Source of the DNA: Isosphaeraceae bacterium
GTDB lineage: Bacteria > Planctomycetota > Planctomycetia > Isosphaerales > Isosphaeraceae
Length of the DNA stretch: 64,000 nt
NCBI GenBank assembly: GCA_026004735.1
Contig: BPJS01000001.1
Span: 248,001-312,000 of the forward strand
Direction: 5' to 3'
Part shown: positions 1 to 64,000 of the stretch, piece by piece
Layout: each line of letters starts with the position of its first letter
Numbering within the stretch: position 1 is the stretch's first letter
The notes under the pieces: generated by a model
The model's input: the letters and a program-made list of their open reading frames with translations, nothing else
Databases searched by the model: none
What the model was told of the DNA's origin: nothing
Made by a program: the position numbers and the translations under genes

Positions 1-2189
1 AATTCCTCGAACAAGCCCTCTCCTACTACGCCGACCTCGCCCACCGCCAGCCCCACTCCCCCCAAACCCTCCTGGCCACCGCGCGCGCCCACCACCGCAT
101 CGGCGAAATCGAACGCAAACTCGGCCACAACGACCGCGCCCTCGACGCCTACAACCAGGCCGCCCGCCTCCTCGCTCCCCTTGCCCCCCAAAACCCCGAC
201 GCACGCCACCAACTGGCCCGCACCCAGACCCGCCAGGCCGCCCTCCTCATCGCCCAGGGACAACTCGACCAGGCCAACCTCCTCCTCAACGCCGCCATCG
301 CCGAGCTCACCCCCCTGACCCACTCCCCCGACCTCAACCCCGACGCCACCCTCGACCTCGCCCGCGCCTACGACCTCCGCGGCGAGGCCCTCCGCCTCGG
401 ACGCGACAACGCCCAGGCCGCCTCCGCCTTCCAGTCCGCCATCGACCTCCTCCAACCCCTCCTCCAAGCCCACCCCGACAACACCCCCATCCGCAAACAA
501 CTGGCCCGCTCCCTCAACAACTTCGGCTTCCTCCGCGCCGAAATGCCCGACGGCTTCGACCAAGGCCACGCCGCCCTCGAACAAGCCCTCGCCGTCCTCC
601 AACCCCTCCTCCAACAATTCCCCACCATCCCCCGCATCCGCCAAGACCACGCCCTGACCGCCACCCGCCTCGGGATCCTCCACCGCCAGGCCGGCCGCAT
701 CCCCGAAGCCGAAGCCGCCTTCCGCTCCGCCCTCGACAACTTCCGCCGCCTCGCCACCGACTTCCCCTCTCGCCCCGAATACCGCCGCGAACTCAGCCGC
801 TCCCTCAACAACCTCGCCGCCCTCCTCCAGGCCGACCGCGCTCGACCCCTCGACGCCCTGGCCGTCTACGCCGAAGCCCTCCCCGTCCTCCAAACCCTTG
901 CCCAAGAACAACCCGACGAACCCAAACCCCTCCGCGACCTCGCCATCACCACCACCAACATCGCCTCCGCACGCCTCCAACTCGGCCAACTCGACCAGGC
1001 CGCCCACGACTTCGAACAGGCCAACTCCCTCTTCGAACAACTCAACCAACGCTTCCCCAACTCCCCCGACAACCAGGCCCACTACGCCACTCTCCTCACC
1101 CAACGCGCCGCCCTAGCCCAACAACTCGGCCAGCTCGACCAGGCCCACACCTTCCTCTCCCACGCCCGCTCCTTGCTCGATACCCTCGTCGCCACCCACC
1201 CCGACACCACCGCCTACCGCGCCGACCGCGCCGGACTGCTCGCCACCCTCGGCGAAGTCCTCGCACGCCTCGGCCCTGCACACCACGACGACGCCCGCAA
1301 CGTCTACGCCGCCGCCCAGGCCGACGCCGAAGAACTCCTCCGCTCCGATCCCAACTCCCCCTCCCACCGCGCCACCCTCGGCGCCATCCTCGCCAACCTC
1401 TCCGACCTCGAAACCCTCCCCGTCTCCGACCCCAGCGAACTCCCCCACCGCGAACAGATCGCACGCCGCGCCCTCGAACTCTACGAACAACTGGCCCGCC
1501 AGCGCCCCGACGACCTCGGCATCCGCTTCGCCCTGGCCGCCGTCTGCGTCAACCTCGGCGAAATCATCCAGACCCGCCTGCCCGACTCCGACGAACCGGC
1601 CCGCCTCTTCGACCGCGCCGAACAACTCTTCGCCTCCCTCGACCCCAACCAGGCCGGACCCGCCGTCCTCCTCGCCCTCGGCAAAACCCGCTGCCGATAC
1701 CAGGCCGGCTTCGCCCTCGCCCACGCCAACCTCAACGCCGCACGCCTATTCCTCGACCGCGGCCTCGACAACCTCCGCGCCGCCCACACCTCCCTCCACT
1801 CCCCAGACTCGGCCCACGAACTCTCCTTCGGACTCAACCGCGCCGGCCAGGTCGCCCTCCAGCTCGGCCGCCACGCCGACGCCGTCCGCCTGGCCCTCGA
1901 CCTCGCACGCCTCCTGCCCGATAACCCCACCGCCCGCCTCGACGCCGCTCACCTCATGGCCCAGGCCATCCCCCTCGTCGAGAGCGACCCCCAAACCGCC
2001 CCCACCCAACGCGACCAGATCGCACGCTCCTACGCCGACCGCGCCATCGCCCAACTCCGCGTCGCCATCGACTCCGGACTACCCCCCAACTCCCTCCAGC
2101 CCGACGCCTTCTCCCCCCTCCAAGCCCGCGACGACTTCCAAAACCTCCTCCGCGACCTCACCCCCCAACCCACCCACTCCACCCCCTGA
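1..2189 (+). CDS. TPR-repeat protein, C-terminal part (5' end outside window)
   Basis: The reading frame is open from base 3, so the gene begins upstream; 728 residues are visible. The whole visible part is helical TPR-like sequence with repeated pairs such as LARSLNNFGFLRAE and LSRSLNNLAALLQ, and many A/L/Q-rich helices about 34 residues apart. There is no membrane segment or catalytic motif in the visible part. Planctomycete Ser/Thr kinases commonly carry a tail of this kind after the kinase domain and a membrane helix, and the kinase at 44403-47270 has such a tail, so this is probably the end of a related kinase; the kinase domain itself is not visible. It converges on hemA, whose stop codon lies 41 bases further on. 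Confidence 0.75.
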   Translation, partial: FLEQALSYYADLAHRQPHSPQTLLATARAHHRIGEIERKLGHNDRALDAYNQAARLLAPLAPQNPDARHQLARTQTRQAALLIAQGQLDQANLLLNAAIAELTPLTHSPDLNPDATLDLARAYDLRGEALRLGRDNAQAASAFQSAIDLLQPLLQAHPDNTPIRKQLARSLNNFGFLRAEMPDGFDQGHAALEQALAVLQPLLQQFPTIPRIRQDHALTATRLGILHRQAGRIPEAEAAFRSALDNFRRLATDFPSRPEYRRELSRSLNNLAALLQADRARPLDALAVYAEALPVLQTLAQEQPDEPKPLRDLAITTTNIASARLQLGQLDQAAHDFEQANSLFEQLNQRFPNSPDNQAHYATLLTQRAALAQQLGQLDQAHTFLSHARSLLDTLVATHPDTTAYRADRAGLLATLGEVLARLGPAHHDDARNVYAAAQADAEELLRSDPNSPSHRATLGAILANLSDLETLPVSDPSELPHREQIARRALELYEQLARQRPDDLGIRFALAAVCVNLGEIIQTRLPDSDEPARLFDRAEQLFASLDPNQAGPAVLLALGKTRCRYQAGFALAHANLNAARLFLDRGLDNLRAAHTSLHSPDSAHELSFGLNRAGQVALQLGRHADAVRLALDLARLLPDNPTARLDAAHLMAQAIPLVESDPQTAPTQRDQIARSYADRAIAQLRVAIDSGLPPNSLQPDAFSPLQARDDFQNLLRDLTPQPTHSTP

Positions 2190-2229
2190 CCAGCCTCTCC
2201 CCCTCCGCCAAACCAAAACGTACTCCCCC

Positions 2230-3552
2230 TCAACCCGGATGCCCCGGGCGGCCCTCCGGCTCCCCCAGACCAAACAAATGCCGCACCGCCGCCAACAGCG
2301 GATGCGGCTGACCCCCTAACCGCACCCCATCCCCCTCGGCCGCCGTCCGCACCGCCTGCCGCGGATGATGCAAAAACTGATTCTTCAACCGGTGCACCAG
2401 CCGCTCCGCCGCACGCCGCTGCGCTTCGGTCAAATCCGGACACGCCGCCAAAAACCGCTCCAACTCCCGCTCCGCAATCGCATCCCCATAATCCCCCAAC
2501 TGCCGCAACAACACCCCCGCCTGTCGCTGATGCCGCAACTCCACTATCGCCGCCGCCACCTCCCGCTCCACCAGCTCCATCGCCGGATCCACCTGCGACC
2601 GCCGCTGCCGCGCATTACGCTCCACCTGACCCCGCAAATCATCCACGTTGTACAACAACACCTGATCCAAATCCCCCACCCGCGGATCAAAATCCCGCGG
2701 CACCGCCAAATCCAAAATCAACGCCAGCCGACCCCGACGCACCGTCCGCTGCAACCGGCTATACCGCTCCCAACCGACCACCGGCTCATCCGACGCCGTC
2801 GTGCTCACCACCAAATCCGCCTCCCCCAACGCCTCATCCAACCGCTCAAACGGCACCGCCTCCCCCCCATGCCGCTCCGCGCTCTCCATCGCCCGCTCAA
2901 ACCCACGGTTCGTCACCAACACCCGACCAGGCCCCAACGCCTTCAAGTGCCGAAGCGCCAGCTCCCCCATCTTCCCCACACCGATAACCAACACCGTCTT
3001 GTCATCAAACCGATCAAACACATCCCGCGCCAACTCCACCGCCACACTCGCCACACTCAACCGACCCGCTCCCAGCCCCGTCTGCTCCCGCACCAACTTC
3101 CCCACCCGCAACGCCCGCTGAAACACCCCATGCCAGATCGGTCCACACGCCCCACACTCCACCGCCACCCGATACGCATCCCGCACCTGACCCAAAATCT
3201 GCCCCTCCCCCAACACCAGACTCTCCAGACTCGCCGCCACCCGAAACAGATGACCCACCACCGCCTCATCGTGGTGCGCCACCAAATGACCCGCCAACAC
3301 CCCCGCATCCACCCCATGAAACTCCGCCAGCCACCGACCCAGCTCCTCCACCTCCGGCAACACCACCCCCTCATCGGCCGCGACGTACAACTCCACCCGA
3401 TTGCACGTCGACAAAATCACACACTCACACCCCACCGCCACCCCACGCAGCGACCCCAACGCCTCCCGCTGACGCTCCCCCTCCATCGCCAACGCTTCCC
3501 GCAAACCCGTCGGCGCCGACCGATGATCCACTCCCAACGCCAAAAGCCTCAT
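2230..3552 (-). CDS. hemA: Glutamyl-tRNA reductase
   Basis: This enzyme makes glutamate-1-semialdehyde from glutamyl-tRNA with NADPH, the first committed step of C5 tetrapyrrole (heme) synthesis in the cytoplasm. The 440 residues match the family length. Visible marks are the N-terminal LALGVDHRSAP, the catalytic cysteine at residue 50 in ILSTCNRVELY, the LVLGEGQILGQV signature, the NADPH Rossmann loop VLVIGVGKMGEL, and a C-terminal dimerisation region with RLVHRLKNQFLHHP. Its ATG overlaps the end of the upstream ccsA/hemX-like gene by four bases, so the two are translationally coupled. It lies on the predicted leading strand of the left arm. Confidence 0.95.
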   Translation of the reverse strand: MRLLALGVDHRSAPTGLREALAMEGERQREALGSLRGVAVGCECVILSTCNRVELYVAADEGVVLPEVEELGRWLAEFHGVDAGVLAGHLVAHHDEAVVGHLFRVAASLESLVLGEGQILGQVRDAYRVAVECGACGPIWHGVFQRALRVGKLVREQTGLGAGRLSVASVAVELARDVFDRFDDKTVLVIGVGKMGELALRHLKALGPGRVLVTNRGFERAMESAERHGGEAVPFERLDEALGEADLVVSTTASDEPVVGWERYSRLQRTVRRGRLALILDLAVPRDFDPRVGDLDQVLLYNVDDLRGQVERNARQRRSQVDPAMELVEREVAAAIVELRHQRQAGVLLRQLGDYGDAIAERELERFLAACPDLTEAQRRAAERLVHRLKNQFLHHPRQAVRTAAEGDGVRLGGQPHPLLAAVRHLFGLGEPEGRPGHPG

Positions 3553-4460
3553 GGCGCGGCCTCTCCCGGCCCCACCACCGCCTCACTCCCCTCTCGGACT
3601 CCCCCCAACACCGCCAGCCCTCCATGCCCCGTCGGCAACACCAACCCCACCACCCCCATCGCAAACGCCATGAACACAAACGCCACCACCGTCAACAACA
3701 TCACCCGCCGACCCCGCCAATCCGCCCGATACCGCGCATGCAACAACCCCGCAAACACCAACCACAACGCCACCGTGCTCACCACCTTCGGATCCGTCCA
3801 CCTCAACGCCGCCTGACCCGCACGCTGCGTCGCCACCACCAAACCCAGCCCAATCAGCACCCCCGCCGTCAAAAACGGAAACGCCACCGTGATCGCGGCC
3901 CGATGCCACCGCTCCGACTGCTCCAGACTCGGCAACTTCACCCCCCGCCAAACCCCCTCCTTACGCTTCAAACGCCCCGCCTGCACCAGATACATCACCC
4001 CAAAGACAAACCCCAAACACGTCGACACCGCACCTAACACCAAAAAAATCCCATGCGCCGCACCCCAAAACGTCAACACATTCGACCAGTCCGCTCGCGC
4101 ACTGGTCCGCGGCGCCCACAAACCCGCCACCGTCAACACCGCCACCGCCAGCCCCAGCACCGCCGCCCCCGCCACCGACGGCCGCCCCGGCTCCGCCCGC
4201 ACCACCAAGTACAACGCAATCGCCGCCAACACCCACCCCATCGCCAATAACGACTCAAACGACGTCGTCACCGGCAACGACCCCACCTCCCGACCCCGAT
4301 TCGCCAAATACGCCGTCTGCACCAACAATCCCAACCCAATCAACACCGCCGTCAACCAGCCCCACCACCGACCCCGCAACCCCGGCACAAACCGCAGCAA
4401 CTCACTGCCCAGCGCCAGGGCATACGTCCCCCCAAAACAAACCACCGTCAGCCGATCCAT
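3549..4460 (-). CDS. CcsA/HemX-like cytochrome c assembly membrane protein
   Basis: A 303-residue integral membrane protein with about eight hydrophobic helices. It has a tryptophan-containing stretch (WSNVLTFWGAAHG) with histidines at helix ends, as in the CcsA/CcmC/HemX (cytochrome c assembly) family, which handles heme at the membrane. It overlaps hemA by the sequence ATGA; the same hemX-hemA pairing is known from other bacteria, where HemX affects glutamyl-tRNA reductase levels. That makes a role in heme supply or heme delivery plausible, but the sequence cannot separate HemX from CcsA. An in-frame TTG lies at 4484, but the ATG at 4460 (MDRLTVVCF) puts the first helix at the usual distance and is preferred. 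Confidence 0.8.
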   Translation of the reverse strand: MDRLTVVCFGGTYALALGSELLRFVPGLRGRWWGWLTAVLIGLGLLVQTAYLANRGREVGSLPVTTSFESLLAMGWVLAAIALYLVVRAEPGRPSVAGAAVLGLAVAVLTVAGLWAPRTSARADWSNVLTFWGAAHGIFLVLGAVSTCLGFVFGVMYLVQAGRLKRKEGVWRGVKLPSLEQSERWHRAAITVAFPFLTAGVLIGLGLVVATQRAGQAALRWTDPKVVSTVALWLVFAGLLHARYRADWRGRRVMLLTVVAFVFMAFAMGVVGLVLPTGHGGLAVLGGVREGSEAVVGPGEAAP

Positions 4461-4753
4461 AACCACCCCGCCCACACGCCCCAACCACCCCCCCGACCAA
4501 CCGGCCCCACCAACCCCTCAACCCCTAACCTCCACCCCACGTGCACTCCCCCCATTCTAACCCCACCCCACCTCACCCGCCCACGACCCCACCCAACCAC
4601 CGCCAACTCCTCTCCTCCCCCCACAACTCTCTTCACCGACAAACCCGTGATACCATGAATCCCCCAATCCGGAACGCCTCGGCCCGCGGCCCCCGCCGGC
4701 CCAGGACTTCCCCATTCGTTCACCCCAAAGCCCCACGACAAGGCCCATCCCCC

Positions 4754-5581
4754 ATGACGTCCCTGCCTCCTTCACTCGCCGTGCTCGCCCTCCTCGGACT
4801 CGCAGCCCCCTTCGCTCTGGCCTTCAACGCCGAGGACCAAAAACCCACCTACGGCTACCGCGACACCCCCTACCTCCCCGGCGGCCAATGGCGCGTCCAC
4901 GACGCCGACCGACCCCTCCCTCCCGTCGTCGACCCCGGCACCCCCGACCTCGACCCGCCTCCCTCCCCACCTCCCTCCGACGCCATCGTCCTCTTCGACG
5001 GCTCCTCCCTGGACCACTGGCACGGCGACGGCGGCAAACCCGCCCCCTGGAAAGTCGAAGACGGCGCCATCGTCATCGTCCCTCGCTCCGGCTCCCTCAT
5101 CTCCAACCAGTCCTTCGGCGATTGCCAAATCCACCTCGAATTCCAGACCCCCTCTCCACCCGAAGGCTCCGACCAGGGCCGCGGCAACAGCGGCCTGCTC
5201 ATCATGTCCCGCTACGAAATCCAAATCCTCGACAACTACAACAACCCCACCTACGCCGACGGCCACGCCGGCGCCGTCTACGGCCAGACCCCACCCCTGG
5301 TCAACGCCTGCCGTCCCCCAGGTCGCTGGCAAACCTTCGACATCATCTGGCGCGCCCCTCGCTTCAAACCCGACGGCTCCCTCGACCAGCCCGCCTTCGT
5401 CACCGTCTTCCACAACGGCATCCTCGTCCAGGACCACACCCAAGTCCTCGGACCCGTCCGCTGGCGCGACCTGGCTCGCTACGAACCCGGCGACGCCCAC
5501 GGCGACGCCCCTATCCTCCTCCAAGACCACGGCGACCCCGTCCGCTTCCGCAACATCTGGGTCCGCCCCCTCAGCCACTAA
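4754..5581 (+). CDS. Exported DUF1080 (3-keto-disaccharide hydrolase-like) protein
   Basis: A 275-residue protein with an N-terminal Sec signal (MTSLPPSLAVLALLGLA, cleavage near AFALA) and one DUF1080 jelly-roll domain. The domain shows the family opening IVLFDGSSLDHWHG, the LEFQTP strand, GNSGLLI, YEIQILD and a final FRNIWVRPL. DUF1080 domains are very numerous in Planctomycetes and are related to concanavalin-like glycosidase folds; some members hydrolyse 3-keto-glycosides. The frame is open further upstream (ATG at 4541 and 4655), but that stretch is proline-rich and would bury the signal peptide, so 4754 was chosen. It lies on the predicted lagging strand and diverges from the ccsA-hemA pair. 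Confidence 0.85.
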   Translation: MTSLPPSLAVLALLGLAAPFALAFNAEDQKPTYGYRDTPYLPGGQWRVHDADRPLPPVVDPGTPDLDPPPSPPPSDAIVLFDGSSLDHWHGDGGKPAPWKVEDGAIVIVPRSGSLISNQSFGDCQIHLEFQTPSPPEGSDQGRGNSGLLIMSRYEIQILDNYNNPTYADGHAGAVYGQTPPLVNACRPPGRWQTFDIIWRAPRFKPDGSLDQPAFVTVFHNGILVQDHTQVLGPVRWRDLARYEPGDAHGDAPILLQDHGDPVRFRNIWVRPLSH

Positions 5582-5673
5582 CCCCACTCGCCGACCACTC
5601 CCACCTTCCTCCAAGAATCCATCAAACGCCTATCTTTTTCTTCATAAACGCACACTAACGTAACGCATCGTTC

Positions 5674-5710
5674 AGGCGGGTCGGCCTCCAGCCCACAACC
5701 CGACCCGCCT
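5674..5710 (+). terminator. 11-bp hairpin after the DUF1080 gene
   Basis: AGGCGGGTCGG (5674-5684) and CCGACCCGCCT (5700-5710) form a perfect 11-bp stem with a 15-base loop, followed by TTCCC. It stands about 90 bases after the DUF1080 stop and 27 bases before the next start codon. It could end the DUF1080 transcript or sit in the 5' leader of the giant gene. The T-run is short, so intrinsic termination is uncertain. Confidence 0.5.
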
Positions 5711-5737
5711 TTCCCTCACCTTGAGGAACCCCTCTCG

Positions 5738-8700
5738 ATGCGCCGCTCTCTGCCCAGGGCCTCCCGCAGGTCCCCGAAGCCGGTCCGCGCCCTCACCCCC
5801 CGCCGCCGTGCCGCCTCCCGCCTCATCGAGCCGCTCGAGCCGCGCCAACTCCTCTCCTACACCCTCCAAATCCTCCACGCCTCCGACCTCGAGGGCGGCG
5901 TCGATGCCATCGCACGCGCCGCCAACTTCGCCGCCATCGTCGACGCGCTCGAAGACTCCTACCCCAACTCCATCACCCTCTCGGCCGGCGACAACTACAT
6001 CCCCGGCCCGTTCTTCTCCGCCGCCGGCGATCCTACCCTCCGCGGCCCGCTCCGCTCCGTAACCGGCAACCCCCAGGCCCGCGAAGACGTCGGCCGCGTC
6101 GACGCCGCCATCATGAACGCCATCGGCTTCGACGCCTCCGCTCTGGGCAACCACGAATTCGACGCCGGACCCGCCACCGTCGCCACCATCATCGGACCCG
6201 ACATCCGCGACGCCAACGGCGACGGCACCCTCGACGACGCCCGCTGGCTCGGCACCCAGTTCCCCTACCTCAGCGCCAACCTCGACTTCTCCGCCGAACC
6301 GAGCCTCGCCCGCCTCGCCACCTCCGACCTCCTGCCCAACACCGCCTTCGTCTCTCCCCTGTCCGACCTCCCCGCTGCCGCCGCCGCCAAAAAAATCGCC
6401 CCCGCCACCCTGATCGAACGCGGTGGCCAGACCATCGGCGTCATCGGCGTCACCACCCCGCTGCTCGCCTCCATCTCCTCGCCCGGCAACGTCCGCGTCC
6501 AAAACCCAGGCGCCGGCACCAACGACATGGCCGCCCTCGCCACCATCCTCCAGCCCATCATCGACCAGGTCGCCCTCCACACCAACAAAATCATCCTCGT
6601 CTCCCACCTCCAGCAGTTCGCCCTCGAACAAGACCTCGCCCCGCGGCTCTCCAAGGTCGACATCATCCTCGCCGGCGGCTCCAGCACCCTCCTGGCCGAC
6701 CCCGAAGACGTCGCCCGCGGCCTCCAACCCGGCGACTCCCCCCACGGCTCCTACCCCTTCCTCACCACCAACGCCGACGGCGACCCCGTCGCCCTCGTCA
6801 GCGTCGGCGACGAATACCGCTACGTCGGCCGCCTCGTCGTCACCTTCGACTCAGCCGGCGTCATCGACCCAGCCAGCATCGACCCCAACGTCAGCGGCGC
6901 CTTCGCCTCCACCACCCAAACCGTCGCCGCCCTCTGGGGCACCGCCGACCCCTTCGCCCCCGGCTCCAAAGGCGACCTGGTCCGCACCCTCACCACCGCC
7001 GTCCAAAACGTCGTCACCGCCAAAGACTCGATCCGCTTCGGCCGCACCGGCGTCTACCTCAACGGCCTCCGACAGGACGTCCGGACCCAGGAAACCAACC
7101 TCGGCAACCTCACCGCCGACGCCAACCTCGCCGCCGCACGCTCCATCGACCCCACCGTCGTCGTCTCCCTCAAAAACGGCGGCGGCATCCGCGACTCCAT
7201 CGGCACCATCGCCGAAATCGCCCCCGGCCTCTACCAGCCTCTGCCGCCCCAGGCCAACCCCCTCTCCGGCAAGCAAACCGGCGAAATCTCCCAACTCGAC
7301 ATCGAAAACAGCCTCCGCTTCAACAACCAGCTCTCCCTCCTGACCCTCACCGCCGACGGCCTTCGCCAAATCCTCGAGCACGGCGTCGCCGCTACCCGCC
7401 CCGGCGCCACCCCCGGCCAGTTCCCCCAGGTCGGCGGGCTTGCCTTCAGCTTCGACCCCAGCCGGCCCCCCGGCTCCCGCGTCCGCTCCGCCGCCATCGT
7501 CGACGACCAGGGCCGAATCCTCGACACCCTCGTCCAGAACGGCCAGACCGTCGGCAACCCCAACCGGCCCATCCGCGTCGTCACTCTCAACTTCCTGGCC
7601 GCCGGCGGCGACTCCTACCCGTTCCCCTCCCTCGGCTCCAACCGCGTCGACCTCGGCATCGGCGAACAAACCGCCTTGGCCAACTTCCTCGCCGACCGCT
7701 TCCCTCTCGGCAGCCTCAACGCCTTCGCCCAACCCGATACCCCACCCGACGCCGACACCCGCATCCAAAACCTCGCCGTCCGCGCCGATACCGTCCTCGA
7801 TCGCCCCATCGAACTGGCCCACCTCGCCACCCGATCCCTCCCCAACGGCGCCGAGATCGTCGCCCACGACCCCCTCTCGCAACGCCTCTTCGTCATCGGC
7901 GGCGGCCGCTTCGTCGACGTCCTCACCTTCGCCAACCCCGCCGCGCCCCAACTCCTCTTCTCCCTCGACCTCGGCGCCAGCTTCGCCGGCAATAGCGTCG
8001 CGATCCACAACGGACTGGTCGCCGTCGCCGCCTCCAACGCCCTCGACCCCCAACTGCCCGGCGCCGTCTTCCTCTTCAACGCCGACGGTACCCTCCTCAA
8101 CCAGCTCGAAGTCGGCGCCGTCCCCGACATGCTCACCTTCACCCCCGACGGCACCACAATCCTCGTCGCCAACGAGGGCGAACCCCGCTCCGACTACTCC
8201 TTCGACCCCGAAGGCTCCGTCTCCATCATCCACCTCGCCGGCGGACCCCTCGCCGCCACCGTCTCCACCGCTCGCTTCGACGCCTTCATCGGCCGCGAAG
8301 CCGAACTCCGCGCCCAGGGCATCCGCATCTACGGCCCCGGCTCCAACGCCGCCCAAGACTTCGAACCCGAATACATCACCGTCACCCCCGACTCAGCCCG
8401 CGCCTTCGTCACCCTCCAGGAAAACAACGCCATCGCCGAACTCGACCTCTCCACCGGCCAGTTCACCCGCGTCCTCCCCCTCGGCACCAAAGACCACAAC
8501 GCCAACCGCTTCCTCCTCGACACCTTCGAGTTCTCCACCCTGCCCACCCTCGGCACCACCGCCGCCGGTCAGCCCGTCCCCCTCGGCGGCTTCTCCGGAC
8601 TGGCCTTCGAAGGCATCAACCCCGCCAACGGCCGCCTCAAGTTCCTCACCCACACCGACCGCGGACCCAACGGCGAAGCCATCGGCAACCTCCGACCCTT

Positions 8701-11700
8701 CCTCCTCCCCAACTTCACTCCCGAACTGATTCGCTTCGAACTCGACCCCGCCTCCCGCGCCCTCACCATCACCCAACGCATCCCCCTCAAACGCCAGGAC
8801 GGCTCCCCCCTGACCGGCCTGCCCAACACCGCCATCTCCGGCGGAACCGCCTCCACCCCCTACAACGACGAAGTCCCCATCGACCTCACCGGCAACACCC
8901 TCCCCCTCGACCCCCTCGGCGCCGACCTCGAAGGCATCGCCATCGACCCCGCCGACGGCTCCCTCTGGATGGTCGACGAATACCGACCCGCCATCTACCA
9001 CTTCGACCCCAACGGAACCCTCCTCAACCGCTACGTCCCCGCCGGCACCGCCTTCGCCGCCCGCCAGCCCGCCGGCTCCTTCGGCATCGAAGCCCTCCCC
9101 GCCGTCCTCGCCCAACGCCGCCAAAACCGCGGCTTCGAAGCCATCACCATCCACAACGGCAAAATCTACGCCTTCGTCCAAAGCCCCCTGCGCAACCCCG
9201 CCTCCCTGGCCAACTCCACCCTCAACGCGATGCGCAACATCCGCATCGTCGAACTCGACCCCACCACCCAGTCCACCCGACAGTTCCTCTACGTCATGGA
9301 CAACCCCAACCTCGGCGGCTCCACCAACACCCGCGCCGACAAAATCGGCGACGCCGCCGTCCTCCCCTCCGGCGAATTCCTCGTCATCGAACGCGATGAC
9401 GACACCATCCTCGACGACGACTTCGCCAAAGTCGAAAAGAAAATCTACCGCTTCCGACTCGACGGCGCCACCGACATCACCCCCTGGTCCAGCTTCATCG
9501 ACCCCGTCTCCGGCAAGTCCATCGACCAGATGACCCCCGCCGAACTCGCCGCCGCCGGCATCCAGCCCATCGCCAAATCCCTCCACGTCGACCTCAACGC
9601 CATCGGCTACAACCGCACCGAAAAGGTCGAAGGCCTCGCCGTCATCGACGCCCACACCCTCGCCGTCGTCAACGACAACGACTTCACCGTCGCCGGCATC
9701 ACCATCGACTTCACCACCGGACGCTTCACCCCTGACCCAGACCCCGAACCCACCCTCCTCGGCCTCATCCGCACCGCCTCCAACGCCCTCGACCCCAGCG
9801 ACCGCGACGGCCCGGCCAACTCCGGCCGCATCCAGATCGCACCCTGGCCCGTCGAAGGTCTCTACATGCCCGACGCCCTGGCCAGCTACCAGGTCGGCAA
9901 CCTCACCTACATCGTCACCGCCAACGAGGGCGACGCCCGCGAATACGACGCCCTCTCCGAAGAAGTCCGCGTCAACTCCCTCAACCTCGACCCCTCCCGA
10001 TTCCCCAACGCCGCCGCCCTCAAGGCCAACGCCGCCCTCGGCCGACTGACCGTCTCCAACGTCGACCTCGACCTCGACGGCGACGGCGACGCCGACCGCC
10101 TCCAACCCCTCGGCGCCCGCTCCTTCACCATCTGGGTACGCTCCGCCAACGGCTCCCTCACCCCCGTCTTCGACTCCGGCGACGACTTCGAGCAAATCAC
10201 CGCCCGCGCCGTCCCCACCCTCTTCAACTCCAACGGCACCCCCGCAACCTTCGACACCCGCAGCGACAACAAAGGACCCGAACCCGAAGGCATCGTCCTC
10301 GGCACCCTCAACGGCCGCACCTACGCCTTCATCGGCCTCGAACGCACCGGCGGCGTCATGGTCTACGACGTCTCCGACCCCTACGCTCCCACCTTCGTCC
10401 AGTACATCAACACCGCCGGCGACCTCGCCCCCGAAGGCCTCACCTTCATCCCCGCCTCCGACAGCCCCACCGGCGCACCCATCCTCCTCGTCACCAACGA
10501 GGTCAGCCGCACCCTCACCGCCTACGCCATCAACGCGCCGGGCGGCTTCCAGACCCTCCCCAACCTCGCCGGCTCCGAAGGCTCCCCCATCACCTTCACC
10601 GTCAGCGGATCCCCCGGCCTGACCTACTCCCTCGGTCCCGACGCTCCCCCTGACGCCTCCATCCACCCCACCACCGGCGCCTTCTCCTGGACCCCCTCAA
10701 ACGGCCCCGAAACCCAATCCCTCACCCTCTTCGCCACCGACGGCACCAACCTCTGGTGGCAAACCCTCACCGCCTCCATCACCAACGCCGCCCCCGTCTT
10801 CACCTCGATCTCCTCCCCAGCCACCACCATCGGCGGCGCTATCCAGGGCGCCCTCACCTCCATCTCCGCAACCTTCTTCGACCCCGGCACCCTCGACACC
10901 CACACCGCCACCGTCAACTGGGGCGACGGCACCATCACCACCGCCTCCCTCTCCGCCGGCTCCCTCTTCGCCTCCCACACCTACTCCGCCGGCGGCTCCT
11001 ACACCGCCACCATCACCCTGACCGACTCCGACGGCGCCTCCACCACCCAATCCCTAACCCTCTACATCACCGGCGCCAGCCTCCGCAACGGCACCCTCGA
11101 AGTCATCGGCACCACCGGCGACGACAACCTCCGCATCATCGAAGACACCCCCGCAACCGTCCGCGTCCGCCTCCCCGGCGCCTTCTCCACTCCCTTCCTC
11201 TCCTTCCCCAAGAGCCAGATCACCCGGATCATCGCCCGCCTCGGCGACGGCAACGACCTCGCCACCGTCGCCCGCCGCCTCACCACCCCGCTCTTGATCG
11301 ACGCCGGCGCCGGCCACGACGTCCTTACCGCCGGCGGCGGCCCAGCCATCCTCATCGGCGGCGACGGCAACGACTCCCTCCTGGCCAACAGCAGCCCCGC
11401 CGGCTCTCTCTTGATCGGCGGCGACGGCGCCGACTCCCTCCTCGGCAGCACCTCCAGCGACCTGCTCATCGCCGGCTCCACCGACTTCGACACCCACGAC
11501 GACGCCCTCTTCGCCATCCTCGAACACTGGAACGCTTCCGGTTCCCTCCACTTCCTCGACGAAAACACCAACGTCTACGACGACAACGCCATCGACCTCA
11601 TCCGCAGCCGCGCCGGCGCCGACCTGCTCTTCATCAACCCCGACACCGACCAGGTCGACGACCTCTCCGGACGCGACCGCATCCGCCCCACCCGCCGCCG

Positions 11701-11710
11701 CCGCCCCTGA
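5738..11710 (+). CDS. Giant exported metallophosphatase/5'-nucleotidase with phytase-like and choice-of-anchor I regions
   Basis: A 1990-residue multidomain protein. Residues 1-40 are Arg-rich and carry the planctomycete anchor-like motif EPLEPRQLLS. Residues 40-400 form a calcineurin-like phosphoesterase (HASDLEGG, LSAGDNY, GNHEFD), and about 430-640 the 5'-nucleotidase C-terminal domain (NLTADANL, SLKNGGGIRDS). From about 690 a choice-of-anchor-I propeller starts (VANEGEPRSDY). It is interrupted at about 945-1320 by an esterase-like phytase domain (FSGLAFEGI, HTDRGPNGE, VEGLAV) and resumes to about 1600 (VTANEGDAREYDALSEE, GPEPEGI). Then follow an Ig-like and a PKD domain (VNWGDGT, 1708-1767) and RTX-like GGDGNDSL repeats (1854-1912). 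The C-terminus is Arg-rich. Likely role: phosphate release from nucleotides or phytate outside the cell. A GAGG lies 12 bases before the ATG. Confidence 0.85.
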   Translation: MRRSLPRASRRSPKPVRALTPRRRAASRLIEPLEPRQLLSYTLQILHASDLEGGVDAIARAANFAAIVDALEDSYPNSITLSAGDNYIPGPFFSAAGDPTLRGPLRSVTGNPQAREDVGRVDAAIMNAIGFDASALGNHEFDAGPATVATIIGPDIRDANGDGTLDDARWLGTQFPYLSANLDFSAEPSLARLATSDLLPNTAFVSPLSDLPAAAAAKKIAPATLIERGGQTIGVIGVTTPLLASISSPGNVRVQNPGAGTNDMAALATILQPIIDQVALHTNKIILVSHLQQFALEQDLAPRLSKVDIILAGGSSTLLADPEDVARGLQPGDSPHGSYPFLTTNADGDPVALVSVGDEYRYVGRLVVTFDSAGVIDPASIDPNVSGAFASTTQTVAALWGTADPFAPGSKGDLVRTLTTAVQNVVTAKDSIRFGRTGVYLNGLRQDVRTQETNLGNLTADANLAAARSIDPTVVVSLKNGGGIRDSIGTIAEIAPGLYQPLPPQANPLSGKQTGEISQLDIENSLRFNNQLSLLTLTADGLRQILEHGVAATRPGATPGQFPQVGGLAFSFDPSRPPGSRVRSAAIVDDQGRILDTLVQNGQTVGNPNRPIRVVTLNFLAAGGDSYPFPSLGSNRVDLGIGEQTALANFLADRFPLGSLNAFAQPDTPPDADTRIQNLAVRADTVLDRPIELAHLATRSLPNGAEIVAHDPLSQRLFVIGGGRFVDVLTFANPAAPQLLFSLDLGASFAGNSVAIHNGLVAVAASNALDPQLPGAVFLFNADGTLLNQLEVGAVPDMLTFTPDGTTILVANEGEPRSDYSFDPEGSVSIIHLAGGPLAATVSTARFDAFIGREAELRAQGIRIYGPGSNAAQDFEPEYITVTPDSARAFVTLQENNAIAELDLSTGQFTRVLPLGTKDHNANRFLLDTFEFSTLPTLGTTAAGQPVPLGGFSGLAFEGINPANGRLKFLTHTDRGPNGEAIGNLRPFLLPNFTPELIRFELDPASRALTITQRIPLKRQDGSPLTGLPNTAISGGTASTPYNDEVPIDLTGNTLPLDPLGADLEGIAIDPADGSLWMVDEYRPAIYHFDPNGTLLNRYVPAGTAFAARQPAGSFGIEALPAVLAQRRQNRGFEAITIHNGKIYAFVQSPLRNPASLANSTLNAMRNIRIVELDPTTQSTRQFLYVMDNPNLGGSTNTRADKIGDAAVLPSGEFLVIERDDDTILDDDFAKVEKKIYRFRLDGATDITPWSSFIDPVSGKSIDQMTPAELAAAGIQPIAKSLHVDLNAIGYNRTEKVEGLAVIDAHTLAVVNDNDFTVAGITIDFTTGRFTPDPDPEPTLLGLIRTASNALDPSDRDGPANSGRIQIAPWPVEGLYMPDALASYQVGNLTYIVTANEGDAREYDALSEEVRVNSLNLDPSRFPNAAALKANAALGRLTVSNVDLDLDGDGDADRLQPLGARSFTIWVRSANGSLTPVFDSGDDFEQITARAVPTLFNSNGTPATFDTRSDNKGPEPEGIVLGTLNGRTYAFIGLERTGGVMVYDVSDPYAPTFVQYINTAGDLAPEGLTFIPASDSPTGAPILLVTNEVSRTLTAYAINAPGGFQTLPNLAGSEGSPITFTVSGSPGLTYSLGPDAPPDASIHPTTGAFSWTPSNGPETQSLTLFATDGTNLWWQTLTASITNAAPVFTSISSPATTIGGAIQGALTSISATFFDPGTLDTHTATVNWGDGTITTASLSAGSLFASHTYSAGGSYTATITLTDSDGASTTQSLTLYITGASLRNGTLEVIGTTGDDNLRIIEDTPATVRVRLPGAFSTPFLSFPKSQITRIIARLGDGNDLATVARRLTTPLLIDAGAGHDVLTAGGGPAILIGGDGNDSLLANSSPAGSLLIGGDGADSLLGSTSSDLLIAGSTDFDTHDDALFAILEHWNASGSLHFLDENTNVYDDNAIDLIRSRAGADLLFINPDTDQVDDLSGRDRIRPTRRRRP

Positions 11711-11784
11711 CAATCCCCCGCCCGCTCAACCCAACTCCGCCCGGCATCCCAACCGCCGTCGCCCACCCACCCCCCAAGCCCACT

Positions 11785-11813
11785 GGCCGGCCGGCACAAC
11801 CTGCCGGCCGGCC
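11785..11813. terminator. 12-bp hairpin between convergent genes
   Basis: GGCCGGCCGGCA (11785-11796), loop CAACC, and TGCCGGCCGGCC (11802-11813) form a perfect 12-bp stem. It lies between the stop codons of the giant phosphatase gene (+) and the MFS gene (-), so it can act in both directions. There is no T-run on either side. Confidence 0.55.
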
Positions 11814-11879
11814 CCCATGGGGCCGCCGCCACCTCCGGACCGGGCTTCCGCATGACCGCGACAGGCCCAAGCACGCGCG

Positions 11880-13253
11880 TCACGCCGGCTCGGGCAGCGC
11901 CTCGTCGGCCACAATCCGGCCCCCAACCGCTGCCGCCCTCCGCCCAATCCCCAAATTGACGATGATCAACGCCGAGACCAGCATCGACGCACCCAAAAAC
12001 CACAGCCCATACCGATACTCTTGCGTCGCCTGCTTCACAAACCCCAACACGCTCGGACCCACCCATCCGCCTAGGTTCCCAAACGAGTTGATCATCCCGA
12101 TCGACGCCGCCGCCGCGCTCTCGGTCATCAACAGGCTCGGCAACGCCCAAAACGCCGGCAAATACGCCTTCAACCCCGTCATCGCCACCGTGAACAACCC
12201 CACCGTCACCGCCACCTGACCCTGGCTCGCCGGCGCCAAAAACAACGCCAGTGCCCCCATCACAATCGGCAACGCCGCATGCCACCGCCGCTCCCGCGTC
12301 CGATCACTACTCCATCCTATGAACAACTGTCCAATCAACGACCCAATCGGCGGTATGATGATCAGATACGCCACCTTCTTCACGTCCAGCCCATACCAAT
12401 CCTGCAAAATCGACGCCATATACAGCTCGACCCCATAATTACCCGTCACCACGAAAAAGTACGCCGCCGCCAGCGCCAGCACCTTCGGATGCTTCAGCGC
12501 CCCTAAGACCCCCATGTGCCCAGACCGCGCCTTCTGCTCCGCACGCTCCCGCTCCAGCTCCCCCTCCAGCGCCGTTCGCTCCTCCTCGCTCAGCCACCCC
12601 GCGTGCCGTGGCCGGTCGGTCAACGTCGCCAGCACCACGATCCCCAGCACCACCGCCGGTATCCCCCACACAATAAACACCCACTGCCACCCCACCAGCC
12701 CCAGCACCGGCGGCCGGTCCCCCACCCCAATCCCCATGAACACCTCCGACAACGGCGGCGCCACCATCTGCGCAATCGGCGTCCCAATCAAAAACCACGC
12801 CAACGCCCGCGTCCGGTCCCGGCTCGGGAACCAGTGGGTCAAATAAACAATCACCCCCGGAAAAAACCCCGCCTCCGCCAGCCCCAACAAAAACCGCACC
12901 GTGTAAAACTGCCACGGCTCCCGCACAAACGCCGTCAACGCCGCAATCACACCCCACGTCACCATGATCCGGCAGATCCACTTCCGCGCGCTCCACCGCT
13001 CCACCAGCAACGTCCCCGGAATCTCCAACAACAAATACCCCAAAAAGAAAATCCCCATCCCAAACCCAAACACCGACTCCGTGAATCCCTGCGGCTCCAA
13101 ATCCTTCTGCATGTTCAGCTTCGCAAACCCGACATTCACTCGGTCGATATACGCAATCACATAACAGAGAAACAGCAGCGGCAGCAGCCGCCAGTACGCC
13201 TTCCGCACCGCACGATCCAACGCCCGCTCGCGCACCGTTTCAGAGAGATCCAT
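11880..13253 (-). CDS. MFS transporter, anion:cation symporter (ACS) type
   Basis: A 457-residue membrane protein with about twelve helices. The first helix block ends in CYVIAYIDRVNVGFA, the typical ACS-family signature (tartrate, hexuronate and phthalate transporters). It is followed by FGFGMGIFFLGYLLLEIPG and the motif LGLAEAGFFPGVIVYL. The large loop between helices 6 and 7 is charged (EEERTALEGELERERAEQKAR). Substrates of this family are organic acids or sugar acids, taken up with protons; the sequence does not say which. It stands alone, converging with the giant phosphatase gene and separated from the next gene by about 560 bases. Confidence 0.9.
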   Translation of the reverse strand: MDLSETVRERALDRAVRKAYWRLLPLLFLCYVIAYIDRVNVGFAKLNMQKDLEPQGFTESVFGFGMGIFFLGYLLLEIPGTLLVERWSARKWICRIMVTWGVIAALTAFVREPWQFYTVRFLLGLAEAGFFPGVIVYLTHWFPSRDRTRALAWFLIGTPIAQMVAPPLSEVFMGIGVGDRPPVLGLVGWQWVFIVWGIPAVVLGIVVLATLTDRPRHAGWLSEEERTALEGELERERAEQKARSGHMGVLGALKHPKVLALAAAYFFVVTGNYGVELYMASILQDWYGLDVKKVAYLIIIPPIGSLIGQLFIGWSSDRTRERRWHAALPIVMGALALFLAPASQGQVAVTVGLFTVAMTGLKAYLPAFWALPSLLMTESAAAASIGMINSFGNLGGWVGPSVLGFVKQATQEYRYGLWFLGASMLVSALIIVNLGIGRRAAAVGGRIVADEALPEPA

Positions 13254-13819
13254 CAGACGCCTCGCTCCCCTTTCTCAGCCATCCCCACGCCACCCGCCCG
13301 CCAACTCCCGCAGAGCAGGGCAGGGGAGGGCCGTTCACCCCCTCCCACAAACCTCCAGCACCCGCTTTCCCCCGTCACAAACCGCCAGACCCGCGACCCC
13401 ACCCCCCACACTCACCCCTGCTCGCTTCCGCGGGCAAACCCCACACGACCCCCGCTCCACGACCCCCAGGCCATTCCCCCACGTCGCTTCAGAATGGCAC
13501 ACCACCACCCCCACCGCCAGAGGTCCGCTCTCCCCCCCTTTACGCAAACCCCTCACCGCGGCTCATCCCGAGCTTGCCCTCGTACCGGTCTGCCCGCCCT
13601 GCCGTCGGTCCCCTGGGCTTTGCGGTTTTCTCTTGTGCGCCCACCCCGCCGCCGGCACACTCTGACGTTTTGTCGCCCGCCAACCCACGCCTCCACCAGA
13701 CCCCGCCCCCCTCACACCCAGCCGCCCCCCCGCCCCCAAACCTCGGCCAACATTCCATGCGTTCGACCGAACAACCTCCGCCAACTCAGTCCCCACCAAA
13801 GCCCCCAGGACCCCGCCCC
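13254..13819. other. Non-coding stretch between the MFS and cold-shock genes
   Basis: No gene could be supported. The stretch is the divergent control region for the MFS gene (-) and the cold-shock/DUF1294 gene (+). Part of it, about 13560-13680, is less C-biased than its surroundings, but no riboswitch, tRNA or promoter could be named. Confidence 0.4.
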
Positions 13820-14380
13820 ATGCCCTCCGGCGTGGTCATCTCCTTCGACGACCGCCACGGCATCGGCTTCATCCGATCCCGACGCTTCCGCGAGGATGTC
13901 TTCGTCCACGCCTGCACCGTCGAGGGCGGCCAGCCACTCCGCCCCGGCGACCGCGTCCGCTTCCAGGCCGCCCCCTCCGCCTCCGGCCTCCGCGCCATCC
14001 ACGTCCAACCCCAGCCCCGCCTCCTGGCTCCCTGGACCATCGTCGCCCTGCTCGCCCTGACCGCCCTCGCCGGCACCCTCGCCGCCTACCACCTGGCTCA
14101 CTGGCCCTGGTTCTGGTCCTGGCTGGCCGGCGCCAACCTCGCCACCCTTGCCGCCCTCGGCCTCCAACGCCGCCGCGCCCTGCTCGGCGCCGCCCCTCTG
14201 GCCGACCGCCTCGAACTGCTCCTGGCCCTACTCGGAGGCAGCCCCACCGCCTTGCTCGCCCCAACCTGGCTCCGACCGGCCCCCAATTCGACCTCCTTCC
14301 GCCGCGCCCTGGCCGCCGTCGGCCTGCTCCACACCCTCGCCCTCGCTCTCACTCTGGCCTCTGGCCTGCCCATCCCCTAA
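13820..14380 (+). CDS. Cold-shock-domain / DUF1294 membrane protein
   Basis: A 186-residue fusion. Residues 1-65 are a cold-shock domain with an RNP1-like HGIGFIRSRRF and RNP2-like EDVFVHAC, ending in HVQPQP. It is followed by two hydrophobic helices (WTIVALLALTALAG, and a second Trp-rich one) and a DUF1294 region (ELLLALLGGSPTALLA) with a final helix. The CSD-DUF1294 fusion is a known arrangement; it probably tethers nucleic-acid binding to the inner membrane, but its function is not established. The start at 13820 is preferred because AGGA lies nine bases upstream; an in-frame ATG at 13757 would add 21 proline-rich residues. The CPBP gene follows after 37 bases. Confidence 0.85.
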   Translation: MPSGVVISFDDRHGIGFIRSRRFREDVFVHACTVEGGQPLRPGDRVRFQAAPSASGLRAIHVQPQPRLLAPWTIVALLALTALAGTLAAYHLAHWPWFWSWLAGANLATLAALGLQRRRALLGAAPLADRLELLLALLGGSPTALLAPTWLRPAPNSTSFRRALAAVGLLHTLALALTLASGLPIP

Positions 14381-14417
14381 ACCCCACATCCAACGACCTC
14401 CCCCCATCCCCGGCTCG

Positions 14418-15029
14418 ATGGACGAACCAGCTCCCCGTCAACCCATCTCCCTCACCGCCCGCCTGGCCGTCCTCGCCTTCTACGCCGCCCTGACCGCCCT
14501 CGCCTCCTTCCTGGCCCGCCTCGCCCACCTCCACCCCTGGTCCAATATCCACCTTCACCCCCACGCCCTTGCCCTCGGGCTCCTGACCGCCTCCCCCCTG
14601 GCCGCCTGGCTCGTCCTCGTCCTGACCCTCAACGGCTTCGGCTTCGGACACCTCCGCCGCGCCACCCTCGACCTCCTACGACCCTTCTTCTCCAGCCTCA
14701 CCACCCTCGACCTCCTGTCCCTCTCCCTCCTGGCCGGCTTCGTCGAAGAGCTGCTCTTCCGCGGCGTCCTCCAACCCTGGGCCGCCTCCCGCTGGGGTCT
14801 GCCTACCGCCCTGCTCGCAACAAACCTCCTCTTCGCCGCCGCCCACGCCCTCACACCCTCCTACGCCGCCGTCGCCTTCCTCATCGGCTCCTACCTCGGC
14901 GCTGCCTCCGCCCTGACCGGCAACCTCGCCATCCCCATCATCGCCCACGCCGCCTACGACGCCCTCGCCCTCGCCGCCCTTCGGCGCACACCCCAAAATC
15001 TCGACTTGCCAGACCCCACCCGACCATGA
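14418..15029 (+). CDS. CPBP-family intramembrane metalloprotease
   Basis: A 203-residue membrane protein of the CPBP (CAAX protease/bacteriocin-processing, ABI) family. The three conserved blocks are present: the double glutamate in AGFVEELLFRGVL, the histidine in NLLFAAAHAL, and the last histidine in IPIIAHAAYDAL. These residues form the metal-dependent intramembrane active site. Members process prenylated or membrane peptides; substrates here are unknown. The ATG at 14418 (MDEPAPRQPISL) leaves a short cytoplasmic N-terminus before the first helix, so the open frame further upstream was ignored. It probably shares a transcript with the preceding cold-shock/DUF1294 gene. Confidence 0.9.
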   Translation: MDEPAPRQPISLTARLAVLAFYAALTALASFLARLAHLHPWSNIHLHPHALALGLLTASPLAAWLVLVLTLNGFGFGHLRRATLDLLRPFFSSLTTLDLLSLSLLAGFVEELLFRGVLQPWAASRWGLPTALLATNLLFAAAHALTPSYAAVAFLIGSYLGAASALTGNLAIPIIAHAAYDALALAALRRTPQNLDLPDPTRP

Positions 15030-15153
15030 CAGACTCATGCGGGACTCTCACGTCGTTTCCTCACTCCTCGTCCCATCCCATCACGCATGCGCACACTCCC
15101 GCCCCCGCCCACCCCGGGCCTGCGGCACCCGTCCGTTATGGAGGGTCCTTCAC

Positions 15154-17181
15154 ATGTTCACGCCCTCACACCCTGAACCCCACCGCCGCCCCCTCGTCCG
15201 CCGCCCCCAGACCGAACCCCTCGAACCCCGCCACCTGCTCGTCTCCTTCCTCACCATCCCCGGCTCCGGCTCCCTCCAATACCTGGCCCTGGCCGACGAC
15301 ACCTCCTTCCAGATCCTCCGCTCCGGCGACCTCCACGGACCGATCTTCGCCGGCGAACACTCCCCCGGCGACGCCGGCCTCTTCGTCCGCCCCCAACGCC
15401 CCGACGGCTCCCCCGGCCCCGTCGTCGGCATCGACGTCGTCGGTCGCCGCGCCCTCGGCTGGCGCACCACCGCCGCCGCCACCACCGCCGCTCCCTGGTT
15501 CCCCATCCTCCACCGCCTCGACCCCGACGGCCTCGGCGCCCTGCTCATCGCCGACAACCGCAACGACGCCAACACCGACGGCCTCGTCTACCTCCTCGTC
15601 CATCACGTCCGCTACGCCCCAGGCACCGACGCCTTCCGCGTCGACGCCACCCTCATCAACCTCGCCGACTCCCCCCTCACCCTCGACGCCTTCGCCGCCG
15701 CCGACCTCTACCTCGACGACCGCAACCCCGCCAACGACTTCAACCCCATCAACGACGACTTCGGCTTCGGCTGGCACGACCCCACCACCGGCGCCATCGG
15801 CGGCACCGACTTCCTCGGTACCTCCCACTTCGCCGTCGCACCCAACCCCGAGACCCTCGTCCAACCCACCCACTTCCAAGCCGGTCACTACGCCACCATC
15901 TGGCGCACCATCGCCTCCGGCAACTCCCTGTCCAACTCCGTCCTCACCCCCACCCTCACCCCCCCCTCCCTCGACGACCCCAACCTCGTCAACAACGCCG
16001 CCGCCCTCCAGTGGGCCAACCAGACCATCCCCCCCGGCGGCTCCCTCCTCCTCTCCTACTCCTGGTCCTTCTCCTCACCGGCCACCAGTCCCCCCGCGAC
16101 TCCCCCGTCCCTGACCACCTTCCCCATCCAAGCCACCGCCGGCTCCCCCCTCCACGCCCCCATCGCCCGCATCGAGCCATCGACTCTCCCCACCACCCCC
16201 GCCGACTACCTCGCCACCATCTCCTGGGGCGACGGCTCCCCACCCACCCTCGCCTCCATCGTCCCCGACCCCAACGGACCCGGCTTCCTCGTCACCGCCC
16301 CCCACACCTATTCCAGGCCCGGCCTCTTCCCCGTCACCATCACCCTCATCGGCCCCGAAGCCGCCACCTCCTCGGTTCGCACCACCGCCACCATCGCCAA
16401 CCCCATCTCCAACCCGCCGCCACCACCCCCCACCCCAGGCTCCCTGACCATCTCCGGCCAGCTCGACCCCAACTCCGACCTCGGTCCCTCCAACTCCGAC
16501 GCCATCACCAGCAACCCCTCGCCCCGCTTCCTCGGCCACGCCACCCCCAACGCCTCCATCACCCTCCAAGCCACCCACCTGGCCAGCTCCTTCTCCGCCT
16601 CCTTCTCCACCACCGCCACCGCCGACGGCTCCTGGTCCCTCCAAATCCCCTCCCCTCTGCCCGACGGCCCCTACACGATCATCGCCAAGGCCCAACTCAA
16701 CCAACTCTCCACCCAGACCACCCTCCTCGACCCCACCAAACCCCTCGTCATCGACACCCAAGGCCCACGCATCTCCTCCCTCAGCGTCAACCGCCGCACC
16801 GGCCGCCTCGTCATCTCCTTCGACGACCCCGGCTCCACCCTCGACACCTCCTCCCTCTCCCTCCCCAATACCTTCCAACTCTCCCGCCGCATCCGCCGCA
16901 TCCACCGCCCCATCCCCCTCCGACTCGCCCAATCCTCACCCTCCCGGGTCATCCTCGCCACCCGCCCCTTCCCGCTTGGCGCCTCCTACACCTTCATGAT
17001 CCTCCCCACCATCCACGACCTCGCCGGCAACCCCCTCGACGGCGCCTTCAACGGCCGCTTCCCCTCCGGCTCCGGCCAGCCCGGCTCCCCCTTCATCGCC
17101 TCCCTCCAAGCCAACCGCGCCAACCTCCTCGCCGTCCGTCCCTCCTCCCCCTTCCAACCCCTCCGCCCCCGCCGCCGCTAA
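15154..17181 (+). CDS. Exported LEPRxLL-motif protein with PKD and Ig-like domains
   Basis: A 675-residue surface protein. Residues 1-30 are basic and contain TEPLEPRHLLVSF, the same motif as in the giant gene at 5738. Residues 40-320 form a domain rich in Asp and Asn, with EDDRNPANDFN-like segments, that I do not recognise. A PKD-like domain follows (TISWGDGSPP), then a proline hinge ([10 protein letters not shown]) and a bacterial Ig-like domain (NSDAITSNPSPRFLG to LVIDTQGPRI). The last part looks like a second Ig-like fold (VISFDDPGSTLD, GASYTFMI). The tail is FQPLRPRRR. The start was set at 15154 because GGAGGG lies eight bases before it. No enzymatic motif was seen. Confidence 0.75.
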   Translation: MFTPSHPEPHRRPLVRRPQTEPLEPRHLLVSFLTIPGSGSLQYLALADDTSFQILRSGDLHGPIFAGEHSPGDAGLFVRPQRPDGSPGPVVGIDVVGRRALGWRTTAAATTAAPWFPILHRLDPDGLGALLIADNRNDANTDGLVYLLVHHVRYAPGTDAFRVDATLINLADSPLTLDAFAAADLYLDDRNPANDFNPINDDFGFGWHDPTTGAIGGTDFLGTSHFAVAPNPETLVQPTHFQAGHYATIWRTIASGNSLSNSVLTPTLTPPSLDDPNLVNNAAALQWANQTIPPGGSLLLSYSWSFSSPATSPPATPPSLTTFPIQATAGSPLHAPIARIEPSTLPTTPADYLATISWGDGSPPTLASIVPDPNGPGFLVTAPHTYSRPGLFPVTITLIGPEAATSSVRTTATIANPISNPPPPPPTPGSLTISGQLDPNSDLGPSNSDAITSNPSPRFLGHATPNASITLQATHLASSFSASFSTTATADGSWSLQIPSPLPDGPYTIIAKAQLNQLSTQTTLLDPTKPLVIDTQGPRISSLSVNRRTGRLVISFDDPGSTLDTSSLSLPNTFQLSRRIRRIHRPIPLRLAQSSPSRVILATRPFPLGASYTFMILPTIHDLAGNPLDGAFNGRFPSGSGQPGSPFIASLQANRANLLAVRPSSPFQPLRPRRR

Positions 17182-17392
17182 GCTCTCGGGTCAACATCCC
17201 TCAACCCTTCGGCAGCCCCCGTCGCCGATACGATCGCCCGCTTCCCCGCAACCCCTCTTGCGGCCCGTGTTGCTTCTTTGCAACATGCTGCTGCCTCCAC
17301 GCATCATTCCGTTCGGACTCCATCCTCGCAACGTAAGATGCATGGCGGCGTTGAACGTCTCGCGTCGCTTGTAACGGAGTCCAAGGACGCTC

Positions 17393-17938
17393 ATGGGTCT
17401 ACTTCCTCTGCAACGGGGTCTACGTCACTACTCCCTCCACGGCGAGTTGCCCAACACCCCTTTCTGGAACCGCCTCGAAGCCCGCCGCGACCTCAACCCC
17501 ACGCCCTTCGAACGCAACCACCCCGCCCTCGCCGGGCTGTTCGAAAAGGCCGAAGTCCCCGGCCTCATGCCCGATACCCCCTACTGGAACAACCTCCGCC
17601 AACGCTACGAGATCAACCCGGCTCGCTTCAAACACTACCACCCCTTCCTCGGCCGTCTCATCGAACGCGACGATCGGGTCCGCGACTCCCTCCAAAACCC
17701 CCCCTCTCCACCACCTCCCCCCATCACCCCGCCACCACCAGTCATCCAACCCCCAGCCGGCGGCGGCAGTTCGGGCGGATCGGTCAACCCACCCGGCGGC
17801 GGCGGCGGCAGCACCATCATCCCCGAACCCTCCAGCGCCCTGCTCTTCGCCATCGGCCTGCTCGGCTGCGCTCTGCTCGCCGGTCGCCGCCGTAAAGCCC
17901 TCAACCGCCAGATCCCCAGCCCCACCCCCACCCCCTGA
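17393..17938 (+). CDS. PEP-CTERM protein with duplicated TPxWN motif and no signal peptide
   Basis: A 181-residue protein. The C-terminus is a clear PEP-CTERM sorting signal: IIPEPSSALLFAIG, a hydrophobic helix, then AGRRRKA. Before it is a Pro/Gly linker. The N-terminal half holds two copies of a motif of about 36 residues, LPNTPFWNRLEAR...NPTPF...HPALAGLFE and MPDTPYWNNLRQR...NPARF...HPFLGRLIE. No hydrophobic signal sequence precedes them. An in-frame TAA at 17372-17374 excludes a longer N-terminus, and AAGGA stands five bases before the ATG. PEP-CTERM proteins are normally exported and sorted by exosortase, so the missing signal is odd. The repeat was not recognised. Confidence 0.7.
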   Translation: MGLLPLQRGLRHYSLHGELPNTPFWNRLEARRDLNPTPFERNHPALAGLFEKAEVPGLMPDTPYWNNLRQRYEINPARFKHYHPFLGRLIERDDRVRDSLQNPPSPPPPPITPPPPVIQPPAGGGSSGGSVNPPGGGGGSTIIPEPSSALLFAIGLLGCALLAGRRRKALNRQIPSPTPTP

Positions 17939-18282
17939 CACGTCCAGGCACCCCTCTTCCTCCTCCACCACCCCCTCGCCCCCTGAACCTCTGGCCCGAC
18001 CCCGAAGCGGGCGCCCCCCGCCGCACGCCGCCTGGACGACCGCCCCTCCCGCGATCAGCCCGCACGGGCCATACGCCTGGCCCGACTGCCCCACAATCGC
18101 CACCGGCCGCTCCACCCCCAAACACGACGGCTGCCGTCTCGTCGAGCGCCGCCGCCCGCCCCACGCCGCGCTATCCTGTACGGCTTTCTCCGACGAGCAA
18201 CCCGACCGCCCCGCCCCAACAGCGGCCCCGCCTATAATGGGCCTTCGCGTCCGCACCTCTCCCCCCACGCGAGTCCCACGCC
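17939..18282. other. Intergenic stretch before the methanethiol oxidase gene
   Basis: No gene could be supported in these 344 bases. The last 50 bases hold a TATAAT box (listed separately); the remainder is C-rich without a clear hairpin. Confidence 0.4.
18233..18238 (+). promoter_or_regulatory. TATAAT -10 box for the methanethiol oxidase gene
   Basis: A perfect TATAAT lies 45 bases before the ATG at 18283, in otherwise very C-rich DNA. There is no TTGACA-like hexamer at 17 bases distance (CCCGCC is found there). The box is the main reason for the call. Confidence 0.45.
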
Positions 18283-19708
18283 ATGAACCGCCGCCGCTTC
18301 CTCGCTGCCCACGCCGCCGCCCTCCTGCCTGGCTCTCTCCTCCGCCGCCAGCAGCCCGGCCCCCGCGTCGGCTTTGCCTCTCCCGCGGAGGCAATGAAGG
18401 CCCCCCGCGAAACCCGCCTCTTCACCGTCTGCCTCCCCTCCGGCCCCAGCGCCGACTCCCGCCCCGACTACTTGGCCGTCATCGACGCCGACCCCGCCTC
18501 GCCCACCTACTCGAGCGTCACCCGCCGCGTCCCCATGCCCTCTCCCGGCGACGAACTCCATCACTTCGGCTGGAATCTCTGCTCCTCCTGCCACTCCGAC
18601 CTCGCCGCCGAGGCCGTTCGCCGCTACCTCATCCTCCCCGGCCTCAAATCCTCCAACATCCACATCCTCGACGCCGCCGACCCCAACGCACCCCGCCTCC
18701 TCAAAACCATCCCCGGCGCCGAGATCAAGAAGTCGCTCAACCTCTCCGCACCCCACACCGTCCACTGCCTGCCCGACGGCCACATCCTGATCTCCATGCT
18801 CGGCGACGCCCACGGCAACGCACCCGGCGGCTTCCTCCTGCTCGACCCCGCCTTCCAAATCGCCGGCCGCTGGGAACGCGACTCCGCCGGCATGACCTAC
18901 AACTACGACTTCTGGTACCAGCCCCGCCACAACGTCCTGGTCTCCTCCGAGTGGGCCGCTCCCAACACCTTCTGGACCGGCTTCAACCCCAACGACGTCG
19001 CCGCCGGCAAATACGGCTCCCGCCTGCACTTCTGGGACTGGTCCGACCGCCGCATCGCCCAGTCGATCGACCTCGGCGACAAGGGCCTCATCCCCCTCGA
19101 GGTCCGCTTCGCACACGACCCCGACAAACCCCACGGCTTCGTCGGCGCAGCCCTCTCCAGCGTCATCTGGCACTTCTACAAGCACGGCGACGCCTGGAAG
19201 GCCGAACCGGTCCACACCGTCGAACCCCTCACTCCCCCCTCCGGCGGCGACCCCATCCCCGGCCTCATCACCGACATCGTCCTCTCCATGGACGACCGCT
19301 TCCTCTACCTCTCCAACTGGCTCCACGGCGACATCCGCCAGCTCGACGTCTCCGACCCGTCGAACCCCCGCCTCGCCGGCCAACTCTGGGTCGGCGGACT
19401 GCTCGGCAAGGCCCCCAAGGATGACAAGTTCCCCCTCCGCGGCGGACCCCAGATGCTCCAGCTCTCCCTCGACGGCAAACGCCTCTACGTCACCAACTCC
19501 CTCCTCAGCCGCTGGGACGACCAGTTTTACCCCGACCTCGCCACCCAGGGCTCCCACCTCATCCAAATCGACTGCAACACCGAGTCCGGCGGCCTGACGC
19601 TCAACAAGGCTTTCTTCGTCGACTTCGGCGCCGAGCCGTCCGGCCCAGCCCGCGCCCACGAGATCCGTTACCCCCGGCGGCGACTGCACCTCCGACATCT
19701 TCACCTGA
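18283..19708 (+). pseudogene. Methanethiol oxidase / selenium-binding protein (SBP56), frameshift near the end
   Basis: About 474 residues of the SBP56 family, whose bacterial members oxidise methanethiol to formaldehyde, H2S and H2O2. Visible marks are the metal/selenium-site GWNLCSSCHSD, SAPHTVHCLPDG, YNYDFWYQP, SSEWAAPNTFW, LSMDDRFLYLSNWLHGD and DFGAEPSGPARAHEIRYP. After RYP the family ends with GGDCTSDI-type residues. Here the C-run at 19671-19675 has one base too many; removing one C gives GGDCTSDIFT and a stop at 19708. Left as written, the frame runs on to 19887 in nonsense sequence. The N-terminus (MNRRRFLAAHAAALLPG) looks like a twin-arginine-type signal. Sequencing error is more likely than true decay because only the last ten residues are affected. 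Confidence 0.85.
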
Positions 19709-19826
19709 GCCTCTCGCCCGCGCCGCGTCAAAACGCCCCAGAGACCAACCCCCCTCGCCGCTCGGCAGCGTCTCCCACAGCCAGGCGGCCTCCCGCGCTC
19801 CGAGCAGGCTGGGGTCCTTCCCCCGT

Positions 19827-20372
19827 TCAGGCGATGATCGCGTGGAACATCCGTCCGCAGACGCAGCGGTGCTCGCCAAAGGGCTGACACTCGACGCAAT
19901 GGCCGCCGATCTCGCACCCAGGATGAGGCAGGCCACAACCCAGCGTGGCCGCGCCGAGGCTCATCAAAGTCGGCGGCTTCGAGCCTGCCGCCTCCGCCTG
20001 AACACCTCCCCGAGCCGCCAACCCCGCTGCTCCCGCCCCAGTTCGCGCCCCAGCCCCCGTCCGCCGCGCTCTCGACGCCGCCTCACCTCCCGCCGCCCGC
20101 GCTCTGGATGCCGCCCCGGGCCCCGCCGCCCGCCTCGGAGTCGCCGCCCCAGCTCCTGACGCCTTGCCACCCGGACTCCGTGAACCGGCCTTCGCCGCGC
20201 TCGACGGCTTCGCGGCCGGCTTCGGCGACGCGGCCTTGCGGGGACTGGCGGTTGGCTTCGCCGCCGACCGCGGCGCTCCCGACGCCTTACGGCTCGCGGG
20301 CTTCGATGGCGCCGGCTTCTTCGGAACCGGCTTGGCGGCGGGCTTACGCGTCGGCTTCTTCTTCTTGGCCAT
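19827..20372 (-). CDS. Histone-H1-like basic protein with C-terminal Cys/His cluster
   Basis: A 181-residue protein. Residues 1-130 are Lys/Arg/Ala/Pro/Ser-rich low-complexity sequence (MAKKKKPTRKPAAKPVPKK), like the H1-like proteins that compact DNA in Planctomycetes and Chlamydiae. The last 40 residues are different: they hold six cysteines spaced C-x6-C-x5-C-x2-C-x7-C-x-C and three histidines (GCGLPHPGC, HCVECQPF, HRCVCGRMFH), suggesting metal binding, probably zinc. The open frame extends upstream to 20495, but MAKKKK at 20372 matches the start of the neighbouring H1-like protein. It lies 103 bases after that gene on the same strand. A DNA-binding or nucleoid role is inferred from composition only. 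Confidence 0.75.
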   Translation of the reverse strand: MAKKKKPTRKPAAKPVPKKPAPSKPASRKASGAPRSAAKPTASPRKAASPKPAAKPSSAAKAGSRSPGGKASGAGAATPRRAAGPGAASRARAAGGEAASRARRTGAGARTGAGAAGLAARGGVQAEAAGSKPPTLMSLGAATLGCGLPHPGCEIGGHCVECQPFGEHRCVCGRMFHAIIA

Positions 20373-20475
20373 GGCCCAGGATCCCGTTGAGGCCCGGGAG
20401 CGCGTGAGCCCCACCACCCCACGTTGGGCGGGCGGCCACGGCTCAGAACGCCCCCGGACCGTGCGAGCGGCTCGC

Positions 20476-20865
20476 TCAAAACGTGGTGGAGCCACCCAGG
20501 TCGGACACCGATGTCCCGGTCGTTCCCAGCCCCTCGCTGCTCGCGCCCATATCAGGCGGCGACCACGGCGACGGCGGCGGCGTGGCCACCGGCGGCACAG
20601 GGCGACCCACCGAACGGCGGACAGCCTTCTTCGCTGCCGCCTTCTTCGGCGCCGCCTTCTTCACCGCCGCCTTCTTCGCCACCACCTTCTTCGTAACGGC
20701 CTTCTTTGCCGCCGCCTTCTTCGGCGCCGCCTTCTTCACCGCCGTCTTCTTGGGCGCGGCCTTCTTGGGTACCGCTTTCTTCGGAACAGCTTTCTTCACG
20801 GCCGTTTTCTTGGGCGCAGCCTTCTTGGGGACGGCCTTTTTGACGGCTGTCTTCTTCTTGGCCAT
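20476..20865 (-). CDS. Histone-H1-like Lys/Ala/Pro repeat protein
   Basis: A 129-residue protein. About 80 residues consist of imperfect five-residue units of the type KKAAP and KKTAV, starting [15 protein letters not shown]. They are followed by an acidic-neutral tail ([15 protein letters not shown]). It is the composition of bacterial H1/Hc1-type nucleoid proteins, which bind DNA through lysines without a folded core. The underlying DNA is itself repetitive (GCCGCCTTCTT units between about 20630 and 20850). A GAGGA stands about ten bases before the ATG. Its paralogue with a Cys cluster follows on the same strand, and gyrA lies upstream; all three act on DNA topology or packaging. Confidence 0.8.
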
Positions 20866-21530
20866 AGGGAGGATTCCTCACAACCACGCCGCGAACACAC
20901 CGCCACGTCCGGACGGCCAGCTCCAGTTCGCGTCGCTCCGACTGTAACGATGGGACGGGTTGTTCCGCGCATCAGAAGGCCATCAAGGCGCATCACATGG
21001 CGGTCCCTAGACATGATGGCGCAGCTTTTGTGAAAAGACCAGCAAAAATCCAAGGATCGGCCCTCCCTCCTCGCCACCGCCCGACCCGTCCCGCACCACC
21101 CAGGCCGAACACCCCGCTCCCCCCCACGCCTCCCCCCGCTTGCCCCCCCCAGCCCTCGTCCGTTCACGCCACCCACCCCCGACAGAACACCCCCGCGGAC
21201 GCCTCCAACGCACCAACCGCCCCCCTTCGACGGCGGCGCAAACGGCGATCACCCCGCCCGCGCGCGGAACCACCCCTCCCGGCTCTCCCCCTACCCACGA
21301 TCCCAATGCACTCACGCCCCCCCCCCCGGAGCAGCCCACGCCCAGCGACCCAGCCGCCCCCGGCAGCCGCTAGCCCCTCGGCCCGTCAGCCGACCGCCCC
21401 CACCAGCACCGGCCCCGGGCAACCCCCGCCCGCAGCGGACCCACGCTCTCCCGCGTCTCGCACTGACGCCGGTGTGTCGGCCTCCAAAGGCTCCCGCGCC
21501 TCCGGCCTGGCCTCCGCGCCGCCGGCGCGG
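20866..21530. other. Non-coding 665 bases between the H1-like genes and gyrA
   Basis: No gene could be supported. The first 200 bases are of mixed composition and should hold the promoter of the H1-like genes, although no clear -35/-10 pair was found. The stretch from about 21060 to 21530 is C-rich low-complexity DNA. Confidence 0.4.
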
Positions 21531-24212
21531 CTACGCGTCCAGATGGTCGTCCGGTTCGCCGTCGGCGTTCTGGTCGTCGATATGATCGCTGGCCTCGGCC
21601 GCCCCCACCCGGTCGTCCAACAGATGCGCCGGCTTGTCCCCCCCACTCACACCCGAACGATCCGCGTCCGCCTGAGCGGCCAACGCTTCCGCGGCCGCTT
21701 GCTCGTCCTGCGGTAGCTTCGCCAGCGACCGCACCACGTCGTCGGCGTCCAGGCGAATCAGCCGCACCCCCTGCGTGTTGCGGCCAATCTGGCTAATGTC
21801 CGCCACACGCGTCCGGATCAGGTTGCCGGCCGCCGTCGAAATCATCACCTCATCCGCGTCCGTCACCTTGGCAATCGCCACCACCGGTCCATTCCGGTCC
21901 GTCGTCTTGATGTCAATCAACCCCTTCCCGCCCCGACCCTGTGGCCGATACTCCGCCAGCGGCGTCCGCTTCCCATAACCATGCGCGCAAACCGTCAGCA
22001 GGCTCGCCGGGTCCTGATCCCCCTCGGCGACCACCATCCCCACAACCTCATCGTTCGGCTCCAACGTGATCCCCTTGACCCCATACGCCTGGCGACCCAT
22101 CGCCCGAACCTCCCCCTCCTCAAACCGGATCGCCATCCCGTGCCGTGTCGACAAAATCACATGATCCCCAGGCCGAACCCGGTCCACGCCAATCAACGTG
22201 TCCCCCTCGTCCAGCCCCAACGCAATAATCCCCCGCCCCAGCGGACGCCGAAACGCCGGCAGCAGCGTCTTCTTGACCGTCCCCCGCCGGGTCACCATCA
22301 CCAACGCCTCTTCCTCCGGAAACTCCCGGACCGGCACCAGCCCCGTTACCTTCTCCCCCTCTTCCAACTGAAGCAGATTCACCAGGGCACGGCCGCCCGC
22401 CGTCCGCGTCGCCAGCGGAACGTCGTAAACCTTAAGCCAGTGCACCTTCCCTCGATTCGTGAAAAACAAAATATAATCATGCGTCAGCGCTACAAACGTA
22501 TGCTCCAGAAAGTCGCCATCCTTCGTGGCCGCCGCCGTGATCCCCCGCCCACCCCGGCCCTGCGGCCGGTACGTATCCGGCGGCGTCCGCTTGATGTAGC
22601 CCTCGTGGGTGATCGTCACCACCATATACTCTTCGCGTATCAGGGCCTCCTTGTCGTAGTCGGCCACTTCCTCGTCCGAAAGCTGCGTCCGCCGCGGGTC
22701 GGCATACTGGCTCTTCAGGTGCTCCAGATCCGCGCGAATCAGGTCCAGAATCAGCCCATGATTGGCCAGGATGTTCTCGTAGCGGGCAATATCCTCCTTG
22801 AGACCCCGATACTCGGCCGCAAGCTTGTCGGCTTCCAGTCCCGTCAGCCGCTGCAACTGCATGGCCAGAATCGCGTCGGCCTGCTGCCGCGTCAGACTCG
22901 ACGTCGCCTCGGCCCCCGGATCGTCCAACGCCCGCCGCAAAATCTCCGCCGAGACCGCCATCCCCATCAGCCGCACCCGCGCTTCGGCCGGATCCCGCGA
23001 CGTCCGGATCGTCTGGATGATCTCGTCAATATACGCCAGCGCAATCAGCAAACCCTCAACCACATGCGCACGCTGCCGCGCCTGCCGGAGCTGATACTGC
23101 GTCCGCCGCCGCAACACATTGATCCGGTGATCCACATACTGCTTGAGCAACTCCTTCAGATTCAGCAGCCGCGGCCGACCATCCACCAGCGCCAACAGAA
23201 TCACACTGAAACTGTCTTGAAGCGGCGTATATTCATATAATTGATTCAACGTCACATGCGGATCTTCCCCCCGCTTCAGCTTGATCACGATCCGCACCGG
23301 ATTCTTGCGGTCCGACTCGTCGATCGGCTCCCCCGCCGCCCCCGTGATCCGCCCCGCCTCAATCTGCTCGGCAATCCGCCGCAGCAAGGACTCCTTGGTC
23401 TGCTGGTACGGAATGTCCGAAAACACAATCTGGCACCGCCCGTCCTTCAGCTCCTCAATCGTATGCTGCGCACGCACCACCACCCGCCCACGGCCCGTAT
23501 GGTACGCCTCCCGGATCCCCGCCCGGCCGCAGAGCGTCCCCCCCGTCGGAAAATCCGGACCCAGCAAGTGCTCCATCAGATCGTCGATCGAGCAGTCCGG
23601 ATGATCGATCAAATGACCAATCGCATCGCAGACTTCCGCCAGATTGTGCGGCGGGATCGACGTCGCCATCCCCACCGCAATCCCGCCCGAACCATTCACC
23701 ATCAGGTTCGGAAACTTTCCCGGCAAAACCCGCGGCTCTTGATACTTCTCGTCGTAGTTCGGCTGAAAGTCGACCGTATCGAGCGTGATATCCTCCAGCA
23801 TCTCCGCCGCGATCGGGCTCAGCTTGGCCTCCGTATACCGCATCGCCGCCGGCGGCAGCCCATGAATCGACCCAAAATTGCCCTGGGGCGTCACCAGCAA
23901 GTGCCGCGTGTTCCACCACTGACCCATCCGCGCCAGCGTCGGATAAATCGAGTTGTCCCCATGCGGGTGATACCGCTTCATCGTCTCGCCGACGATCCCC
24001 GCACATTTCGACGTCGATCCCCCAGGACCCAGCCCCAGATCCCGCATCGCCACCAGAATCCGACGCTGCGACGGCTTCAGACCATCCCGCACGTCGGGCA
24101 ACGCCCGACTGACGATCACCGACATCGCATACGTCAGGTAGCTCTCCTTCAGCTCCTCCTCAATGTTCAGCGGAATCGGTTCCGGCGGGACAGTCGGCTC
24201 GGCAGTGCTCAC
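21531..24212 (-). CDS. gyrA: DNA gyrase subunit A
   Basis: An 893-residue type IIA topoisomerase subunit that cuts and rejoins DNA and, with GyrB, introduces negative supercoils. The N-terminus has SYLTYAMSVIVSRALPDVRDGLKPSQRRIL; the catalytic tyrosine is residue 126 in PAAMRYTEAKLS. The C-terminal beta-pinwheel shows repeated blades with YRPQGRGGRG and YRPQGRGGKG, the second being the GyrA-box-like element. The last 60 residues are an acidic tail. At the quinolone-contact positions the usual Ser/Asp are Asn87 and Pro91 (HGDNSIYPTL). The start codon is GTG at 24212. gyrB is not in the window. It is on the predicted leading strand about 4 kb from the skew flip. Confidence 0.97.
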   Translation of the reverse strand: MSTAEPTVPPEPIPLNIEEELKESYLTYAMSVIVSRALPDVRDGLKPSQRRILVAMRDLGLGPGGSTSKCAGIVGETMKRYHPHGDNSIYPTLARMGQWWNTRHLLVTPQGNFGSIHGLPPAAMRYTEAKLSPIAAEMLEDITLDTVDFQPNYDEKYQEPRVLPGKFPNLMVNGSGGIAVGMATSIPPHNLAEVCDAIGHLIDHPDCSIDDLMEHLLGPDFPTGGTLCGRAGIREAYHTGRGRVVVRAQHTIEELKDGRCQIVFSDIPYQQTKESLLRRIAEQIEAGRITGAAGEPIDESDRKNPVRIVIKLKRGEDPHVTLNQLYEYTPLQDSFSVILLALVDGRPRLLNLKELLKQYVDHRINVLRRRTQYQLRQARQRAHVVEGLLIALAYIDEIIQTIRTSRDPAEARVRLMGMAVSAEILRRALDDPGAEATSSLTRQQADAILAMQLQRLTGLEADKLAAEYRGLKEDIARYENILANHGLILDLIRADLEHLKSQYADPRRTQLSDEEVADYDKEALIREEYMVVTITHEGYIKRTPPDTYRPQGRGGRGITAAATKDGDFLEHTFVALTHDYILFFTNRGKVHWLKVYDVPLATRTAGGRALVNLLQLEEGEKVTGLVPVREFPEEEALVMVTRRGTVKKTLLPAFRRPLGRGIIALGLDEGDTLIGVDRVRPGDHVILSTRHGMAIRFEEGEVRAMGRQAYGVKGITLEPNDEVVGMVVAEGDQDPASLLTVCAHGYGKRTPLAEYRPQGRGGKGLIDIKTTDRNGPVVAIAKVTDADEVMISTAAGNLIRTRVADISQIGRNTQGVRLIRLDADDVVRSLAKLPQDEQAAAEALAAQADADRSGVSGGDKPAHLLDDRVGAAEASDHIDDQNADGEPDDHLDA

Positions 24213-24343
24213 GATCTGGTTCTACCTGTAGGCCAGCTTGGTTCCAGACGCCCCCAGCGGCGCCCACGTCCATCGGTCAAAACGTCCATTTTACGCCAAC
24301 CCCCCCAAAACCAACAAGCCTTCCGAGGTCCGACCAGCCGCCG

Positions 24344-25897
24344 TTAACTGCCTGGAAAAAGAGACTTACAACACCCAAGCCAGGTCCCCCATCGCCCCCA
24401 ACCCGATCCCGCCCCACCCGCTCCGGGCCGGCCCGGCTCATGCCCCCGCTCCCTCCGAAGCGCCACGCCCAGCACGCCCGCAACCCGCCCCGGATGCCTC
24501 GCGTTCCCCAGCGCCGTGGCGTGCGCTCCATCCACCCGGCACACCCCCTCCTTCGCCTCCCCACACCCCACCAGACGCGCCCGCTGGCCCATCACCACCG
24601 CCAACAGCGCCAGCAGACCCCAGGTCGTCGCCCCGTAGCTGTCCAGAACGTCGGTCAGCGGCTTCCCAATCAGCCCCCGATCCAGCACCAGCACCAGCAC
24701 CACGTAAACCCCAAGCAGCCGCATCGGCCAGCGGTCCGGCCCACGCCCCGCCAGCCACTCCCGCGCAATCAGATACCCCGCCGGCACCGCCGCCACGCAA
24801 TGCTGCCGCCAGGTGATCGGCGAAACCAGAAGCATCAGCAGCGAAACCGCCGCCGCCTCGTACGCCACCCACGCCCCATCCGACCGATCCACCCGCCGCC
24901 CCATCCCCAGCGCTACCCCCGCCACCAGCAGCACCAACGCCACCTTGACCACCCACCCCGCCCAGACCGGATCCAGCCCCAACGCCCGCACCCGCAGCGG
25001 ATGATCCAAATAACTGGCGTGGCCCACCGGCGCCTCCACCAGCAACCGCCCCAACGCCGGCCTCAAGCTGACATTCTGCAGCTTCTCATCATTCAGCACC
25101 CCCCAGATCGGGCTGGCCTCGGTCAGCCCCTTGGCCGCATGGCCCATCCAGTAACGAACATGGTCCGCGTACGACCCCCACCCCATCCAAACCGCCGGCA
25201 ACACAAAAAACCCCAACGCCGCCACCCCGCTCAAACCCAGCATCCGCCACTGCCGCTTCCAGGCCAGATACCCCAAAAACAACGCGGGCGTGCACTTCAG
25301 CGCCATCGACAACCCCAACGCCGCCGCCCCAACCACCTCCCGTCCCCGCCACCACAGGTACACCCCCGCCCACGCCAACCCCACAATCATCAGGTTCGCC
25401 CCGCACTCGGGCAGCTCCCGGATCACAAACCGGCTCGCCAGCAACACCCCAAGCCCCGCCGCCCACACCGACCGCTCCCGATCCAGCGGCCACCGCCCCC
25501 GCGTCATCCGATCCAAAATCCCTAGCAACACCACAAGCGGCACCAGCCCAAACGGATACAGCACCGCACGCACCACCGGAAACGGCCCGACGGTCAAAAC
25601 GCTCGACGCCATCGCCCACGTCGGCGGATACGGCGTGTGCATCCCTCCCTCATAGAGAAACGCCCGCCGCAAAAACCGATCCCCAAACCGCCAGTGAAGC
25701 GCAAAATCGCCGACCGGCCGCAAAATCACCCGGCCCCAGTTGGCCAGAAACGCAATCGCCGCCGCCAGAATCAACCACCGGGCAACCCGCCGCCGCTGCC
25801 GGACCAGCCCACCCAGCAGCCAGCTCCCCAGGCCTCGGCCTCGTCCCTGGCCCCAGCCGGCCAACCCGCTCGGTTCGGAGGCGATCCCACGCATCAT
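24344..25897 (-). CDS. GT87-type (DUF2029) membrane glycosyltransferase
   Basis: A 517-residue polytopic membrane protein with about ten helices. It looks like glycosyltransferase family 87/DUF2029, whose members are polyprenol-phosphate-mannose-dependent mannosyltransferases or their relatives. Supporting features are an early acidic motif before a periplasmic loop (PVGDFALHWRFGDRFL, then PYPP), ALGLSMALKCTPALFLGYL, and SPITWRQHCVAAVPAGYL. The C-terminal 80 residues are hydrophilic and Gly/Arg-rich. ATG at 25897 was preferred over an in-frame GTG at 25909. It lies upstream of gyrA on the same strand with a 131-base gap. The sugar acceptor is unknown. Confidence 0.75.
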   Translation of the reverse strand: MMRGIASEPSGLAGWGQGRGRGLGSWLLGGLVRQRRRVARWLILAAAIAFLANWGRVILRPVGDFALHWRFGDRFLRRAFLYEGGMHTPYPPTWAMASSVLTVGPFPVVRAVLYPFGLVPLVVLLGILDRMTRGRWPLDRERSVWAAGLGVLLASRFVIRELPECGANLMIVGLAWAGVYLWWRGREVVGAAALGLSMALKCTPALFLGYLAWKRQWRMLGLSGVAALGFFVLPAVWMGWGSYADHVRYWMGHAAKGLTEASPIWGVLNDEKLQNVSLRPALGRLLVEAPVGHASYLDHPLRVRALGLDPVWAGWVVKVALVLLVAGVALGMGRRVDRSDGAWVAYEAAAVSLLMLLVSPITWRQHCVAAVPAGYLIAREWLAGRGPDRWPMRLLGVYVVLVLVLDRGLIGKPLTDVLDSYGATTWGLLALLAVVMGQRARLVGCGEAKEGVCRVDGAHATALGNARHPGRVAGVLGVALRRERGHEPGRPGAGGAGSGWGRWGTWLGCCKSLFPGS

Positions 25898-26185
25898 CCG
25901 GAATCCCACCGGCCAGCCATCCCTCCCAGCGCCGGTTCGGAGACCCGCTCCGCAGCCACCACCCGGCGCAACGCCTCTTCCCTATCGGCCGACCAGTCCA
26001 CCGACTCAACTCGATCGGCCGCGCCATCACACCCCCACAGACCACGCCGCGCCGCGCCACCCACAAAACCGGTCGACTCACCCCAACCGCCACAGTCCAG
26101 CAGCCCCTCGACCAAGCCAAAGCGGCCAGCACCTTACGATGCCGGCCGCCTCGCCCAAAGCCGCCTGCGCTCGAGCATCCCCGGG

Positions 26186-28390
26186 TCAGCTTTCCTTGCT
26201 AAACCTCAGGACCGGCGACTGGTCGCCACCACCAAGCATCGTAAACGACCAACTCCCAGCATCTTCCAGCTTGAACCGGCCCACCAGCGGCGGACCGTCC
26301 TCCTGGAGCAACGCCAGCTCGTCGAGCCGGACCAGCGACTGGCCCTTGATTGACGTCGCCGGTTTGCCCTGCGGCTCCGCCTTCCAGGTAAAGGCCCCTC
26401 CGTCGCGGATGATCAGCCGGATCGTCAGGTCGGGCGACGGCTTCGCCGTCCAGGTCCCCACCAGTTCGGCCGGCGGCGGTGTCGGCTCTGGCCCACCGTC
26501 ATCGGCCGGCTGGTCGCCCGGTGCGGCCACAGTCAGCGCCTCGCCCGCCGCCGCCTCGGCCCCCGGCGCTGCTGCTGCCGCCTCGGTCGCCGCCTCGCTC
26601 GGCTCCGGCATCAAAACGGCCGCAAACCGCGCCGAGAGCGTGTCCTTGGGCTGCAATTGCGCAACCTTCTTGAACTGCGCGGCCGCTTGCTCCTTGTGAC
26701 CCTGGGTCATGTAGTGATACGCCAGCACAAAGTGAGGCGCCGCCGCGTCGGGGTTTTGCCGCACGGCCTGCTCCAGCGCGCGAAGCTGCTGGGTGTAAGC
26801 CTCCGCGTTGCCATACAGGCCGATCATCGTATCCCAGGTCCAACCCGGACCGTTGGTCAGCACGACGTACAGCGCCGCGGCCGCCTCGTCATATCGACCC
26901 ACCGCGAACAGGCACAACGCCCGAAACTCATGCAGCACCGGGTCGCCCGGCAGCCCTTGCAACGCCTGATCGGCCAGGGCCAGCGCCTGCGCGAAGTTGC
27001 CCGCCTTAAACTGCTCCCGCGCCGCGTCGAACGTGGCCTGCGCCGCATCGGTCTGCGACGGCTCCGGCGCGGCTGCCACCGCCGCCGCGTCCCCCGAGCT
27101 ATCCGCCGCCAAGGCTAGCGGCTGGCTGTAGTCATACACAATCGTCTGCGACGGCGCTCCGGCCACCACCACCGGCGCCGTGTAATACGGATTAACCCAC
27201 CCGCTATAAAACGCGCTGCCAACCAGCGGCGTCAAACCCCAGCTCGAGTAGCCCACCGTCCCCCAGGTCGGAATCACCCGGAAGACATTGCCCGCCAGCC
27301 CCCCCACCAACGCCCCCGTAAACCCGCCCCAGAACGCATTGCTCCCCCAGTTGTTGTACCAACCCCGGTGATACCCCCAATAGGGATCGACCCAGCCTCC
27401 CCCCCAGCCATTCCAGCCACCACCCCATCCCCCCCAGCGGTTCCAACCACCACCAACAACCCAGTTGGTGTTGGTCCAGTTGTTCCAGGTGTTGTTGTTG
27501 ATCCAAATGTTGTTGATATTGTTATTATTTTGATTCCAGTTGGGGCTGGTGTTGTTCCACCAGTTGTTGTTGGGCCGGTTGGCCCAGCTTCCGCCCGATC
27601 CGCCGGGCCGGTTAGGCCGGTTGGCCCACCAGTCGCCGCCACCCGGACGACCGCCGCCACCGCCCGGCGGGACCGGCTCGGGCAACGGCCGCGGGCGCGT
27701 CAAGCCCCCGCCGGGACGGTTTCCGCCGCTGCCGCCGCCTGGCCGATTGCCGATATTGGGTAGGTTGGGTCGCTGACCGACATTGGGAAGGTTGGGACGA
27801 TTCGGCAGGCTTGGCAAATTGCCAATGCCCGGCCGGTCCCCGCCCCCGCCGGGACGGTTTCCGCCGCTGCCGCCGCCTGGCCGATTGCCGATATTGGGTA
27901 GGTTGGGTCGCTGACCGACATTGGGAAGGTTGGGACGATTCGGAAGGTTCGGCAAATTGCCAATGCCCGGCTGGTCCCCGCCGCCGCCGGGACGGTTTCC
28001 GCCGCTGCCGCCGCCTGGCCGGGTCAGCCCGCCGGGGCGTTGGCCGATATTCGGCGGGTTGGGACGGCTCCCGACGTTGGGGACGCTGGGCCGGCTGAGG
28101 CCGCCCCCGGGCCGCTGGATCTGGCCGCCCCCGGGCCGAGACATACCGCTGGGCCGAGACATCGGGGCACTGGGCCGGGACATACCGCTGGGCCGAGACA
28201 TACCGCTGGGCCGAGACATCGGGGCACTGGGCCGGGACATACCGCTGGGCCGAGACATACCGCTGGGCCGGGACAGGCCGCTGGGGCGATGGCCCCCGCC
28301 GCCTCGACGCTGGGCGAGGGCCGTGTCCGTGGTCAGCAACCCGAGCGCCGTTGCCAGGGCGATGCTGAGGGGTGTTGGTCGCCGGTTCAT
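26186..28390 (-). CDS. Exported repeat protein (SRPSGM, Gly-Asn-Pro and Trp-Asn repeats) with TPR tail
   Basis: A 734-residue protein. A signal peptide (MNRRPTPLSIALATALGLL, ending DTALAQ) is followed by SRPSGM hexapeptides in 19-residue super-repeats. Then come about two and a half copies of a 46-residue Gly/Asn/Pro/Leu repeat (NLPNRPNLPNVGQRPNLPN). Next is an Asn/Trp-rich zone (NNNWWNN, WINNNTWNNW, GGWGGGWNGWGGGW) and a short glycine-rich hydrophobic stretch (GGFTGALVGGLAGN). Residues of about 430-600 form TPR-like helices (ALALADQAL, YDEAAAALYVVL, HFVLAYHYMTQGHKEQAAAQF). The last 110 residues look like a small beta domain (VGTWTAKPSPDL, FTMLGGG). Similar architectures occur in Planctomycetes; the function is unknown. 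Confidence 0.75.
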   Translation of the reverse strand: MNRRPTPLSIALATALGLLTTDTALAQRRGGGGHRPSGLSRPSGMSRPSGMSRPSAPMSRPSGMSRPSGMSRPSAPMSRPSGMSRPGGGQIQRPGGGLSRPSVPNVGSRPNPPNIGQRPGGLTRPGGGSGGNRPGGGGDQPGIGNLPNLPNRPNLPNVGQRPNLPNIGNRPGGGSGGNRPGGGGDRPGIGNLPSLPNRPNLPNVGQRPNLPNIGNRPGGGSGGNRPGGGLTRPRPLPEPVPPGGGGGRPGGGDWWANRPNRPGGSGGSWANRPNNNWWNNTSPNWNQNNNNINNIWINNNTWNNWTNTNWVVGGGWNRWGGWGGGWNGWGGGWVDPYWGYHRGWYNNWGSNAFWGGFTGALVGGLAGNVFRVIPTWGTVGYSSWGLTPLVGSAFYSGWVNPYYTAPVVVAGAPSQTIVYDYSQPLALAADSSGDAAAVAAAPEPSQTDAAQATFDAAREQFKAGNFAQALALADQALQGLPGDPVLHEFRALCLFAVGRYDEAAAALYVVLTNGPGWTWDTMIGLYGNAEAYTQQLRALEQAVRQNPDAAAPHFVLAYHYMTQGHKEQAAAQFKKVAQLQPKDTLSARFAAVLMPEPSEAATEAAAAAPGAEAAAGEALTVAAPGDQPADDGGPEPTPPPAELVGTWTAKPSPDLTIRLIIRDGGAFTWKAEPQGKPATSIKGQSLVRLDELALLQEDGPPLVGRFKLEDAGSWSFTMLGGGDQSPVLRFSKES
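27711..28010. repeat. 138-bp tandem repeat inside the repeat-protein gene
   Basis: The string CCGGGACGGT begins at 27711, 27849 and 27987, exactly 138 bases apart. The intervening sequence is nearly identical, with a few substitutions. 138 bp is 46 codons, so gain or loss of a unit keeps the reading frame. Confidence 0.85.
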
Positions 28391-28600
28391 GGTCCGGTGT
28401 CCTCTTCGATGCGGTGGGGCGAGCGGGCTGGTTGCGGGGGTCTCGGGGCGTCTGGGGGTTCGGGCTTAGGGCGGATGTCCCGGTTGTGATGGCTGGGCGG
28501 GCCGGTCGGGGTGCTGGGAGGGTGTCGACCGGCTCGCGCTGCGCTTGGTCAGACGGCGTGACCTGGGGCGCGGTGGATGCTGGGTGGGCGTCTAGCGTCC
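28000..28600. other. GC-skew sign change (probable origin zone)
   Basis: To the left the + strand is C-rich, to the right G-rich. The lines at 27121-27180 are still C-rich and those at 28441-28500 clearly G-rich. The change falls in the 5' part of the repeat-protein gene and the 201-base gap after it. It is bracketed by gyrA and dnaN. The exact point would need a computed cumulative skew curve. Confidence 0.7.
28124..28290. repeat. Short in-frame repeat coding SRPSGM units
   Basis: Units of 18 bp (TACCGCTGGGCCGAGACA type) alternate with 21-bp units containing CATCGGGGCAC, giving a 57-bp higher-order repeat. All units are multiples of three, so the frame is preserved. Confidence 0.75.
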
Positions 28601-29599
28601 GGCCGGTGGTGCTGGCTCGGGCGTGGGCGGTTTGCGGACCATGATGATCTCGGGGATGTCCGGCTGGGGTTCGCCGCCGACGATGCGGTTGATCGACCCG
28701 AGGCGGACCGAGTCGTTGTTGATTGGGGCGATGGTCTGGGTGGCGGAGGTGACCTGGCCGTCGCGGGTCATTCCGGTGGCGTGGATGACCCAGGTTCCGT
28801 CGACCTCGGACCAGTAGCCTTCGCCGAAGCCGCCTTCGGAGTCGAAGATCCAGGAGCGGATCTGCTGGGCCTTGGGGTCGTAGCCGATGAACTGGGTGCC
28901 GGAGGAGCCTTTTTCGCCGCCGATCTCGGCCTCGAAGGTGCGGATCAGGTAGTTCTTGTTGGGGTCCATCCAGCGGACCGAGGTGGTGATTTTGACGCCC
29001 TGGGATTCGTCGACCCAGTCGCCGATCATCCATTCGAGGGGTGCCAGGTAGGGGTAGTTGCTGCCGCCGGCGGCGATCTGGACGGCGTGGTCGCGGATTT
29101 CGGCGATTTTCCAGGCCTTGTCTGGGCCGCGGACGGCGATCACGCCGAACCGCCCACCGGCGGTGGGGCTGCCGTCGCTGGCCACGAGTTGGAAGTCGCC
29201 GCGAATCGAGGCGGTATCCGGGCCGAGGAAGCGGAAGCCGTCGATGGTGCCTTGGAAGTGGTCGGTGGGGCCTTCGGCGAACGCGGCGGCGTATTCGGCG
29301 AGGATGGCGTCGCGGCCGATGGTTTCGTTGCCGTCGGTGTCGATCAGCACGGCCTGGGGGTCCATCAGGGCGGCCATGGCCTCGGGCTTCTGCGCGTTGT
29401 AGGCCTCGACGAAGGCGCGGAGCATGGCGCGCACGGCGCGTTCGTCGTCGGGGCGGTCGGTCATCAGTGGCGGGGCGACGGCTGCCGGGGCCGCCGGGGG
29501 CGCCTGGCCCTGGTTGGGTGCCTGGGCACCTAGGCTCACGTTTGCGTTCGAGCCGATCCAGAGAGCCGCGGCCCATGCGGCCGGGTGCAGGCCAGTCAT
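28592..29599 (-). CDS. Exported SnoaL-like / DUF4440-type protein
   Basis: A 335-residue protein with a weak signal sequence (MTGLHPAAWAAALWIG, ending near LGAQA). Residues 40-160 look like a SnoaL/NTF2-like (SgcJ/EcaC, DUF4440) domain: VRAMLRAFVEAYNAQKPEA, LMDPQAVLIDTDGNE, YAAAFAEGP. Residues 180-310 resemble a lipocalin-like DUF1579-type domain (LEWMIGDWVDES, FIGYDPKAQQIRSWIFDSEGGFGEGYW). No catalytic residues can be named. The frame is open to 29650, but the ATG at 29599 places the hydrophobic stretch at the N-terminus. It follows the skew flip and lies on the predicted lagging strand. Confidence 0.75.
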   Translation of the reverse strand: MTGLHPAAWAAALWIGSNANVSLGAQAPNQGQAPPAAPAAVAPPLMTDRPDDERAVRAMLRAFVEAYNAQKPEAMAALMDPQAVLIDTDGNETIGRDAILAEYAAAFAEGPTDHFQGTIDGFRFLGPDTASIRGDFQLVASDGSPTAGGRFGVIAVRGPDKAWKIAEIRDHAVQIAAGGSNYPYLAPLEWMIGDWVDESQGVKITTSVRWMDPNKNYLIRTFEAEIGGEKGSSGTQFIGYDPKAQQIRSWIFDSEGGFGEGYWSEVDGTWVIHATGMTRDGQVTSATQTIAPINNDSVRLGSINRIVGGEPQPDIPEIIMVRKPPTPEPAPPAGR

Positions 29600-29861
29600 G
29601 ATTGCCTCGTCGATTGGGGCGATTTGACGGATGGGGAGAGACGTCCGCACACAGTGAACCGGTTCGCCGAGCCGGCTTTGGTCCGGCGGATGGTTGGTTG
29701 GCTTGGGTGGATTCTAGTCCAGGGGCGAGGTGTTGTCGCTGGGTTGGTTCGCACCAGCGGGGCGGTTGCCGGCCGCTGGGTCGCACGATGGGGAGGTGGT
29801 AGACGGGGGTGCGGCGGCGGCGTGGGGGTCGGGTGGTATGCCGCCAGGGTCGAAGCGGCGC

Positions 29862-30332
29862 TCATGCCAGGATCTGGACATCGTAGCGGGCGCAGAGGGT
29901 TTTCAGGGTTGCCCGGTCGTTGGGGTCGACGCCGTCGGAGTCGAGGAAGAAGCCGGCGAACCGCCCGGGGATGATCGTCAGCAGCAACCGTCCCGGGCTT
30001 GGGCCGACGTTGTGGAAGGTATGGGGGATGTCCGGGGGCGCGACGACGAGCGATCCTGGCGGTGCGGCCTGCCTTTGGCTGCCCAAGGTGATTTCGAACT
30101 GGCCTTCGAGGATGTAGAAGACTTCGGTTTCGTGGCGGTGGACGTGCAGGGGTGGTCCGTGATCGGCGGGGATGAGCTGCTCGAGGATGGCATAAGCGCC
30201 GGCTGTCTGGTCGGGCCGAACCTTGATCGTGGTTTCGGCGGCGAGGGTGACGACGCGGGTGCCCTCGCCGGGTCGGCACACGATGGGCGAGGAGGTTTCT
30301 GTTTGGGGAAGCCGGGGGCCGTCTGGCGCCAT
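29862..30332 (-). CDS. Cupin-domain protein
   Basis: A 156-residue single-cupin protein. The metal-binding motif 1 is PPLHVHRHETEVFYILEGQF (H, H, E), and motif 2 lies in PPDIPHTFHNVG. Cupins of this form include dioxygenases, isomerases and sugar-binding proteins, so the reaction cannot be assigned. The open frame continues upstream to 30737 but is low-complexity there; the ATG at 30332 (MAPDGPRLPQ) fits the domain size. It is transcribed away from dnaN, with about 790 bases between them. Confidence 0.85.
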   Translation of the reverse strand: MAPDGPRLPQTETSSPIVCRPGEGTRVVTLAAETTIKVRPDQTAGAYAILEQLIPADHGPPLHVHRHETEVFYILEGQFEITLGSQRQAAPPGSLVVAPPDIPHTFHNVGPSPGRLLLTIIPGRFAGFFLDSDGVDPNDRATLKTLCARYDVQILA

Positions 30333-31122
30333 GGTCTGCGGGTCTCCGCGCCCTGTTGAATCGGGTCTGGTTGTCCTATAGGGTACGCCGCGGCGCTGGG
30401 CGTTGGATGGCGAAACCGGAGAATCCGGTCCAATCGGCAAAGTCGTGGCGTTGGTTGAGTCAACCGGCTGCGGAAAGATTGCCGCCCGCGTCGATTTTGA
30501 AGCTGGTCTCGGCCAGCAGCCGCCGCGCCCGGGCCGGGTCGGCGGTGGCGGGCGGGGCACGGGTCCGTCGCGGCTGGCGAGGTGGGCGGAGCCGGTTGGC
30601 CAGGCGGTTTGGGCCGCGGTCGGGTTCGTTTTGCGGTTTGCGGATCGGGGAAAAGGTTGTCGACAGACCCGTCGTGGGGTCGATGGCAGGCCGGCACGTC
30701 TGAGGGTGTTGGAGCCGATGGCGCTGGGCCGCATCATCGCCGGCGTCGGACGAGCGACCGACTGTGCGCACCATCATCAACGGGTTTTTCCCTGGTGTAC
30801 GGGAGCTTGCGAAGGAACCCAAGGTCCGTTCTGGCTTCTGGTTGGGTTGCAGGGCAAAGCGGTTGTTGACCGTCGATCGGGGCGCTCGGACGGCGGTGGC
30901 TGAGAGTGATTTCTTGAACAGGCCGAGCTGGCCCGGGCGGGGCGGTGTGAACACGCGGGGGGGCGGGCTGCGACGGGTTGGGGGATGTGATATGGTGGGT
31001 TCGCGGGGGTTTGGGTTGACGATCGGACGGGTGGGCGTGGCGGGGTGGGGGCGTGGGTTTTCTTGGGCATCGAGCCGACGGAGCGGCTGGGTTGAGCCGG
31101 CCGCCGGCTGGGGATGGTGTTT
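30333..31122. other. 790-base non-coding region upstream of dnaN (oriC candidate)
   Basis: This is one of the longest gene-poor stretches in the window, between the divergent cupin and dnaN genes and 2-3 kb from the skew flip. Its composition is more balanced than its surroundings. It holds the palindrome TGTCGACA (30658-30665) after AAAAGGT and short T-rich pieces (GGGTTTTTCC at about 30781). No clear TTATCCACA-type DnaA box or AT-rich unwinding tract was seen, so it is only a positional candidate. An alternative is the AT-rich 35400-35520 next to dnaA. Confidence 0.35.
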
Positions 31123-32235
31123 ATGAAGGCGTTGTGCAATCGCGAGGGGCTGCTGGCCGGTTTTGGGATGGCCAGCCTGGTGGCGCCGGCGCGGAGTCCG
31201 AAGACGATTCTTCAGAGCGTCAAGCTCGATGTGTCTGAGAATGGGTCGGAGCTGCTGGCGACGGATCTGGAGGTAGGGATTCGGCATCGCGTCCTGGGCG
31301 TGAAGGTGGACGAGCCGGGGGCGGTGATTTTGCCGACGCAGCGGTTTGGGCAGATTCTGCGCAGTTTGTCGGATGAGGAGCTGGCGATCGAGTTGCAAGG
31401 CAATCAGGTTGTGGTGCGGGGTCGGCATGCGCAGTTCAAGTTGCCGACGGACGATGCGTCGTTGTATCCGGAGTTGCCGGACTTTGGCGCCAGTGCGTAC
31501 TACGTGGTGACGGCCGCCGATCTGCGGCGTGGGATTCGGCGGACGGTCTTTGCGACCGATGTGGAAAGCACGCGGTATGCGTTGGGTGGGGTGTTGTTTG
31601 AGCTGAAGGACGAGCGGTTGACGCTGGTGGCGACCGACGGTCGGCGGCTGGCGCGGCAGGTGGTGGGGGTCGATGTGGAGGGGAAGCCGGGTCTGCCGGA
31701 GAGTCAGCCGGTGGTGCCGGTCAAGGCGTTGAAGCTGGTGGAGCGGAGCTTGCAGGATGAAGATCCGCCGGTGCATTTGGTTTTTCAGGGGAATCATGTG
31801 TTGATGCGTACTGAGGAGGCGGTGATTTACAGCCGGCTGGTCGAGGGGCGGTTTCCGCGATATCAGGATGTGTTTCCGGCGCAGGTGGAGGTGCGGATTC
31901 CGTTGGAGGCGGGACCGTTGTTGCGGGCGACGGAGCAGGCGTCGATTGTGACGAGCGAGGAGAGCCGGGCGGTTGATTTTCACTTTGGTCCTGGGGTGTT
32001 GCGGCTGACGAGCCAGGCGCCGGATCAGGGGTCGTCGGATATTGAGCTGGCGATTGCGTATGAGGATCGGCCGGTGTCGATCCTGTTTGACCCGCGGTAT
32101 CTGGTCGAGGCGTTGCGGGTGCTGGACGAGTCGGCGGCGGTGACGGCCGAGCTGGTGGACCCGCGGAATGCGGCGGTTTTCAGAACTGAGGACGACTACA
32201 CCTACGTCGTCATGCCGCTGACCCGCGAGCGCTGA
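31123..32235 (+). CDS. dnaN: DNA polymerase III sliding clamp (beta subunit)
   Basis: A 370-residue protein with three clamp domains. The N-terminal MKALCNREGLLAGF and LATDLEVGIRH fit domain I, with FKLPTDDASLYPELP at its end. ALGGVLFELKDERLTLVATDGRRLA marks domain II. The C-terminal FDPRYLVEALRVLDE and YTYVVMPLTRER mark domain III and the family's typical MPL/MPM ending. The clamp encircles DNA and holds polymerase III during replication. The ATG at 31123 is preferred over 31114 because clamp proteins usually begin with M-K. It is on the predicted leading strand immediately right of the origin zone. Confidence 0.96.
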   Translation: MKALCNREGLLAGFGMASLVAPARSPKTILQSVKLDVSENGSELLATDLEVGIRHRVLGVKVDEPGAVILPTQRFGQILRSLSDEELAIELQGNQVVVRGRHAQFKLPTDDASLYPELPDFGASAYYVVTAADLRRGIRRTVFATDVESTRYALGGVLFELKDERLTLVATDGRRLARQVVGVDVEGKPGLPESQPVVPVKALKLVERSLQDEDPPVHLVFQGNHVLMRTEEAVIYSRLVEGRFPRYQDVFPAQVEVRIPLEAGPLLRATEQASIVTSEESRAVDFHFGPGVLRLTSQAPDQGSSDIELAIAYEDRPVSILFDPRYLVEALRVLDESAAVTAELVDPRNAAVFRTEDDYTYVVMPLTRER

Positions 32236-32555
32236 GCGGCCCGCCGTGGCCGCTGGTTTAGGCCCTGCCCGCCGACCGGGGCAGGGCTGCTCTCTGCGCG
32301 ACGAGGGTCCGGGCGGCGAGGGTCTCGGCGAGCGTGCCGGGAAGGCTGGTCGCCGGCGGCGCGCGGGACGGGATGTGCCGATCGTGGCCGGTAGGGGACG
32401 TTGGCTTTTGGGCCGCGTTGACCGGTGGGTTCGGTAGAGCCAAGATGGACCTGGCGGAATGACATGAAGAAGGGGCGCGGGAGGGACCGCGTGGGACGGC
32501 AGGGGCGCGGAGCGGCGCCTGGGTTGGCGTTTTTTGGGTTGGGAGGCGGGCGGCG
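32236..32555. other. Intergenic stretch between dnaN and the YjbQ gene
   Basis: Apart from the hairpin near dnaN, nothing was recognised in these 320 bases. The last 20 bases carry the GGGAGG ribosome binding site of the next gene. Confidence 0.4.
32262..32287 (+). terminator. 9-bp hairpin after dnaN
   Basis: GCCCTGCCC (32262-32270) pairs with GGGCAGGGC (32279-32287) across an eight-base loop, 26 bases after the dnaN stop. No T-run follows. Confidence 0.5.
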
Positions 32556-32984
32556 ATGGTGTATCGCAAGCACATTCAGTTGCACACGAGCGGGCATGGG
32601 GATTTGCACGATTTGTCGGAGGCGGTGTTGCGGGTGGTCGAGCAGTCGAAGGTGGATTGTGGGGTGGCGCACATTTTTGTGATCGGCAGCACGGGGGCGG
32701 TGGGGACGATTGAGTATGAGCCGGGGTTGGCGGCGGATCTGCCGGACACGCTGGATCGGCTGATCCCGCCGGGTCGGCATTATCAGCATGAGCAGGCGTG
32801 GGGTGACGGCAATGCGCACTCGCATTTGCAGGCGACGCTGTTGGGGGCGAGCCTGGGGGTTCCGGTGGAGAATGGTCGGCTGATCCTGGGGACGTATCAG
32901 CAGATTGTGTTTTTGGAGTGCGACACGCGGCCGCGGGAGCGGACGTTGGTGGTGACGGTGGTCGGGGAGGTGAAGCGGCGGTGA
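32556..32984 (+). CDS. YjbQ / UPF0047 family protein
   Basis: A 142-residue protein of the YjbQ (UPF0047) family, whose members have thiamine-phosphate-synthase side activity in vitro and an unclear main role. The family's end block is well kept: NAHSHLQATLLGASLGVPVENGRLILGTYQQIVFLECD, and the start HTSGHGDLHDLSEAVL is typical. The metal-site histidines are in NAHSHLQA. GGGAGG stands nine bases before the ATG. It converges with the propeller gene on the other strand, with a hairpin between them. Confidence 0.92.
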   Translation: MVYRKHIQLHTSGHGDLHDLSEAVLRVVEQSKVDCGVAHIFVIGSTGAVGTIEYEPGLAADLPDTLDRLIPPGRHYQHEQAWGDGNAHSHLQATLLGASLGVPVENGRLILGTYQQIVFLECDTRPRERTLVVTVVGEVKRR

Positions 32985-33004
32985 GGAGGGGTTGTGTAAG
33001 GGGT

Positions 33005-33030
33005 GGGCCAGGCTGGGGTGTGCCTGGCCC
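33005..33030. terminator. 9-bp hairpin between convergent genes
   Basis: GGGCCAGGC (33005-33013) pairs with GCCTGGCCC (33022-33030) across an eight-base loop. It lies between the stops of yjbQ (+) and the propeller protein gene (-). Confidence 0.55.
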
Positions 33031-33044
33031 GGGGGTGGGTTAGG

Positions 33045-35240
33045 TTAGCGGGCGCGAGGCTGGGCCTTGCGCGGCTTGGGGGTGGTGGGGAGGACGGTTG
33101 GGGGGGTTGGCGTGATCACGGATGGCTGGGTCATGGTGGCCGGTTTGCGGGTCGTCGTGGGGTTGTCCCGCAGGTCGGCGCGTGTGATCAGGTGGATGTA
33201 GTCGGAGCCGCCGAGGCCGTTGGCCTGGCCGTCGAGGGGTTTGCCGTTGGTACCGCGGAGGCCGGTTTCGGTGGTGCCGAGAGCGGTCAGGCGGAAGGTA
33301 CGGCGGAGGCTCAGGGGGTGGCGCATCCGCAGGGTGACGGTCTGGGCCTGGGGGTCATAGACGGCGGAGCGGATGCGTTGGATGCCGTCGTCGGGGGTGC
33401 CGAAGCGGCCGTCGGGTCCACGGCAGACGACCTGGTAGTTGGCCAGGTTGCGTGCGGTGGTGGGGTTGAGGGGTTCGGTGAAGGCGAGGACCAGGAGGGT
33501 GGGGTGGGCGTGGATGCCGAGTCGAGCGAACGAGGCGACGCGGGGAGCGGGCCGCTCGCCGAGAGGCGGCTCGATGGCTTGGGCGGCGATGGTGATGTCG
33601 GAGAGGATGGGGCTGACGAGGTTGGCGTTGGCGTTGAGGGTGACGCGGACCTCGATGAAGCGGCCTGTGACGCCTGGCGAGGCGCCGTTAGCGACGGCGG
33701 TGAAGGGGAGGGTTTCGAGGGCGTCGCGGCTGTCGGCGGCGCGGGCTTCGACGATGAGGCTGGTTCCCTCGGGGACGCGGCCTTCGGGCTCCTGGTTCCA
33801 GAGGATGGAGTGCCAGACCTGGCCTGGGGTGCCGGAGTCCTGGACGACGGTCCAGCGGCCGCTGGGGTTGGTGGAGGTGAAGCGGGTCAGGCCGGTGGCG
33901 TCGGTGTAGGTGTAGGGTTGGTTGCCGGAGGCGAAGACGCCGAGGGGAGCGCCGTCGGTGCCGGCGTGTTTGGCGAGGGTGTTGCTGTTGAGGCTGATGA
34001 GCCAGACGTCGTTGTTGGAGTCGACGACGGTGCCGCGGACGTCGGAGGTGCCGGGCTGGCCGGGGACGCTCCAGATGACCGAGCCGTCGGGGCGGAACTT
34101 GGCGACTCCGCCGCTATTCTTGCCGACGACGATGTTGCCGTCGCGGTCGACGGCGACGCCGAGGGAGAAGAATTTTTCGGCGGCTGGGGTGGAGAACGTC
34201 TCGGTGGCCGGGTCGAACTGGACGAACGAGTGGCTGCCCTGGCTGGCCATGTAGACTTTGCCGTTGCCGATGGCGATGCCGTAGTCGGCGCCCTGGGCGG
34301 CGTGGTTGTAGACCTTGACCTCCTGGGTGAGGGTGTTCAGCTTCAGGAGGGTGGTGCCGAGGGAGGCGCCCCAGAGGATGCCGTTGCCGTCGACCTGGGC
34401 GCCGTAGGGGGAGTGTCCGGGGGTGGCGATGGGGCCGGCGAGGATCTGGCCGGTAGCGCCGCTGAGTTTGTAGTAGGCCTGTTCGTGGTAGATGCCGAGC
34501 CAGATGTCGCCGTTGGGGTCGATGGCCAGGGAGCGGCCGAGGCCTCCGGGCTGACCGGCGCGTGCGACCCAGGCGATGCGTTCGTCCTGAATTTCGTCGG
34601 GGTCGATGACGCCGTTGCCGTTGGTGTCGGCCATCGGCAGGATCTCGCCGTCGTCGTAGTGGCCGGCCGAGTCGCCGATGTTGCCGTCGGCGTTGAGGTC
34701 GAAGGAGGTGTCGATCTTGCCGTTGCCGTTGCGGTCGATGCCGCCGGAGGCGAGGATCTTGATCACCTCGGCCTGTTTGCCGTCGAAGTGGCGGTTGGCG
34801 ACGTAGACGTTGCCGTCGCGGTCGACGGCGGTTCGGGACGGGGCTGCGCCGCTGTAGGCGCTGCCGAGGTGGTTGACGTAGCCGGGTTGGCCGGGGCTGA
34901 ACGAGGTGAAGTAGCGGGCGACCTCCTTGTTGGTGGAGGTGTCCCACTTGGACAGGGAGTCCTCGCCGGCGTTGGCGATCCACATGACCGGGAACGTCGA
35001 GAGCCGGGCGTTGAGCTGGAGCTGGTTGGCGACGTCGTCGTGGTTGAGGTTGAAGAGGACGCCTTTGTCGAAGTCGGCGTCGACGGTGTAGGTGCCGAGC
35101 TTGAACTGCTCGGCGGTCGTGTAGGTGGTCACCTGCGCGGCGTCGAGGACCAGGCGGTCCTCGAGGCGCTCCAGGGTGACGCGGCGCGGCCGGCGCCGCG
35201 CGACGCAGCGGCCGGCTCCGAGAAGGCGGTGAACGGCCAT
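33045..35240 (-). CDS. Exported propeller protein with LERLEDRLVL anchor motif and EF-hand-like loops
   Basis: A 731-residue surface protein. The basic N-terminus (ARRRPRRVTLERLEDRLVLD) carries the planctomycete LEDR-type motif, the third such protein in the window. Residues 80-470 look like an NHL/Vgb-type beta-propeller, with recurring VDRDGNVYVANR, IDPNGDIWLGIY, VDGNGILWG and VDRDGNIVVGK. Inside it, at about 165-217, are calcium-loop-like Asp/Asn stretches (DRNGNGKIDTSFDLNADGN, DTNGNGVIDPDE). The later part is beta-rich (LAFTEPLNPTTARNLANYQV), like an Ig-type fold. The C-terminus is a Thr/Pro tail ending KPRKAQPRAR. The start at 35240 is supported by GAGGAGG six bases upstream. The function is unknown. 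Confidence 0.8.
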   Translation of the reverse strand: MAVHRLLGAGRCVARRRPRRVTLERLEDRLVLDAAQVTTYTTAEQFKLGTYTVDADFDKGVLFNLNHDDVANQLQLNARLSTFPVMWIANAGEDSLSKWDTSTNKEVARYFTSFSPGQPGYVNHLGSAYSGAAPSRTAVDRDGNVYVANRHFDGKQAEVIKILASGGIDRNGNGKIDTSFDLNADGNIGDSAGHYDDGEILPMADTNGNGVIDPDEIQDERIAWVARAGQPGGLGRSLAIDPNGDIWLGIYHEQAYYKLSGATGQILAGPIATPGHSPYGAQVDGNGILWGASLGTTLLKLNTLTQEVKVYNHAAQGADYGIAIGNGKVYMASQGSHSFVQFDPATETFSTPAAEKFFSLGVAVDRDGNIVVGKNSGGVAKFRPDGSVIWSVPGQPGTSDVRGTVVDSNNDVWLISLNSNTLAKHAGTDGAPLGVFASGNQPYTYTDATGLTRFTSTNPSGRWTVVQDSGTPGQVWHSILWNQEPEGRVPEGTSLIVEARAADSRDALETLPFTAVANGASPGVTGRFIEVRVTLNANANLVSPILSDITIAAQAIEPPLGERPAPRVASFARLGIHAHPTLLVLAFTEPLNPTTARNLANYQVVCRGPDGRFGTPDDGIQRIRSAVYDPQAQTVTLRMRHPLSLRRTFRLTALGTTETGLRGTNGKPLDGQANGLGGSDYIHLITRADLRDNPTTTRKPATMTQPSVITPTPPTVLPTTPKPRKAQPRAR

Positions 35241-35422
35241 CGTGGGCCTCCTCAGAAGGAAACGGTGTGGCGAGAGACGTCCTGGAAGCCCGGCCCAGGG
35301 ACGGCCGCGTGCGTGGAGCGGAGCGCGCAGGGAGCGTTGTGACGGCCTCGTCGGTCGAGGTCCTCGCAGCGCCCGCCGATCGTGGCGGTCGCGCCAGGAC
35401 GGAACAGACGTCCCGCTAAGAT

Positions 35423-35453
35423 CTATTACGAGGTGGATGAAGGCATATGACAA
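35423..35453 (-). promoter_or_regulatory. Possible promoter for the propeller gene
   Basis: In the AT-rich stretch 35400-35520, the - strand shows TTGTCA (35448-35453) and TAATAG (35423-35428) 19 bases apart. The spacing is longer than ideal, and the 5' leader would be about 170 bases. The same stretch also ends the dnaA-like gene and contains TTTCCACGCAC on the - strand, which is only loosely like a DnaA box. Confidence 0.3.
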
Positions 35454-35500
35454 GTTTTTGTGCGTGGAAATTCAGAAATGTTGAAAAGAGTTGGTTTTGT

Positions 35501-36481
35501 CTAGGGATTTGATTGATCTTTTTGGACGCGGGCGAAGGTTTGGGCGGTGCTGGCCAGGGCGGGGTTGGTGTTGAGGCGGGCGGCGGTGGCGGAGCAGGCG
35601 TGGCGGATGGCTTTGGTGTCGCGGTGGCCGAAGTAGCGGGCCAGGCGGGCGAAGCTGGCGCCGGTGGTTTGGCGGGCGAGGTAGATGGCGAGGTGGCGGG
35701 GGGTGACGAGGGCGGGGTGGCGGCGGGGTCCGCGGAGGTCGGTCAGGGAGACGCCGAAGTGGCGGGCGACGAGGCGGGCGATGTGGGCGATGGACTGGTC
35801 GATGGAGGGAGGGTCGGAGGTCGGGGGCGGCGGGTCGGGGGTGGGCAGGTGGAGGCGCGAGGAGAGTTGGAGTTGGGCGAGGAGGCCGTCGAGCTGGCGG
35901 AAGCCGCCGCAGGTGGTGAGGTGGTCGAGGGTGGTAGGGGAGAGGGTGAGTCCGAGGGCGGCGGCGCGTTGGAGGGCGTAGCGGCGGAGGAGTTCGGGTC
36001 CGGGCGGCTGGAGGCGGACGGCCAGCCCGGCGCGGAGGCGGCTGACGAGTCGGGCGGGCCAGTGGTCGGGCCAGGCCGAAGGCGGCCAGGGGCAGGTGAA
36101 GGCGGCGGCGGCGGCGAGGTGGTCGAGCGCGTCGAGCTGGGAGGCGAGCTGAGCGCGGAGCGCGGGCGAGCGGTTGAGGGCGGCGAGGTTGTCGAGGGCG
36201 AGCAGTTCGACGTTGAGGTCGAGCGGGGCGGGGGTCTGGGGGGATTCGAGCAGGGAGGCGGCGTCGAGGAGGCAGACGGGGGAGTTGGGGAAGCGGTGAA
36301 GGCGTTCGGCGACCAGGCCGGCCAGGAGGCGGGACTTGCCGGAGCCGCTCGGGCCGTGGATGACCAGGGGTGAGATGGCGTGAGGCTCGGCGCGTGCGAG
36401 GGCGGCGGCGGCGGCGAAGGCCAGTTGGTTTTCGGGTCCGACGAGGAAGCCGTCCCAGGGGTGGGCGGCGGTTGGGTTCAT
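35501..36481 (-). CDS. dnaA: Short divergent DnaA (domains III and IV only)
   Basis: A 326-residue DnaA-family protein; usual DnaA is about 450. It starts directly at domain III (FLVGPENQLAFAAA), so domains I and II are missing. Walker A is GPSGSGKS (43-50). Walker B is LLALDN (93-98), where the usual second Asp is Asn. The arginine region RLVSRLRAGLAVRLQPP (144-160) is well kept. Domain IV is clear: HFGVSLTDLRGPRRHPALV, the helix RHLAIYLARQTTG, and GHRDTKAIRHAC where most DnaA have GGRDHTTVLHAC. Its ATG overlaps the upstream unknown gene by four bases. It may be the initiator or a DnaA/Hda-like regulator; no second dnaA is in view. Confidence 0.8.
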   Translation of the reverse strand: MNPTAAHPWDGFLVGPENQLAFAAAAALARAEPHAISPLVIHGPSGSGKSRLLAGLVAERLHRFPNSPVCLLDAASLLESPQTPAPLDLNVELLALDNLAALNRSPALRAQLASQLDALDHLAAAAAFTCPWPPSAWPDHWPARLVSRLRAGLAVRLQPPGPELLRRYALQRAAALGLTLSPTTLDHLTTCGGFRQLDGLLAQLQLSSRLHLPTPDPPPPTSDPPSIDQSIAHIARLVARHFGVSLTDLRGPRRHPALVTPRHLAIYLARQTTGASFARLARYFGHRDTKAIRHACSATAARLNTNPALASTAQTFARVQKDQSNP

Positions 36482-37263
36482 GGATCGAGCGGATGGCCGG
36501 GTCGGTCGGCTAGAGGGGCCGGGGGAGAGACGGTCTGTGGAGGGGAGATCGGCGTGGAGGGGGTCGCAGGTTGGGCTGAGAGTGGGCTTGAGGGGGAGTT
36601 GGTGTGCGCGAAGGTGGGGTTGTGGGGGTTGAGCGGAGTGGGGGTGTTGGGTGGAGTTATCGGGTTATTGGGGTTGGTTGGAGGGGTGAGGTGTTGGGGG
36701 TTGGTGTTGGGGGTGGGTGGTTTTGGAGTGGGGGGAGGGGAATGGGGGCTGGGTTGTGGGTTGGGGCGGGAGGTGAGGTGGGCCTTCCAGTCGCGGAGGG
36801 CGGCGCGGTATTGGCGGTCGGCCATGGCTTCGTAGCGGAGCCAGAGGGGTGAGATCTGGTCGGGTTCGCGTGCAGCGGCGAGGTGTTGGTGGGCGAGGGC
36901 CAGGGCGATGCGTGCGGCGAGCAGTTGTTGGAGGGAGTCGTGGGGGGAGGGGTTGTAGTGGGTGGCGATGTGGCGGACGAGCCAGCGGCGGAACTCGGCG
37001 GAGAGGCCGGAGGGGAGGGGCAGGAGGCGCGTCCAGTCGGGGGTGGGGTCGGTGGGTGGGGTGGTGGCGGGGCTGGTCTGGGGAGGGGTTGTGGGGTTTG
37101 GGTGGGAGGAGGAGGTGGCGGGTGAGGGGGGTGCTGGCTGGTGGTGGCGGCGTTCGGTGGAGCGGAGGATGGGCAGGTCGGGGCGAGGGGATTGGAGGCG
37201 GCGGCGGAGGCGTTCGAGTTGAAGCTGGGGTGAGGGGCGTGGGGAGCGGGTGGAGGTGGGCAT
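36478..37263 (-). CDS. Unrecognised proline-rich protein coupled to dnaA
   Basis: A 261-residue protein whose stop overlaps the dnaA-like start (ATGA), so the two are co-translated. Residues 1-30 are basic with a possible helix (LQLERLRRRLQS). Residues 30-75 are a Pro/Thr/Ser linker. Residues 75-165 are the only foldable part, with helices GLSAEFRRWLVRHIATHY, DSLQQLLAARIALALAHQHLAAA and LRYEAMADRQYRAALRDWKAH. The remaining 95 residues are Pro/Thr/Asn-rich. I do not recognise it; it does not resemble DnaA domain I. Strand bias in this region inflates proline and threonine on - genes, so the tails may owe more to composition than function. Confidence 0.6.
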   Translation of the reverse strand: MPTSTRSPRPSPQLQLERLRRRLQSPRPDLPILRSTERRHHQPAPPSPATSSSHPNPTTPPQTSPATTPPTDPTPDWTRLLPLPSGLSAEFRRWLVRHIATHYNPSPHDSLQQLLAARIALALAHQHLAAAREPDQISPLWLRYEAMADRQYRAALRDWKAHLTSRPNPQPSPHSPPPTPKPPTPNTNPQHLTPPTNPNNPITPPNTPTPLNPHNPTFAHTNSPSSPLSAQPATPSTPISPPQTVSPPAPLADRPGHPLDP

Positions 37264-37475
37264 GGGGGTAGGCGGCTCCTGAGAGGGGGGGGTTGAGGTC
37301 CGCGGTGAGAGTTGGGGGATGAATCACTGGGGTAGGGTCGTTGGGAGGGGGGCTGGTTATCGGCGAAAATGAGGGGGAGGTGGGGATTGGCTGTGGGAAC
37401 GGAGGGGTTGGGGTTGTGGTGGCGGGTTAGAATGGGAGGGGTCGGCGTGGTGGGTTGAGAGGGGCGCGTGACTGT

Positions 37476-38261
37476 ATGGTGCCGCTGCGGCCTGAGAGTT
37501 ATGAACATGTGAGGGAGCAGGTGCTTGAGCCGGAGGGGCCGGGGCTGCTGGCGTTGCGTCATGCGTTGTTGCATGGGCGGCCTGGGTTGTGGGGGGATGA
37601 TGCGGTGTATCCGCGGAGTGTGGTGTTGTTGCGGACGGCGCGGGATCAGCGGCGGAGTGTGGCGTTTGGGGCGGGGGAGCCGGAGCCTGCGGTGGGGTGG
37701 CTGGTGAGTCGGACGCGGCGGCAGCAGGTGTCGCTGGCGGCGCCGGAGTCGTGGGGGCCGCTGGTGGAGGCGGCGGTGGGGGTGATGGGTGTGGAGTCGC
37801 ACACGGTGCGGACGTGGTATGATCCGGCGCCGGGTTGGAAGACGGGGAAGGCGGGGCCGGCGGTGGTGGTGCACCGTTTGGGGCCGGAGGATGAGGGGGC
37901 GTTTTTGCGGGTGGCGCCGGAGTGGGCGTTGCAGGGGTGGGAGACGCTTGGGGCGTTGTTACGGCATGGAGCGGCGTTTGGGGTGCGGCATGGGGGTGGG
38001 TTGATTGCGTTGGCGTGGATTTTGGAGCAGTCGGAGCGGTATGACGCGTTGGGGGCGTTTTCGGTGCCGGCGTATCGGCGGTTAGGGTTGGCGCGGGCGG
38101 CGACGCGGGCGTTGATTGAGCATGTGGTGAAGGAGCGGCGGCGGATCCCGATCTGGTCGGCGCGGGAGGATCATGAGGCGTCGATTGGGTTGGCGTGGTC
38201 GCTGGGGTTTCGGGCGTGTGCGGAGGAGCCGGTGTATGTGTGGCCGGCGGAGGAGGGATGA
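37476..38261 (+). CDS. GNAT-family acetyltransferase
   Basis: A 261-residue protein. The C-terminal half is a GNAT fold: the acetyl-CoA loop is in SVPAYRRLGLARAATRALIEHVV, followed by IPIWSAREDHEASIGLAWSLGFRAC, the usual N-acetyltransferase strand 5 and helix. The N-terminal half (residues 1-120) is less clear and may be a second, degenerate GNAT-like domain. The substrate is unknown. The start at 37476 (MVPLRPESYEHVREQV) was chosen as the first in-frame ATG. It is transcribed away from the dnaA operon and converges with hflC. Confidence 0.75.
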   Translation: MVPLRPESYEHVREQVLEPEGPGLLALRHALLHGRPGLWGDDAVYPRSVVLLRTARDQRRSVAFGAGEPEPAVGWLVSRTRRQQVSLAAPESWGPLVEAAVGVMGVESHTVRTWYDPAPGWKTGKAGPAVVVHRLGPEDEGAFLRVAPEWALQGWETLGALLRHGAAFGVRHGGGLIALAWILEQSERYDALGAFSVPAYRRLGLARAATRALIEHVVKERRRIPIWSAREDHEASIGLAWSLGFRACAEEPVYVWPAEEG

Positions 38262-38368
38262 GGGGTCAGGTTGGTGAGGCGGTGGGGTGAGGGGGTTGGG
38301 CTGCCGAGGGGGAGGCGGGCTGGCGTGGAGGCGCTGGCGTGTGGTGTGTGGCGGGGTGGGTGTGGGGA

Positions 38369-39493
38369 TTACTCGGGGGAGTTGGGGGCGGCGGGAGAGG
38401 CGATGGGGGTGCCGGAAGGTGGGGTGGCGGGGTCGGGGTCGAGTTGTTTGAGGAGGCGGAGCAGTTGGCTGTCGGTGGTGAGGATGAGGCGGCTGTCGGG
38501 GCCGAGGGTTTCCTTGAGGATGTCGAGGGAGCGGGAGAAGCGGTAGAAGTCGCCGGTTTGGCGGATGGCGGCGGCGTAGGCGTCGATGATTTCGGCTTCG
38601 ACCTGGCCGCGGAGGGCGGTGGCGAGTTGTTTGCCTTCGCCTTCGATTTTTTGGGCTTCGGCCTGGGCGCGGTTGATGATTTCTTGTTTGCGTTGTTCGC
38701 CTTCGCTGGTGGCTTTGATGGCGATGGCTTCCATGAGGGCGATGGCGCGGTTGAAGGCGGCCTCGCGGACTTCGGGGACGAATTCGATGCGGGAGAGCCC
38801 GACGTCGACGAGTTGGATGCCGCGTCCGGTGGAGTTGGGGTTGGCGGGGGAGGAGCGGGCGTCCTGGGCCAGGGCGCGTTGGGCGGAGGAGCGGATCTGG
38901 TCGATGAGTTTGGGTCGGCCGAGGGTGATGGGTTCGCGGGCTTCGGGGGGGACGACGAAGTCGGGGAGTTCGGCCTGGGCGGGGGTGGAGTCTTGTTGGG
39001 CGGCCTGGGCGAGCATTTCGGGAGGGAGGCCGAGGGTGTAGGTCATTTGGCGGTCGGTGGAGCGGATCAGTTCGGCGAGGTTGTGGGTGGTGATGGTGTC
39101 GCGTGCGGTGGAGCGGACGAATTCTTTGACGCGGGCTTCGGCGTTGGCGACGGTGCGGAGGGTGCGGACGAATTGGACGGGGTCGGTGATGCGCCAGACG
39201 GCCCAGACGGTGGCTTCGATTTTTTTGCCGTCGGCGGTGGGGACGTCGACGAGGCGGTCGGCGGAGCGGGTGCCGTGCCAGACCTGGAGGGTTTTGGGGA
39301 GGCGGAGTTCTTCCTGGATGAAGGGGATTTTGAAGTAGAGGCCGGGGGAGGTGCGGCTGGCGACGGGGCTTCCGAACTGGAGCAGGACGGCCATTTCCTG
39401 TTCGTTGACGGTGTAGAGGAAGAGGCGAGCGACGGGGACGGCCAGGAGGAGGGCCAGTCCGATGAGGGTGGCGAGGGCTTGGCGGGAGTTCAT
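38369..39493 (-). CDS. hflC: HflC-like membrane protease modulator
   Basis: A 374-residue SPFH/band-7 protein. An N-terminal membrane helix (LATLIGLALLLAVPVARLFL) is followed by the stomatin-type strand VNEQEMAVLLQFG, SPGLYFKIPFIQE, and the long helix with EAQKIEGEGKQLATALRGQ. HflC forms a ring complex with HflK around FtsH and controls its activity on membrane proteins. It lies 55 bases after hflK. Compared with the short Gram-negative HflC, it has an insertion of about 50 residues in the middle (PPEMLAQAAQQDSTPAQAEL). Confidence 0.88.
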   Translation of the reverse strand: MNSRQALATLIGLALLLAVPVARLFLYTVNEQEMAVLLQFGSPVASRTSPGLYFKIPFIQEELRLPKTLQVWHGTRSADRLVDVPTADGKKIEATVWAVWRITDPVQFVRTLRTVANAEARVKEFVRSTARDTITTHNLAELIRSTDRQMTYTLGLPPEMLAQAAQQDSTPAQAELPDFVVPPEAREPITLGRPKLIDQIRSSAQRALAQDARSSPANPNSTGRGIQLVDVGLSRIEFVPEVREAAFNRAIALMEAIAIKATSEGEQRKQEIINRAQAEAQKIEGEGKQLATALRGQVEAEIIDAYAAAIRQTGDFYRFSRSLDILKETLGPDSRLILTTDSQLLRLLKQLDPDPATPPSGTPIASPAAPNSPE

Positions 39494-39548
39494 GGGGCGG
39501 CTCCGCGGGCGGTGTGGGGTCTGAGGGGGGAGGAAGAGGGGGTTGGGA

Positions 39549-40583
39549 TCATGGGGTGGAGTTGGGATTGGGGGGTGTGGGGGAGGGGGTGAGGTTCATG
39601 AGGGGGAGGATTTGTTTGAGGTCGGCGTCGAGGATGAGTTTGTCGCGGACCTGTTGGAGGACGTCTTGCATGGTTTCGAGGTAGAGGCGTTGGCGGGTGA
39701 GGTCGGGTGCGCGTTGGTAGGCCTGGAAGCGAGCCAGGAGGGCTTCGATTTCGCCGGTGGCTTCGGCTTTGCGGCGGGCGGCGAAGCCTTCGGCCTCGCG
39801 GATGAGTTTGTCGCGGGCGGCGCGAGCGCGGGGGAGGAGCTGGTTGCGGGTGGCCTCGGCCTCGTTTTCGAGTTTTTGTTTTTCCTGGATGGAGGCGTTG
39901 ACGCGGTCGAAGGCGGGTTTGACGCGGTCGGGGGGGATGACGCGTTGCATTTGGAGGCCGGTGATGGCCAGGCCGCTTTCGTAGCTGTCGAGGATGCGTT
40001 GGAGGTCGTCGCGGGCGGCGACGGCGATGGCGTCGCGTTTAGGTCCGATGACTTCGTCGAAGGAGTAGTCGCCGACCAGGCGGTTCATGACGGTGCGTGC
40101 GGCGGTGGCGAGGAGGTCTTCGGCGAAGCGTTCGCCGTCGCGGGCGGGGAACTGGCGGATGAAGCGTTCGGGTTCGCTGACTTTCCACTGGACGGTCCAC
40201 TCGACGCTGGCGGTGTTGAGGTCGCCGGTGAGCATGAGGGTTTCTTCCTCGGAGGCGATGGCCGGGGGTGCGGAGAGGTTGTCGGCGGGGGCGTTGAGGA
40301 GGGAGGGACCGGCGGGGAGTCGGATCGAGCGTTCCTCGACGCTGACCTTGATGACCGAGTCGGCCAGGGGGACTTTGAGGTGGAGTCCGGGGGGGGTGGT
40401 GGCCAGGTATTTGCCGAAGCGGAGGACGACGGCCTGTTCGTAGGGGGCGACGGTGTAGGTCAGTCCGGAGAGGAGCCAGGCGATCAGGAGGGCGGCGACG
40501 AGCCAGGGGAAGAGGGGGACGAAGCGGCGCCAGGCGTCCTCACCGGAGAAGGTTCCACCGCGGTAGGGGCGATAGGGTTCCAT
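39549..40583 (-). CDS. hflK: HflK-like membrane protease modulator
   Basis: A 344-residue SPFH/band-7 protein with one N-terminal helix (FPWLVAALLIAWLLSG), the motif YTVAPYEQAVVLRFGKYLATTPPGLHLKVP, VEWTVQWKVSEPERFIRQF and a C-terminal coiled coil (RDKLIREAEGFAARRKAEATGEIEALLARF). It is upstream of hflC on the same strand, the usual hflKC order. Together they would form the periplasmic cage around FtsH. The acidic Gly-rich N-terminal extension typical of proteobacterial HflK is absent. Confidence 0.9.
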   Translation of the reverse strand: MEPYRPYRGGTFSGEDAWRRFVPLFPWLVAALLIAWLLSGLTYTVAPYEQAVVLRFGKYLATTPPGLHLKVPLADSVIKVSVEERSIRLPAGPSLLNAPADNLSAPPAIASEEETLMLTGDLNTASVEWTVQWKVSEPERFIRQFPARDGERFAEDLLATAARTVMNRLVGDYSFDEVIGPKRDAIAVAARDDLQRILDSYESGLAITGLQMQRVIPPDRVKPAFDRVNASIQEKQKLENEAEATRNQLLPRARAARDKLIREAEGFAARRKAEATGEIEALLARFQAYQRAPDLTRQRLYLETMQDVLQQVRDKLILDADLKQILPLMNLTPSPTPPNPNSTP

Positions 40584-40775
40584 GGGGGAGTACCTCGGGG
40601 TTGGGCGGGCCTGGGGGGCCGGTCTGCGCTGATGTATTCGTACGAGGGTTGAGAAGCTTGGCGGGGATGGGGCGGTGGTTGACGGGGTGGGGTGGTCGGG
40701 TTTGATTGTAAACCGGCGGCGTGGGGTGCGGGATGTCGGGTTTTGGTTGTGGGGAAGGGGTCAGGAGGCAGAGGG

Positions 40776-41453
40776 ATGCGAGCGTTGTCGCGGGAGGAGG
40801 TGCGGCGGTTGGATCGGCGGGCGATCGAGGAGTATGGGATCCCGTCGTTGGTGTTGATGGAGAATGCGGGGCGGGGGGCGGCGCAGTGGTTGCTGGGGCG
40901 GATGGGGGCGGGGAGTCGGGTTTTGATCGTGGCGGGACCGGGGAACAATGGGGGGGATGGGGGCGTGGTGGCGCGGCATTTGGAGTTGGAGGGGGTGGAG
41001 GTGGTGATTCGGTGGATTGCCGAGCCGGGTCAGCTCAGCGCGGATGCGGCGGTGCAGTATCGAATCTTGGAGCGGGCGGGGGTGGATCAGGCGGCGTGGC
41101 CGGATGGGGGCGGGGCGGGGCAGTTGGGGGCGGTTTTGGAGGGTGTGGAGTGGGTGGTGGATGGGCTGCTGGGGACGGGATTGAGCCGGGAGGTGGGCGG
41201 GCCGTTGCGGGGGGTGATCGAGGCGCTCAATGGGAGCGGGAAGCCGGTGGTGGCGTTGGATGTGCCGTCGGGGCTGGATGCGGATTGCGGGCTGCCGTTG
41301 GGGGTGGCGGTGCGGGCGGCGGCGACGGTGAGTTTTGTGGCGCCGAAGCTGGGTTTTGGGCGTCCGGGGGCGGCGGACTACACGGGGCCGGTGGTTGTTG
41401 TGCCGATTGGGGTTCCGCGGCGGTTGCTGCGGGAGTTTGATCCGGCGGTCTGA
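40776..41453 (+). CDS. nnrE: NAD(P)H-hydrate epimerase
   Basis: A 225-residue YjeF N-terminal-domain protein that interconverts the R and S forms of hydrated NAD(P)H for repair. Marks are VRRLDRRAIEEYGIPSLVLMENAG at the start, the nucleotide loop AGPGNNGGDGGVVAR, and DGLLGTGLSREV. The ADP-dependent dehydratase domain often fused to it is absent and not found nearby. AGGAGG lies seven bases before the ATG at 40776. It diverges from hflKC. Confidence 0.92.
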   Translation: MRALSREEVRRLDRRAIEEYGIPSLVLMENAGRGAAQWLLGRMGAGSRVLIVAGPGNNGGDGGVVARHLELEGVEVVIRWIAEPGQLSADAAVQYRILERAGVDQAAWPDGGGAGQLGAVLEGVEWVVDGLLGTGLSREVGGPLRGVIEALNGSGKPVVALDVPSGLDADCGLPLGVAVRAAATVSFVAPKLGFGRPGAADYTGPVVVVPIGVPRRLLREFDPAV

Positions 41454-41560
41454 GGCGGGGCGGGGTGAAGTGGCTTCGATCGTGGGTGGGGTTGGCGTAA
41501 ACTGGGGCGTGTGGGTTTTGGGTTTGACCGGTCAGGAAAACCAGGCGAGGACGCGGGGCG

Positions 41561-42712
41561 ATGGTTCGCTGGCTGGGAATTGGGATCGTTTCTTGTGTGG
41601 TGATGGCCATGATGACGCCAGCGGGTGGCGGGGAGGTGGTGGTGACGGGACCGGAGCGGTTTGGGACGACGCCGGATGGGGTGGAGGTGGTGCGGTATAC
41701 GCTGAGGAACCGGGGCGGGGTGGTGGTGCGGCTGATCAGTTATGGGGCGGCGATTCAGGAGCTGCACGTTCCGGACAAGGCGGGGCGGACGGCCGACGTG
41801 ACGCTGGGGTTTGATGATCTGGAGGGGTATTTGTCGGAGCGTAATGCGTTTTATGGGTGTACGGTGGGGCGGTGTGCGAATCGGATCGGGGGAGCGCGGT
41901 TTACGCTGGATGGGCGGGAGTATCGGCTAGTGGCGAACAATGGCCCGAACCATTTGCATGGGGGGACGGCGCGGTGTTTGTCGCGGGTGGTGTGGGAGGC
42001 GCGGCCGATTGCCGGAGGGGTGGAGTTTCGGTATCGAAGCCCGGATGGTGAGGAGGGGTATCCGGGGAATTTGGATGTGAGCGTCGCGTATGAGCTGGAT
42101 GATGGGAACCGGCTGACGATTACGTATCGGGCGACGACGGATGCGGCGACGATTGTGAATCTGACGAACCATAGCTACTTCAACCTGGCGGGCGAGGGGA
42201 CGGCGTCGGTGCTGGACCATGAGCTGGAGTTGGCGGCGGCGGAGTATACGCCGGCGGACGAGACGTTGATTCCGACCGGTGAGATTGCGACGGTGGAGGG
42301 GACGCCGCTGGATTTCCGGAAGCCGACGGCGGTTGGGGCGCGGATTGGGCAGTTGGACGAGACGCCGTATCGGGGGTATGACCACAATTACGTTTTGAGC
42401 CGGACGTGTCCGGTGCAGCGGGCCGAGGGGGCGGAGGTGCCCGAGCCGCGGTTTGCGGCGCGGTTGAAGGACCCAGGGTCGGGGCGGGTGATGACGGTGC
42501 ACACGACGCATCCGGGGGTGCAGCTTTACACGGGCAATTTTCTGAGCGGTGCGGCGGGCAAGGGTGGGAAGCCGTATCCGCGGCGGAGCGCGCTGTGTCT
42601 GGAGACGCAGCATTTTCCGGACGCGATTCACCACCCGGAGTTTCCGACGGTGGTGCTGCGGCCGGGGGAGATTTATCTGCATCGGACGGTCTTTGCCTTT
42701 AGCGCGGAGTGA
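41561..42712 (+). CDS. galM: Aldose 1-epimerase (galactose mutarotase), exported form
   Basis: A 383-residue enzyme interconverting alpha and beta anomers of aldoses. The N-terminus is a signal peptide (MVRWLGIGIVSCVVMAMM, cleavage near GGGE), so it should act outside the cytoplasm. Visible family motifs are GRCANRIGGARF, NNGPNHLHGG with the acid histidine region, NLTNHSYFNLAG with the catalytic histidine, YRGYDHNYV, and the catalytic glutamate in CLETQHFPD. It stands between nnrE and the FmdB gene on the + strand without close operon spacing. Confidence 0.93.
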   Translation: MVRWLGIGIVSCVVMAMMTPAGGGEVVVTGPERFGTTPDGVEVVRYTLRNRGGVVVRLISYGAAIQELHVPDKAGRTADVTLGFDDLEGYLSERNAFYGCTVGRCANRIGGARFTLDGREYRLVANNGPNHLHGGTARCLSRVVWEARPIAGGVEFRYRSPDGEEGYPGNLDVSVAYELDDGNRLTITYRATTDAATIVNLTNHSYFNLAGEGTASVLDHELELAAAEYTPADETLIPTGEIATVEGTPLDFRKPTAVGARIGQLDETPYRGYDHNYVLSRTCPVQRAEGAEVPEPRFAARLKDPGSGRVMTVHTTHPGVQLYTGNFLSGAAGKGGKPYPRRSALCLETQHFPDAIHHPEFPTVVLRPGEIYLHRTVFAFSAE

Positions 42713-42875
42713 GGGGCAGGGGCGCGTGAGGCGGGTTTGGAGGGGCGGAGGATCGGCGGAGCGAGCCGGTCGGGCGGATGGAGTCAGAGGCTGGGGGGAG
42801 CGGGGACAGGGTCCGGCGGTGGGAGGCCGAGAGGCGGCCGCGCCGGGGTGGTTTTGAGGAAGGGATGTGAGAACG

Positions 42876-43115
42876 ATGCCGCTGTATGAATATCGTTGCG
42901 AGCCGTGTGGGGAGACGTTTGAGGCGTTGGTGCGGTCGGCGGAGGATCGGCCGCGATGTCCGCGGTGTGGGCGGAGCGAGGCGTTGACGAAGCAGATCAG
43001 CGTTCCGGCGGCAGCGCAGACGGGGACGTCGGGCCGGGGGTCGAGCCTGTTGCCGATGGCGGGCGGGTGTGGGGCGCCGGCGTGCTGCGGCGGGGGCTGC
43101 GCGGTGGGAGGGTGA
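42876..43115 (+). CDS. FmdB-type zinc-ribbon protein
   Basis: A 79-residue protein starting MPLYEYRCEPCGETFE, the typical FmdB/CxxC zinc-ribbon opening, with the second pair in RCPRCGRS. The C-terminus has a further cysteine-rich tail (GGCGAPACCGGGCAVGG). The role of such small zinc ribbons is generally unclear. An in-frame GTG at 42867 is possible, but the family begins at MPxYEY. Confidence 0.9.
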   Translation: MPLYEYRCEPCGETFEALVRSAEDRPRCPRCGRSEALTKQISVPAAAQTGTSGRGSSLLPMAGGCGAPACCGGGCAVGG

Positions 43116-43338
43116 GCGGACCAGGGCGGAGACGGGCGGGGGTGTGGGGCGGTTGAGCATGCCGCCGAGGGCGGCGGCGCGGGGGGAGGGTGGGTCGCTC
43201 TGAATTTCCCATTTTTTGCATTTTGTGGGGAACAGGGGGGATGGGGCTGGCTACGATGGGGGGTAGTCCGCGTGGGTGGTGCGGAGCCGGCACGAGGGAG
43301 TGTGGCGGGGGAGGCTGGGTGAGGGAGGGTTGTTTTTA

Positions 43339-43887
43339 ATGGCGAGAGCCGGGGGGTGGGTTGTGGTGCGAGGGGGATGGGCGGGGAGGTGGTTGGGGGT
43401 GGTGGTGTTGGGGTTGGGTGTGTGGGGGCTGATTGGGGGAGGAGTGGTGTGGCCGATGGTGGGGGGTGAGGTGGTGGTGGGTGGAGCGGGACGGGCGGGA
43501 CGGTTAAGTTTTCGGCATGATGCGCCGTTTTTGATTGTGATACAGCGGAATGATGGGAAGAACTGGGTGAATATTCAGGCGGCGACGTGTCAGTTTAAGC
43601 AGACGGGGGTGGCGACGCCGGTGTCGTGGACGTGGGGGGCTGGGGATGCGTCGATTCACCAGAATCCGAAGTTTGTGACGCTGCGGTTTCGGGCGCGGCG
43701 GGCGTCGTCGGCGATGACGTTGGTTTCGGGGACGTTGCTGGTGACGGTGACCGACTCGGTCAATGGAGCGGTGAGCACGGAGGGGACGACGATCAACGTG
43801 GATGAGGTGTGGATAGATCCGTGTCCGCCGGCGGCGAAGGTGGTGCCGGAGGTGGAGGAGGCGGTTGAGGGGTCGTCGGGTGGTTGA
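43339..43887 (+). CDS. Small exported protein with DPCPP motif (first of a pair)
   Basis: A 182-residue protein that I do not recognise. A hydrophobic N-terminal segment (WLGVVVLGLGVWGLIGGGVV) is probably a signal. The mature part is beta-rich (LIVIQRNDGKNWVNIQAATC, FVTLRFRARR, SGTLLVTVTDS) and ends with WIDPCPPAAKVVPEVEEA. The next gene encodes a shorter protein with the same LLVT/LLTT strand and DPCPP ending, so the two look paralogous. GGGAGGG precedes the ATG. A GGAACA (43229-43234) and TACGAT (43252-43257) 17 bases apart resemble an ECF-type promoter, but this is weak. Confidence 0.6.
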   Translation: MARAGGWVVVRGGWAGRWLGVVVLGLGVWGLIGGGVVWPMVGGEVVVGGAGRAGRLSFRHDAPFLIVIQRNDGKNWVNIQAATCQFKQTGVATPVSWTWGAGDASIHQNPKFVTLRFRARRASSAMTLVSGTLLVTVTDSVNGAVSTEGTTINVDEVWIDPCPPAAKVVPEVEEAVEGSSGG

Positions 43888-43932
43888 TGGGGGGTGTGTG
43901 GGGAGGGGTTTCTGCTTGTGGGAGGCATGCCG

Positions 43933-44373
43933 ATGAGTCGACGGGGACTGGCGCGGGGGTTGTGGGTGTTGGCGGGGGTGGTGGTGGTTGGGGGGGTGTT
44001 GGCGGGGGTGGGGGTGCAGGTGTCGGCGACGCCGTCGTTGCCGTTTAAGGATGGGGGGATGTTTGCGGTGGCGTATCGGCGGAGCAGTGGGACGTGGGGC
44101 GCTGAGAGTGGGATTGTGGTTCAGGCGAAGCTGCGGCAGCAGATTGGGGGGATGATGGTGGAGACGGCGTGGGTGCCGGTGTCGGTGACGCGGTTTGATG
44201 GGAACAAGACGTTGGGTGTGGTGTTGACGGCGAAGCGGGGGATGGGGTCGGTGCCGCCGTTGTATGGGTCGTTGTTGACGACGATTGTGGACAATGGGGT
44301 GACGGTGCCGTGCGGGTCGTTGAATGTGACGGAGTTGCCGGATTTTGATCCGTGTCCGCCGGCGAAGCGGTAG
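43933..44373 (+). CDS. Small exported protein with DPCPP motif (second of a pair)
   Basis: A 146-residue protein with a signal peptide (MSRRGLARGLWVLAGVVVVG, cleavage probably after QVSA). The mature part has beta strands (FAVAYRRSSG, IVVQAKLRQQ, LGVVLTAKRG, YGSLLTTIVDNG), one extra cysteine (VPCGSLNVTEL), and the ending DFDPCPPAKR. It starts 46 bases after the related gene at 43339. ATG at 43933 is preferred over 43927 because GGGAGG then lies eight bases upstream. The function is unknown. Confidence 0.6.
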   Translation: MSRRGLARGLWVLAGVVVVGGVLAGVGVQVSATPSLPFKDGGMFAVAYRRSSGTWGAESGIVVQAKLRQQIGGMMVETAWVPVSVTRFDGNKTLGVVLTAKRGMGSVPPLYGSLLTTIVDNGVTVPCGSLNVTELPDFDPCPPAKR

Positions 44374-44402
44374 GTTGGGTGGTGGGGTGGTGGGGGGGGC
44401 GA

Positions 44403-47270
44403 TTAGGGGGGAGTGAGGGTGTCGCGGCGGGCGCGAATTTCGTCGCGGGTGCGGCGGAGGGGTTGGGAGAGGGGTCGGCGGGTGATGGCCGAGTCGATGG
44501 CGGTGAGGGCCTGCTCGTAGAGGTCGCGGGCGTTGTCGGTCTGGTTGTCGTCCTGGGCGAGCTGGGCCAGGAGGTTGAGTGCGGAGGCGGCGAGGGCGTC
44601 GTCTTCGGGCTGGGAGCCGGCGCGTGCGAGTCGGAGGGCGTGGGCGGCGTTCTGACGGGCGCTGGCTGGGATTTGGGCGGCGCGTTGGATTTCGGCCAGG
44701 AGGGTGTAGGTTTCGCTGGCGGCGCGGCGGAGGAAGGGGATGTTGGGGTGGGCCTGGAAGAGGGTTAGGAGGTGACGGGCGTCGTCGCGGAGGCGGTCGG
44801 CGAGGGTTTTGGCGGCGGCGGGTCCGGCGGCGGGGTCGAAGGCAGCGCGGGTGCGGAGCAGGAGGGAGGAGGCGTGGAAGAAGCGGGTGTCGAATTCGGA
44901 GCGGTGGGATTGGAGGAGTTGGGCGGAGTCAGCCAGGAGGGATTCGACGGCGGCGGGGTTGGGGCGGTTGGTGGGTGAGGCGTCGATGTCGAGGAGGAGG
45001 CGACGGGCCTGGAGGTGGAGGAGGTGGTGGACCCAGAGGCAGTCGGGCTGGGCGGTGACGATGGCGAGGTGTTCGAGGGCGGAGTTGGCCTGGTGTTGTG
45101 CGGCGTCGGGTTGGCCGCGATCGAGGAGGATGGCGGCGAGGTCGAGGTGGATGAGGCCGTGGGCGAGGTGGTTGCCGAGGGTGGTCTGGCGTGGTGCGGG
45201 GATGGAGTTGGTGAGGTCGAGGGCGTGGCGGAGGTCGGATTCGGCGAGGTCGAGGCGGCCCTGGAGGCGGTGCCACTCGGCGCGGTCGATGAGGGTGAGG
45301 ATGGGGCGGTAGGTGAAGGCGGGGTTGAGGTGGGCGGTTTGGCGGGCGAGGTTGAAGGCCTGGTTGTAGAGTTGGGCGGTGGAGCTGTTGGGGTCGGACT
45401 CGACTTCGAGGGCGCGGTTGGAGTTGGCGGCGACGCGGAAGATGTGGGCGGCCTGAGCGGCGATCTGGGGGTCGTCGGGTCGTTCGGAGAGGAACTGCTG
45501 GTAGCGTTGGGCGGCCTTGTCGACGACGAGGTGTCGGAAGTTTTCGGCGCCGGGGAGGATCAGGAGTTGGCCGCTGACGAGGTCGGTGAAGTCGTCGACG
45601 AGGGAGCGCGTTTGGTGGAACTGGGCTTCGGTGCGTTGGCGTTGGGAGGAGAGTTGGGCGTTGAGTTGGACGGCGCGTGCGCGGGCGGCGGCTTCGCTGT
45701 GGAGCAGGAGTCCGAGGGGGATGCTGGCCAGGGCGAGCATGGCGAGGGTGGTGACGGCGGTGCCGGAGGCGGCTGGGTGTTTGCGGGTCCAGCGGCGGAG
45801 GCGTGCGGTCCAGGGTTCGGGGTAAGCGAGGACCGGTTCGTCGTCGATCCAGCGGGTGAGGTCGTCGGCGAGGGCTTGGGCGGTGGGGTAGCGGTGGTTG
45901 GGGTTGGGGGCGGTGGCCTTGCGGCAGATGGCGTCGAGGGCGGGGGGGACGTCGCGGCAGATGGTGCGGGGGGATGGGAGTTGTCCGCGGCGGACGGCTT
46001 CGAGGAGTTGGCGGGAGTCGGTTTGTTCGTAGGGGAGGCGACCGGTGAGGAGGCTGTAGAGGGTGGCGCCGAGGGAGTAGATGTCGGAGCGGGAGTCGAG
46101 GGGTTGGCCGTTGGCCTGTTCGGGGCTCATGTAGGGGATGGTGCCCTTGATGCCGCCGGGGAGTGAGGATTCGGTGGGGGCGTCGGCGATGCGGAGGGGG
46201 CCTTCGGCGGAGGCGGTGGAGGGGTTGTCGATGAAGCCCTGGGCTTTGGCCAGGCCCCAGTCGACGAGGAGGGTTTCGCCGAAGTCGCCGAGCATGATGT
46301 TGGAGGGTTTGATGTCGCGGTGGAGGACGCCGCGGCTGTGGGCGTAGGCGAGGGCCTGGCAGACGGTGATGAAGCGGCGGACGAGGGCGCGGAGGGTGGA
46401 GCGGCGGGCGGAGAGGTCGTGGAGGGGGAGGGCGTGGTAGTCGCTGATGGCGTGGCGGAGGCTTATGCCGCGGATCAGGCGCATGGTGTAGAAGGGGCGG
46501 CCGTCGGGTCCGCGACCGAGGCTGTAGACGGGGACGATGGCGGGGTGTTCGAGGCTGCCGGTGATGCGGGCCTCGATTTCGAACTGGTCGAGGCGGTCGG
46601 CGAACTCGGCGTGTCGGGCCTGGATGCGTTTGAGGGCGACGTGGCGACCGATGTGGTGGTCCTGGGCGCAGAAAACCTCGCCGAGGTTGCCTTTGGCGTG
46701 GAGGTGGAGGATCTGGTAGCGGTGGTCGTAGAGGGGGTGGGGGTCGGCGGTTGGGAAGGAGGGTTGGTGGAGCTGGAAGCCGAGGGGGTCGGCGGCGGGT
46801 TGGGATGAGGGGAGGGAGATGGTGCGGGCGTGGGCCAATGAGATGGGATCGGCGGAGGGGGGTGTGGGGGTGGTGGGTTCGGTGGAAGGGTCGGAGGTGG
46901 CGGTGGAGGGGAGGTCAATGAGAGGTGGGGGGGTGTGGCCGGGTGTGGGGAGGGTGGTGGCGTTGGGGTCGGGGGATGTGGGGGTTGGGAGGTAGGGGTT
47001 GGCGAGGGTGTGGACGGCGTCGCGGAGGTTGCCGCCGTGGTGTTGGACGAGGATGTGGCTGGCGGCCTCGAGCAAGGGTGCCTGCTCGGACGGGAGGCAG
47101 CCGAGGTTGTGGAGGATGTCGTTGAGGGGCTGGGTGGGGTTGGCCTGCCAGATATCGATGGCGCGGCGGAGGTCGGATTCGGCGAGGAGTCCGAGGCGGA
47201 CGGCGATGAGGCCTTCGAGCAGGGAGTGGTCGGTTGCGAGGCTGGAGGGGATGCTGCCGTCGCCGAACAT
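44403..47270 (-). CDS. Ser/Thr protein kinase with TPR tail
   Basis: A 955-residue planctomycete-type kinase. Residues 1-95 form the helical N-terminal domain common in these kinases (LLAESDLRRAIDIW, LHNLGCLPSEQAPLL, HHGGNLRDAV). A Pro/Thr linker follows. The kinase domain is about 185-480: ATP-binding lysine 214 (VALKRI), catalytic loop HRDIKPSN (317-324) and DWG at 337 in place of DFG, with MSPEQANG as the APE-like motif. The glycine loop is reduced (GNLGEVF). A membrane helix lies at 501-523, and about 400 TPR-like residues follow outside the membrane. The stop is 29 bases from that of the DPCPP gene, which it faces. Confidence 0.92.
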   Translation of the reverse strand: MFGDGSIPSSLATDHSLLEGLIAVRLGLLAESDLRRAIDIWQANPTQPLNDILHNLGCLPSEQAPLLEAASHILVQHHGGNLRDAVHTLANPYLPTPTSPDPNATTLPTPGHTPPPLIDLPSTATSDPSTEPTTPTPPSADPISLAHARTISLPSSQPAADPLGFQLHQPSFPTADPHPLYDHRYQILHLHAKGNLGEVFCAQDHHIGRHVALKRIQARHAEFADRLDQFEIEARITGSLEHPAIVPVYSLGRGPDGRPFYTMRLIRGISLRHAISDYHALPLHDLSARRSTLRALVRRFITVCQALAYAHSRGVLHRDIKPSNIMLGDFGETLLVDWGLAKAQGFIDNPSTASAEGPLRIADAPTESSLPGGIKGTIPYMSPEQANGQPLDSRSDIYSLGATLYSLLTGRLPYEQTDSRQLLEAVRRGQLPSPRTICRDVPPALDAICRKATAPNPNHRYPTAQALADDLTRWIDDEPVLAYPEPWTARLRRWTRKHPAASGTAVTTLAMLALASIPLGLLLHSEAAARARAVQLNAQLSSQRQRTEAQFHQTRSLVDDFTDLVSGQLLILPGAENFRHLVVDKAAQRYQQFLSERPDDPQIAAQAAHIFRVAANSNRALEVESDPNSSTAQLYNQAFNLARQTAHLNPAFTYRPILTLIDRAEWHRLQGRLDLAESDLRHALDLTNSIPAPRQTTLGNHLAHGLIHLDLAAILLDRGQPDAAQHQANSALEHLAIVTAQPDCLWVHHLLHLQARRLLLDIDASPTNRPNPAAVESLLADSAQLLQSHRSEFDTRFFHASSLLLRTRAAFDPAAGPAAAKTLADRLRDDARHLLTLFQAHPNIPFLRRAASETYTLLAEIQRAAQIPASARQNAAHALRLARAGSQPEDDALAASALNLLAQLAQDDNQTDNARDLYEQALTAIDSAITRRPLSQPLRRTRDEIRARRDTLTPP

Positions 47271-47303
47271 GGGAGAGGCTCCCCGAGCAGTTGACCCGGC
47301 CGG

Positions 47304-47324
47304 TTCTCGCGAGCGGAGCGAGAA
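47304..47324. promoter_or_regulatory. 7-bp hairpin upstream of the kinase gene
   Basis: TTCTCGC (47304-47310) pairs with GCGAGAA (47318-47324) across a seven-base loop, 34 bases upstream of the kinase start. It could be in the mRNA leader. The role is unknown. Confidence 0.3.
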
Positions 47325-47449
47325 AGGGGTGGAGGAGTCGTGGGGGGGGGCCGGGAGCGTTGCTAGCCGGCTATCTTACCCGGCGCGGGGCGGGAGGGGA
47401 GCCTGGAAAACAGGGGCGGGGTTTTGCGGGGTGGAGGAGGCCGGAGGGA

Positions 47450-48208
47450 TCAGGTTGATTCGCGGAGGGGGGAGGGTGTGGGGTTGAGCTGGTTGTGGCG
47501 GTGGCGGACGATCTGGCCTTCGCGGAGGTAGATGACGGCCTCGGCGATGTGGGCGGCGTGGTCGCTGACGCGTTCGAGGTTGCGGCCGATGTTGATCAGG
47601 CGGAGCCAGGAGTTGATGCGGTCTGGCTCGTGGCAGATGGCGTCTTTGAGTTGTTTTTGGAGGAGGCGGCGGTGGCGGTCGACGGAGTGGTTGGCGGCGA
47701 TGACGGCGCGGGCGCGATGGACGTCGTTGGCGGCGAGGGCGTCGAGGGCGTCGCGGACTTGGGCGATGGCTTCTTGGGCGAGGGATTCGAGGCGTGGGGG
47801 GATGGGCAGGGGGTTGGGTTCGTTGGCGAGTTTGCGGGCGCGGTTGGCGATGTGTTCGGCGAGGTCGCCGAGGCGTTCGAGGTCGCCGTTGATGCGGAGG
47901 ATGGCGGCGACGCGGCGGAGGTCGCTGGCGACGGGGTTATGGAGAGCGAGGACTTTGAGGCATTCGAGTTCGATCTGGACTTCCCAGTGGTCGATTTCGC
48001 GTTCTTCGCCGCGGACTTCGGCGGCCAGTTCGGAGCGGCCGTCGCAGAGGACCTGGATGGCGTGGGAGAGGGCGGCTTCGACGACGGCGGCGAGCTTGAG
48101 GATCTGCTCCCAGAGGTGCTCCATATCGCGGAGGAAGTGCCGCCCGGTGGTGGCGCGGTCGGCATCCCAGGTCGGGTCGACTCCGTTTTGCCAGGGCATC
48201 GTGCTCAT
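47450..48208 (-). CDS. phoU: PhoU-type phosphate regulator
   Basis: A 252-residue all-helical protein with two PhoU repeats: LAAEVRGEEREIDHWEVQIE with SDLRRVAAILRINGDLERLGDLAEHIA, and later ARAVIAANHSVDRHRRLL with LRLINIGRNLERVSDHAAHIAEAVIYL. The E/DxxxD metal sites (ERLGD, ERVSD) are kept. PhoU links the Pst phosphate transporter to the PhoR/PhoB system and represses the regulon when phosphate is high. No pst or pho genes are adjacent in this window. Confidence 0.95.
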   Translation of the reverse strand: MSTMPWQNGVDPTWDADRATTGRHFLRDMEHLWEQILKLAAVVEAALSHAIQVLCDGRSELAAEVRGEEREIDHWEVQIELECLKVLALHNPVASDLRRVAAILRINGDLERLGDLAEHIANRARKLANEPNPLPIPPRLESLAQEAIAQVRDALDALAANDVHRARAVIAANHSVDRHRRLLQKQLKDAICHEPDRINSWLRLINIGRNLERVSDHAAHIAEAVIYLREGQIVRHRHNQLNPTPSPLREST

Positions 48209-48518
48209 CCCTCGATCGTCGGCGGCTCGTCCGGTGGTGCGCCGGTCTGAAGGCGTGGGGATTGATGGGAGTGGGGGAAAGCAGATCCAAAAGTAAAGTT
48301 ACGTGGTTTTTGGCGGTGGGACAAGCGGTGAATGGTCCAAAAGCGGGTTCTGGGAGAAGAAATCATGCCAGATACGCGCAGACATCATGAGGGCTTCATG
48401 GATGGAGCGAGAGCGGGGGGCTGGGTGATGCCGAAAGCAGACACGGCCTGACTCCTTGGGGTGGTGGGGGGGAGGAGTGCAGGCCGTGGGCGGGGTGATG
48501 GCGTGAGGATAGGGGGGA
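48209..48518. other. Intergenic stretch upstream of phoU
   Basis: These 310 bases hold no recognisable gene. The part around 48280-48320 is relatively AT-rich (AAAAGTAAAGTTACGTGGTT) and could be the phoU promoter region; no clear Pho box was seen. Confidence 0.35.
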
Positions 48519-50426
48519 TTAGTATTTGCGGCCGCGGCCTGGGGGGCCGATGCCGAGCTTGGGCCAGTAGATGAGGTCGGGGGGTGTGGGGTCGCCGGGG
48601 CGGTGGAAGCCGAGGTCGTACTGGGCTTCCCAGGGTGGGTCGAAGAGCATGTGGATGGGGAGGGCGGCGATTTGGAGGGCGAACAGGCCGGTGGAGTAGA
48701 ACGGCTGGAGGAGTTGGTTGCGTTGGGTGGATTGGCGGGGGTCGTCGAGGGGGTAGGAGAAGAAGCGTCCCCAGTGGGGTCCGAGGGCCTGTTCGACGCT
48801 TTGGCCGTAGCGTTCGAGGGCGGCGTCCTGGAAGTAGAGGGGCATGTTGCAGTTGGCGCCGGCGGCGAAGTATTTGCGGTAGGGGGCGAAGCGGCGTTGG
48901 TCGAGGGGGACGAAGGCGTCGGGGACGGGGATGGGTCGGATGGGTCGGGCCTCGGTGGGCGAGGGGGCGCGGGGGATGAGGGCGGTGTTGCGGTCGGAGC
49001 CGAGGCGGAGGGAGTCGGGCTGGGTGTCGTCCGTGGTGGGCGGGGGATAGACGACGGGGTTTTGGCGGTTTTCCTCGTTGAGGCGGCGGGCGATGTCCTC
49101 GACCTCGCGGAGGACTTCGGGGCGCTGGATTTGGATGGGCGGGAGGTCGTCGCCGCGCGGGGTTGGGGCGGCGGAGGAGTGGGGGAGGGTGGGCAGGTCG
49201 GTGGTGGCGGCGGTCGGCTGCGGCTGCTGGACGGCCGGGTCGGCGGGAATGGGCAATTCGGGCAGATCAAGACTGGGGCTGGTGGGTTCCGGCGCTGTGG
49301 GGCGGGGCAATTCTGGGGGCGGAGCGGGGAGTTCGGCGGGGGAGGGCGCGACCTGGGCCGGGTCTAGCGGGAGCGGGGGCAGGCCGTCGTCGGATGGTGT
49401 GGGCAATTCGGGCAGGGTGGACGAACGGCTCAAATGGCGCGGTGGTGGGGGGATGAGGAGGATGCCGGTGTCAGGAGGTGGTGGGACGGATTCGGGCTGG
49501 GGGTTGTCGGGCGGTGCAGGCGATTCGGTCAGAGTGTTGTCGGGAGGTGCGGGAGCTTCGGGCTGGGGGTCGAGGGCGTCGAGGGTGAGGGGGGTGGCGG
49601 CGAGGGGTGGCTCGGCGGGGGTGGAGGGGGTGTGGGGTTGGGTGGCGTCGGGGGTGGGTTCGTCGGGCTGGGGGCTGGGGGCTTGAGGGATGTCGGGGGT
49701 GGGGGCTGGGGCGTCGGTGGGGTGGAGAACTGCGGGCGTGGAATCGGGTTGCGGGAGGTCGGGGGTGGTGGTGGCTGGGGAGACGCTGGGGGGAGGGTCG
49801 AGGGCGTCGAAGGATTCGAGGGTGAGGGGGGTGGCGGTGAGGGGTTGCTGGCTGGGGGAGTTGGGTAGAGAGGGAGGGGTGGGGGTGAGGTTAGGGGTGG
49901 GTTCGTCGGGTTCGAGCATGAGGGGTGGAGGGGGGATGGTGGGCGTGGAGGGGGGTGGGGTGGGGAGGTTGAGGTTGGAGGTGGCGACTTGAAGGTTGGG
50001 GTCGGTGGTGGCGCGTGGGGAGTGGGCGAGTTGGGGGGAGTCTGGGGGGAGGGAAGGCAGGGGGGGGCGGGCTGGGTTTGGGGTGTAGCGGGCGATGGGG
50101 TTGGTGGGTTGTTCGAGGCCGGCGAGGATGCGTTCGGCGCGGAGCCAGGCGTCGGCGAGTTGTTTGCGTTGGTCGGGGGAGAGTTCGGCCTGGCGTTGGC
50201 GGGCCTGTTGGAGGTAGACGAGGGCGCGGTGGGGGTCGCCGTATTTGTCGAGGTAGTCGAGGCCGTTGCGGAGGAGGTGGTGGGGGCTGCGGGTGGGGGA
50301 AGCGGGGGGAGGTGAGGAGGTAGCGGGAGGGTTGCGGCGGAGTTGGGCGTGGGCCGGGGTGGTGGCTGGGGAGAGGGGGGCGAGGGTGAGCATCGCCGCG
50401 ATCGGAGCCGAGATGGATCGACGCAC
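48519..50426 (-). CDS. Exported proline-rich protein with conserved C-terminal domain
   Basis: A 635-residue protein. A signal peptide (MRRSISAPIAAMLTLAPLSPA, ending AHAQ) starts at a GTG. Residues 45-110 look like a short TPR (LDYLDKYGDPHRALVYLQQARQRQAELS). Residues of about 110-470 are a Pro/Thr/Ser/Asp linker with recurring PLTLESFDALDP and PLTLDALDPQPE. The last 120 residues look folded: CNMPLYFQDAALERYGQ, FFSYPLDDPRQS, LFALQIAALPIHMLFDPPW, YDLGFHRPGD. That block appears to be a conserved planctomycete domain from memory, without a known function. It lies on the predicted lagging strand. Confidence 0.65.
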   Translation of the reverse strand: MRRSISAPIAAMLTLAPLSPATTPAHAQLRRNPPATSSPPPASPTRSPHHLLRNGLDYLDKYGDPHRALVYLQQARQRQAELSPDQRKQLADAWLRAERILAGLEQPTNPIARYTPNPARPPLPSLPPDSPQLAHSPRATTDPNLQVATSNLNLPTPPPSTPTIPPPPLMLEPDEPTPNLTPTPPSLPNSPSQQPLTATPLTLESFDALDPPPSVSPATTTPDLPQPDSTPAVLHPTDAPAPTPDIPQAPSPQPDEPTPDATQPHTPSTPAEPPLAATPLTLDALDPQPEAPAPPDNTLTESPAPPDNPQPESVPPPPDTGILLIPPPPRHLSRSSTLPELPTPSDDGLPPLPLDPAQVAPSPAELPAPPPELPRPTAPEPTSPSLDLPELPIPADPAVQQPQPTAATTDLPTLPHSSAAPTPRGDDLPPIQIQRPEVLREVEDIARRLNEENRQNPVVYPPPTTDDTQPDSLRLGSDRNTALIPRAPSPTEARPIRPIPVPDAFVPLDQRRFAPYRKYFAAGANCNMPLYFQDAALERYGQSVEQALGPHWGRFFSYPLDDPRQSTQRNQLLQPFYSTGLFALQIAALPIHMLFDPPWEAQYDLGFHRPGDPTPPDLIYWPKLGIGPPGRGRKY

Positions 50427-50611
50427 GTCGTCTGCCTCCTTGCCTGGGTGGTCGAGGGTCCGTCGGGGTTAGACGGAGTGGGGACGGACTTGGGATGGGC
50501 GCGTTACCGGGTCCTTGGTTTGGCGCCGGGGTGAACGGTGTACCTGAAGAATGGGACGTGGTCCAGGCGAGGGTTCCTGGAGAGGGGTGTTGGAGGGGGG
50601 GGAGTTGGGGT

Positions 50612-52127
<1,516 letters not shown>

Positions 52128-52344
52128 GGGGGAAAAGCCTCCGAGCCCTGGTGGGGGGACGGGGGGTTAGGCGGGCCAGCGGGGCTCGGGCGAGGTGGAG
52201 CGGCCGGCGTGGCCCGCGGGGTGGGTTCGGGGTGCCTTTCCCGGCTTATTAGAGCGATCCGGGGGCGATCCGGCAAGGGTGGCCGGAGCGGAGTGGGTTT
52301 TGGGTTGGGGGCGATGGGGTTGGCGGGTTGAGGGTTCGGGGTGG

Positions 52345-53697
<1,353 letters not shown>

Positions 53698-53953
53698 GAT
53701 GGCAGGCTCCGGTTGAGAGAGTCGGTGTCGGTGTGTCGGGGAATCGAGGCGGCGGCCGGGGGTGTGGCTGTGGCGTGGAGAGGCCCCGGGGCCGCGTCGA
53801 GCGTCTCTGAGATGATTTGGGGAGAGGTCATCTTGGCCGGATGAGGCTATGGAGGGCAAGGCGGGCGGGGTTGGGGCTTTGACGGGGTGGTGGGGGTGGG
53901 TGATGCTGGGGGGTGGATGCGTGGGTTTGTTTTTTTGAGGGAGGGATGGGGCG

Positions 53954-54979
53954 ATGGGGGCTGTGGTGGTGGGTCTGGTGGCGGTGGTGTTGGGGGTGGG
54001 GCCGGGAGTGGGGGGTTCGAAGGCGGACCGGCCGCCGCGGAAGGTGGTGGTGGGGACGAGTCTGTATGGGCCGTATGGGGAGTATCCGGGGTTGGAGCGT
54101 CGGGTTGAGGAGGTGGAGGGGCTGGTGGATCGGATGGCGGCGGAGGCAGCGGCGCGGCATGGGGGGCGGGGGTTGGATTTGGCGGTGTTGCCGGAGACGG
54201 TACTGACGCCGAGTCAGGGGAAGGCGTGGGAGCGGGCGCGGCCGCTGGAGGGATTGGTGGCGGAGCGGTTTGGGGCGTTGGCGCGGCGGCACGGGTGTTA
54301 TCTGGTGGTGCCGCTGGATCTGGCGGAGCGGGACGGGGAGGGGCGGGCGGTGGCGTCGAACGCGGCGGTGGTGTTTGGCCGTCGTGGGGAGGTGGTGGGG
54401 ATTTACCGGAAACGGCATCCGGTGGCGGTGGCGGGGACGGACGAGCTGGAGGGGGGGATTGAGCCGGGTCGGGAGCTGCCGGTGTTTGAGTGTGACTTTG
54501 GGAGGTTAGGGATACAGATTTGTTGGGATGTTCAATATGGGGAGGATTGGGACGAGCTGGGACGGAGGGGGGCGGAGATTGTGGCGTGGCCGAGCATGTC
54601 GCCGGCGACGGTGTTGCCGGCGGCGCATGCGGCGCGGAACCGGTATTATGTGGTGGGTGCAAATTGGCGTGATAATGTGAGCATATATGATCCGACGGGG
54701 CAGCCGGCGGGACGGGTGGAGGGGCGGGGGCCGGCGGTGCTGGTTGAGGAGTTGGATTTGAGTTTTGCGGTGTTGAGCTGGGCGCCGCACTTGAAGAATG
54801 GGGCGGCGTTTACGGAGCGGTATGGGGAGCGGGCGGGGTATCGGTATAGCGAGCGGGAGGACAATGGGTTGTTTTGGTCGAATGATCCGGGGGTGACGGT
54901 TGGGGAGATGGTGCGGGCGTTGGGGCTGGAGGAGTTGGATGCGCAGGTGGCGCGGAATCGGCGGCTGGCGGGGTGGTAG
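53954..54979 (+). CDS. Carbon-nitrogen hydrolase (nitrilase superfamily), exported
   Basis: A 341-residue enzyme with a short hydrophobic N-terminus ([16 protein letters not shown]) that looks like a signal. The nitrilase triad is present: Glu81 in LAVLPETVL, Lys153 in GIYRKRHP, and Cys190 in [15 protein letters not shown]. Family members hydrolyse amide or nitrile bonds. The substrate is unknown; the sequence around Cys190 and the late [13 protein letters not shown] are of the amidase type. A GGAGGGATGGGGCG stretch precedes the ATG. Confidence 0.87.
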
Positions 54980-54998
54980 GTTGGGGGGGGTGTGGAGT

Positions 54999-55022
54999 GA
55001 TGAGGGGATGAGGGGATGAGGG
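54999..55022 (+). repeat. Three 8-bp repeats containing the GT2 start
   Basis: GATGAGGG occurs three times in tandem, giving ATG at 55000, 55008 and 55016, one in each frame. Only 55016 is in frame with the glycosyltransferase. Confidence 0.8.
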
Positions 55023-56032
55023 GATTGGACGATCGGCTGGACCGAACGCTGTTGTCGGTGGTGGTGCCGCTGTACAACGAGGAGGAGACGTTGCCGGAGT
55101 TGGAGGAGCGGTTGGTGGCGTTGGTGGATCGGGTGGGGTTTGAGGATTGTGAGGTTGTGTTGGTGTCGGATGGGAGTACGGATCGGACCGAGCCGTTGAT
55201 TCGGGAGCTGGTGGAGCGGGATGGGCGGTTTTGCGGGGTGTTTTTGACGCGTAATTTTGGGCACCAGGCGGCGGTGTCGGTGGGGTTGGAGCAGGTGAGG
55301 GGATCGGTGGTGGTGGTGTTGGATGGGGATTTGCAGGATCCGCCGGAGGAGGTACCGCGGCTGATCGCGGCGTTGGAGGCGGGGGCGGATGTGGCGTATG
55401 GGGTGCGTCGGGGTCGTAAGGAGGGGTGGTGGCGGCGGGTGTGTTATGGGTTGTTTTATCGGGTTTTGGAGAAGGTGGCGGCGATTGAGATTCCGTTGGA
55501 TGCGGGGGATTTTTGTTGCATGCGGCGGGTGGTGGTGGAGGCGATGCGGCGGATGCCGGAGCGGAACCGGTTTGTGCGGGGGTTGCGGGCGTGGGTGGGG
55601 TTTCGGCAGGTAGGGGTGGAGTATGAGCGGGCGGCGCGGTATGCGGGGCGGCCGAAGTATACGGTGGGGCGGTTGTTGGGATTGGCGTATGATGGATTGT
55701 TTTCGTTTACGCGGCTGCCGGTGCGGTTGATTCAGTTTGTGGGGTTTGTGTTGTCGTGTGTGGCGTTGGTGGTGGCGGTGGGGTATGTGGTGTGGTACTG
55801 GGTGAGTCCGGAGCGGTTTCCGGCGGGTTTTGCGAGTTTGATTGTGTCGATCTGGTTTTTGGCGGGGGTGCAGTTGTTGTGTTTGGGGGTGGTGGGGGAG
55901 TATGTGATTCGGACGTATGAGGAGTCGCGGGGTCGGCCGGTGGCGTTGGTGCGGGAGGTGGTGCGGGGGAGTCGGGGGGTAGGCAAGGGGCTGGGGGCGG
56001 GTGGGGTGTCGGAGAGGGTGGGTGGTGGGTGA
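55016..56032 (+). CDS. GT2 glycosyltransferase (dolichol/undecaprenyl-phosphate sugar type)
   Basis: A 338-residue protein with an N-terminal GT-A domain: SVVVPLYNEEETLPEL, VLVSDGSTDRT, TRNFGHQAAVSVGLE, and the DxD-like VLDGDLQDPPEEVPRL. Two C-terminal membrane helices follow (LIQFVGFVLSCVALVVAVGYV, LIVSIWFLAGVQLLCLGVVGEYV). This form matches ArnC/DPM-like transferases that load sugars onto a lipid carrier. The start codon lies in three tandem 8-bp repeats with ATG. Its stop overlaps the ATG of the methyltransferase gene (TGATG), so the two are coupled. Confidence 0.9.
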   Translation: MRGLDDRLDRTLLSVVVPLYNEEETLPELEERLVALVDRVGFEDCEVVLVSDGSTDRTEPLIRELVERDGRFCGVFLTRNFGHQAAVSVGLEQVRGSVVVVLDGDLQDPPEEVPRLIAALEAGADVAYGVRRGRKEGWWRRVCYGLFYRVLEKVAAIEIPLDAGDFCCMRRVVVEAMRRMPERNRFVRGLRAWVGFRQVGVEYERAARYAGRPKYTVGRLLGLAYDGLFSFTRLPVRLIQFVGFVLSCVALVVAVGYVVWYWVSPERFPAGFASLIVSIWFLAGVQLLCLGVVGEYVIRTYEESRGRPVALVREVVRGSRGVGKGLGAGGVSERVGGG

Positions 56033-56770
56033 TGCGGGCGGAGTATGTGGCGGAGTATGGGCGGTTGTATCGCGAGCACTGGTGGTGGCGGAGCCGGGAG
56101 GTGATCGTCGGGGATGTGGTGGGGGGGTTGGGATTGAGGCGGCCGGCGGAGATTTTGGATGTGGGGTGTGGCCCGGGGTGGTTATGGCCGCGGCTGGAGC
56201 GGTGGGGTCGGGTGCGGGGGATCGAGGTCGATGAGGGGATGTTGGGGGATGGTGGGGGGAACCGGGAGCGGATCCAGACGCGGCCGTTAGGGGATCCGTG
56301 GTATGAGGAGGCGGGGGTGGCGGTTTGATTTGATTGTGGCGTTGGATGTGTTGGAGCATATTGAGGATGATCAGACGGCGGCGCGGGCGTTGGCGGGGAT
56401 GTTGCGGCCTGGGGGCTGGTTGGTGGTGACGGTGCCGGCCTTTGGGGTGTTGTGGGACCGGCACGACGAGATCAATGAGCACTGGCGGCGGTATACGGTG
56501 GGGGGGGTGCGGGGGCTGTTGGAGGGGGTGGGTTTGCGGGTGGAGCGGGCGCGGTATTTGTACCGGCTGCTGTTTGCGCCGAAGTGGGTGGTGGCGCGGT
56601 GGAATCGGTGGTGGGGGCGGGGGCGGCCGGTGGCGCAGCACGGGGTGCCGCCGGGGGTTTGGAATCGGTTGTTGGAATGGGTGTGCGTGGGGGAGGACCG
56701 GCTGTTGAGGGGGTTGCCGGTCCCGTTTGGGACGTCGGCGCTGGCGGTGGCGCGGCGGGCTTGGGAGTGA
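56032..56770 (+). pseudogene. Class I SAM methyltransferase, one-base frameshift
   Basis: A SAM-dependent methyltransferase of about 245 residues, split by a frameshift. The first part holds the SAM motif I ILDVGCGPGWLWPRLERWG. The second, one frame over, holds FDLIVALDVLEHIEDD, MLRPGGWLVVTVPAFGVLWDRHDEIN, and a C-terminal part with WVVARWNRWWGRGRP, as in ubiquinone/glycan O-methyltransferase-like proteins of GT clusters. The run GGGGG at 56313-56317 has one G too many; with four, the join reads EEAGWRFDLIV. It is coupled to the GT2 gene by TGATG overlap and probably modifies the same glycan or lipid-linked sugar. Confidence 0.85.
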
Positions 56771-56781
56771 GGGGGATTGTT

Positions 56782-57339
56782 TTATTGGGTCGGGATGGAG
56801 GGGCGGCTGGGGGGCTGGGAGGATGAGGGGGCAAGAGAAGGGGGATGGTTTTGGGTAGATGGGGGGCTTGAGGGTGATGAGGTGGAGGAGGCGATGGGGT
56901 TGGTGGGTTGGTTGCGGGAGGATGGGAAGACGGGTTGGGGGTGGAGGCGGGCGATACGTGGGCGGAGGCCGACGACGAGGTGGTAGTGTTGGCTGATTTG
57001 CCAGGCGGTGGCGGCGATGAGGGTGAGGGTGGCGGCGGCGGCGGCGGCGAGGGCGAGCCAGCGGCGGGTCAAGGGGATGGGCCAAGGGGAGGGGGAGCGG
57101 CGGGATTCGGCGATTTGGCGTTGGAGGGGTGGCCAGAGGGCGGGGGCTGGGGGAGGGGGTGTCGAGGCGGCGAAGGTGTGGAGGGCGTGGAGGGCGTTTT
57201 GGTGGCGTTGGAGGAGGGCGCGGCAGGGGTTGCAGGTGAGGAGGTGGCGTTCGGCGTGGCGGCGGTTGGGGCCGATGAGGTCGCCGCCGGCCAGGAGGGG
57301 CAGTTGGGCGCGGACCCAGCGGCAGGGTTTGCGCGTCAT
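56782..57339 (-). CDS. Anti-sigma factor (zinc-finger type, membrane-bound)
   Basis: A 185-residue protein with a ZAS-type anti-sigma motif, His32-x3-Cys36-x2-Cys39 in RHAERHLLTCNPCRALL. A single helix follows at about 94-113 (WLALAAAAAATLTLIAATAW) and then a Pro/Ser-rich outer domain. It overlaps the preceding ECF sigma gene by four bases (ATGA), so it should hold that sigma at the membrane until a signal arrives. The outer part has no recognisable sensor. Confidence 0.85.
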   Translation of the reverse strand: MTRKPCRWVRAQLPLLAGGDLIGPNRRHAERHLLTCNPCRALLQRHQNALHALHTFAASTPPPPAPALWPPLQRQIAESRRSPSPWPIPLTRRWLALAAAAAATLTLIAATAWQISQHYHLVVGLRPRIARLHPQPVFPSSRNQPTNPIASSTSSPSSPPSTQNHPPSLAPSSSQPPSRPSIPTQ

Positions 57340-58031
57340 CGCGGTTCTCCGGGGGCTGGGGGTGGGGTGGGTGAGAGGTGAGGGGGCTGGGGTTTGGTGG
57401 TTTGGGGGTGGTCGAGCTGGCGGCGTTCCCAGGCGGAGCGGAAGAGGTCGCGGGCGCGGGCCAGGCGCCAGCGGACGGTGGGTTCGCGGCGGCCGATGAT
57501 GGCGGCGACTTCGGAGGAGGAGAAGCCTTCGAGGTCGCGGAGGATGAGGACGGTGCGGTATTCGAGGGGGAGGCGGGCGAGGATGTGGGCGATTTCTTCG
57601 TGGAGGTCGGCGGCGAGGCGGGGGTCGGGGGTGGGGATGTCGGTGGAGGGGGAGTCGGGGCGGTGGTCGAGAGAGGAGGTGTGGCGGTTGGCGTTGCGGC
57701 GGAGGTGGTCGAGGGTGAGGTTTAGTCCGATGCGGAAGAGCCAGGGTCCGAAGCGTCGGGTGGTGTCGAAGTGTTCGAGGCGCGTATAGATTTTCCAGAA
57801 GGTTTCCTGGGCGAGGTCGCGAGCCAGTTCGGGGTCGGGCAGGAGGCGGCCGAGGACGCGGAGGAGTTTGCGTTCGTAGCGTTGGACGAGGAGGGCGAAG
57901 GCGTGGTCGTCGCCGAGGCGAGCGCGTTCGACCAGGCGGGCGTCGCTGTCGGGAGGGGAGGGGGCGGTGGGGTCTGGGGTGTGGGTTGTGGGGGTATTGG
58001 GGTGTGGGGGAGCCGGTTGGGGCTGGTGCAT
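57336..58031 (-). CDS. ECF-family RNA polymerase sigma factor
   Basis: A 231-residue sigma-70-family protein with regions 2 and 4. Region 2 contains HAFALLVQRYERKLLRVLG, LARDLAQETFWKIYTRLEHF and GPWLFRIGLNLTLDHLRR; region 4 contains LPLEYRTVLILRDLEGFSSSEVAAIIG and VRWRLARARDLFRSAW. The first 30 residues are a Pro-rich extension, and so is the C-terminus. The anti-sigma gene overlaps its end. Its target promoters are unknown. Confidence 0.93.
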   Translation of the reverse strand: MHQPQPAPPHPNTPTTHTPDPTAPSPPDSDARLVERARLGDDHAFALLVQRYERKLLRVLGRLLPDPELARDLAQETFWKIYTRLEHFDTTRRFGPWLFRIGLNLTLDHLRRNANRHTSSLDHRPDSPSTDIPTPDPRLAADLHEEIAHILARLPLEYRTVLILRDLEGFSSSEVAAIIGRREPTVRWRLARARDLFRSAWERRQLDHPQTTKPQPPHLSPTPPPAPGEPR

Positions 58032-58150
58032 GAGGGGGGGTGTCCTGGGGTTTGCACTCTATGATACGGGGTTGTGGGCGGTGGTGTTGGCGGGAGGTGG
58101 GTGAGGGAGGGTTTTTCGGGCTGATTGGTGGATCAGGGGGGAGGCGAGGG

Positions 58151-59035
58151 ATGAGGTTGTGGATGGGTGAGGTGGTGGTTTGTCCGGTGGGACGGCGGGC
58201 GGAGGCGTTGGGGTTGGTGTTGGGTCGGGAGGTGGAGGCGGGTGAGGAGTGGGAGGATTTGGGGTTGATGGTGGTGTTGGGTGCGGGGGGTCGGATGGAT
58301 GGGGTGGTGATGTATCAGCGGTTGGCCGGTTGTGGTGGGGTGGTGTGGGCGCCGTGGGTGCGGAGGGGGTGGGGTCGTCGGGAGTTGGGGGGGCGGTTGG
58401 TTCGGGCGGCGGTGGGGGAGTTGCGGGCTGGGGGAGTGCGGGTGGTGCAGGCGTTGGTGGGGGGAGGGGTGGGGATGGGGGGGGATTTGGAGCGTGGGGG
58501 TTTGCCGTATGTGACGGATTTGTTGACGTTGAGTCGGTCGACGGAGGAGGAGTTGGAGGTGGGGCCGGGGGTGCCGGAGCTGAGGTGGCGGGGGTATGAG
58601 GAGGTGGGGGAGGAGCGGTTTGGGGAGGTGTTGGAGGCGACGTATGAGGGGAGTCAGGATATGCCGGAGTTGGTGGGGGTGCGGGGTGTAGGGGAGATGA
58701 GGGCGGGTCAGGAGGCGATAGGTCGGTTTGAGGCGGATTTGTGGCTGGTGGGGGAGGTGGAGGGGGAGCCTGGGGCGGCGGGGGTCTTGGTGCTGGCCGA
58801 TGGGGAGGAGCGGGGGTGTATGGAGGTGGTGTATTTGGGTTTGACGGTGGGGGCGCGGGGTCGGGGGTTGGGGCGTCGGGTGGTGGCGGAGGCGGTGCGG
58901 CGGTCGCGGGGTCGGCGGCCGCGGTTGGAGTTGGGGGTGGATGAGCGCAATGGGGTGGCGTTGCGGCTGTATCGGCGTGTGGGGTTTCGGGAGGTGGGGC
59001 GGCGGTCGGTGTATTTGAGGGTGTTTGGGGGTTGA
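58151..59035 (+). CDS. GNAT-family acetyltransferase (two-domain)
   Basis: A 294-residue protein. The C-terminal GNAT domain is clear: MEVVYLGLTVGARGRGLGRR with the acetyl-CoA loop, then RLELGVDERNGVALRLYRRVGFREV. The N-terminal 140 residues resemble a second GNAT-like half (RGWGRRELGGRLVRAAVGELR). Such double-GNAT proteins are common; the substrate is unknown. The composition is extreme in Gly, Val, Arg and Glu, matching the G-rich strand. The start at 58151 has GGAGG eight bases before it. Confidence 0.8.
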   Translation: MRLWMGEVVVCPVGRRAEALGLVLGREVEAGEEWEDLGLMVVLGAGGRMDGVVMYQRLAGCGGVVWAPWVRRGWGRRELGGRLVRAAVGELRAGGVRVVQALVGGGVGMGGDLERGGLPYVTDLLTLSRSTEEELEVGPGVPELRWRGYEEVGEERFGEVLEATYEGSQDMPELVGVRGVGEMRAGQEAIGRFEADLWLVGEVEGEPGAAGVLVLADGEERGCMEVVYLGLTVGARGRGLGRRVVAEAVRRSRGRRPRLELGVDERNGVALRLYRRVGFREVGRRSVYLRVFGG

Positions 59036-59051
59036 GGGTTGAGGGGTCGGG

Positions 59052-60014
59052 TTAGCGGGAGGAGAGTTGGCGGCGCCAGGTGTTGAGCATGTCGGCGAGG
59101 GTGGTTTCGAGGGGGATGGTGGGGGACCAGCCGGTGTGGGCGTGGAGTTTGGAGGAGTCGGCCAGGAGGCGGGGCTGGTCGATGGGCCGGACGAGGTTGG
59201 GGTCGAGCTGGCTGGGGATGGGGCGGTGGGCGAGGTTGCGGAGGGTGTCGAAGAGGGCTTGGAGGGGGAGATCGCGGCCGGAGCCGATGTTGTAGATCTG
59301 GCCGGGTTGGCCGGAGGTGGCCAGGAGGCGGTAGGCGCGGACGATGTCGCGGACGTCGGTGAAGTCGCGGACGATAGCGAGGTTGCCGTGGGAGACGGCG
59401 GGTCGGAGGCCGGCTTCGACTTCGGCGACCTGGCGGGCGAGGCTGGAGAGGACGTAGAGGTCGGACTGGCCGGGGCCGGCGTGGTTGAAGGGTCGGGCGA
59501 TGATGGTGGGGGTGTGGTAGGTCAGGGCGTGTTGGATGCCGAGGATGTCGGCGGCGGCTTTGCTGGCGGCGTAGGGGTTGTTGGGCAGGACGGGGCAGTC
59601 TTCGCGGACGGGGAGGTGGTGGGGTTCGGGGTTGCCGTAGACGACGCCGGAGCTGACGAGGATGACGCGGGGTTGGAGCTGGGCGTGGCGGATGGCTTCG
59701 AGGAGGTTGAAGGTTCCGCCGAGGTTGAGGGACCAGGTGAGTCGGGGGTTGTCGAGGGAGAGGCGGGGGTTGGACTGGGCGGCGAGGTGGTAGATGGCTT
59801 CGGGTTGTTTGCGGCGGAGGAGGTCGGCGAACTGGTCGTCTGGGGTGTTGGTCAGGTCGAGGGGTTCGAGGCGGCAGATGCGGGGGAGGTCGGAGGCGGG
59901 GTCGGGCCAGTGTCCGGATTGGGAGAGGCCGATGACCTGGTCGCCGGAGTCGACGAGGTGTCGGATCAGGTGGGCGGCGACGAAGCCGGTGGCGCCGGTC
60001 ACGAGGGCTCGCAT
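59052..60014 (-). CDS. NAD-dependent sugar epimerase/dehydratase, RMD-like
   Basis: A 320-residue extended SDR enzyme. The cofactor loop is VTGATGFVAAHL; the catalytic YxxxK is in NNPYAASKAAAD; a preceding SSGVVYGNPE gives the serine. ARPFNHAGPGQ is the family pattern of GDP-4-keto-6-deoxy-D-mannose reductase (RMD) and GDP-mannose dehydratase relatives. RMD makes GDP-rhamnose; without the partner GMD gene in view, this is a likely but unproved assignment. It fits the polysaccharide genes at 52-57 kb. Confidence 0.82.
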   Translation of the reverse strand: MRALVTGATGFVAAHLIRHLVDSGDQVIGLSQSGHWPDPASDLPRICRLEPLDLTNTPDDQFADLLRRKQPEAIYHLAAQSNPRLSLDNPRLTWSLNLGGTFNLLEAIRHAQLQPRVILVSSGVVYGNPEPHHLPVREDCPVLPNNPYAASKAAADILGIQHALTYHTPTIIARPFNHAGPGQSDLYVLSSLARQVAEVEAGLRPAVSHGNLAIVRDFTDVRDIVRAYRLLATSGQPGQIYNIGSGRDLPLQALFDTLRNLAHRPIPSQLDPNLVRPIDQPRLLADSSKLHAHTGWSPTIPLETTLADMLNTWRRQLSSR

Positions 60015-60130
60015 GAGCCGTTACTCCGTTAAGGGGTGGTGGTGGTTAAGGGTGTGGTGTGTGCAGGGGGGGGGTGGAGTTGGCTGGCGGGGAGGGGGTG
60101 GGTGTGCCGAAACTCTTTGGTGTGTCAAAC

Positions 60131-60136
60131 TATAAT
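60131..60136 (+). promoter_or_regulatory. TATAAT -10 box for the zinc-ribbon membrane protein gene
   Basis: A perfect TATAAT lies 54 bases before the start at 60190, inside a rare AT-rich patch (GTCAAACTATAATGAATAG). The expected -35 position reads CGAAAC, not TTGACA. Confidence 0.45.
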
Positions 60137-60189
60137 GAATAGAAGGGGAGTGGGTGAGCGGTGCAGGGGTGTTGTTTGGGGATTGCGTC

Positions 60190-60981
60190 ATGATCGCGAT
60201 GACCTGTCCGAGTTGTGGGCGGCGGGGCAAAGCGCCGTCGGATCGGGTGAATGTACGGATGCATTGTCCGAAGTGCGATGCGGTGTTTCACATTGACAAG
60301 CAGGGGAAGGTGAAGCTGGGGGATCCTCGGGTTGGGGTGGAGGAGGGGCAAGGGGGTCGGCGTGGGGAGAGGGAGAGTCGGCGGCACTCGGATGAGCCGT
60401 ATGCGACGAGTTTGACGCAGTTGGTGGTGAAGTCGCCGTGGTGGGTGAAGCTGGTGTTGGTGGGTTTGGTGGTGGTGGCGGCCTGGCCGTGGTTGAGGTC
60501 GTGGTTTGAGGGGAAGCCGGCGAGTTTGGAGGCGATGGCGCGGCGGGTGGCGTATGCGTTTGGGGAGAAGCGGTTTGAGGATTTGAGGAGGATGGCGGCG
60601 CCGGGGACGGAGGAGGCGTTGCGGACTTGGTATGAGGAGTTGCGGGGGGCGTTTGAGTTTGAGCCGGAGGCGGGGCAGGAGGCGGGGACGGGGTTATTGT
60701 TTGGGGCGAGTTCGCCGGTGGCGATGGATCGGGAGGGGAATCGGGTTTCGCTGATGATTGATGTGGGGGTGAGTCGGGCGGGGGCACCGGTGCCGGCGGA
60801 GGTGTTGGCCGAGCAGAAGCGGAGCAAGGCGCAGCGTCGGCCGGACTGGGCGCCGGGGTATAAGTTTCATGGGAGTTTTACGTTGCCGACGGTGTGGGTG
60901 CGGGATACGAAGGGTCGGTGGTGGTTGGATGGGGAGGACACGCTCAATCTGACGAAGCAGCACTCGGCGTCGCGGCGGTGA
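60190..60981 (+). CDS. Zinc-ribbon membrane protein of unknown function
   Basis: A 263-residue protein. The N-terminus is an MJ0042-like zinc ribbon (MTCPSCGRRGKAPSD, MHCPKCDAVFHID). A basic linker follows, then a helix at about 80-100 (WWVKLVLVGLVVVAAWPWL), and a soluble domain that I do not recognise (ARRVAYAFGEKRFEDLRRMA, YKFHGSFTLPTVWVRDTKGRWWLDGED). The C-terminal beta part could be an NTF2/DUF-type sensor. ATG at 60199 is an alternative start. It diverges from the RMD-like gene. Confidence 0.7.
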   Translation: MIAMTCPSCGRRGKAPSDRVNVRMHCPKCDAVFHIDKQGKVKLGDPRVGVEEGQGGRRGERESRRHSDEPYATSLTQLVVKSPWWVKLVLVGLVVVAAWPWLRSWFEGKPASLEAMARRVAYAFGEKRFEDLRRMAAPGTEEALRTWYEELRGAFEFEPEAGQEAGTGLLFGASSPVAMDREGNRVSLMIDVGVSRAGAPVPAEVLAEQKRSKAQRRPDWAPGYKFHGSFTLPTVWVRDTKGRWWLDGEDTLNLTKQHSASRR

Positions 60982-61120
60982 GGGGGGGGGTTGGAGCGGC
61001 GTGGGTGGTGGTGAGGGGGGGATCGGGAAGGCGGGTGGGGTTTAGAATGGGGGTGTTGGTGAAGTGGACCCGGCGTGGGGACGGCCGGGGTGTGGGGAAG
61101 TGCGCGGGAGGTGCGGAGGG

Positions 61121-62614
61121 ATGTGGAAGCAAGCGGATTTGATGCGGTTGATTGAGGAGCGGATCAAGGATTATCGGCTGATTGTGGTGAGCAATCGGGA
61201 GCCGTATATCCATCGGTTTCGGGATGGGCGGGTGGTGTGCGAGCGGCCGGCGGGTGGTGTGACGGCGGCGCTCGATCCGATTTTGCGGGCCAGCGGCGGG
61301 GTGTGGGTGGCGCATGGTTCGGGGGATGCGGACCGTCTGACGGTGGATGGGTCGGACCATGTGGCGGTTCCGCCGGAGGAGCCGCGGTACACGTTGCGTC
61401 GGGTGTGGCTGTCGCGGGATCTGGAGGGTGCGTACTATTACGGGCTGGCCAATCAGGGGTTGTGGCCGCTGTGTCATGTGGCGTTTGTGCGGCCGATGTT
61501 CCGGCCGGCGGAGTGGGCGGCGTATCGGGAGGCGAACCGGCGGTTTGCGGATGCGGTGTTGGAGGAGGCGGGGGAGGGGCCGACGTTTGTATTTATTCAG
61601 GATTATCATTTTGGGTTGTTGCCGCGGATGCTCAAGGAGGCGAACCCGAATCTGGTGATTGCGCAGTTTTGGCATATCCCGTGGCCGAATCGGGAGATTT
61701 TCCGGACGTTTCCGTGGGGGGCGGAGCTGTTGGATGGGTTGTTGGGGAATGACTTGATGGGGTTTCAGTTACGGGCACATGTGGATAATTTTATGGATGC
61801 GGTGGATGTGACGGTGGAGTCGATGGTGGATCGGGAGCATACGGAGGTGACGCGGGGTGGGCGGGTGACGCGGGTGCGGGCGTTTCCGATCTCGATCGAC
61901 TATGACGAGCATGACCAGCTCGCGCGGTCGGCGGCGGTGGAAGCGGCGATGGAGGAGTGGCGGGGGCGGCTGCGGCTGGATGGGACGCAGCGGTTGGGGT
62001 TAGGGATTGAGCGGTTGGACTATACGAAGGGGATTCCGGAGCGGCTGCGGGGGCTGGATCATTTGCTGGCGCAGCGGCCGGAGTATCGGGGGCGGCTGAT
62101 TTTTGTGCAGGTGGGGGTGCCGAGCCGGCTGCATGTGCCGGCGTATCGCCAGGTGGACGAGGAGGTGGATGCGTTGGTGGAGTCGATCAACTGGCGGTGG
62201 GGCGAGGGGTCGTGGCAGCCGATTGTGTATTTGAAACGGCATTTTGGTCCGGTGGAGATGGCGGCGTTGCATCGGCTGGCGGATTTTTGTGTCGTGAGTT
62301 CGATCCATGATGGTCAGAATCTGGTGGCGAAGGAGTTTGTGTCGAGCCGGGTGGATGGGGATGGGGTGTTGGTGTTGAGTCGGTTTACGGGCGCGGCGCG
62401 GGAGTTGGTGGATGCGGTGCAGGTCAATCCGTTTTCGATCGAGGAGCTGGCCGATGCGATGGAGCAGGCGCTGACGATGAATGCGGCGGACCGGCAGCGG
62501 CGGATGCAGCGGTTGCGGGCGACGGTGGAGCGGAACAACGTCTACCGCTGGGCGGGGAAGATCTTGCATGCGTTGTTGCAGATTGATTTTCCGGCGGATG
62601 CCGAGGTGAGCTGA
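61121..62614 (+). CDS. otsA: Trehalose-6-phosphate synthase (GT20)
   Basis: A 497-residue GT20 enzyme joining UDP-glucose and glucose-6-phosphate. Visible are the N-terminal [10 protein letters not shown] and [60 protein letters not shown], the core [16 protein letters not shown], and the C-terminal [10 protein letters not shown] with [18 protein letters not shown]. No trehalose-phosphatase domain is fused. GGGAGG lies eight bases before the ATG. The treS gene follows after 35 bases, so two trehalose routes share a likely operon. Confidence 0.94.
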
Positions 62615-62649
62615 GAGGTTGTGGAGCCAGAGAGAAAGGGCAGGAAGGG

Positions 62650-64000
62650 ATGCTGTCGAACGATCCGCTGTGGTATAAGGATGCGATTTTTTATGAGGTG
62701 TATGTCCGAGGGTTTCAGGATTCGACCCAGGATGGGAACGGGGACCTGGCCGGTCTGATCCAGCGGCTGGACTATCTGCAGGATTTGCGGGTGGACTGTC
62801 TCTGGCTGATGCCGATTTATCCGTCGCCGTTGCGGGATGACGGCTATGACATTGCCGATTTTCGGGCGATTGATCCGGCGATTGGGACGGTCGAGCAGTT
62901 TGAGGAGTTGACGCGAGCGGCGCATGCGCGGGGGATCCGGATTATTGCCGATCTGGTGATCAATCATACGTCGGATCAGCATCCGTGGTTTCAGGCGGCG
63001 CGGCGGGATCGGCATTCGCCGTATCGGGATTATTATGTGTGGAGTGATACGGATCAGAAGTATGCCGATGCGCGGATCATATTCAAGGATACGGAGCGTT
63101 CGAACTGGACGTGGGATCAGGAGGCCGGGCAGTATTACTGGCACCGGTTTTTTCATCATCAGCCGGATTTGAATTATGACAATCCGGCGGTGCGGCGTGA
63201 GATGTTGGATGTGATGGCGTTCTGGCTGGATCGGGGGATTGACGGATTCCGGGTGGACGCGGTGCCGTACCTGATCGAGCGAGAGGGGACCAATTGCGAG
63301 AATCTGCCGGAGACGCACGAGATTTTGCGGGAGATGCGGCGGTTTGTGGACGAGCGGTATCCGGGGACGCTGCTGCTGGCCGAGGCGAACCAGTGGCCGG
63401 CGGACCTGTTGCCGTATTTTGGGGATGGGCATGAGTTTCACATGGCGTTTCATTTTCCGCTGATGCCGCGGATGTTCATGGCGATCCGGCGCGAGGAGGC
63501 GCTGCCGATCATCGAGATCTGGAAGCGGACGCCGGAGATACCGGAGACGTGCCAGTGGGCGCTGTTTTTACGGAACCATGATGAGTTGACGCTGGAGATG
63601 GTGACCGATGAAGAGCGGGATTACATGTATCGGGAGTATGCCAAGGATGCGCGGATGCGGTTGAATCTGGGGATTCGGCGGCGGTTGGCGCCGCTGATGG
63701 ACAATGGGCGACGGCAGATTGAGTTGTTGCACAGTTTGCTGTTTACACTGCCGGGCAGTCCGGTGTTGTATTATGGCGACGAGATTGGGATGGGAGATAA
63801 CATCTACTTGGGGGATCGGAATGGCGTGCGGACGCCGATGCAGTGGAGCGACGACCGGAATGCGGGGTTTAGCCGAGCGGATCCGTCGCGGTTGTATCAG
63901 CCGCTGATCATGGATCCGATTTACACGTATCAGGCGATCAATGTGGAGGCGCAGTTGCGGTCGCCGACGTCGCTGTTGAACTGGATCCGGCGGGTGATCC
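62650..64000 (+). CDS. treS: Trehalose synthase (maltose alpha-D-glucosyltransferase), 3' end outside window
   Basis: The first 450 residues of a GH13 enzyme that converts maltose to trehalose. The TreS opening [19 protein letters not shown] is diagnostic. Catalytic residues are Asp203 in [10 protein letters not shown], Glu245 in [10 protein letters not shown], and Asp311 in [28 protein letters not shown] is the first conserved GH13 block. The frame is open to the end of the window. Full-length TreS is usually about 550 or more residues, and in some bacteria it is fused to a maltokinase; that cannot be seen here. Confidence 0.95.

Follow-up and report, generated by a model that had tools for sequence, protein, structure and literature searches.

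A conserved branch of Isosphaeraceae PEP-CTERM repeat proteins without an N-terminal signal peptide

Exosortase substrates of the PEP-CTERM type (TIGR02595, PF07589) end in a PEP motif, a hydrophobic helix and a basic cluster, and usually begin with an N-terminal signal peptide. In the consulted sections of Haft 2006 (PMC1569441), a signal peptide was assigned to 97% of PEP-CTERM proteins after re-analysis of start sites, a figure that therefore already allows for 3% without one. The consulted part of PMC3237569 uses the word 'always' and blames errors in gene models or sequencing for almost every GlyGly-CTERM case that lacks a signal peptide. No signal-less PEP-CTERM proteins were evident in the titles and abstract openings found by a literature search. 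A different layout is that of the bacterial tail-anchored proteins (DjlC, Flk and the synthetic NG-WALP), which, in the consulted sections of PMC6794478, carry their sole membrane segment at the extreme C-terminus, have no signal peptide and insert N-in/C-out. The Isosphaeraceae protein described here, P0001, has a PEP-CTERM tail in a genome that encodes exosortases but, unlike the usual substrates, it belongs to a conserved branch without a signal peptide. It resembles tail-anchored proteins in its lone C-terminal segment but differs in having PEP before the helix and basic residues after it. Further close parallels are signal-bearing Isosphaeraceae paralogues such as L002, which combine an LNPxRFDxYHP-type repeat with a PEP-CTERM tail; however, these open with an ordinary signal peptide, whereas P0001 opens directly with a predicted folded domain.

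The P0001 gene lies at 17393-17938 on the forward strand of the window, the term used here for the whole 64,000-nucleotide stretch analyzed, and encodes 181 amino acids, as assigned from the open reading frame, PEP-CTERM profile matches and relatives in 10 other genomes. All features given below are on the same strand unless marked otherwise. A likely ribosome-binding site, AAGGA (17383-17387), is located 5 nt 5' of the ATG at 17393, and an in-frame TAA (17372-17374) seven codons before this ATG bars an upstream extension, as the initial annotation had pointed out. The third-position GC content was slightly higher within the gene than just upstream (0.68-0.90 versus 0.65-0.68, 120-base windows), which lends weak backing to the assigned start. 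P0001 opens with the hydrophilic segment MGLLPLQRGLRHYSLHG, which is followed by two repeat units of 33 residues each, a Pro/Gly-rich linker (residues 101-142, 17693-17818) modeled with low confidence (pLDDT <50 at residues 118-146), IPEPSSALLFAIGLLGCALLAGRRRK, and a short tail. The sorting signal consists of a Pro-Glu-Pro motif (residues 144-146, 17822-17830), a hydrophobic helix (residues 148-164, 17834-17884; KD15 2.60) and the basic cluster RRRK (residues 165-168, 17885-17896). Its initial designation as a PEP-CTERM signal is borne out by scores above the cut-offs of both Pfam PF07589 (24.9 bits, cut-off 20.7) and NCBIfam TIGR02595 (22 bits, cut-off 16), and three PF09721 exosortase matches above cut-off were found in the same genome.

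Within the window, the gene is situated downstream of a gene for a Big_13 (Ig-like) protein and upstream of an SBP56 selenium-binding protein gene (18283-19887, 619.9 bits), the frame of which becomes Arg/Pro-rich near its end beside a run of C and looks, by eye, frameshifted there, either truly or through an assembly error. An operon or conserved partner was considered for the signal-less gene and rejected, as neighbors differ between the genera compared, and none conserved between genera was found among them. Only the genus coded g14 shares a neighbor of this kind, a small ORF 3' of the gene in five of its six genomes (L092, L094, L095, L096, L097); the one scanned, that of L095, matched helix-hairpin-helix and is presumably ComEA-like, and the ORF that follows is one we take to be uvrB-like. 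Elsewhere in the window, a Lys/Ala-rich repeat protein (20476-20865, reverse strand) resembles the histone H1-like HC2 at 37 bits, below the Pfam cut-off of 40, and adjoins a second Lys/Pro-rich ORF. The large Big_13 protein (15037-17181) and another large protein with 5'-nucleotidase C-terminal, phytase-like and choice-of-anchor I domains (5738-11710) both carry EPLEPR..LL near a basic N-terminus that, by eye, has no classical signal peptide.

The two units of P0001 (17447-17545, beginning LPNTPFWN, and 17567-17665, beginning MPDTPYWN) match at 15 of their 33 residues and at 68 of the 99 bases. Their BLOSUM62 self-score is 92, and none of 300 shuffles of residues 1-101 scored above 31. The duplication reported initially was thus reproduced, but its description as a TPxWN motif has to be widened: the two copies are units of a wider helical repeat, the conserved part of which is R...LNPxRFDxxHP (R..LNPxRFDxYHP), and TPxWN is a local form of it. 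The core repeat profile A5 matched in 39 of the 45 Isosphaeraceae genomes used for all family searches; on P0001 it gave 70.6 bits for unit 2, which is among its 24 training rows, and 45.4 bits for unit 1, which is not. A draw of 397 genomes from the class contained 39 with the repeat and a draw of 392 from the phylum contained two, all of them Isosphaeraceae among the matches listed; in both draws, no more than 18 candidates per genome were scored. The closest named carriers of the signal-less gene are Singulisphaera acidiphila DSM 18658 and Singulisphaera sp. GP187, and the family is therefore Isosphaeraceae; the link to Phycisphaerae suggested at first did not hold. In the samples searched, and among the matches listed, this unnamed repeat thus appears confined to Isosphaeraceae. 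Searches of 19 whole members against Pfam and NCBIfam returned only PEP-CTERM tail models and stray weak matches at E 0.1, and a sequence search of the PDB with the repeat protein gave no match at E 10. A single repeat was also seen toward the C-terminal end of an open frame of 2017 residues in strain GP187 (L143; G009:C5, match 5301947-5302042), which contains an EALEPRELL stretch, presumably LEPR-XLL, and no PEP-CTERM sorting helix.

Structure prediction for the whole of P0001 was poor (mean pLDDT 66.8, pTM 0.46). An AlphaFold model of the core (residues 1-101, three sequences) reached a mean pLDDT of 89.2 and a pTM of 0.75, the five models ranging from 89.2 to 59.1. The predicted core is entirely helical, with an N-terminal helix (residues 7-16, 17411-17440) followed by two units of helix, short helix and helix; mean pLDDT is 78 at residues 1-10 and 92 at residues 11-20. 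Because the model places this first helix in the helical domain, the N-terminus appears to belong to a folded domain and not to be the remains of a signal peptide. Foldseek found no match in the PDB at E 0.001 with either model. VIA-align of the whole model yielded only Cdc5 (6jui; Z 2.2, rmsd 2.8, 43 residues) among 28 chains, and the core model gave nothing at Z 2 among just three chains compared, which does not imply a new fold.

Of 59 genomes searched, that of the window among them, 30 had matches at E 0.01, in many cases through the tail alone. Signal-less members were present in 11 genomes: that of the window, two of Singulisphaera, six of g14, G004 and G020. They are spread over five of the 21 genus codes sampled in the family and occur in all examined genomes of g14 (6/6) and Singulisphaera (2/2). 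The least certain member is the divergent one of G020, which is missed by a core-only profile and scores 48.4 bits with profile A2, in which the tail is included. With a profile built from the 11 proteins, these training members scored at least 71.8 bits and the next proteins at most 51.2. A single origin of the branch was not rejected in a weak test on 44 columns (p-AU 0.314). For five close pairs, dN/dS of the core was 0.29, 0.17, 0.25, 0.32 and 0.32 (Nei-Gojobori, JC). At the level of sequence, these comparisons show P0001 to be a member of a conserved signal-less branch of the Isosphaeraceae PEP-CTERM repeat family, and the repeat domain of this branch to be under purifying selection.

The first 60 residues of P0001 reach a hydropathy peak of only 0.79 (Kyte-Doolittle, 11-residue window), in agreement with the hydrophilic N-terminus noted initially. 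Over the same length, the 11 signal-less genes range from 0.04 to 1.86, the top value being a stretch in G004 with acidic residues after it. The initial annotation had named a signal peptide upstream in another frame of relatives, a sign of a base-calling error, as the result that would overturn its reading; the 330 nt upstream of the 11 genes were searched in three frames, by hydropathy and visual reading, and yielded no plausible signal peptide that continued into the gene. The window, G009 and G064 have a stop in frame 7-12 codons before the gene. In G013, a weakly hydrophobic stretch (1.69) begins at an ATG located in frame some 70 codons before the gene, but inspection by eye did not show it in the other genomes of the genus. 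Proteins begin with MG in 10 of the 11 genes and with MA in G020, and the relative in the separate assembly of Singulisphaera acidiphila (NC_019892.1) starts alike. Comparison with the relatives thus confirms that the predicted absence of a signal peptide from P0001 is real; the combination of a PEP-CTERM tail without a signal peptide looks real since it is kept in several genera.

Among the PEP-CTERM proteins examined, this absence is rare. Forty loci were examined in three genomes, comprising 10 of 10 TIGR02595 matches in the genome of the window, 10 of 10 in S. acidiphila and 20 of 26 in G036, where no locus was obtained for the remaining six. At a hydropathy threshold of 1.9, 36 had a signal-like N-terminus, and two more (L100, L178) were accepted by eye. 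This left P0001 and L155 of G036, a count that is too low for signal-less genes because the signal-less relatives of G026 and G036 are absent from the list. L155 (G036:C1:2906115-2906186) is a second PEP-CTERM open frame with neither an evident signal peptide nor an evident repeat, and it may be a broken, misread or incompletely read gene. Within the repeat family, 41 repeat-plus-PEP proteins were picked by one pattern (44 rows minus three spurious ones), and 33 of them had a signal-like N-terminus (1.87-3.28) and eight did not (0.33-1.86), a numerically narrow gap, so that the assignment also uses sequence context. The signal-less genes of G028, G063 and G020 were missed by this pattern and are covered by the upstream-frame analysis.

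The tail of the branch has a marked charge polarity. In all 10 in-frame tails, no Lys or Arg is found in the 20 residues before PEP, and three to ten occur from PEP+20 onward. This pattern matches, and favors, an N-out/C-in helix. The tail helix had a median hydropathy of 2.545 (n = 10) versus 2.05 in 38 signal-bearing PEP-CTERM proteins (Mann-Whitney p = 0.0007; n = 6 and p = 0.024 when five g14 tails were merged to one), and it was also higher than in 33 signal-bearing repeat paralogues (median 2.0; p = 0.0002, g14-collapsed p = 0.008), the helix windows differing slightly between sets because either PEP or the HMM match served as their starting point. The helices of G026 (1.97) and G004 (2.07) are unremarkable, and the G004 tail gave no NCBIfam match at E 0.1. 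A more hydrophobic tail helix in the signal-less branch, on the whole, is suggested by these values, because windows were cut slightly differently, lineages are non-independent and the sample is small.

Our preferred reading is that P0001 is exported without any cleavable signal and that the unusual hydrophobicity of its tail helix drives this export. Of the two options left by the initial annotation, another export route or a motif acting before the membrane, charge polarity likewise favors the former. The C-terminal helix would be the only membrane-targeting element of P0001. After translation, the protein would insert so that its basic end stays cytosolic and the repeat domain lies outside, where PEP would be recognized by exosortase just as it is in other substrates. 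The part ahead of PEP, roughly 120-170 residues, would cross unassisted, by YidC-type N-tail translocation, or carried by a partner. ProW of E. coli is a precedent for translocation of a long N-tail without a signal peptide. The N-out/C-in orientation is preferred because of the positive-inside polarity, the retention of PEP and the signal peptides of most paralogues. We put the probability of post-translational insertion of the branch in this manner at roughly 45%. That Isosphaeraceae possess a signal-peptide-independent entry to exosortase, in which the PEP-CTERM helix by itself would target, orient and present the protein while the helical domain, within roughly 120-170 residues before PEP, crosses N-first after translation, is a proposal we consider doubtful as yet.

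The main rival to N-out export is an inverted tail anchor, in which the helix would insert N-in/C-out, leaving the repeat domain cytosolic at the membrane, for example touching exosortase or partners, and PEP unprocessed. A single C-terminal helix without a signal peptide is the tail-anchored layout, and the part from PEP+20 onward is short, 8-18 residues in nine of the 10 in-frame tails. The consulted sections of PMC6794478 further report that the E. coli tail-anchored proteins studied go N-in/C-out and that moderate helix hydropathy suffices; as PEP would then end up on the incorrect side of the membrane, this speaks against the export proposal. However, the basic residues after the helix and their absence before PEP oppose a C-out orientation, retention of PEP would then have no clear reason, and the repeat stands behind signal peptides in most paralogues (33 of 41). 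An inverted anchor is a real possibility, one we take seriously without preferring it. Alternatively, the signal peptide may have disappeared from the branch, leaving the tail to decay as a remnant on a soluble or non-functional protein. The tail of the G028 gene (L093, from 6322) does lie downstream in another reading frame, and dN/dS of the tails is uneven (0.12-1.03 over 30-38 codons, too short for judgement). Yet the branch persists across several genera with its core under purifying selection, PEP-helix-basic tails are in frame in 10 of 11 genes, and the helix is on the whole more, not less, hydrophobic, which makes decay improbable. Export as a passenger of a signal-bearing partner, perhaps a repeat paralogue like L002 (G000:C1:1254659-1255159), is distinctly improbable: such a paralogue is present in the genome of the window and was seen by eye in nine of the 10 other carriers, but 39 of 45 family genomes have repeat proteins regardless, so that co-occurrence says little, the core profile found no paralogue in G020, and no neighbor shared between genera was found. 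Finally, a sequencing or gene-model error concealing a signal peptide is very improbable and already largely refuted, for although the apparent frameshift in SBP56 makes indel errors conceivable in this assembly, ten other Isosphaeraceae genomes, among them separately assembled ones, have a relative with a hydrophilic start, and a plausible signal peptide was found in no frame of the 330 nt upstream, so that a frameshift artefact is unlikely.

The signal peptide has been treated as the constant companion of the PEP-CTERM tail, with exceptions usually blamed on gene-model errors, and the conserved signal-less branch of Isosphaeraceae breaks this rule. It would offer a natural substrate for asking what the C-terminal sorting helix does alone, and it may point either to another membrane route for exosortase substrates or to a use of PEP-CTERM helices on the cytosolic side.

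Follow-up and report, generated by a model that had tools for sequence, protein, structure and literature searches.

A sharp GC-skew flip near dnaN in an Isosphaeraceae bacterium as the probable strongest of about a dozen replication origins on one chromosome

The window analysed here, a 64,000-bp stretch spanning positions 248,001-312,000 of the only contig (4,822,286 bp) of a genome from the Isosphaeraceae (Planctomycetota; 93% complete), contains an abrupt reversal of GC skew which we consider to be probably (at roughly 70%) the strongest among about a dozen discrete replication origins on one bacterial chromosome, without a recognisable DnaA-box oriC. Flips of this kind were point-like and independent of gene strand, skew followed a sawtooth between them, a single-origin model failed to describe the chromosome, and the oriC typical of the family was eroded.

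Within the window, GC skew in 1-kb steps ranged from -0.13 to -0.60 over 1-28 kb and from +0.19 to +0.69 over 28-64 kb; its sign switched at about 27.5-28 kb, and the cumulative minimum lay at 27,462. An earlier note, made from the sequence alone, had placed the passage from C-rich to G-rich sequence at 28.0-28.6 kb and illustrated it with counts of 32 C and 7 G in bases 1-60 and 3 C and 36 G in bases 58201-58260. On recount these figures proved exact, and the flip is real and sharper than noted, but it lies further to the left: fourfold degenerate and intergenic sites placed the change-point at 27365..27437 (best position 27,383, log-likelihood ratio 599). A chance origin of the flip is excluded, and the interval is presumably where the two strands swap their leading and lagging roles. 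The plus strand would then be lagging in the C-rich arm (1..27364) and leading in the G-rich arm (27438..64000), with skew dropping off on either side until it is about zero at a distance of some 200 kb. The flip is contained in an intact minus-strand open reading frame of 734 aa (26186..28390), rich in Gly, Pro, Ser and Asn and carrying TPR repeats, inside which fourfold skew changed from -0.50 (27131-27445) to +0.33 (27446-27760) between adjacent 315-bp blocks. Genes on both strands had fourfold skew of -0.94 to -0.69 left of 26 kb, with one exception (4772..5587), and of +0.60 to +1.00 right of 28.5 kb, again with one exception (51603..52331). AT content in the window peaks over the 60 bp at 27475..27534 (68% AT), a run of Asn codons about 90 bp from the change-point and a candidate unwinding element.

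The flip is flanked on the left by minus-strand genes for gyrA (21531..24212; Pfam PF00521, PF03989) and a GT87-type membrane protein (24344-25909), and on the right by a SnoaL/DUF4440 protein (28592-29650, minus strand), a cupin (29862-30737, minus strand), dnaN encoding the DNA polymerase III beta clamp (31114..32235, plus strand; PF00712, PF02767, PF02768) and a UPF0047 protein (32556-32984, plus strand). Alignments of DnaN from relatives begin at the ATG at 31123, and these relatives, at identities of at most 69%, place the genome in the Isosphaeraceae. Further right lies a minus-strand short DnaA paralogue (35501..36481) that has the AAA+ and box-binding domains, lacks a DnaA_N match and carries a divergent box-contact motif, FGHRDTKAIRHA. 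The gyrA, dnaN and DnaA-like genes reported beside the flip were thus correctly identified, the last of them being this short paralogue.

A comparison of 23 Isosphaeraceae-type dnaN loci, using the box pattern TTATC[CAG]AC[AG], revealed, with up to one mismatch allowed, 41 DnaA boxes (1.7 expected) in the region 100-600 bp upstream of dnaN, distributed over 20 of the 23 loci. In the window, neither the 700 bp upstream of dnaN nor the vicinity of the flip contained such a box. A profile of the upstream regions of these 23 relatives nevertheless matched positions 30638..30797, about 3.3 kb from the flip, as the top hit in 2.85 Mb of this genome (E=1.9e-4, or 4.4e-6 when only the window is searched); the element is roughly palindromic and was matched in inverse orientation. 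It contains two decayed boxes, CTGTCGACA (30658..30666, minus strand; TTATC[CG]ACA in relatives) and TCATCAACG (30774..30782, plus strand; TTATCAACA in relatives), 116 bp apart compared with 114-116 bp in relatives. The ancestral oriC is therefore recognisable yet eroded. The element shares its place upstream of dnaN, its homology and its box spacing with the oriC of Singulisphaera and other Isosphaeraceae; here, however, the boxes are eroded, and the dnaN loci of relatives show little skew. Measured against a canonical bacterial oriC, homology is present, and both a box cluster and a two-arm skew minimum are absent. Perfect TTATCCACA boxes occurred 7 times genome-wide, as did a reversed control (7), and no cluster of three DnaA boxes within 600 bp was found in the 2.85 Mb sampled. 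A family-type box pair at 1,135,480/1,135,699 was rejected as an origin: it lies in a skew-free insert, and chance alone would yield such a pair in about 25% of draws.

Two dnaA genes are present in the genome. Most members of the class carry two DnaA paralogues, a short one usually near dnaN and a long one elsewhere. The long DnaA (620 aa; 4,598,041-4,599,903) combines DnaA_N, AAA and box-binding domains, lies about 3.4 kb from a flip at 4.603 Mb and has the same box-contact motif as its relatives, GGRNHSTV. The corresponding motif of the short DnaA is FGHRDTKAIRHA, compared with FGGRDPATVRHA or similar in most family members and FGGRDHTTVLYA in the Pirellulales type; we take this region to be the box contact by analogy with E. 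coli DnaA. A full-length DnaA with an ordinary box-binding motif is an observation that speaks against the multi-origin reading. The Orc1/Cdc6 initiator (PF09079) expected of archaeal-type origins was not found in the genome, while archaeal controls were positive.

Skew was sampled across the chromosome in 20-kb stretches on a 40-kb grid with additional fill-ins, 2.85 Mb in total (59% of the genome). Most fill-ins targeted upward flips, a bias of which tests on the uniform 40-kb grid are free. The sampled 59% contained at least 12 sharp minus-to-plus flips, at 0.275 (the window), 1.148, 1.787, 2.262, 2.516, 3.074, 3.409, 3.770, 4.027, 4.509, 4.603 and 4.739 Mb; weaker flips lay close to 1.40 and 4.27 Mb. 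Silent-site change-points resolved each of the 12 to 39-1524 bp (log-likelihood ratios 75-602). Spacing was about 400 kb, and mean skew on the left and right of a flip was about -0.3 and +0.25 at 10-45 kb, -0.31 and +0.22 at 30-45 kb, and approximately zero at 200 kb. Several minus-to-plus flips with gradual return, together with skew independent of gene orientation, both seen here, are what multiple origins lead one to expect. Fitted amplitudes varied between 0.10 and 0.43 and were largest at the window flip, with near-saturated fourfold skew also seen at 3.41 Mb (-0.85/+0.76) and 3.77 Mb (-0.89/+0.65). TA skew was correlated with GC skew (r 0.59). A model of decay from the 12 sites explained far more variance (R2 0.69) than rotated or random sites (at most 0.31), a value which is descriptive, as the sites were taken from the same data as the fit; the null sets had their amplitudes refitted without a site search.

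One flip falls inside rpoB, beside rplL-rplJ-rplA (change-point support 4,507,564-4,509,088), and another at the pdhA-pdhB junction (4,026,507-4,026,924), with further ones near rpsB-tsf, fusA and ftsY. Flips located within intact genes and conserved operons are therefore not inversion or assembly joints. Maximum AT content within 300 bp of the flips was 0.53 versus 0.47 at random positions (p about 2e-4, a post hoc comparison), and the local AT-rich DNA may serve as the unwinding site. The flips had no motif in common beyond chance (6- to 10-mers, at distances of up to 5 kb or 500 bp), an observation which runs counter to the multi-origin reading. Repeats shared among flips were rejected as origins, since most of them are coding repeats that belong to the abundant DUF1559 pilin-like family. 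Also discarded were rRNA operons as flips (16S genes at 0.843 and 2.954 Mb, away from flips) and a step at 3.187 Mb, which marks where a skew-free segment (3.10-3.187 Mb) ends.

Tests of ALTERNATIVES covered transcription, inversions and a single origin. The earlier note had read the window flip as oriC, and in part this holds: the signal is positional, replication-like, independent of gene orientation and about 3 kb from the family oriC site. It is not the mark of a sole origin, however, given at least 12 comparable flips and a two-arm model which, with its origin placed here, accounted for 2% of the variance; moreover, the DnaA-box oriC of relatives is eroded here, the neighbouring DnaA-like gene is short and the full-length dnaA lies elsewhere. 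A genome-wide cumulative minimum at the window, proposed as a check, was not borne out, the interpolated minimum being near 4.02 Mb instead. That the window nonetheless holds the only oriC, with the other flips produced by inversions or translocations of a once two-armed chromosome, is improbable. It would agree with the strongest flip adjoining dnaN, gyrA and the relic oriC, and skew-free inserts are evidence of rearrangement and acquisition; inversions, however, predict as many upward as downward steps, whereas the uniform 40-kb grid contained eight upward jumps above 0.35 and no downward ones (sign-flip p 0.009). Contiguous stretches likewise contained nine sharp upward flips and no sharp plus-to-minus flip, although fill-ins favoured the upward ones. 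Equally hard to reconcile with it are flips lying within intact genes and operons, the smooth fall of amplitude with distance, and the 2-3% of variance captured by two-arm models (best R2 0.033; 0.017 with the origin at the window flip), no two-arm skew pattern being found in the sampled 59% of the genome. A slightly better, still small chance may be given to one origin at any time which has repeatedly moved, leaving the other flips as fossils. Unequal flip amplitudes (0.10-0.43) and the eroded ancestral oriC fit such hopping, but the opposite-sign constant offset expected on each arm was not seen (R2 0.017 with the origin here), and other flips, at 3.41 and 3.77 Mb, are also near saturation and resolved to less than 500 bp.

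Strand asymmetry driven by transcription, for example through R-loops at highly expressed operons, would explain why several flips coincide with housekeeping operons (gyrA/dnaN, fusA, rpsB-tsf, pdh, rpoB), but we regard it as very unlikely: fourfold skew of plus- and minus-strand genes agreed closely (r 0.93), skew hardly followed gene-strand share (r 0.13), and the co-oriented share of coding sequence within 100 kb of flips was 0.50. Skew also reaches some 200 kb and is present between genes, RNase HI is present, and the main ribosomal protein cluster (rplB, 106 kb) lies near a maximum of the cumulative curve, away from flips. Just as little weight is given to an assembly artefact joining unrelated pieces or several small replicons. 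The genome is 93% complete and no terminal overlap was found between contig ends, which would suit such an artefact; on the other hand, flips occur in single genes and conserved operons, away from joints, the stretches read contained no N, G+C was broadly uniform, and skew declines from the flips, whereas separate replicons would hold their skew to the ends. As there are only two dnaA genes, the chromosome is not a set of dnaA-bearing replicons.

Under the multi-origin explanation, the window flip would be a replication initiation site in long use, and the single 4.8 Mb chromosome would have 12 or more of them. Forks would depart from each site bidirectionally and converge, at places that vary, with forks started at other sites or by dispersed initiation. 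As a result, the net direction of forks would be strongest near a site and fall to zero by about 200 kb, and the mutational excess of G over C on the leading strand would follow it. Counting against this explanation, skew is an average over evolutionary time; we infer from the flips that they are initiation sites active today. The eroded oriC and the absence of box clusters from the sampled DNA suggest that initiation is now independent of canonical DnaA boxes. The window site is most likely the most used, with the relic oriC and dnaN adjoining it and the largest amplitude. It also counts against this explanation that we know of no strong-skew bacterium in which many discrete origins on one chromosome have been established.

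On what would be the leading strand near the window flip, G occupied 77-87% of fourfold sites versus about 40% in skew-free regions, a gain mostly at the expense of C. Since skew in about 7000 complete RefSeq genomes reaches only about 0.4 (PMC7111523), the 1-kb values of 0.5-0.69 in the window are extreme, and because relatives show little skew around dnaN (at most about 0.15 per 2 kb over 21 kb), the strong asymmetry appears lineage-specific. As RNase HI, uracil-DNA glycosylase and MutS are all present, the loss of any of them was rejected as its cause. RNase HI was identified by a PF00075 match (E=1.7e-41) at 1,457,036, so that the loss of this enzyme associated with R-loop (cSDR-like) initiation is not seen. 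Silent sites so close to saturation (up to 87% G on the presumed leading strand) provide an unusually clear strand clock, in which recent acquisitions appear skew-free.

Reviews give one origin per bacterial chromosome as the general rule (PMC7174701), and multi-valley skew in some bacteria has earlier been taken to hint at more than one origin, with a caution about rearrangement (PMC3269012). Multi-origin, DnaA-independent replication has been shown experimentally in cyanobacteria with irregular skew (PMC7198777). Synechocystis 6803 and Nostoc 7120 resemble the present case in that dependence on DnaA-oriC is apparently lost or weakened, dnaA is apart from dnaN and two-arm skew is absent; skew there is irregular or collapsed, however, whereas here it forms about a dozen sharp, strong and reproducible flips (PMC7198777). 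The archaea Sulfolobus, Haloarcula and Haloferax share several fixed origins per chromosome with unequal skew valleys, but these are about 3-4 Orc1/Cdc6 origins, compared with at least 12 sites and no PF09079 match here (PMC3269012, PMC3936714). Human skew N-domains and U-domains, with their gradients of fork polarity, resemble the sawtooth seen here, skew jumping upward abruptly where initiation occurs and declining gradually in between, but they are on a megabase scale, as opposed to point-like flips about 400 kb apart with silent-site skew up to 1.0 (PMC3320577).

The known exceptions to single origins are some cyanobacteria, without a clean skew signature. It is an even bet, in our judgement, that this chromosome has a dozen or more discrete, evolutionarily fixed, point-like origins without DnaA-box clusters, arising after erosion of the family oriC, and thereby replicates much as eukaryotes or archaea do, but with bacterial machinery. 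If true, sharp multi-origin signatures combined with a fossil oriC would make the escape from DnaA-oriC control, and its replacement, testable, as well as the question of why many origins are usual in archaea and eukaryotes and not in bacteria.

Within 300 bp of the 12 refined change-points at which GC skew switches sharply from minus to plus (flips) across the genome, the AT maximum was raised (0.53 vs 0.47 at random positions; post hoc p ~2e-4); no motif common to the 12 flips was found. Tandem repeats encoding RPSGMS-type units (window 28076-28300) were observed within the gene containing the window flip.

Neither of the two equally scoring 16S rRNA genes, located in opposite orientation at genome positions 843,373 (+) and 2,953,741 (-), lies at a flip. 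A pair of DnaA paralogues is kept across most of the class: a short form near dnaN without a DnaA_N match (window 35501-36481), its box-contact motif divergent in Isosphaeraceae, and a full-length form located away from dnaN (genome 4,598,041-4,599,903).

A strongly C-rich block (skew -0.3) at genome 0.60-0.667 Mb stopped suddenly at zero skew without switching to plus, and is possibly a further origin whose right side has been replaced.

Several segments were free of skew, namely genome 3.10-3.187 Mb (DNA stretches L156, L016, L107 and L152), 1.130-1.137 Mb (L046), and 4.81 Mb to the contig end plus 1-60 kb. They are sharply bounded, set within skewed arms and, in one case, have a G+C content of 0.72; probably, they represent recently acquired islands. 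Inside the window, two called genes, 4772-5587 and 51603-52331, had almost no skew at fourfold sites (+0.08 and +0.09, respectively), in contrast to their near-saturated neighbours, and are either recent acquisitions or gene calls on the wrong strand. Skew may be of use as an acquisition clock.
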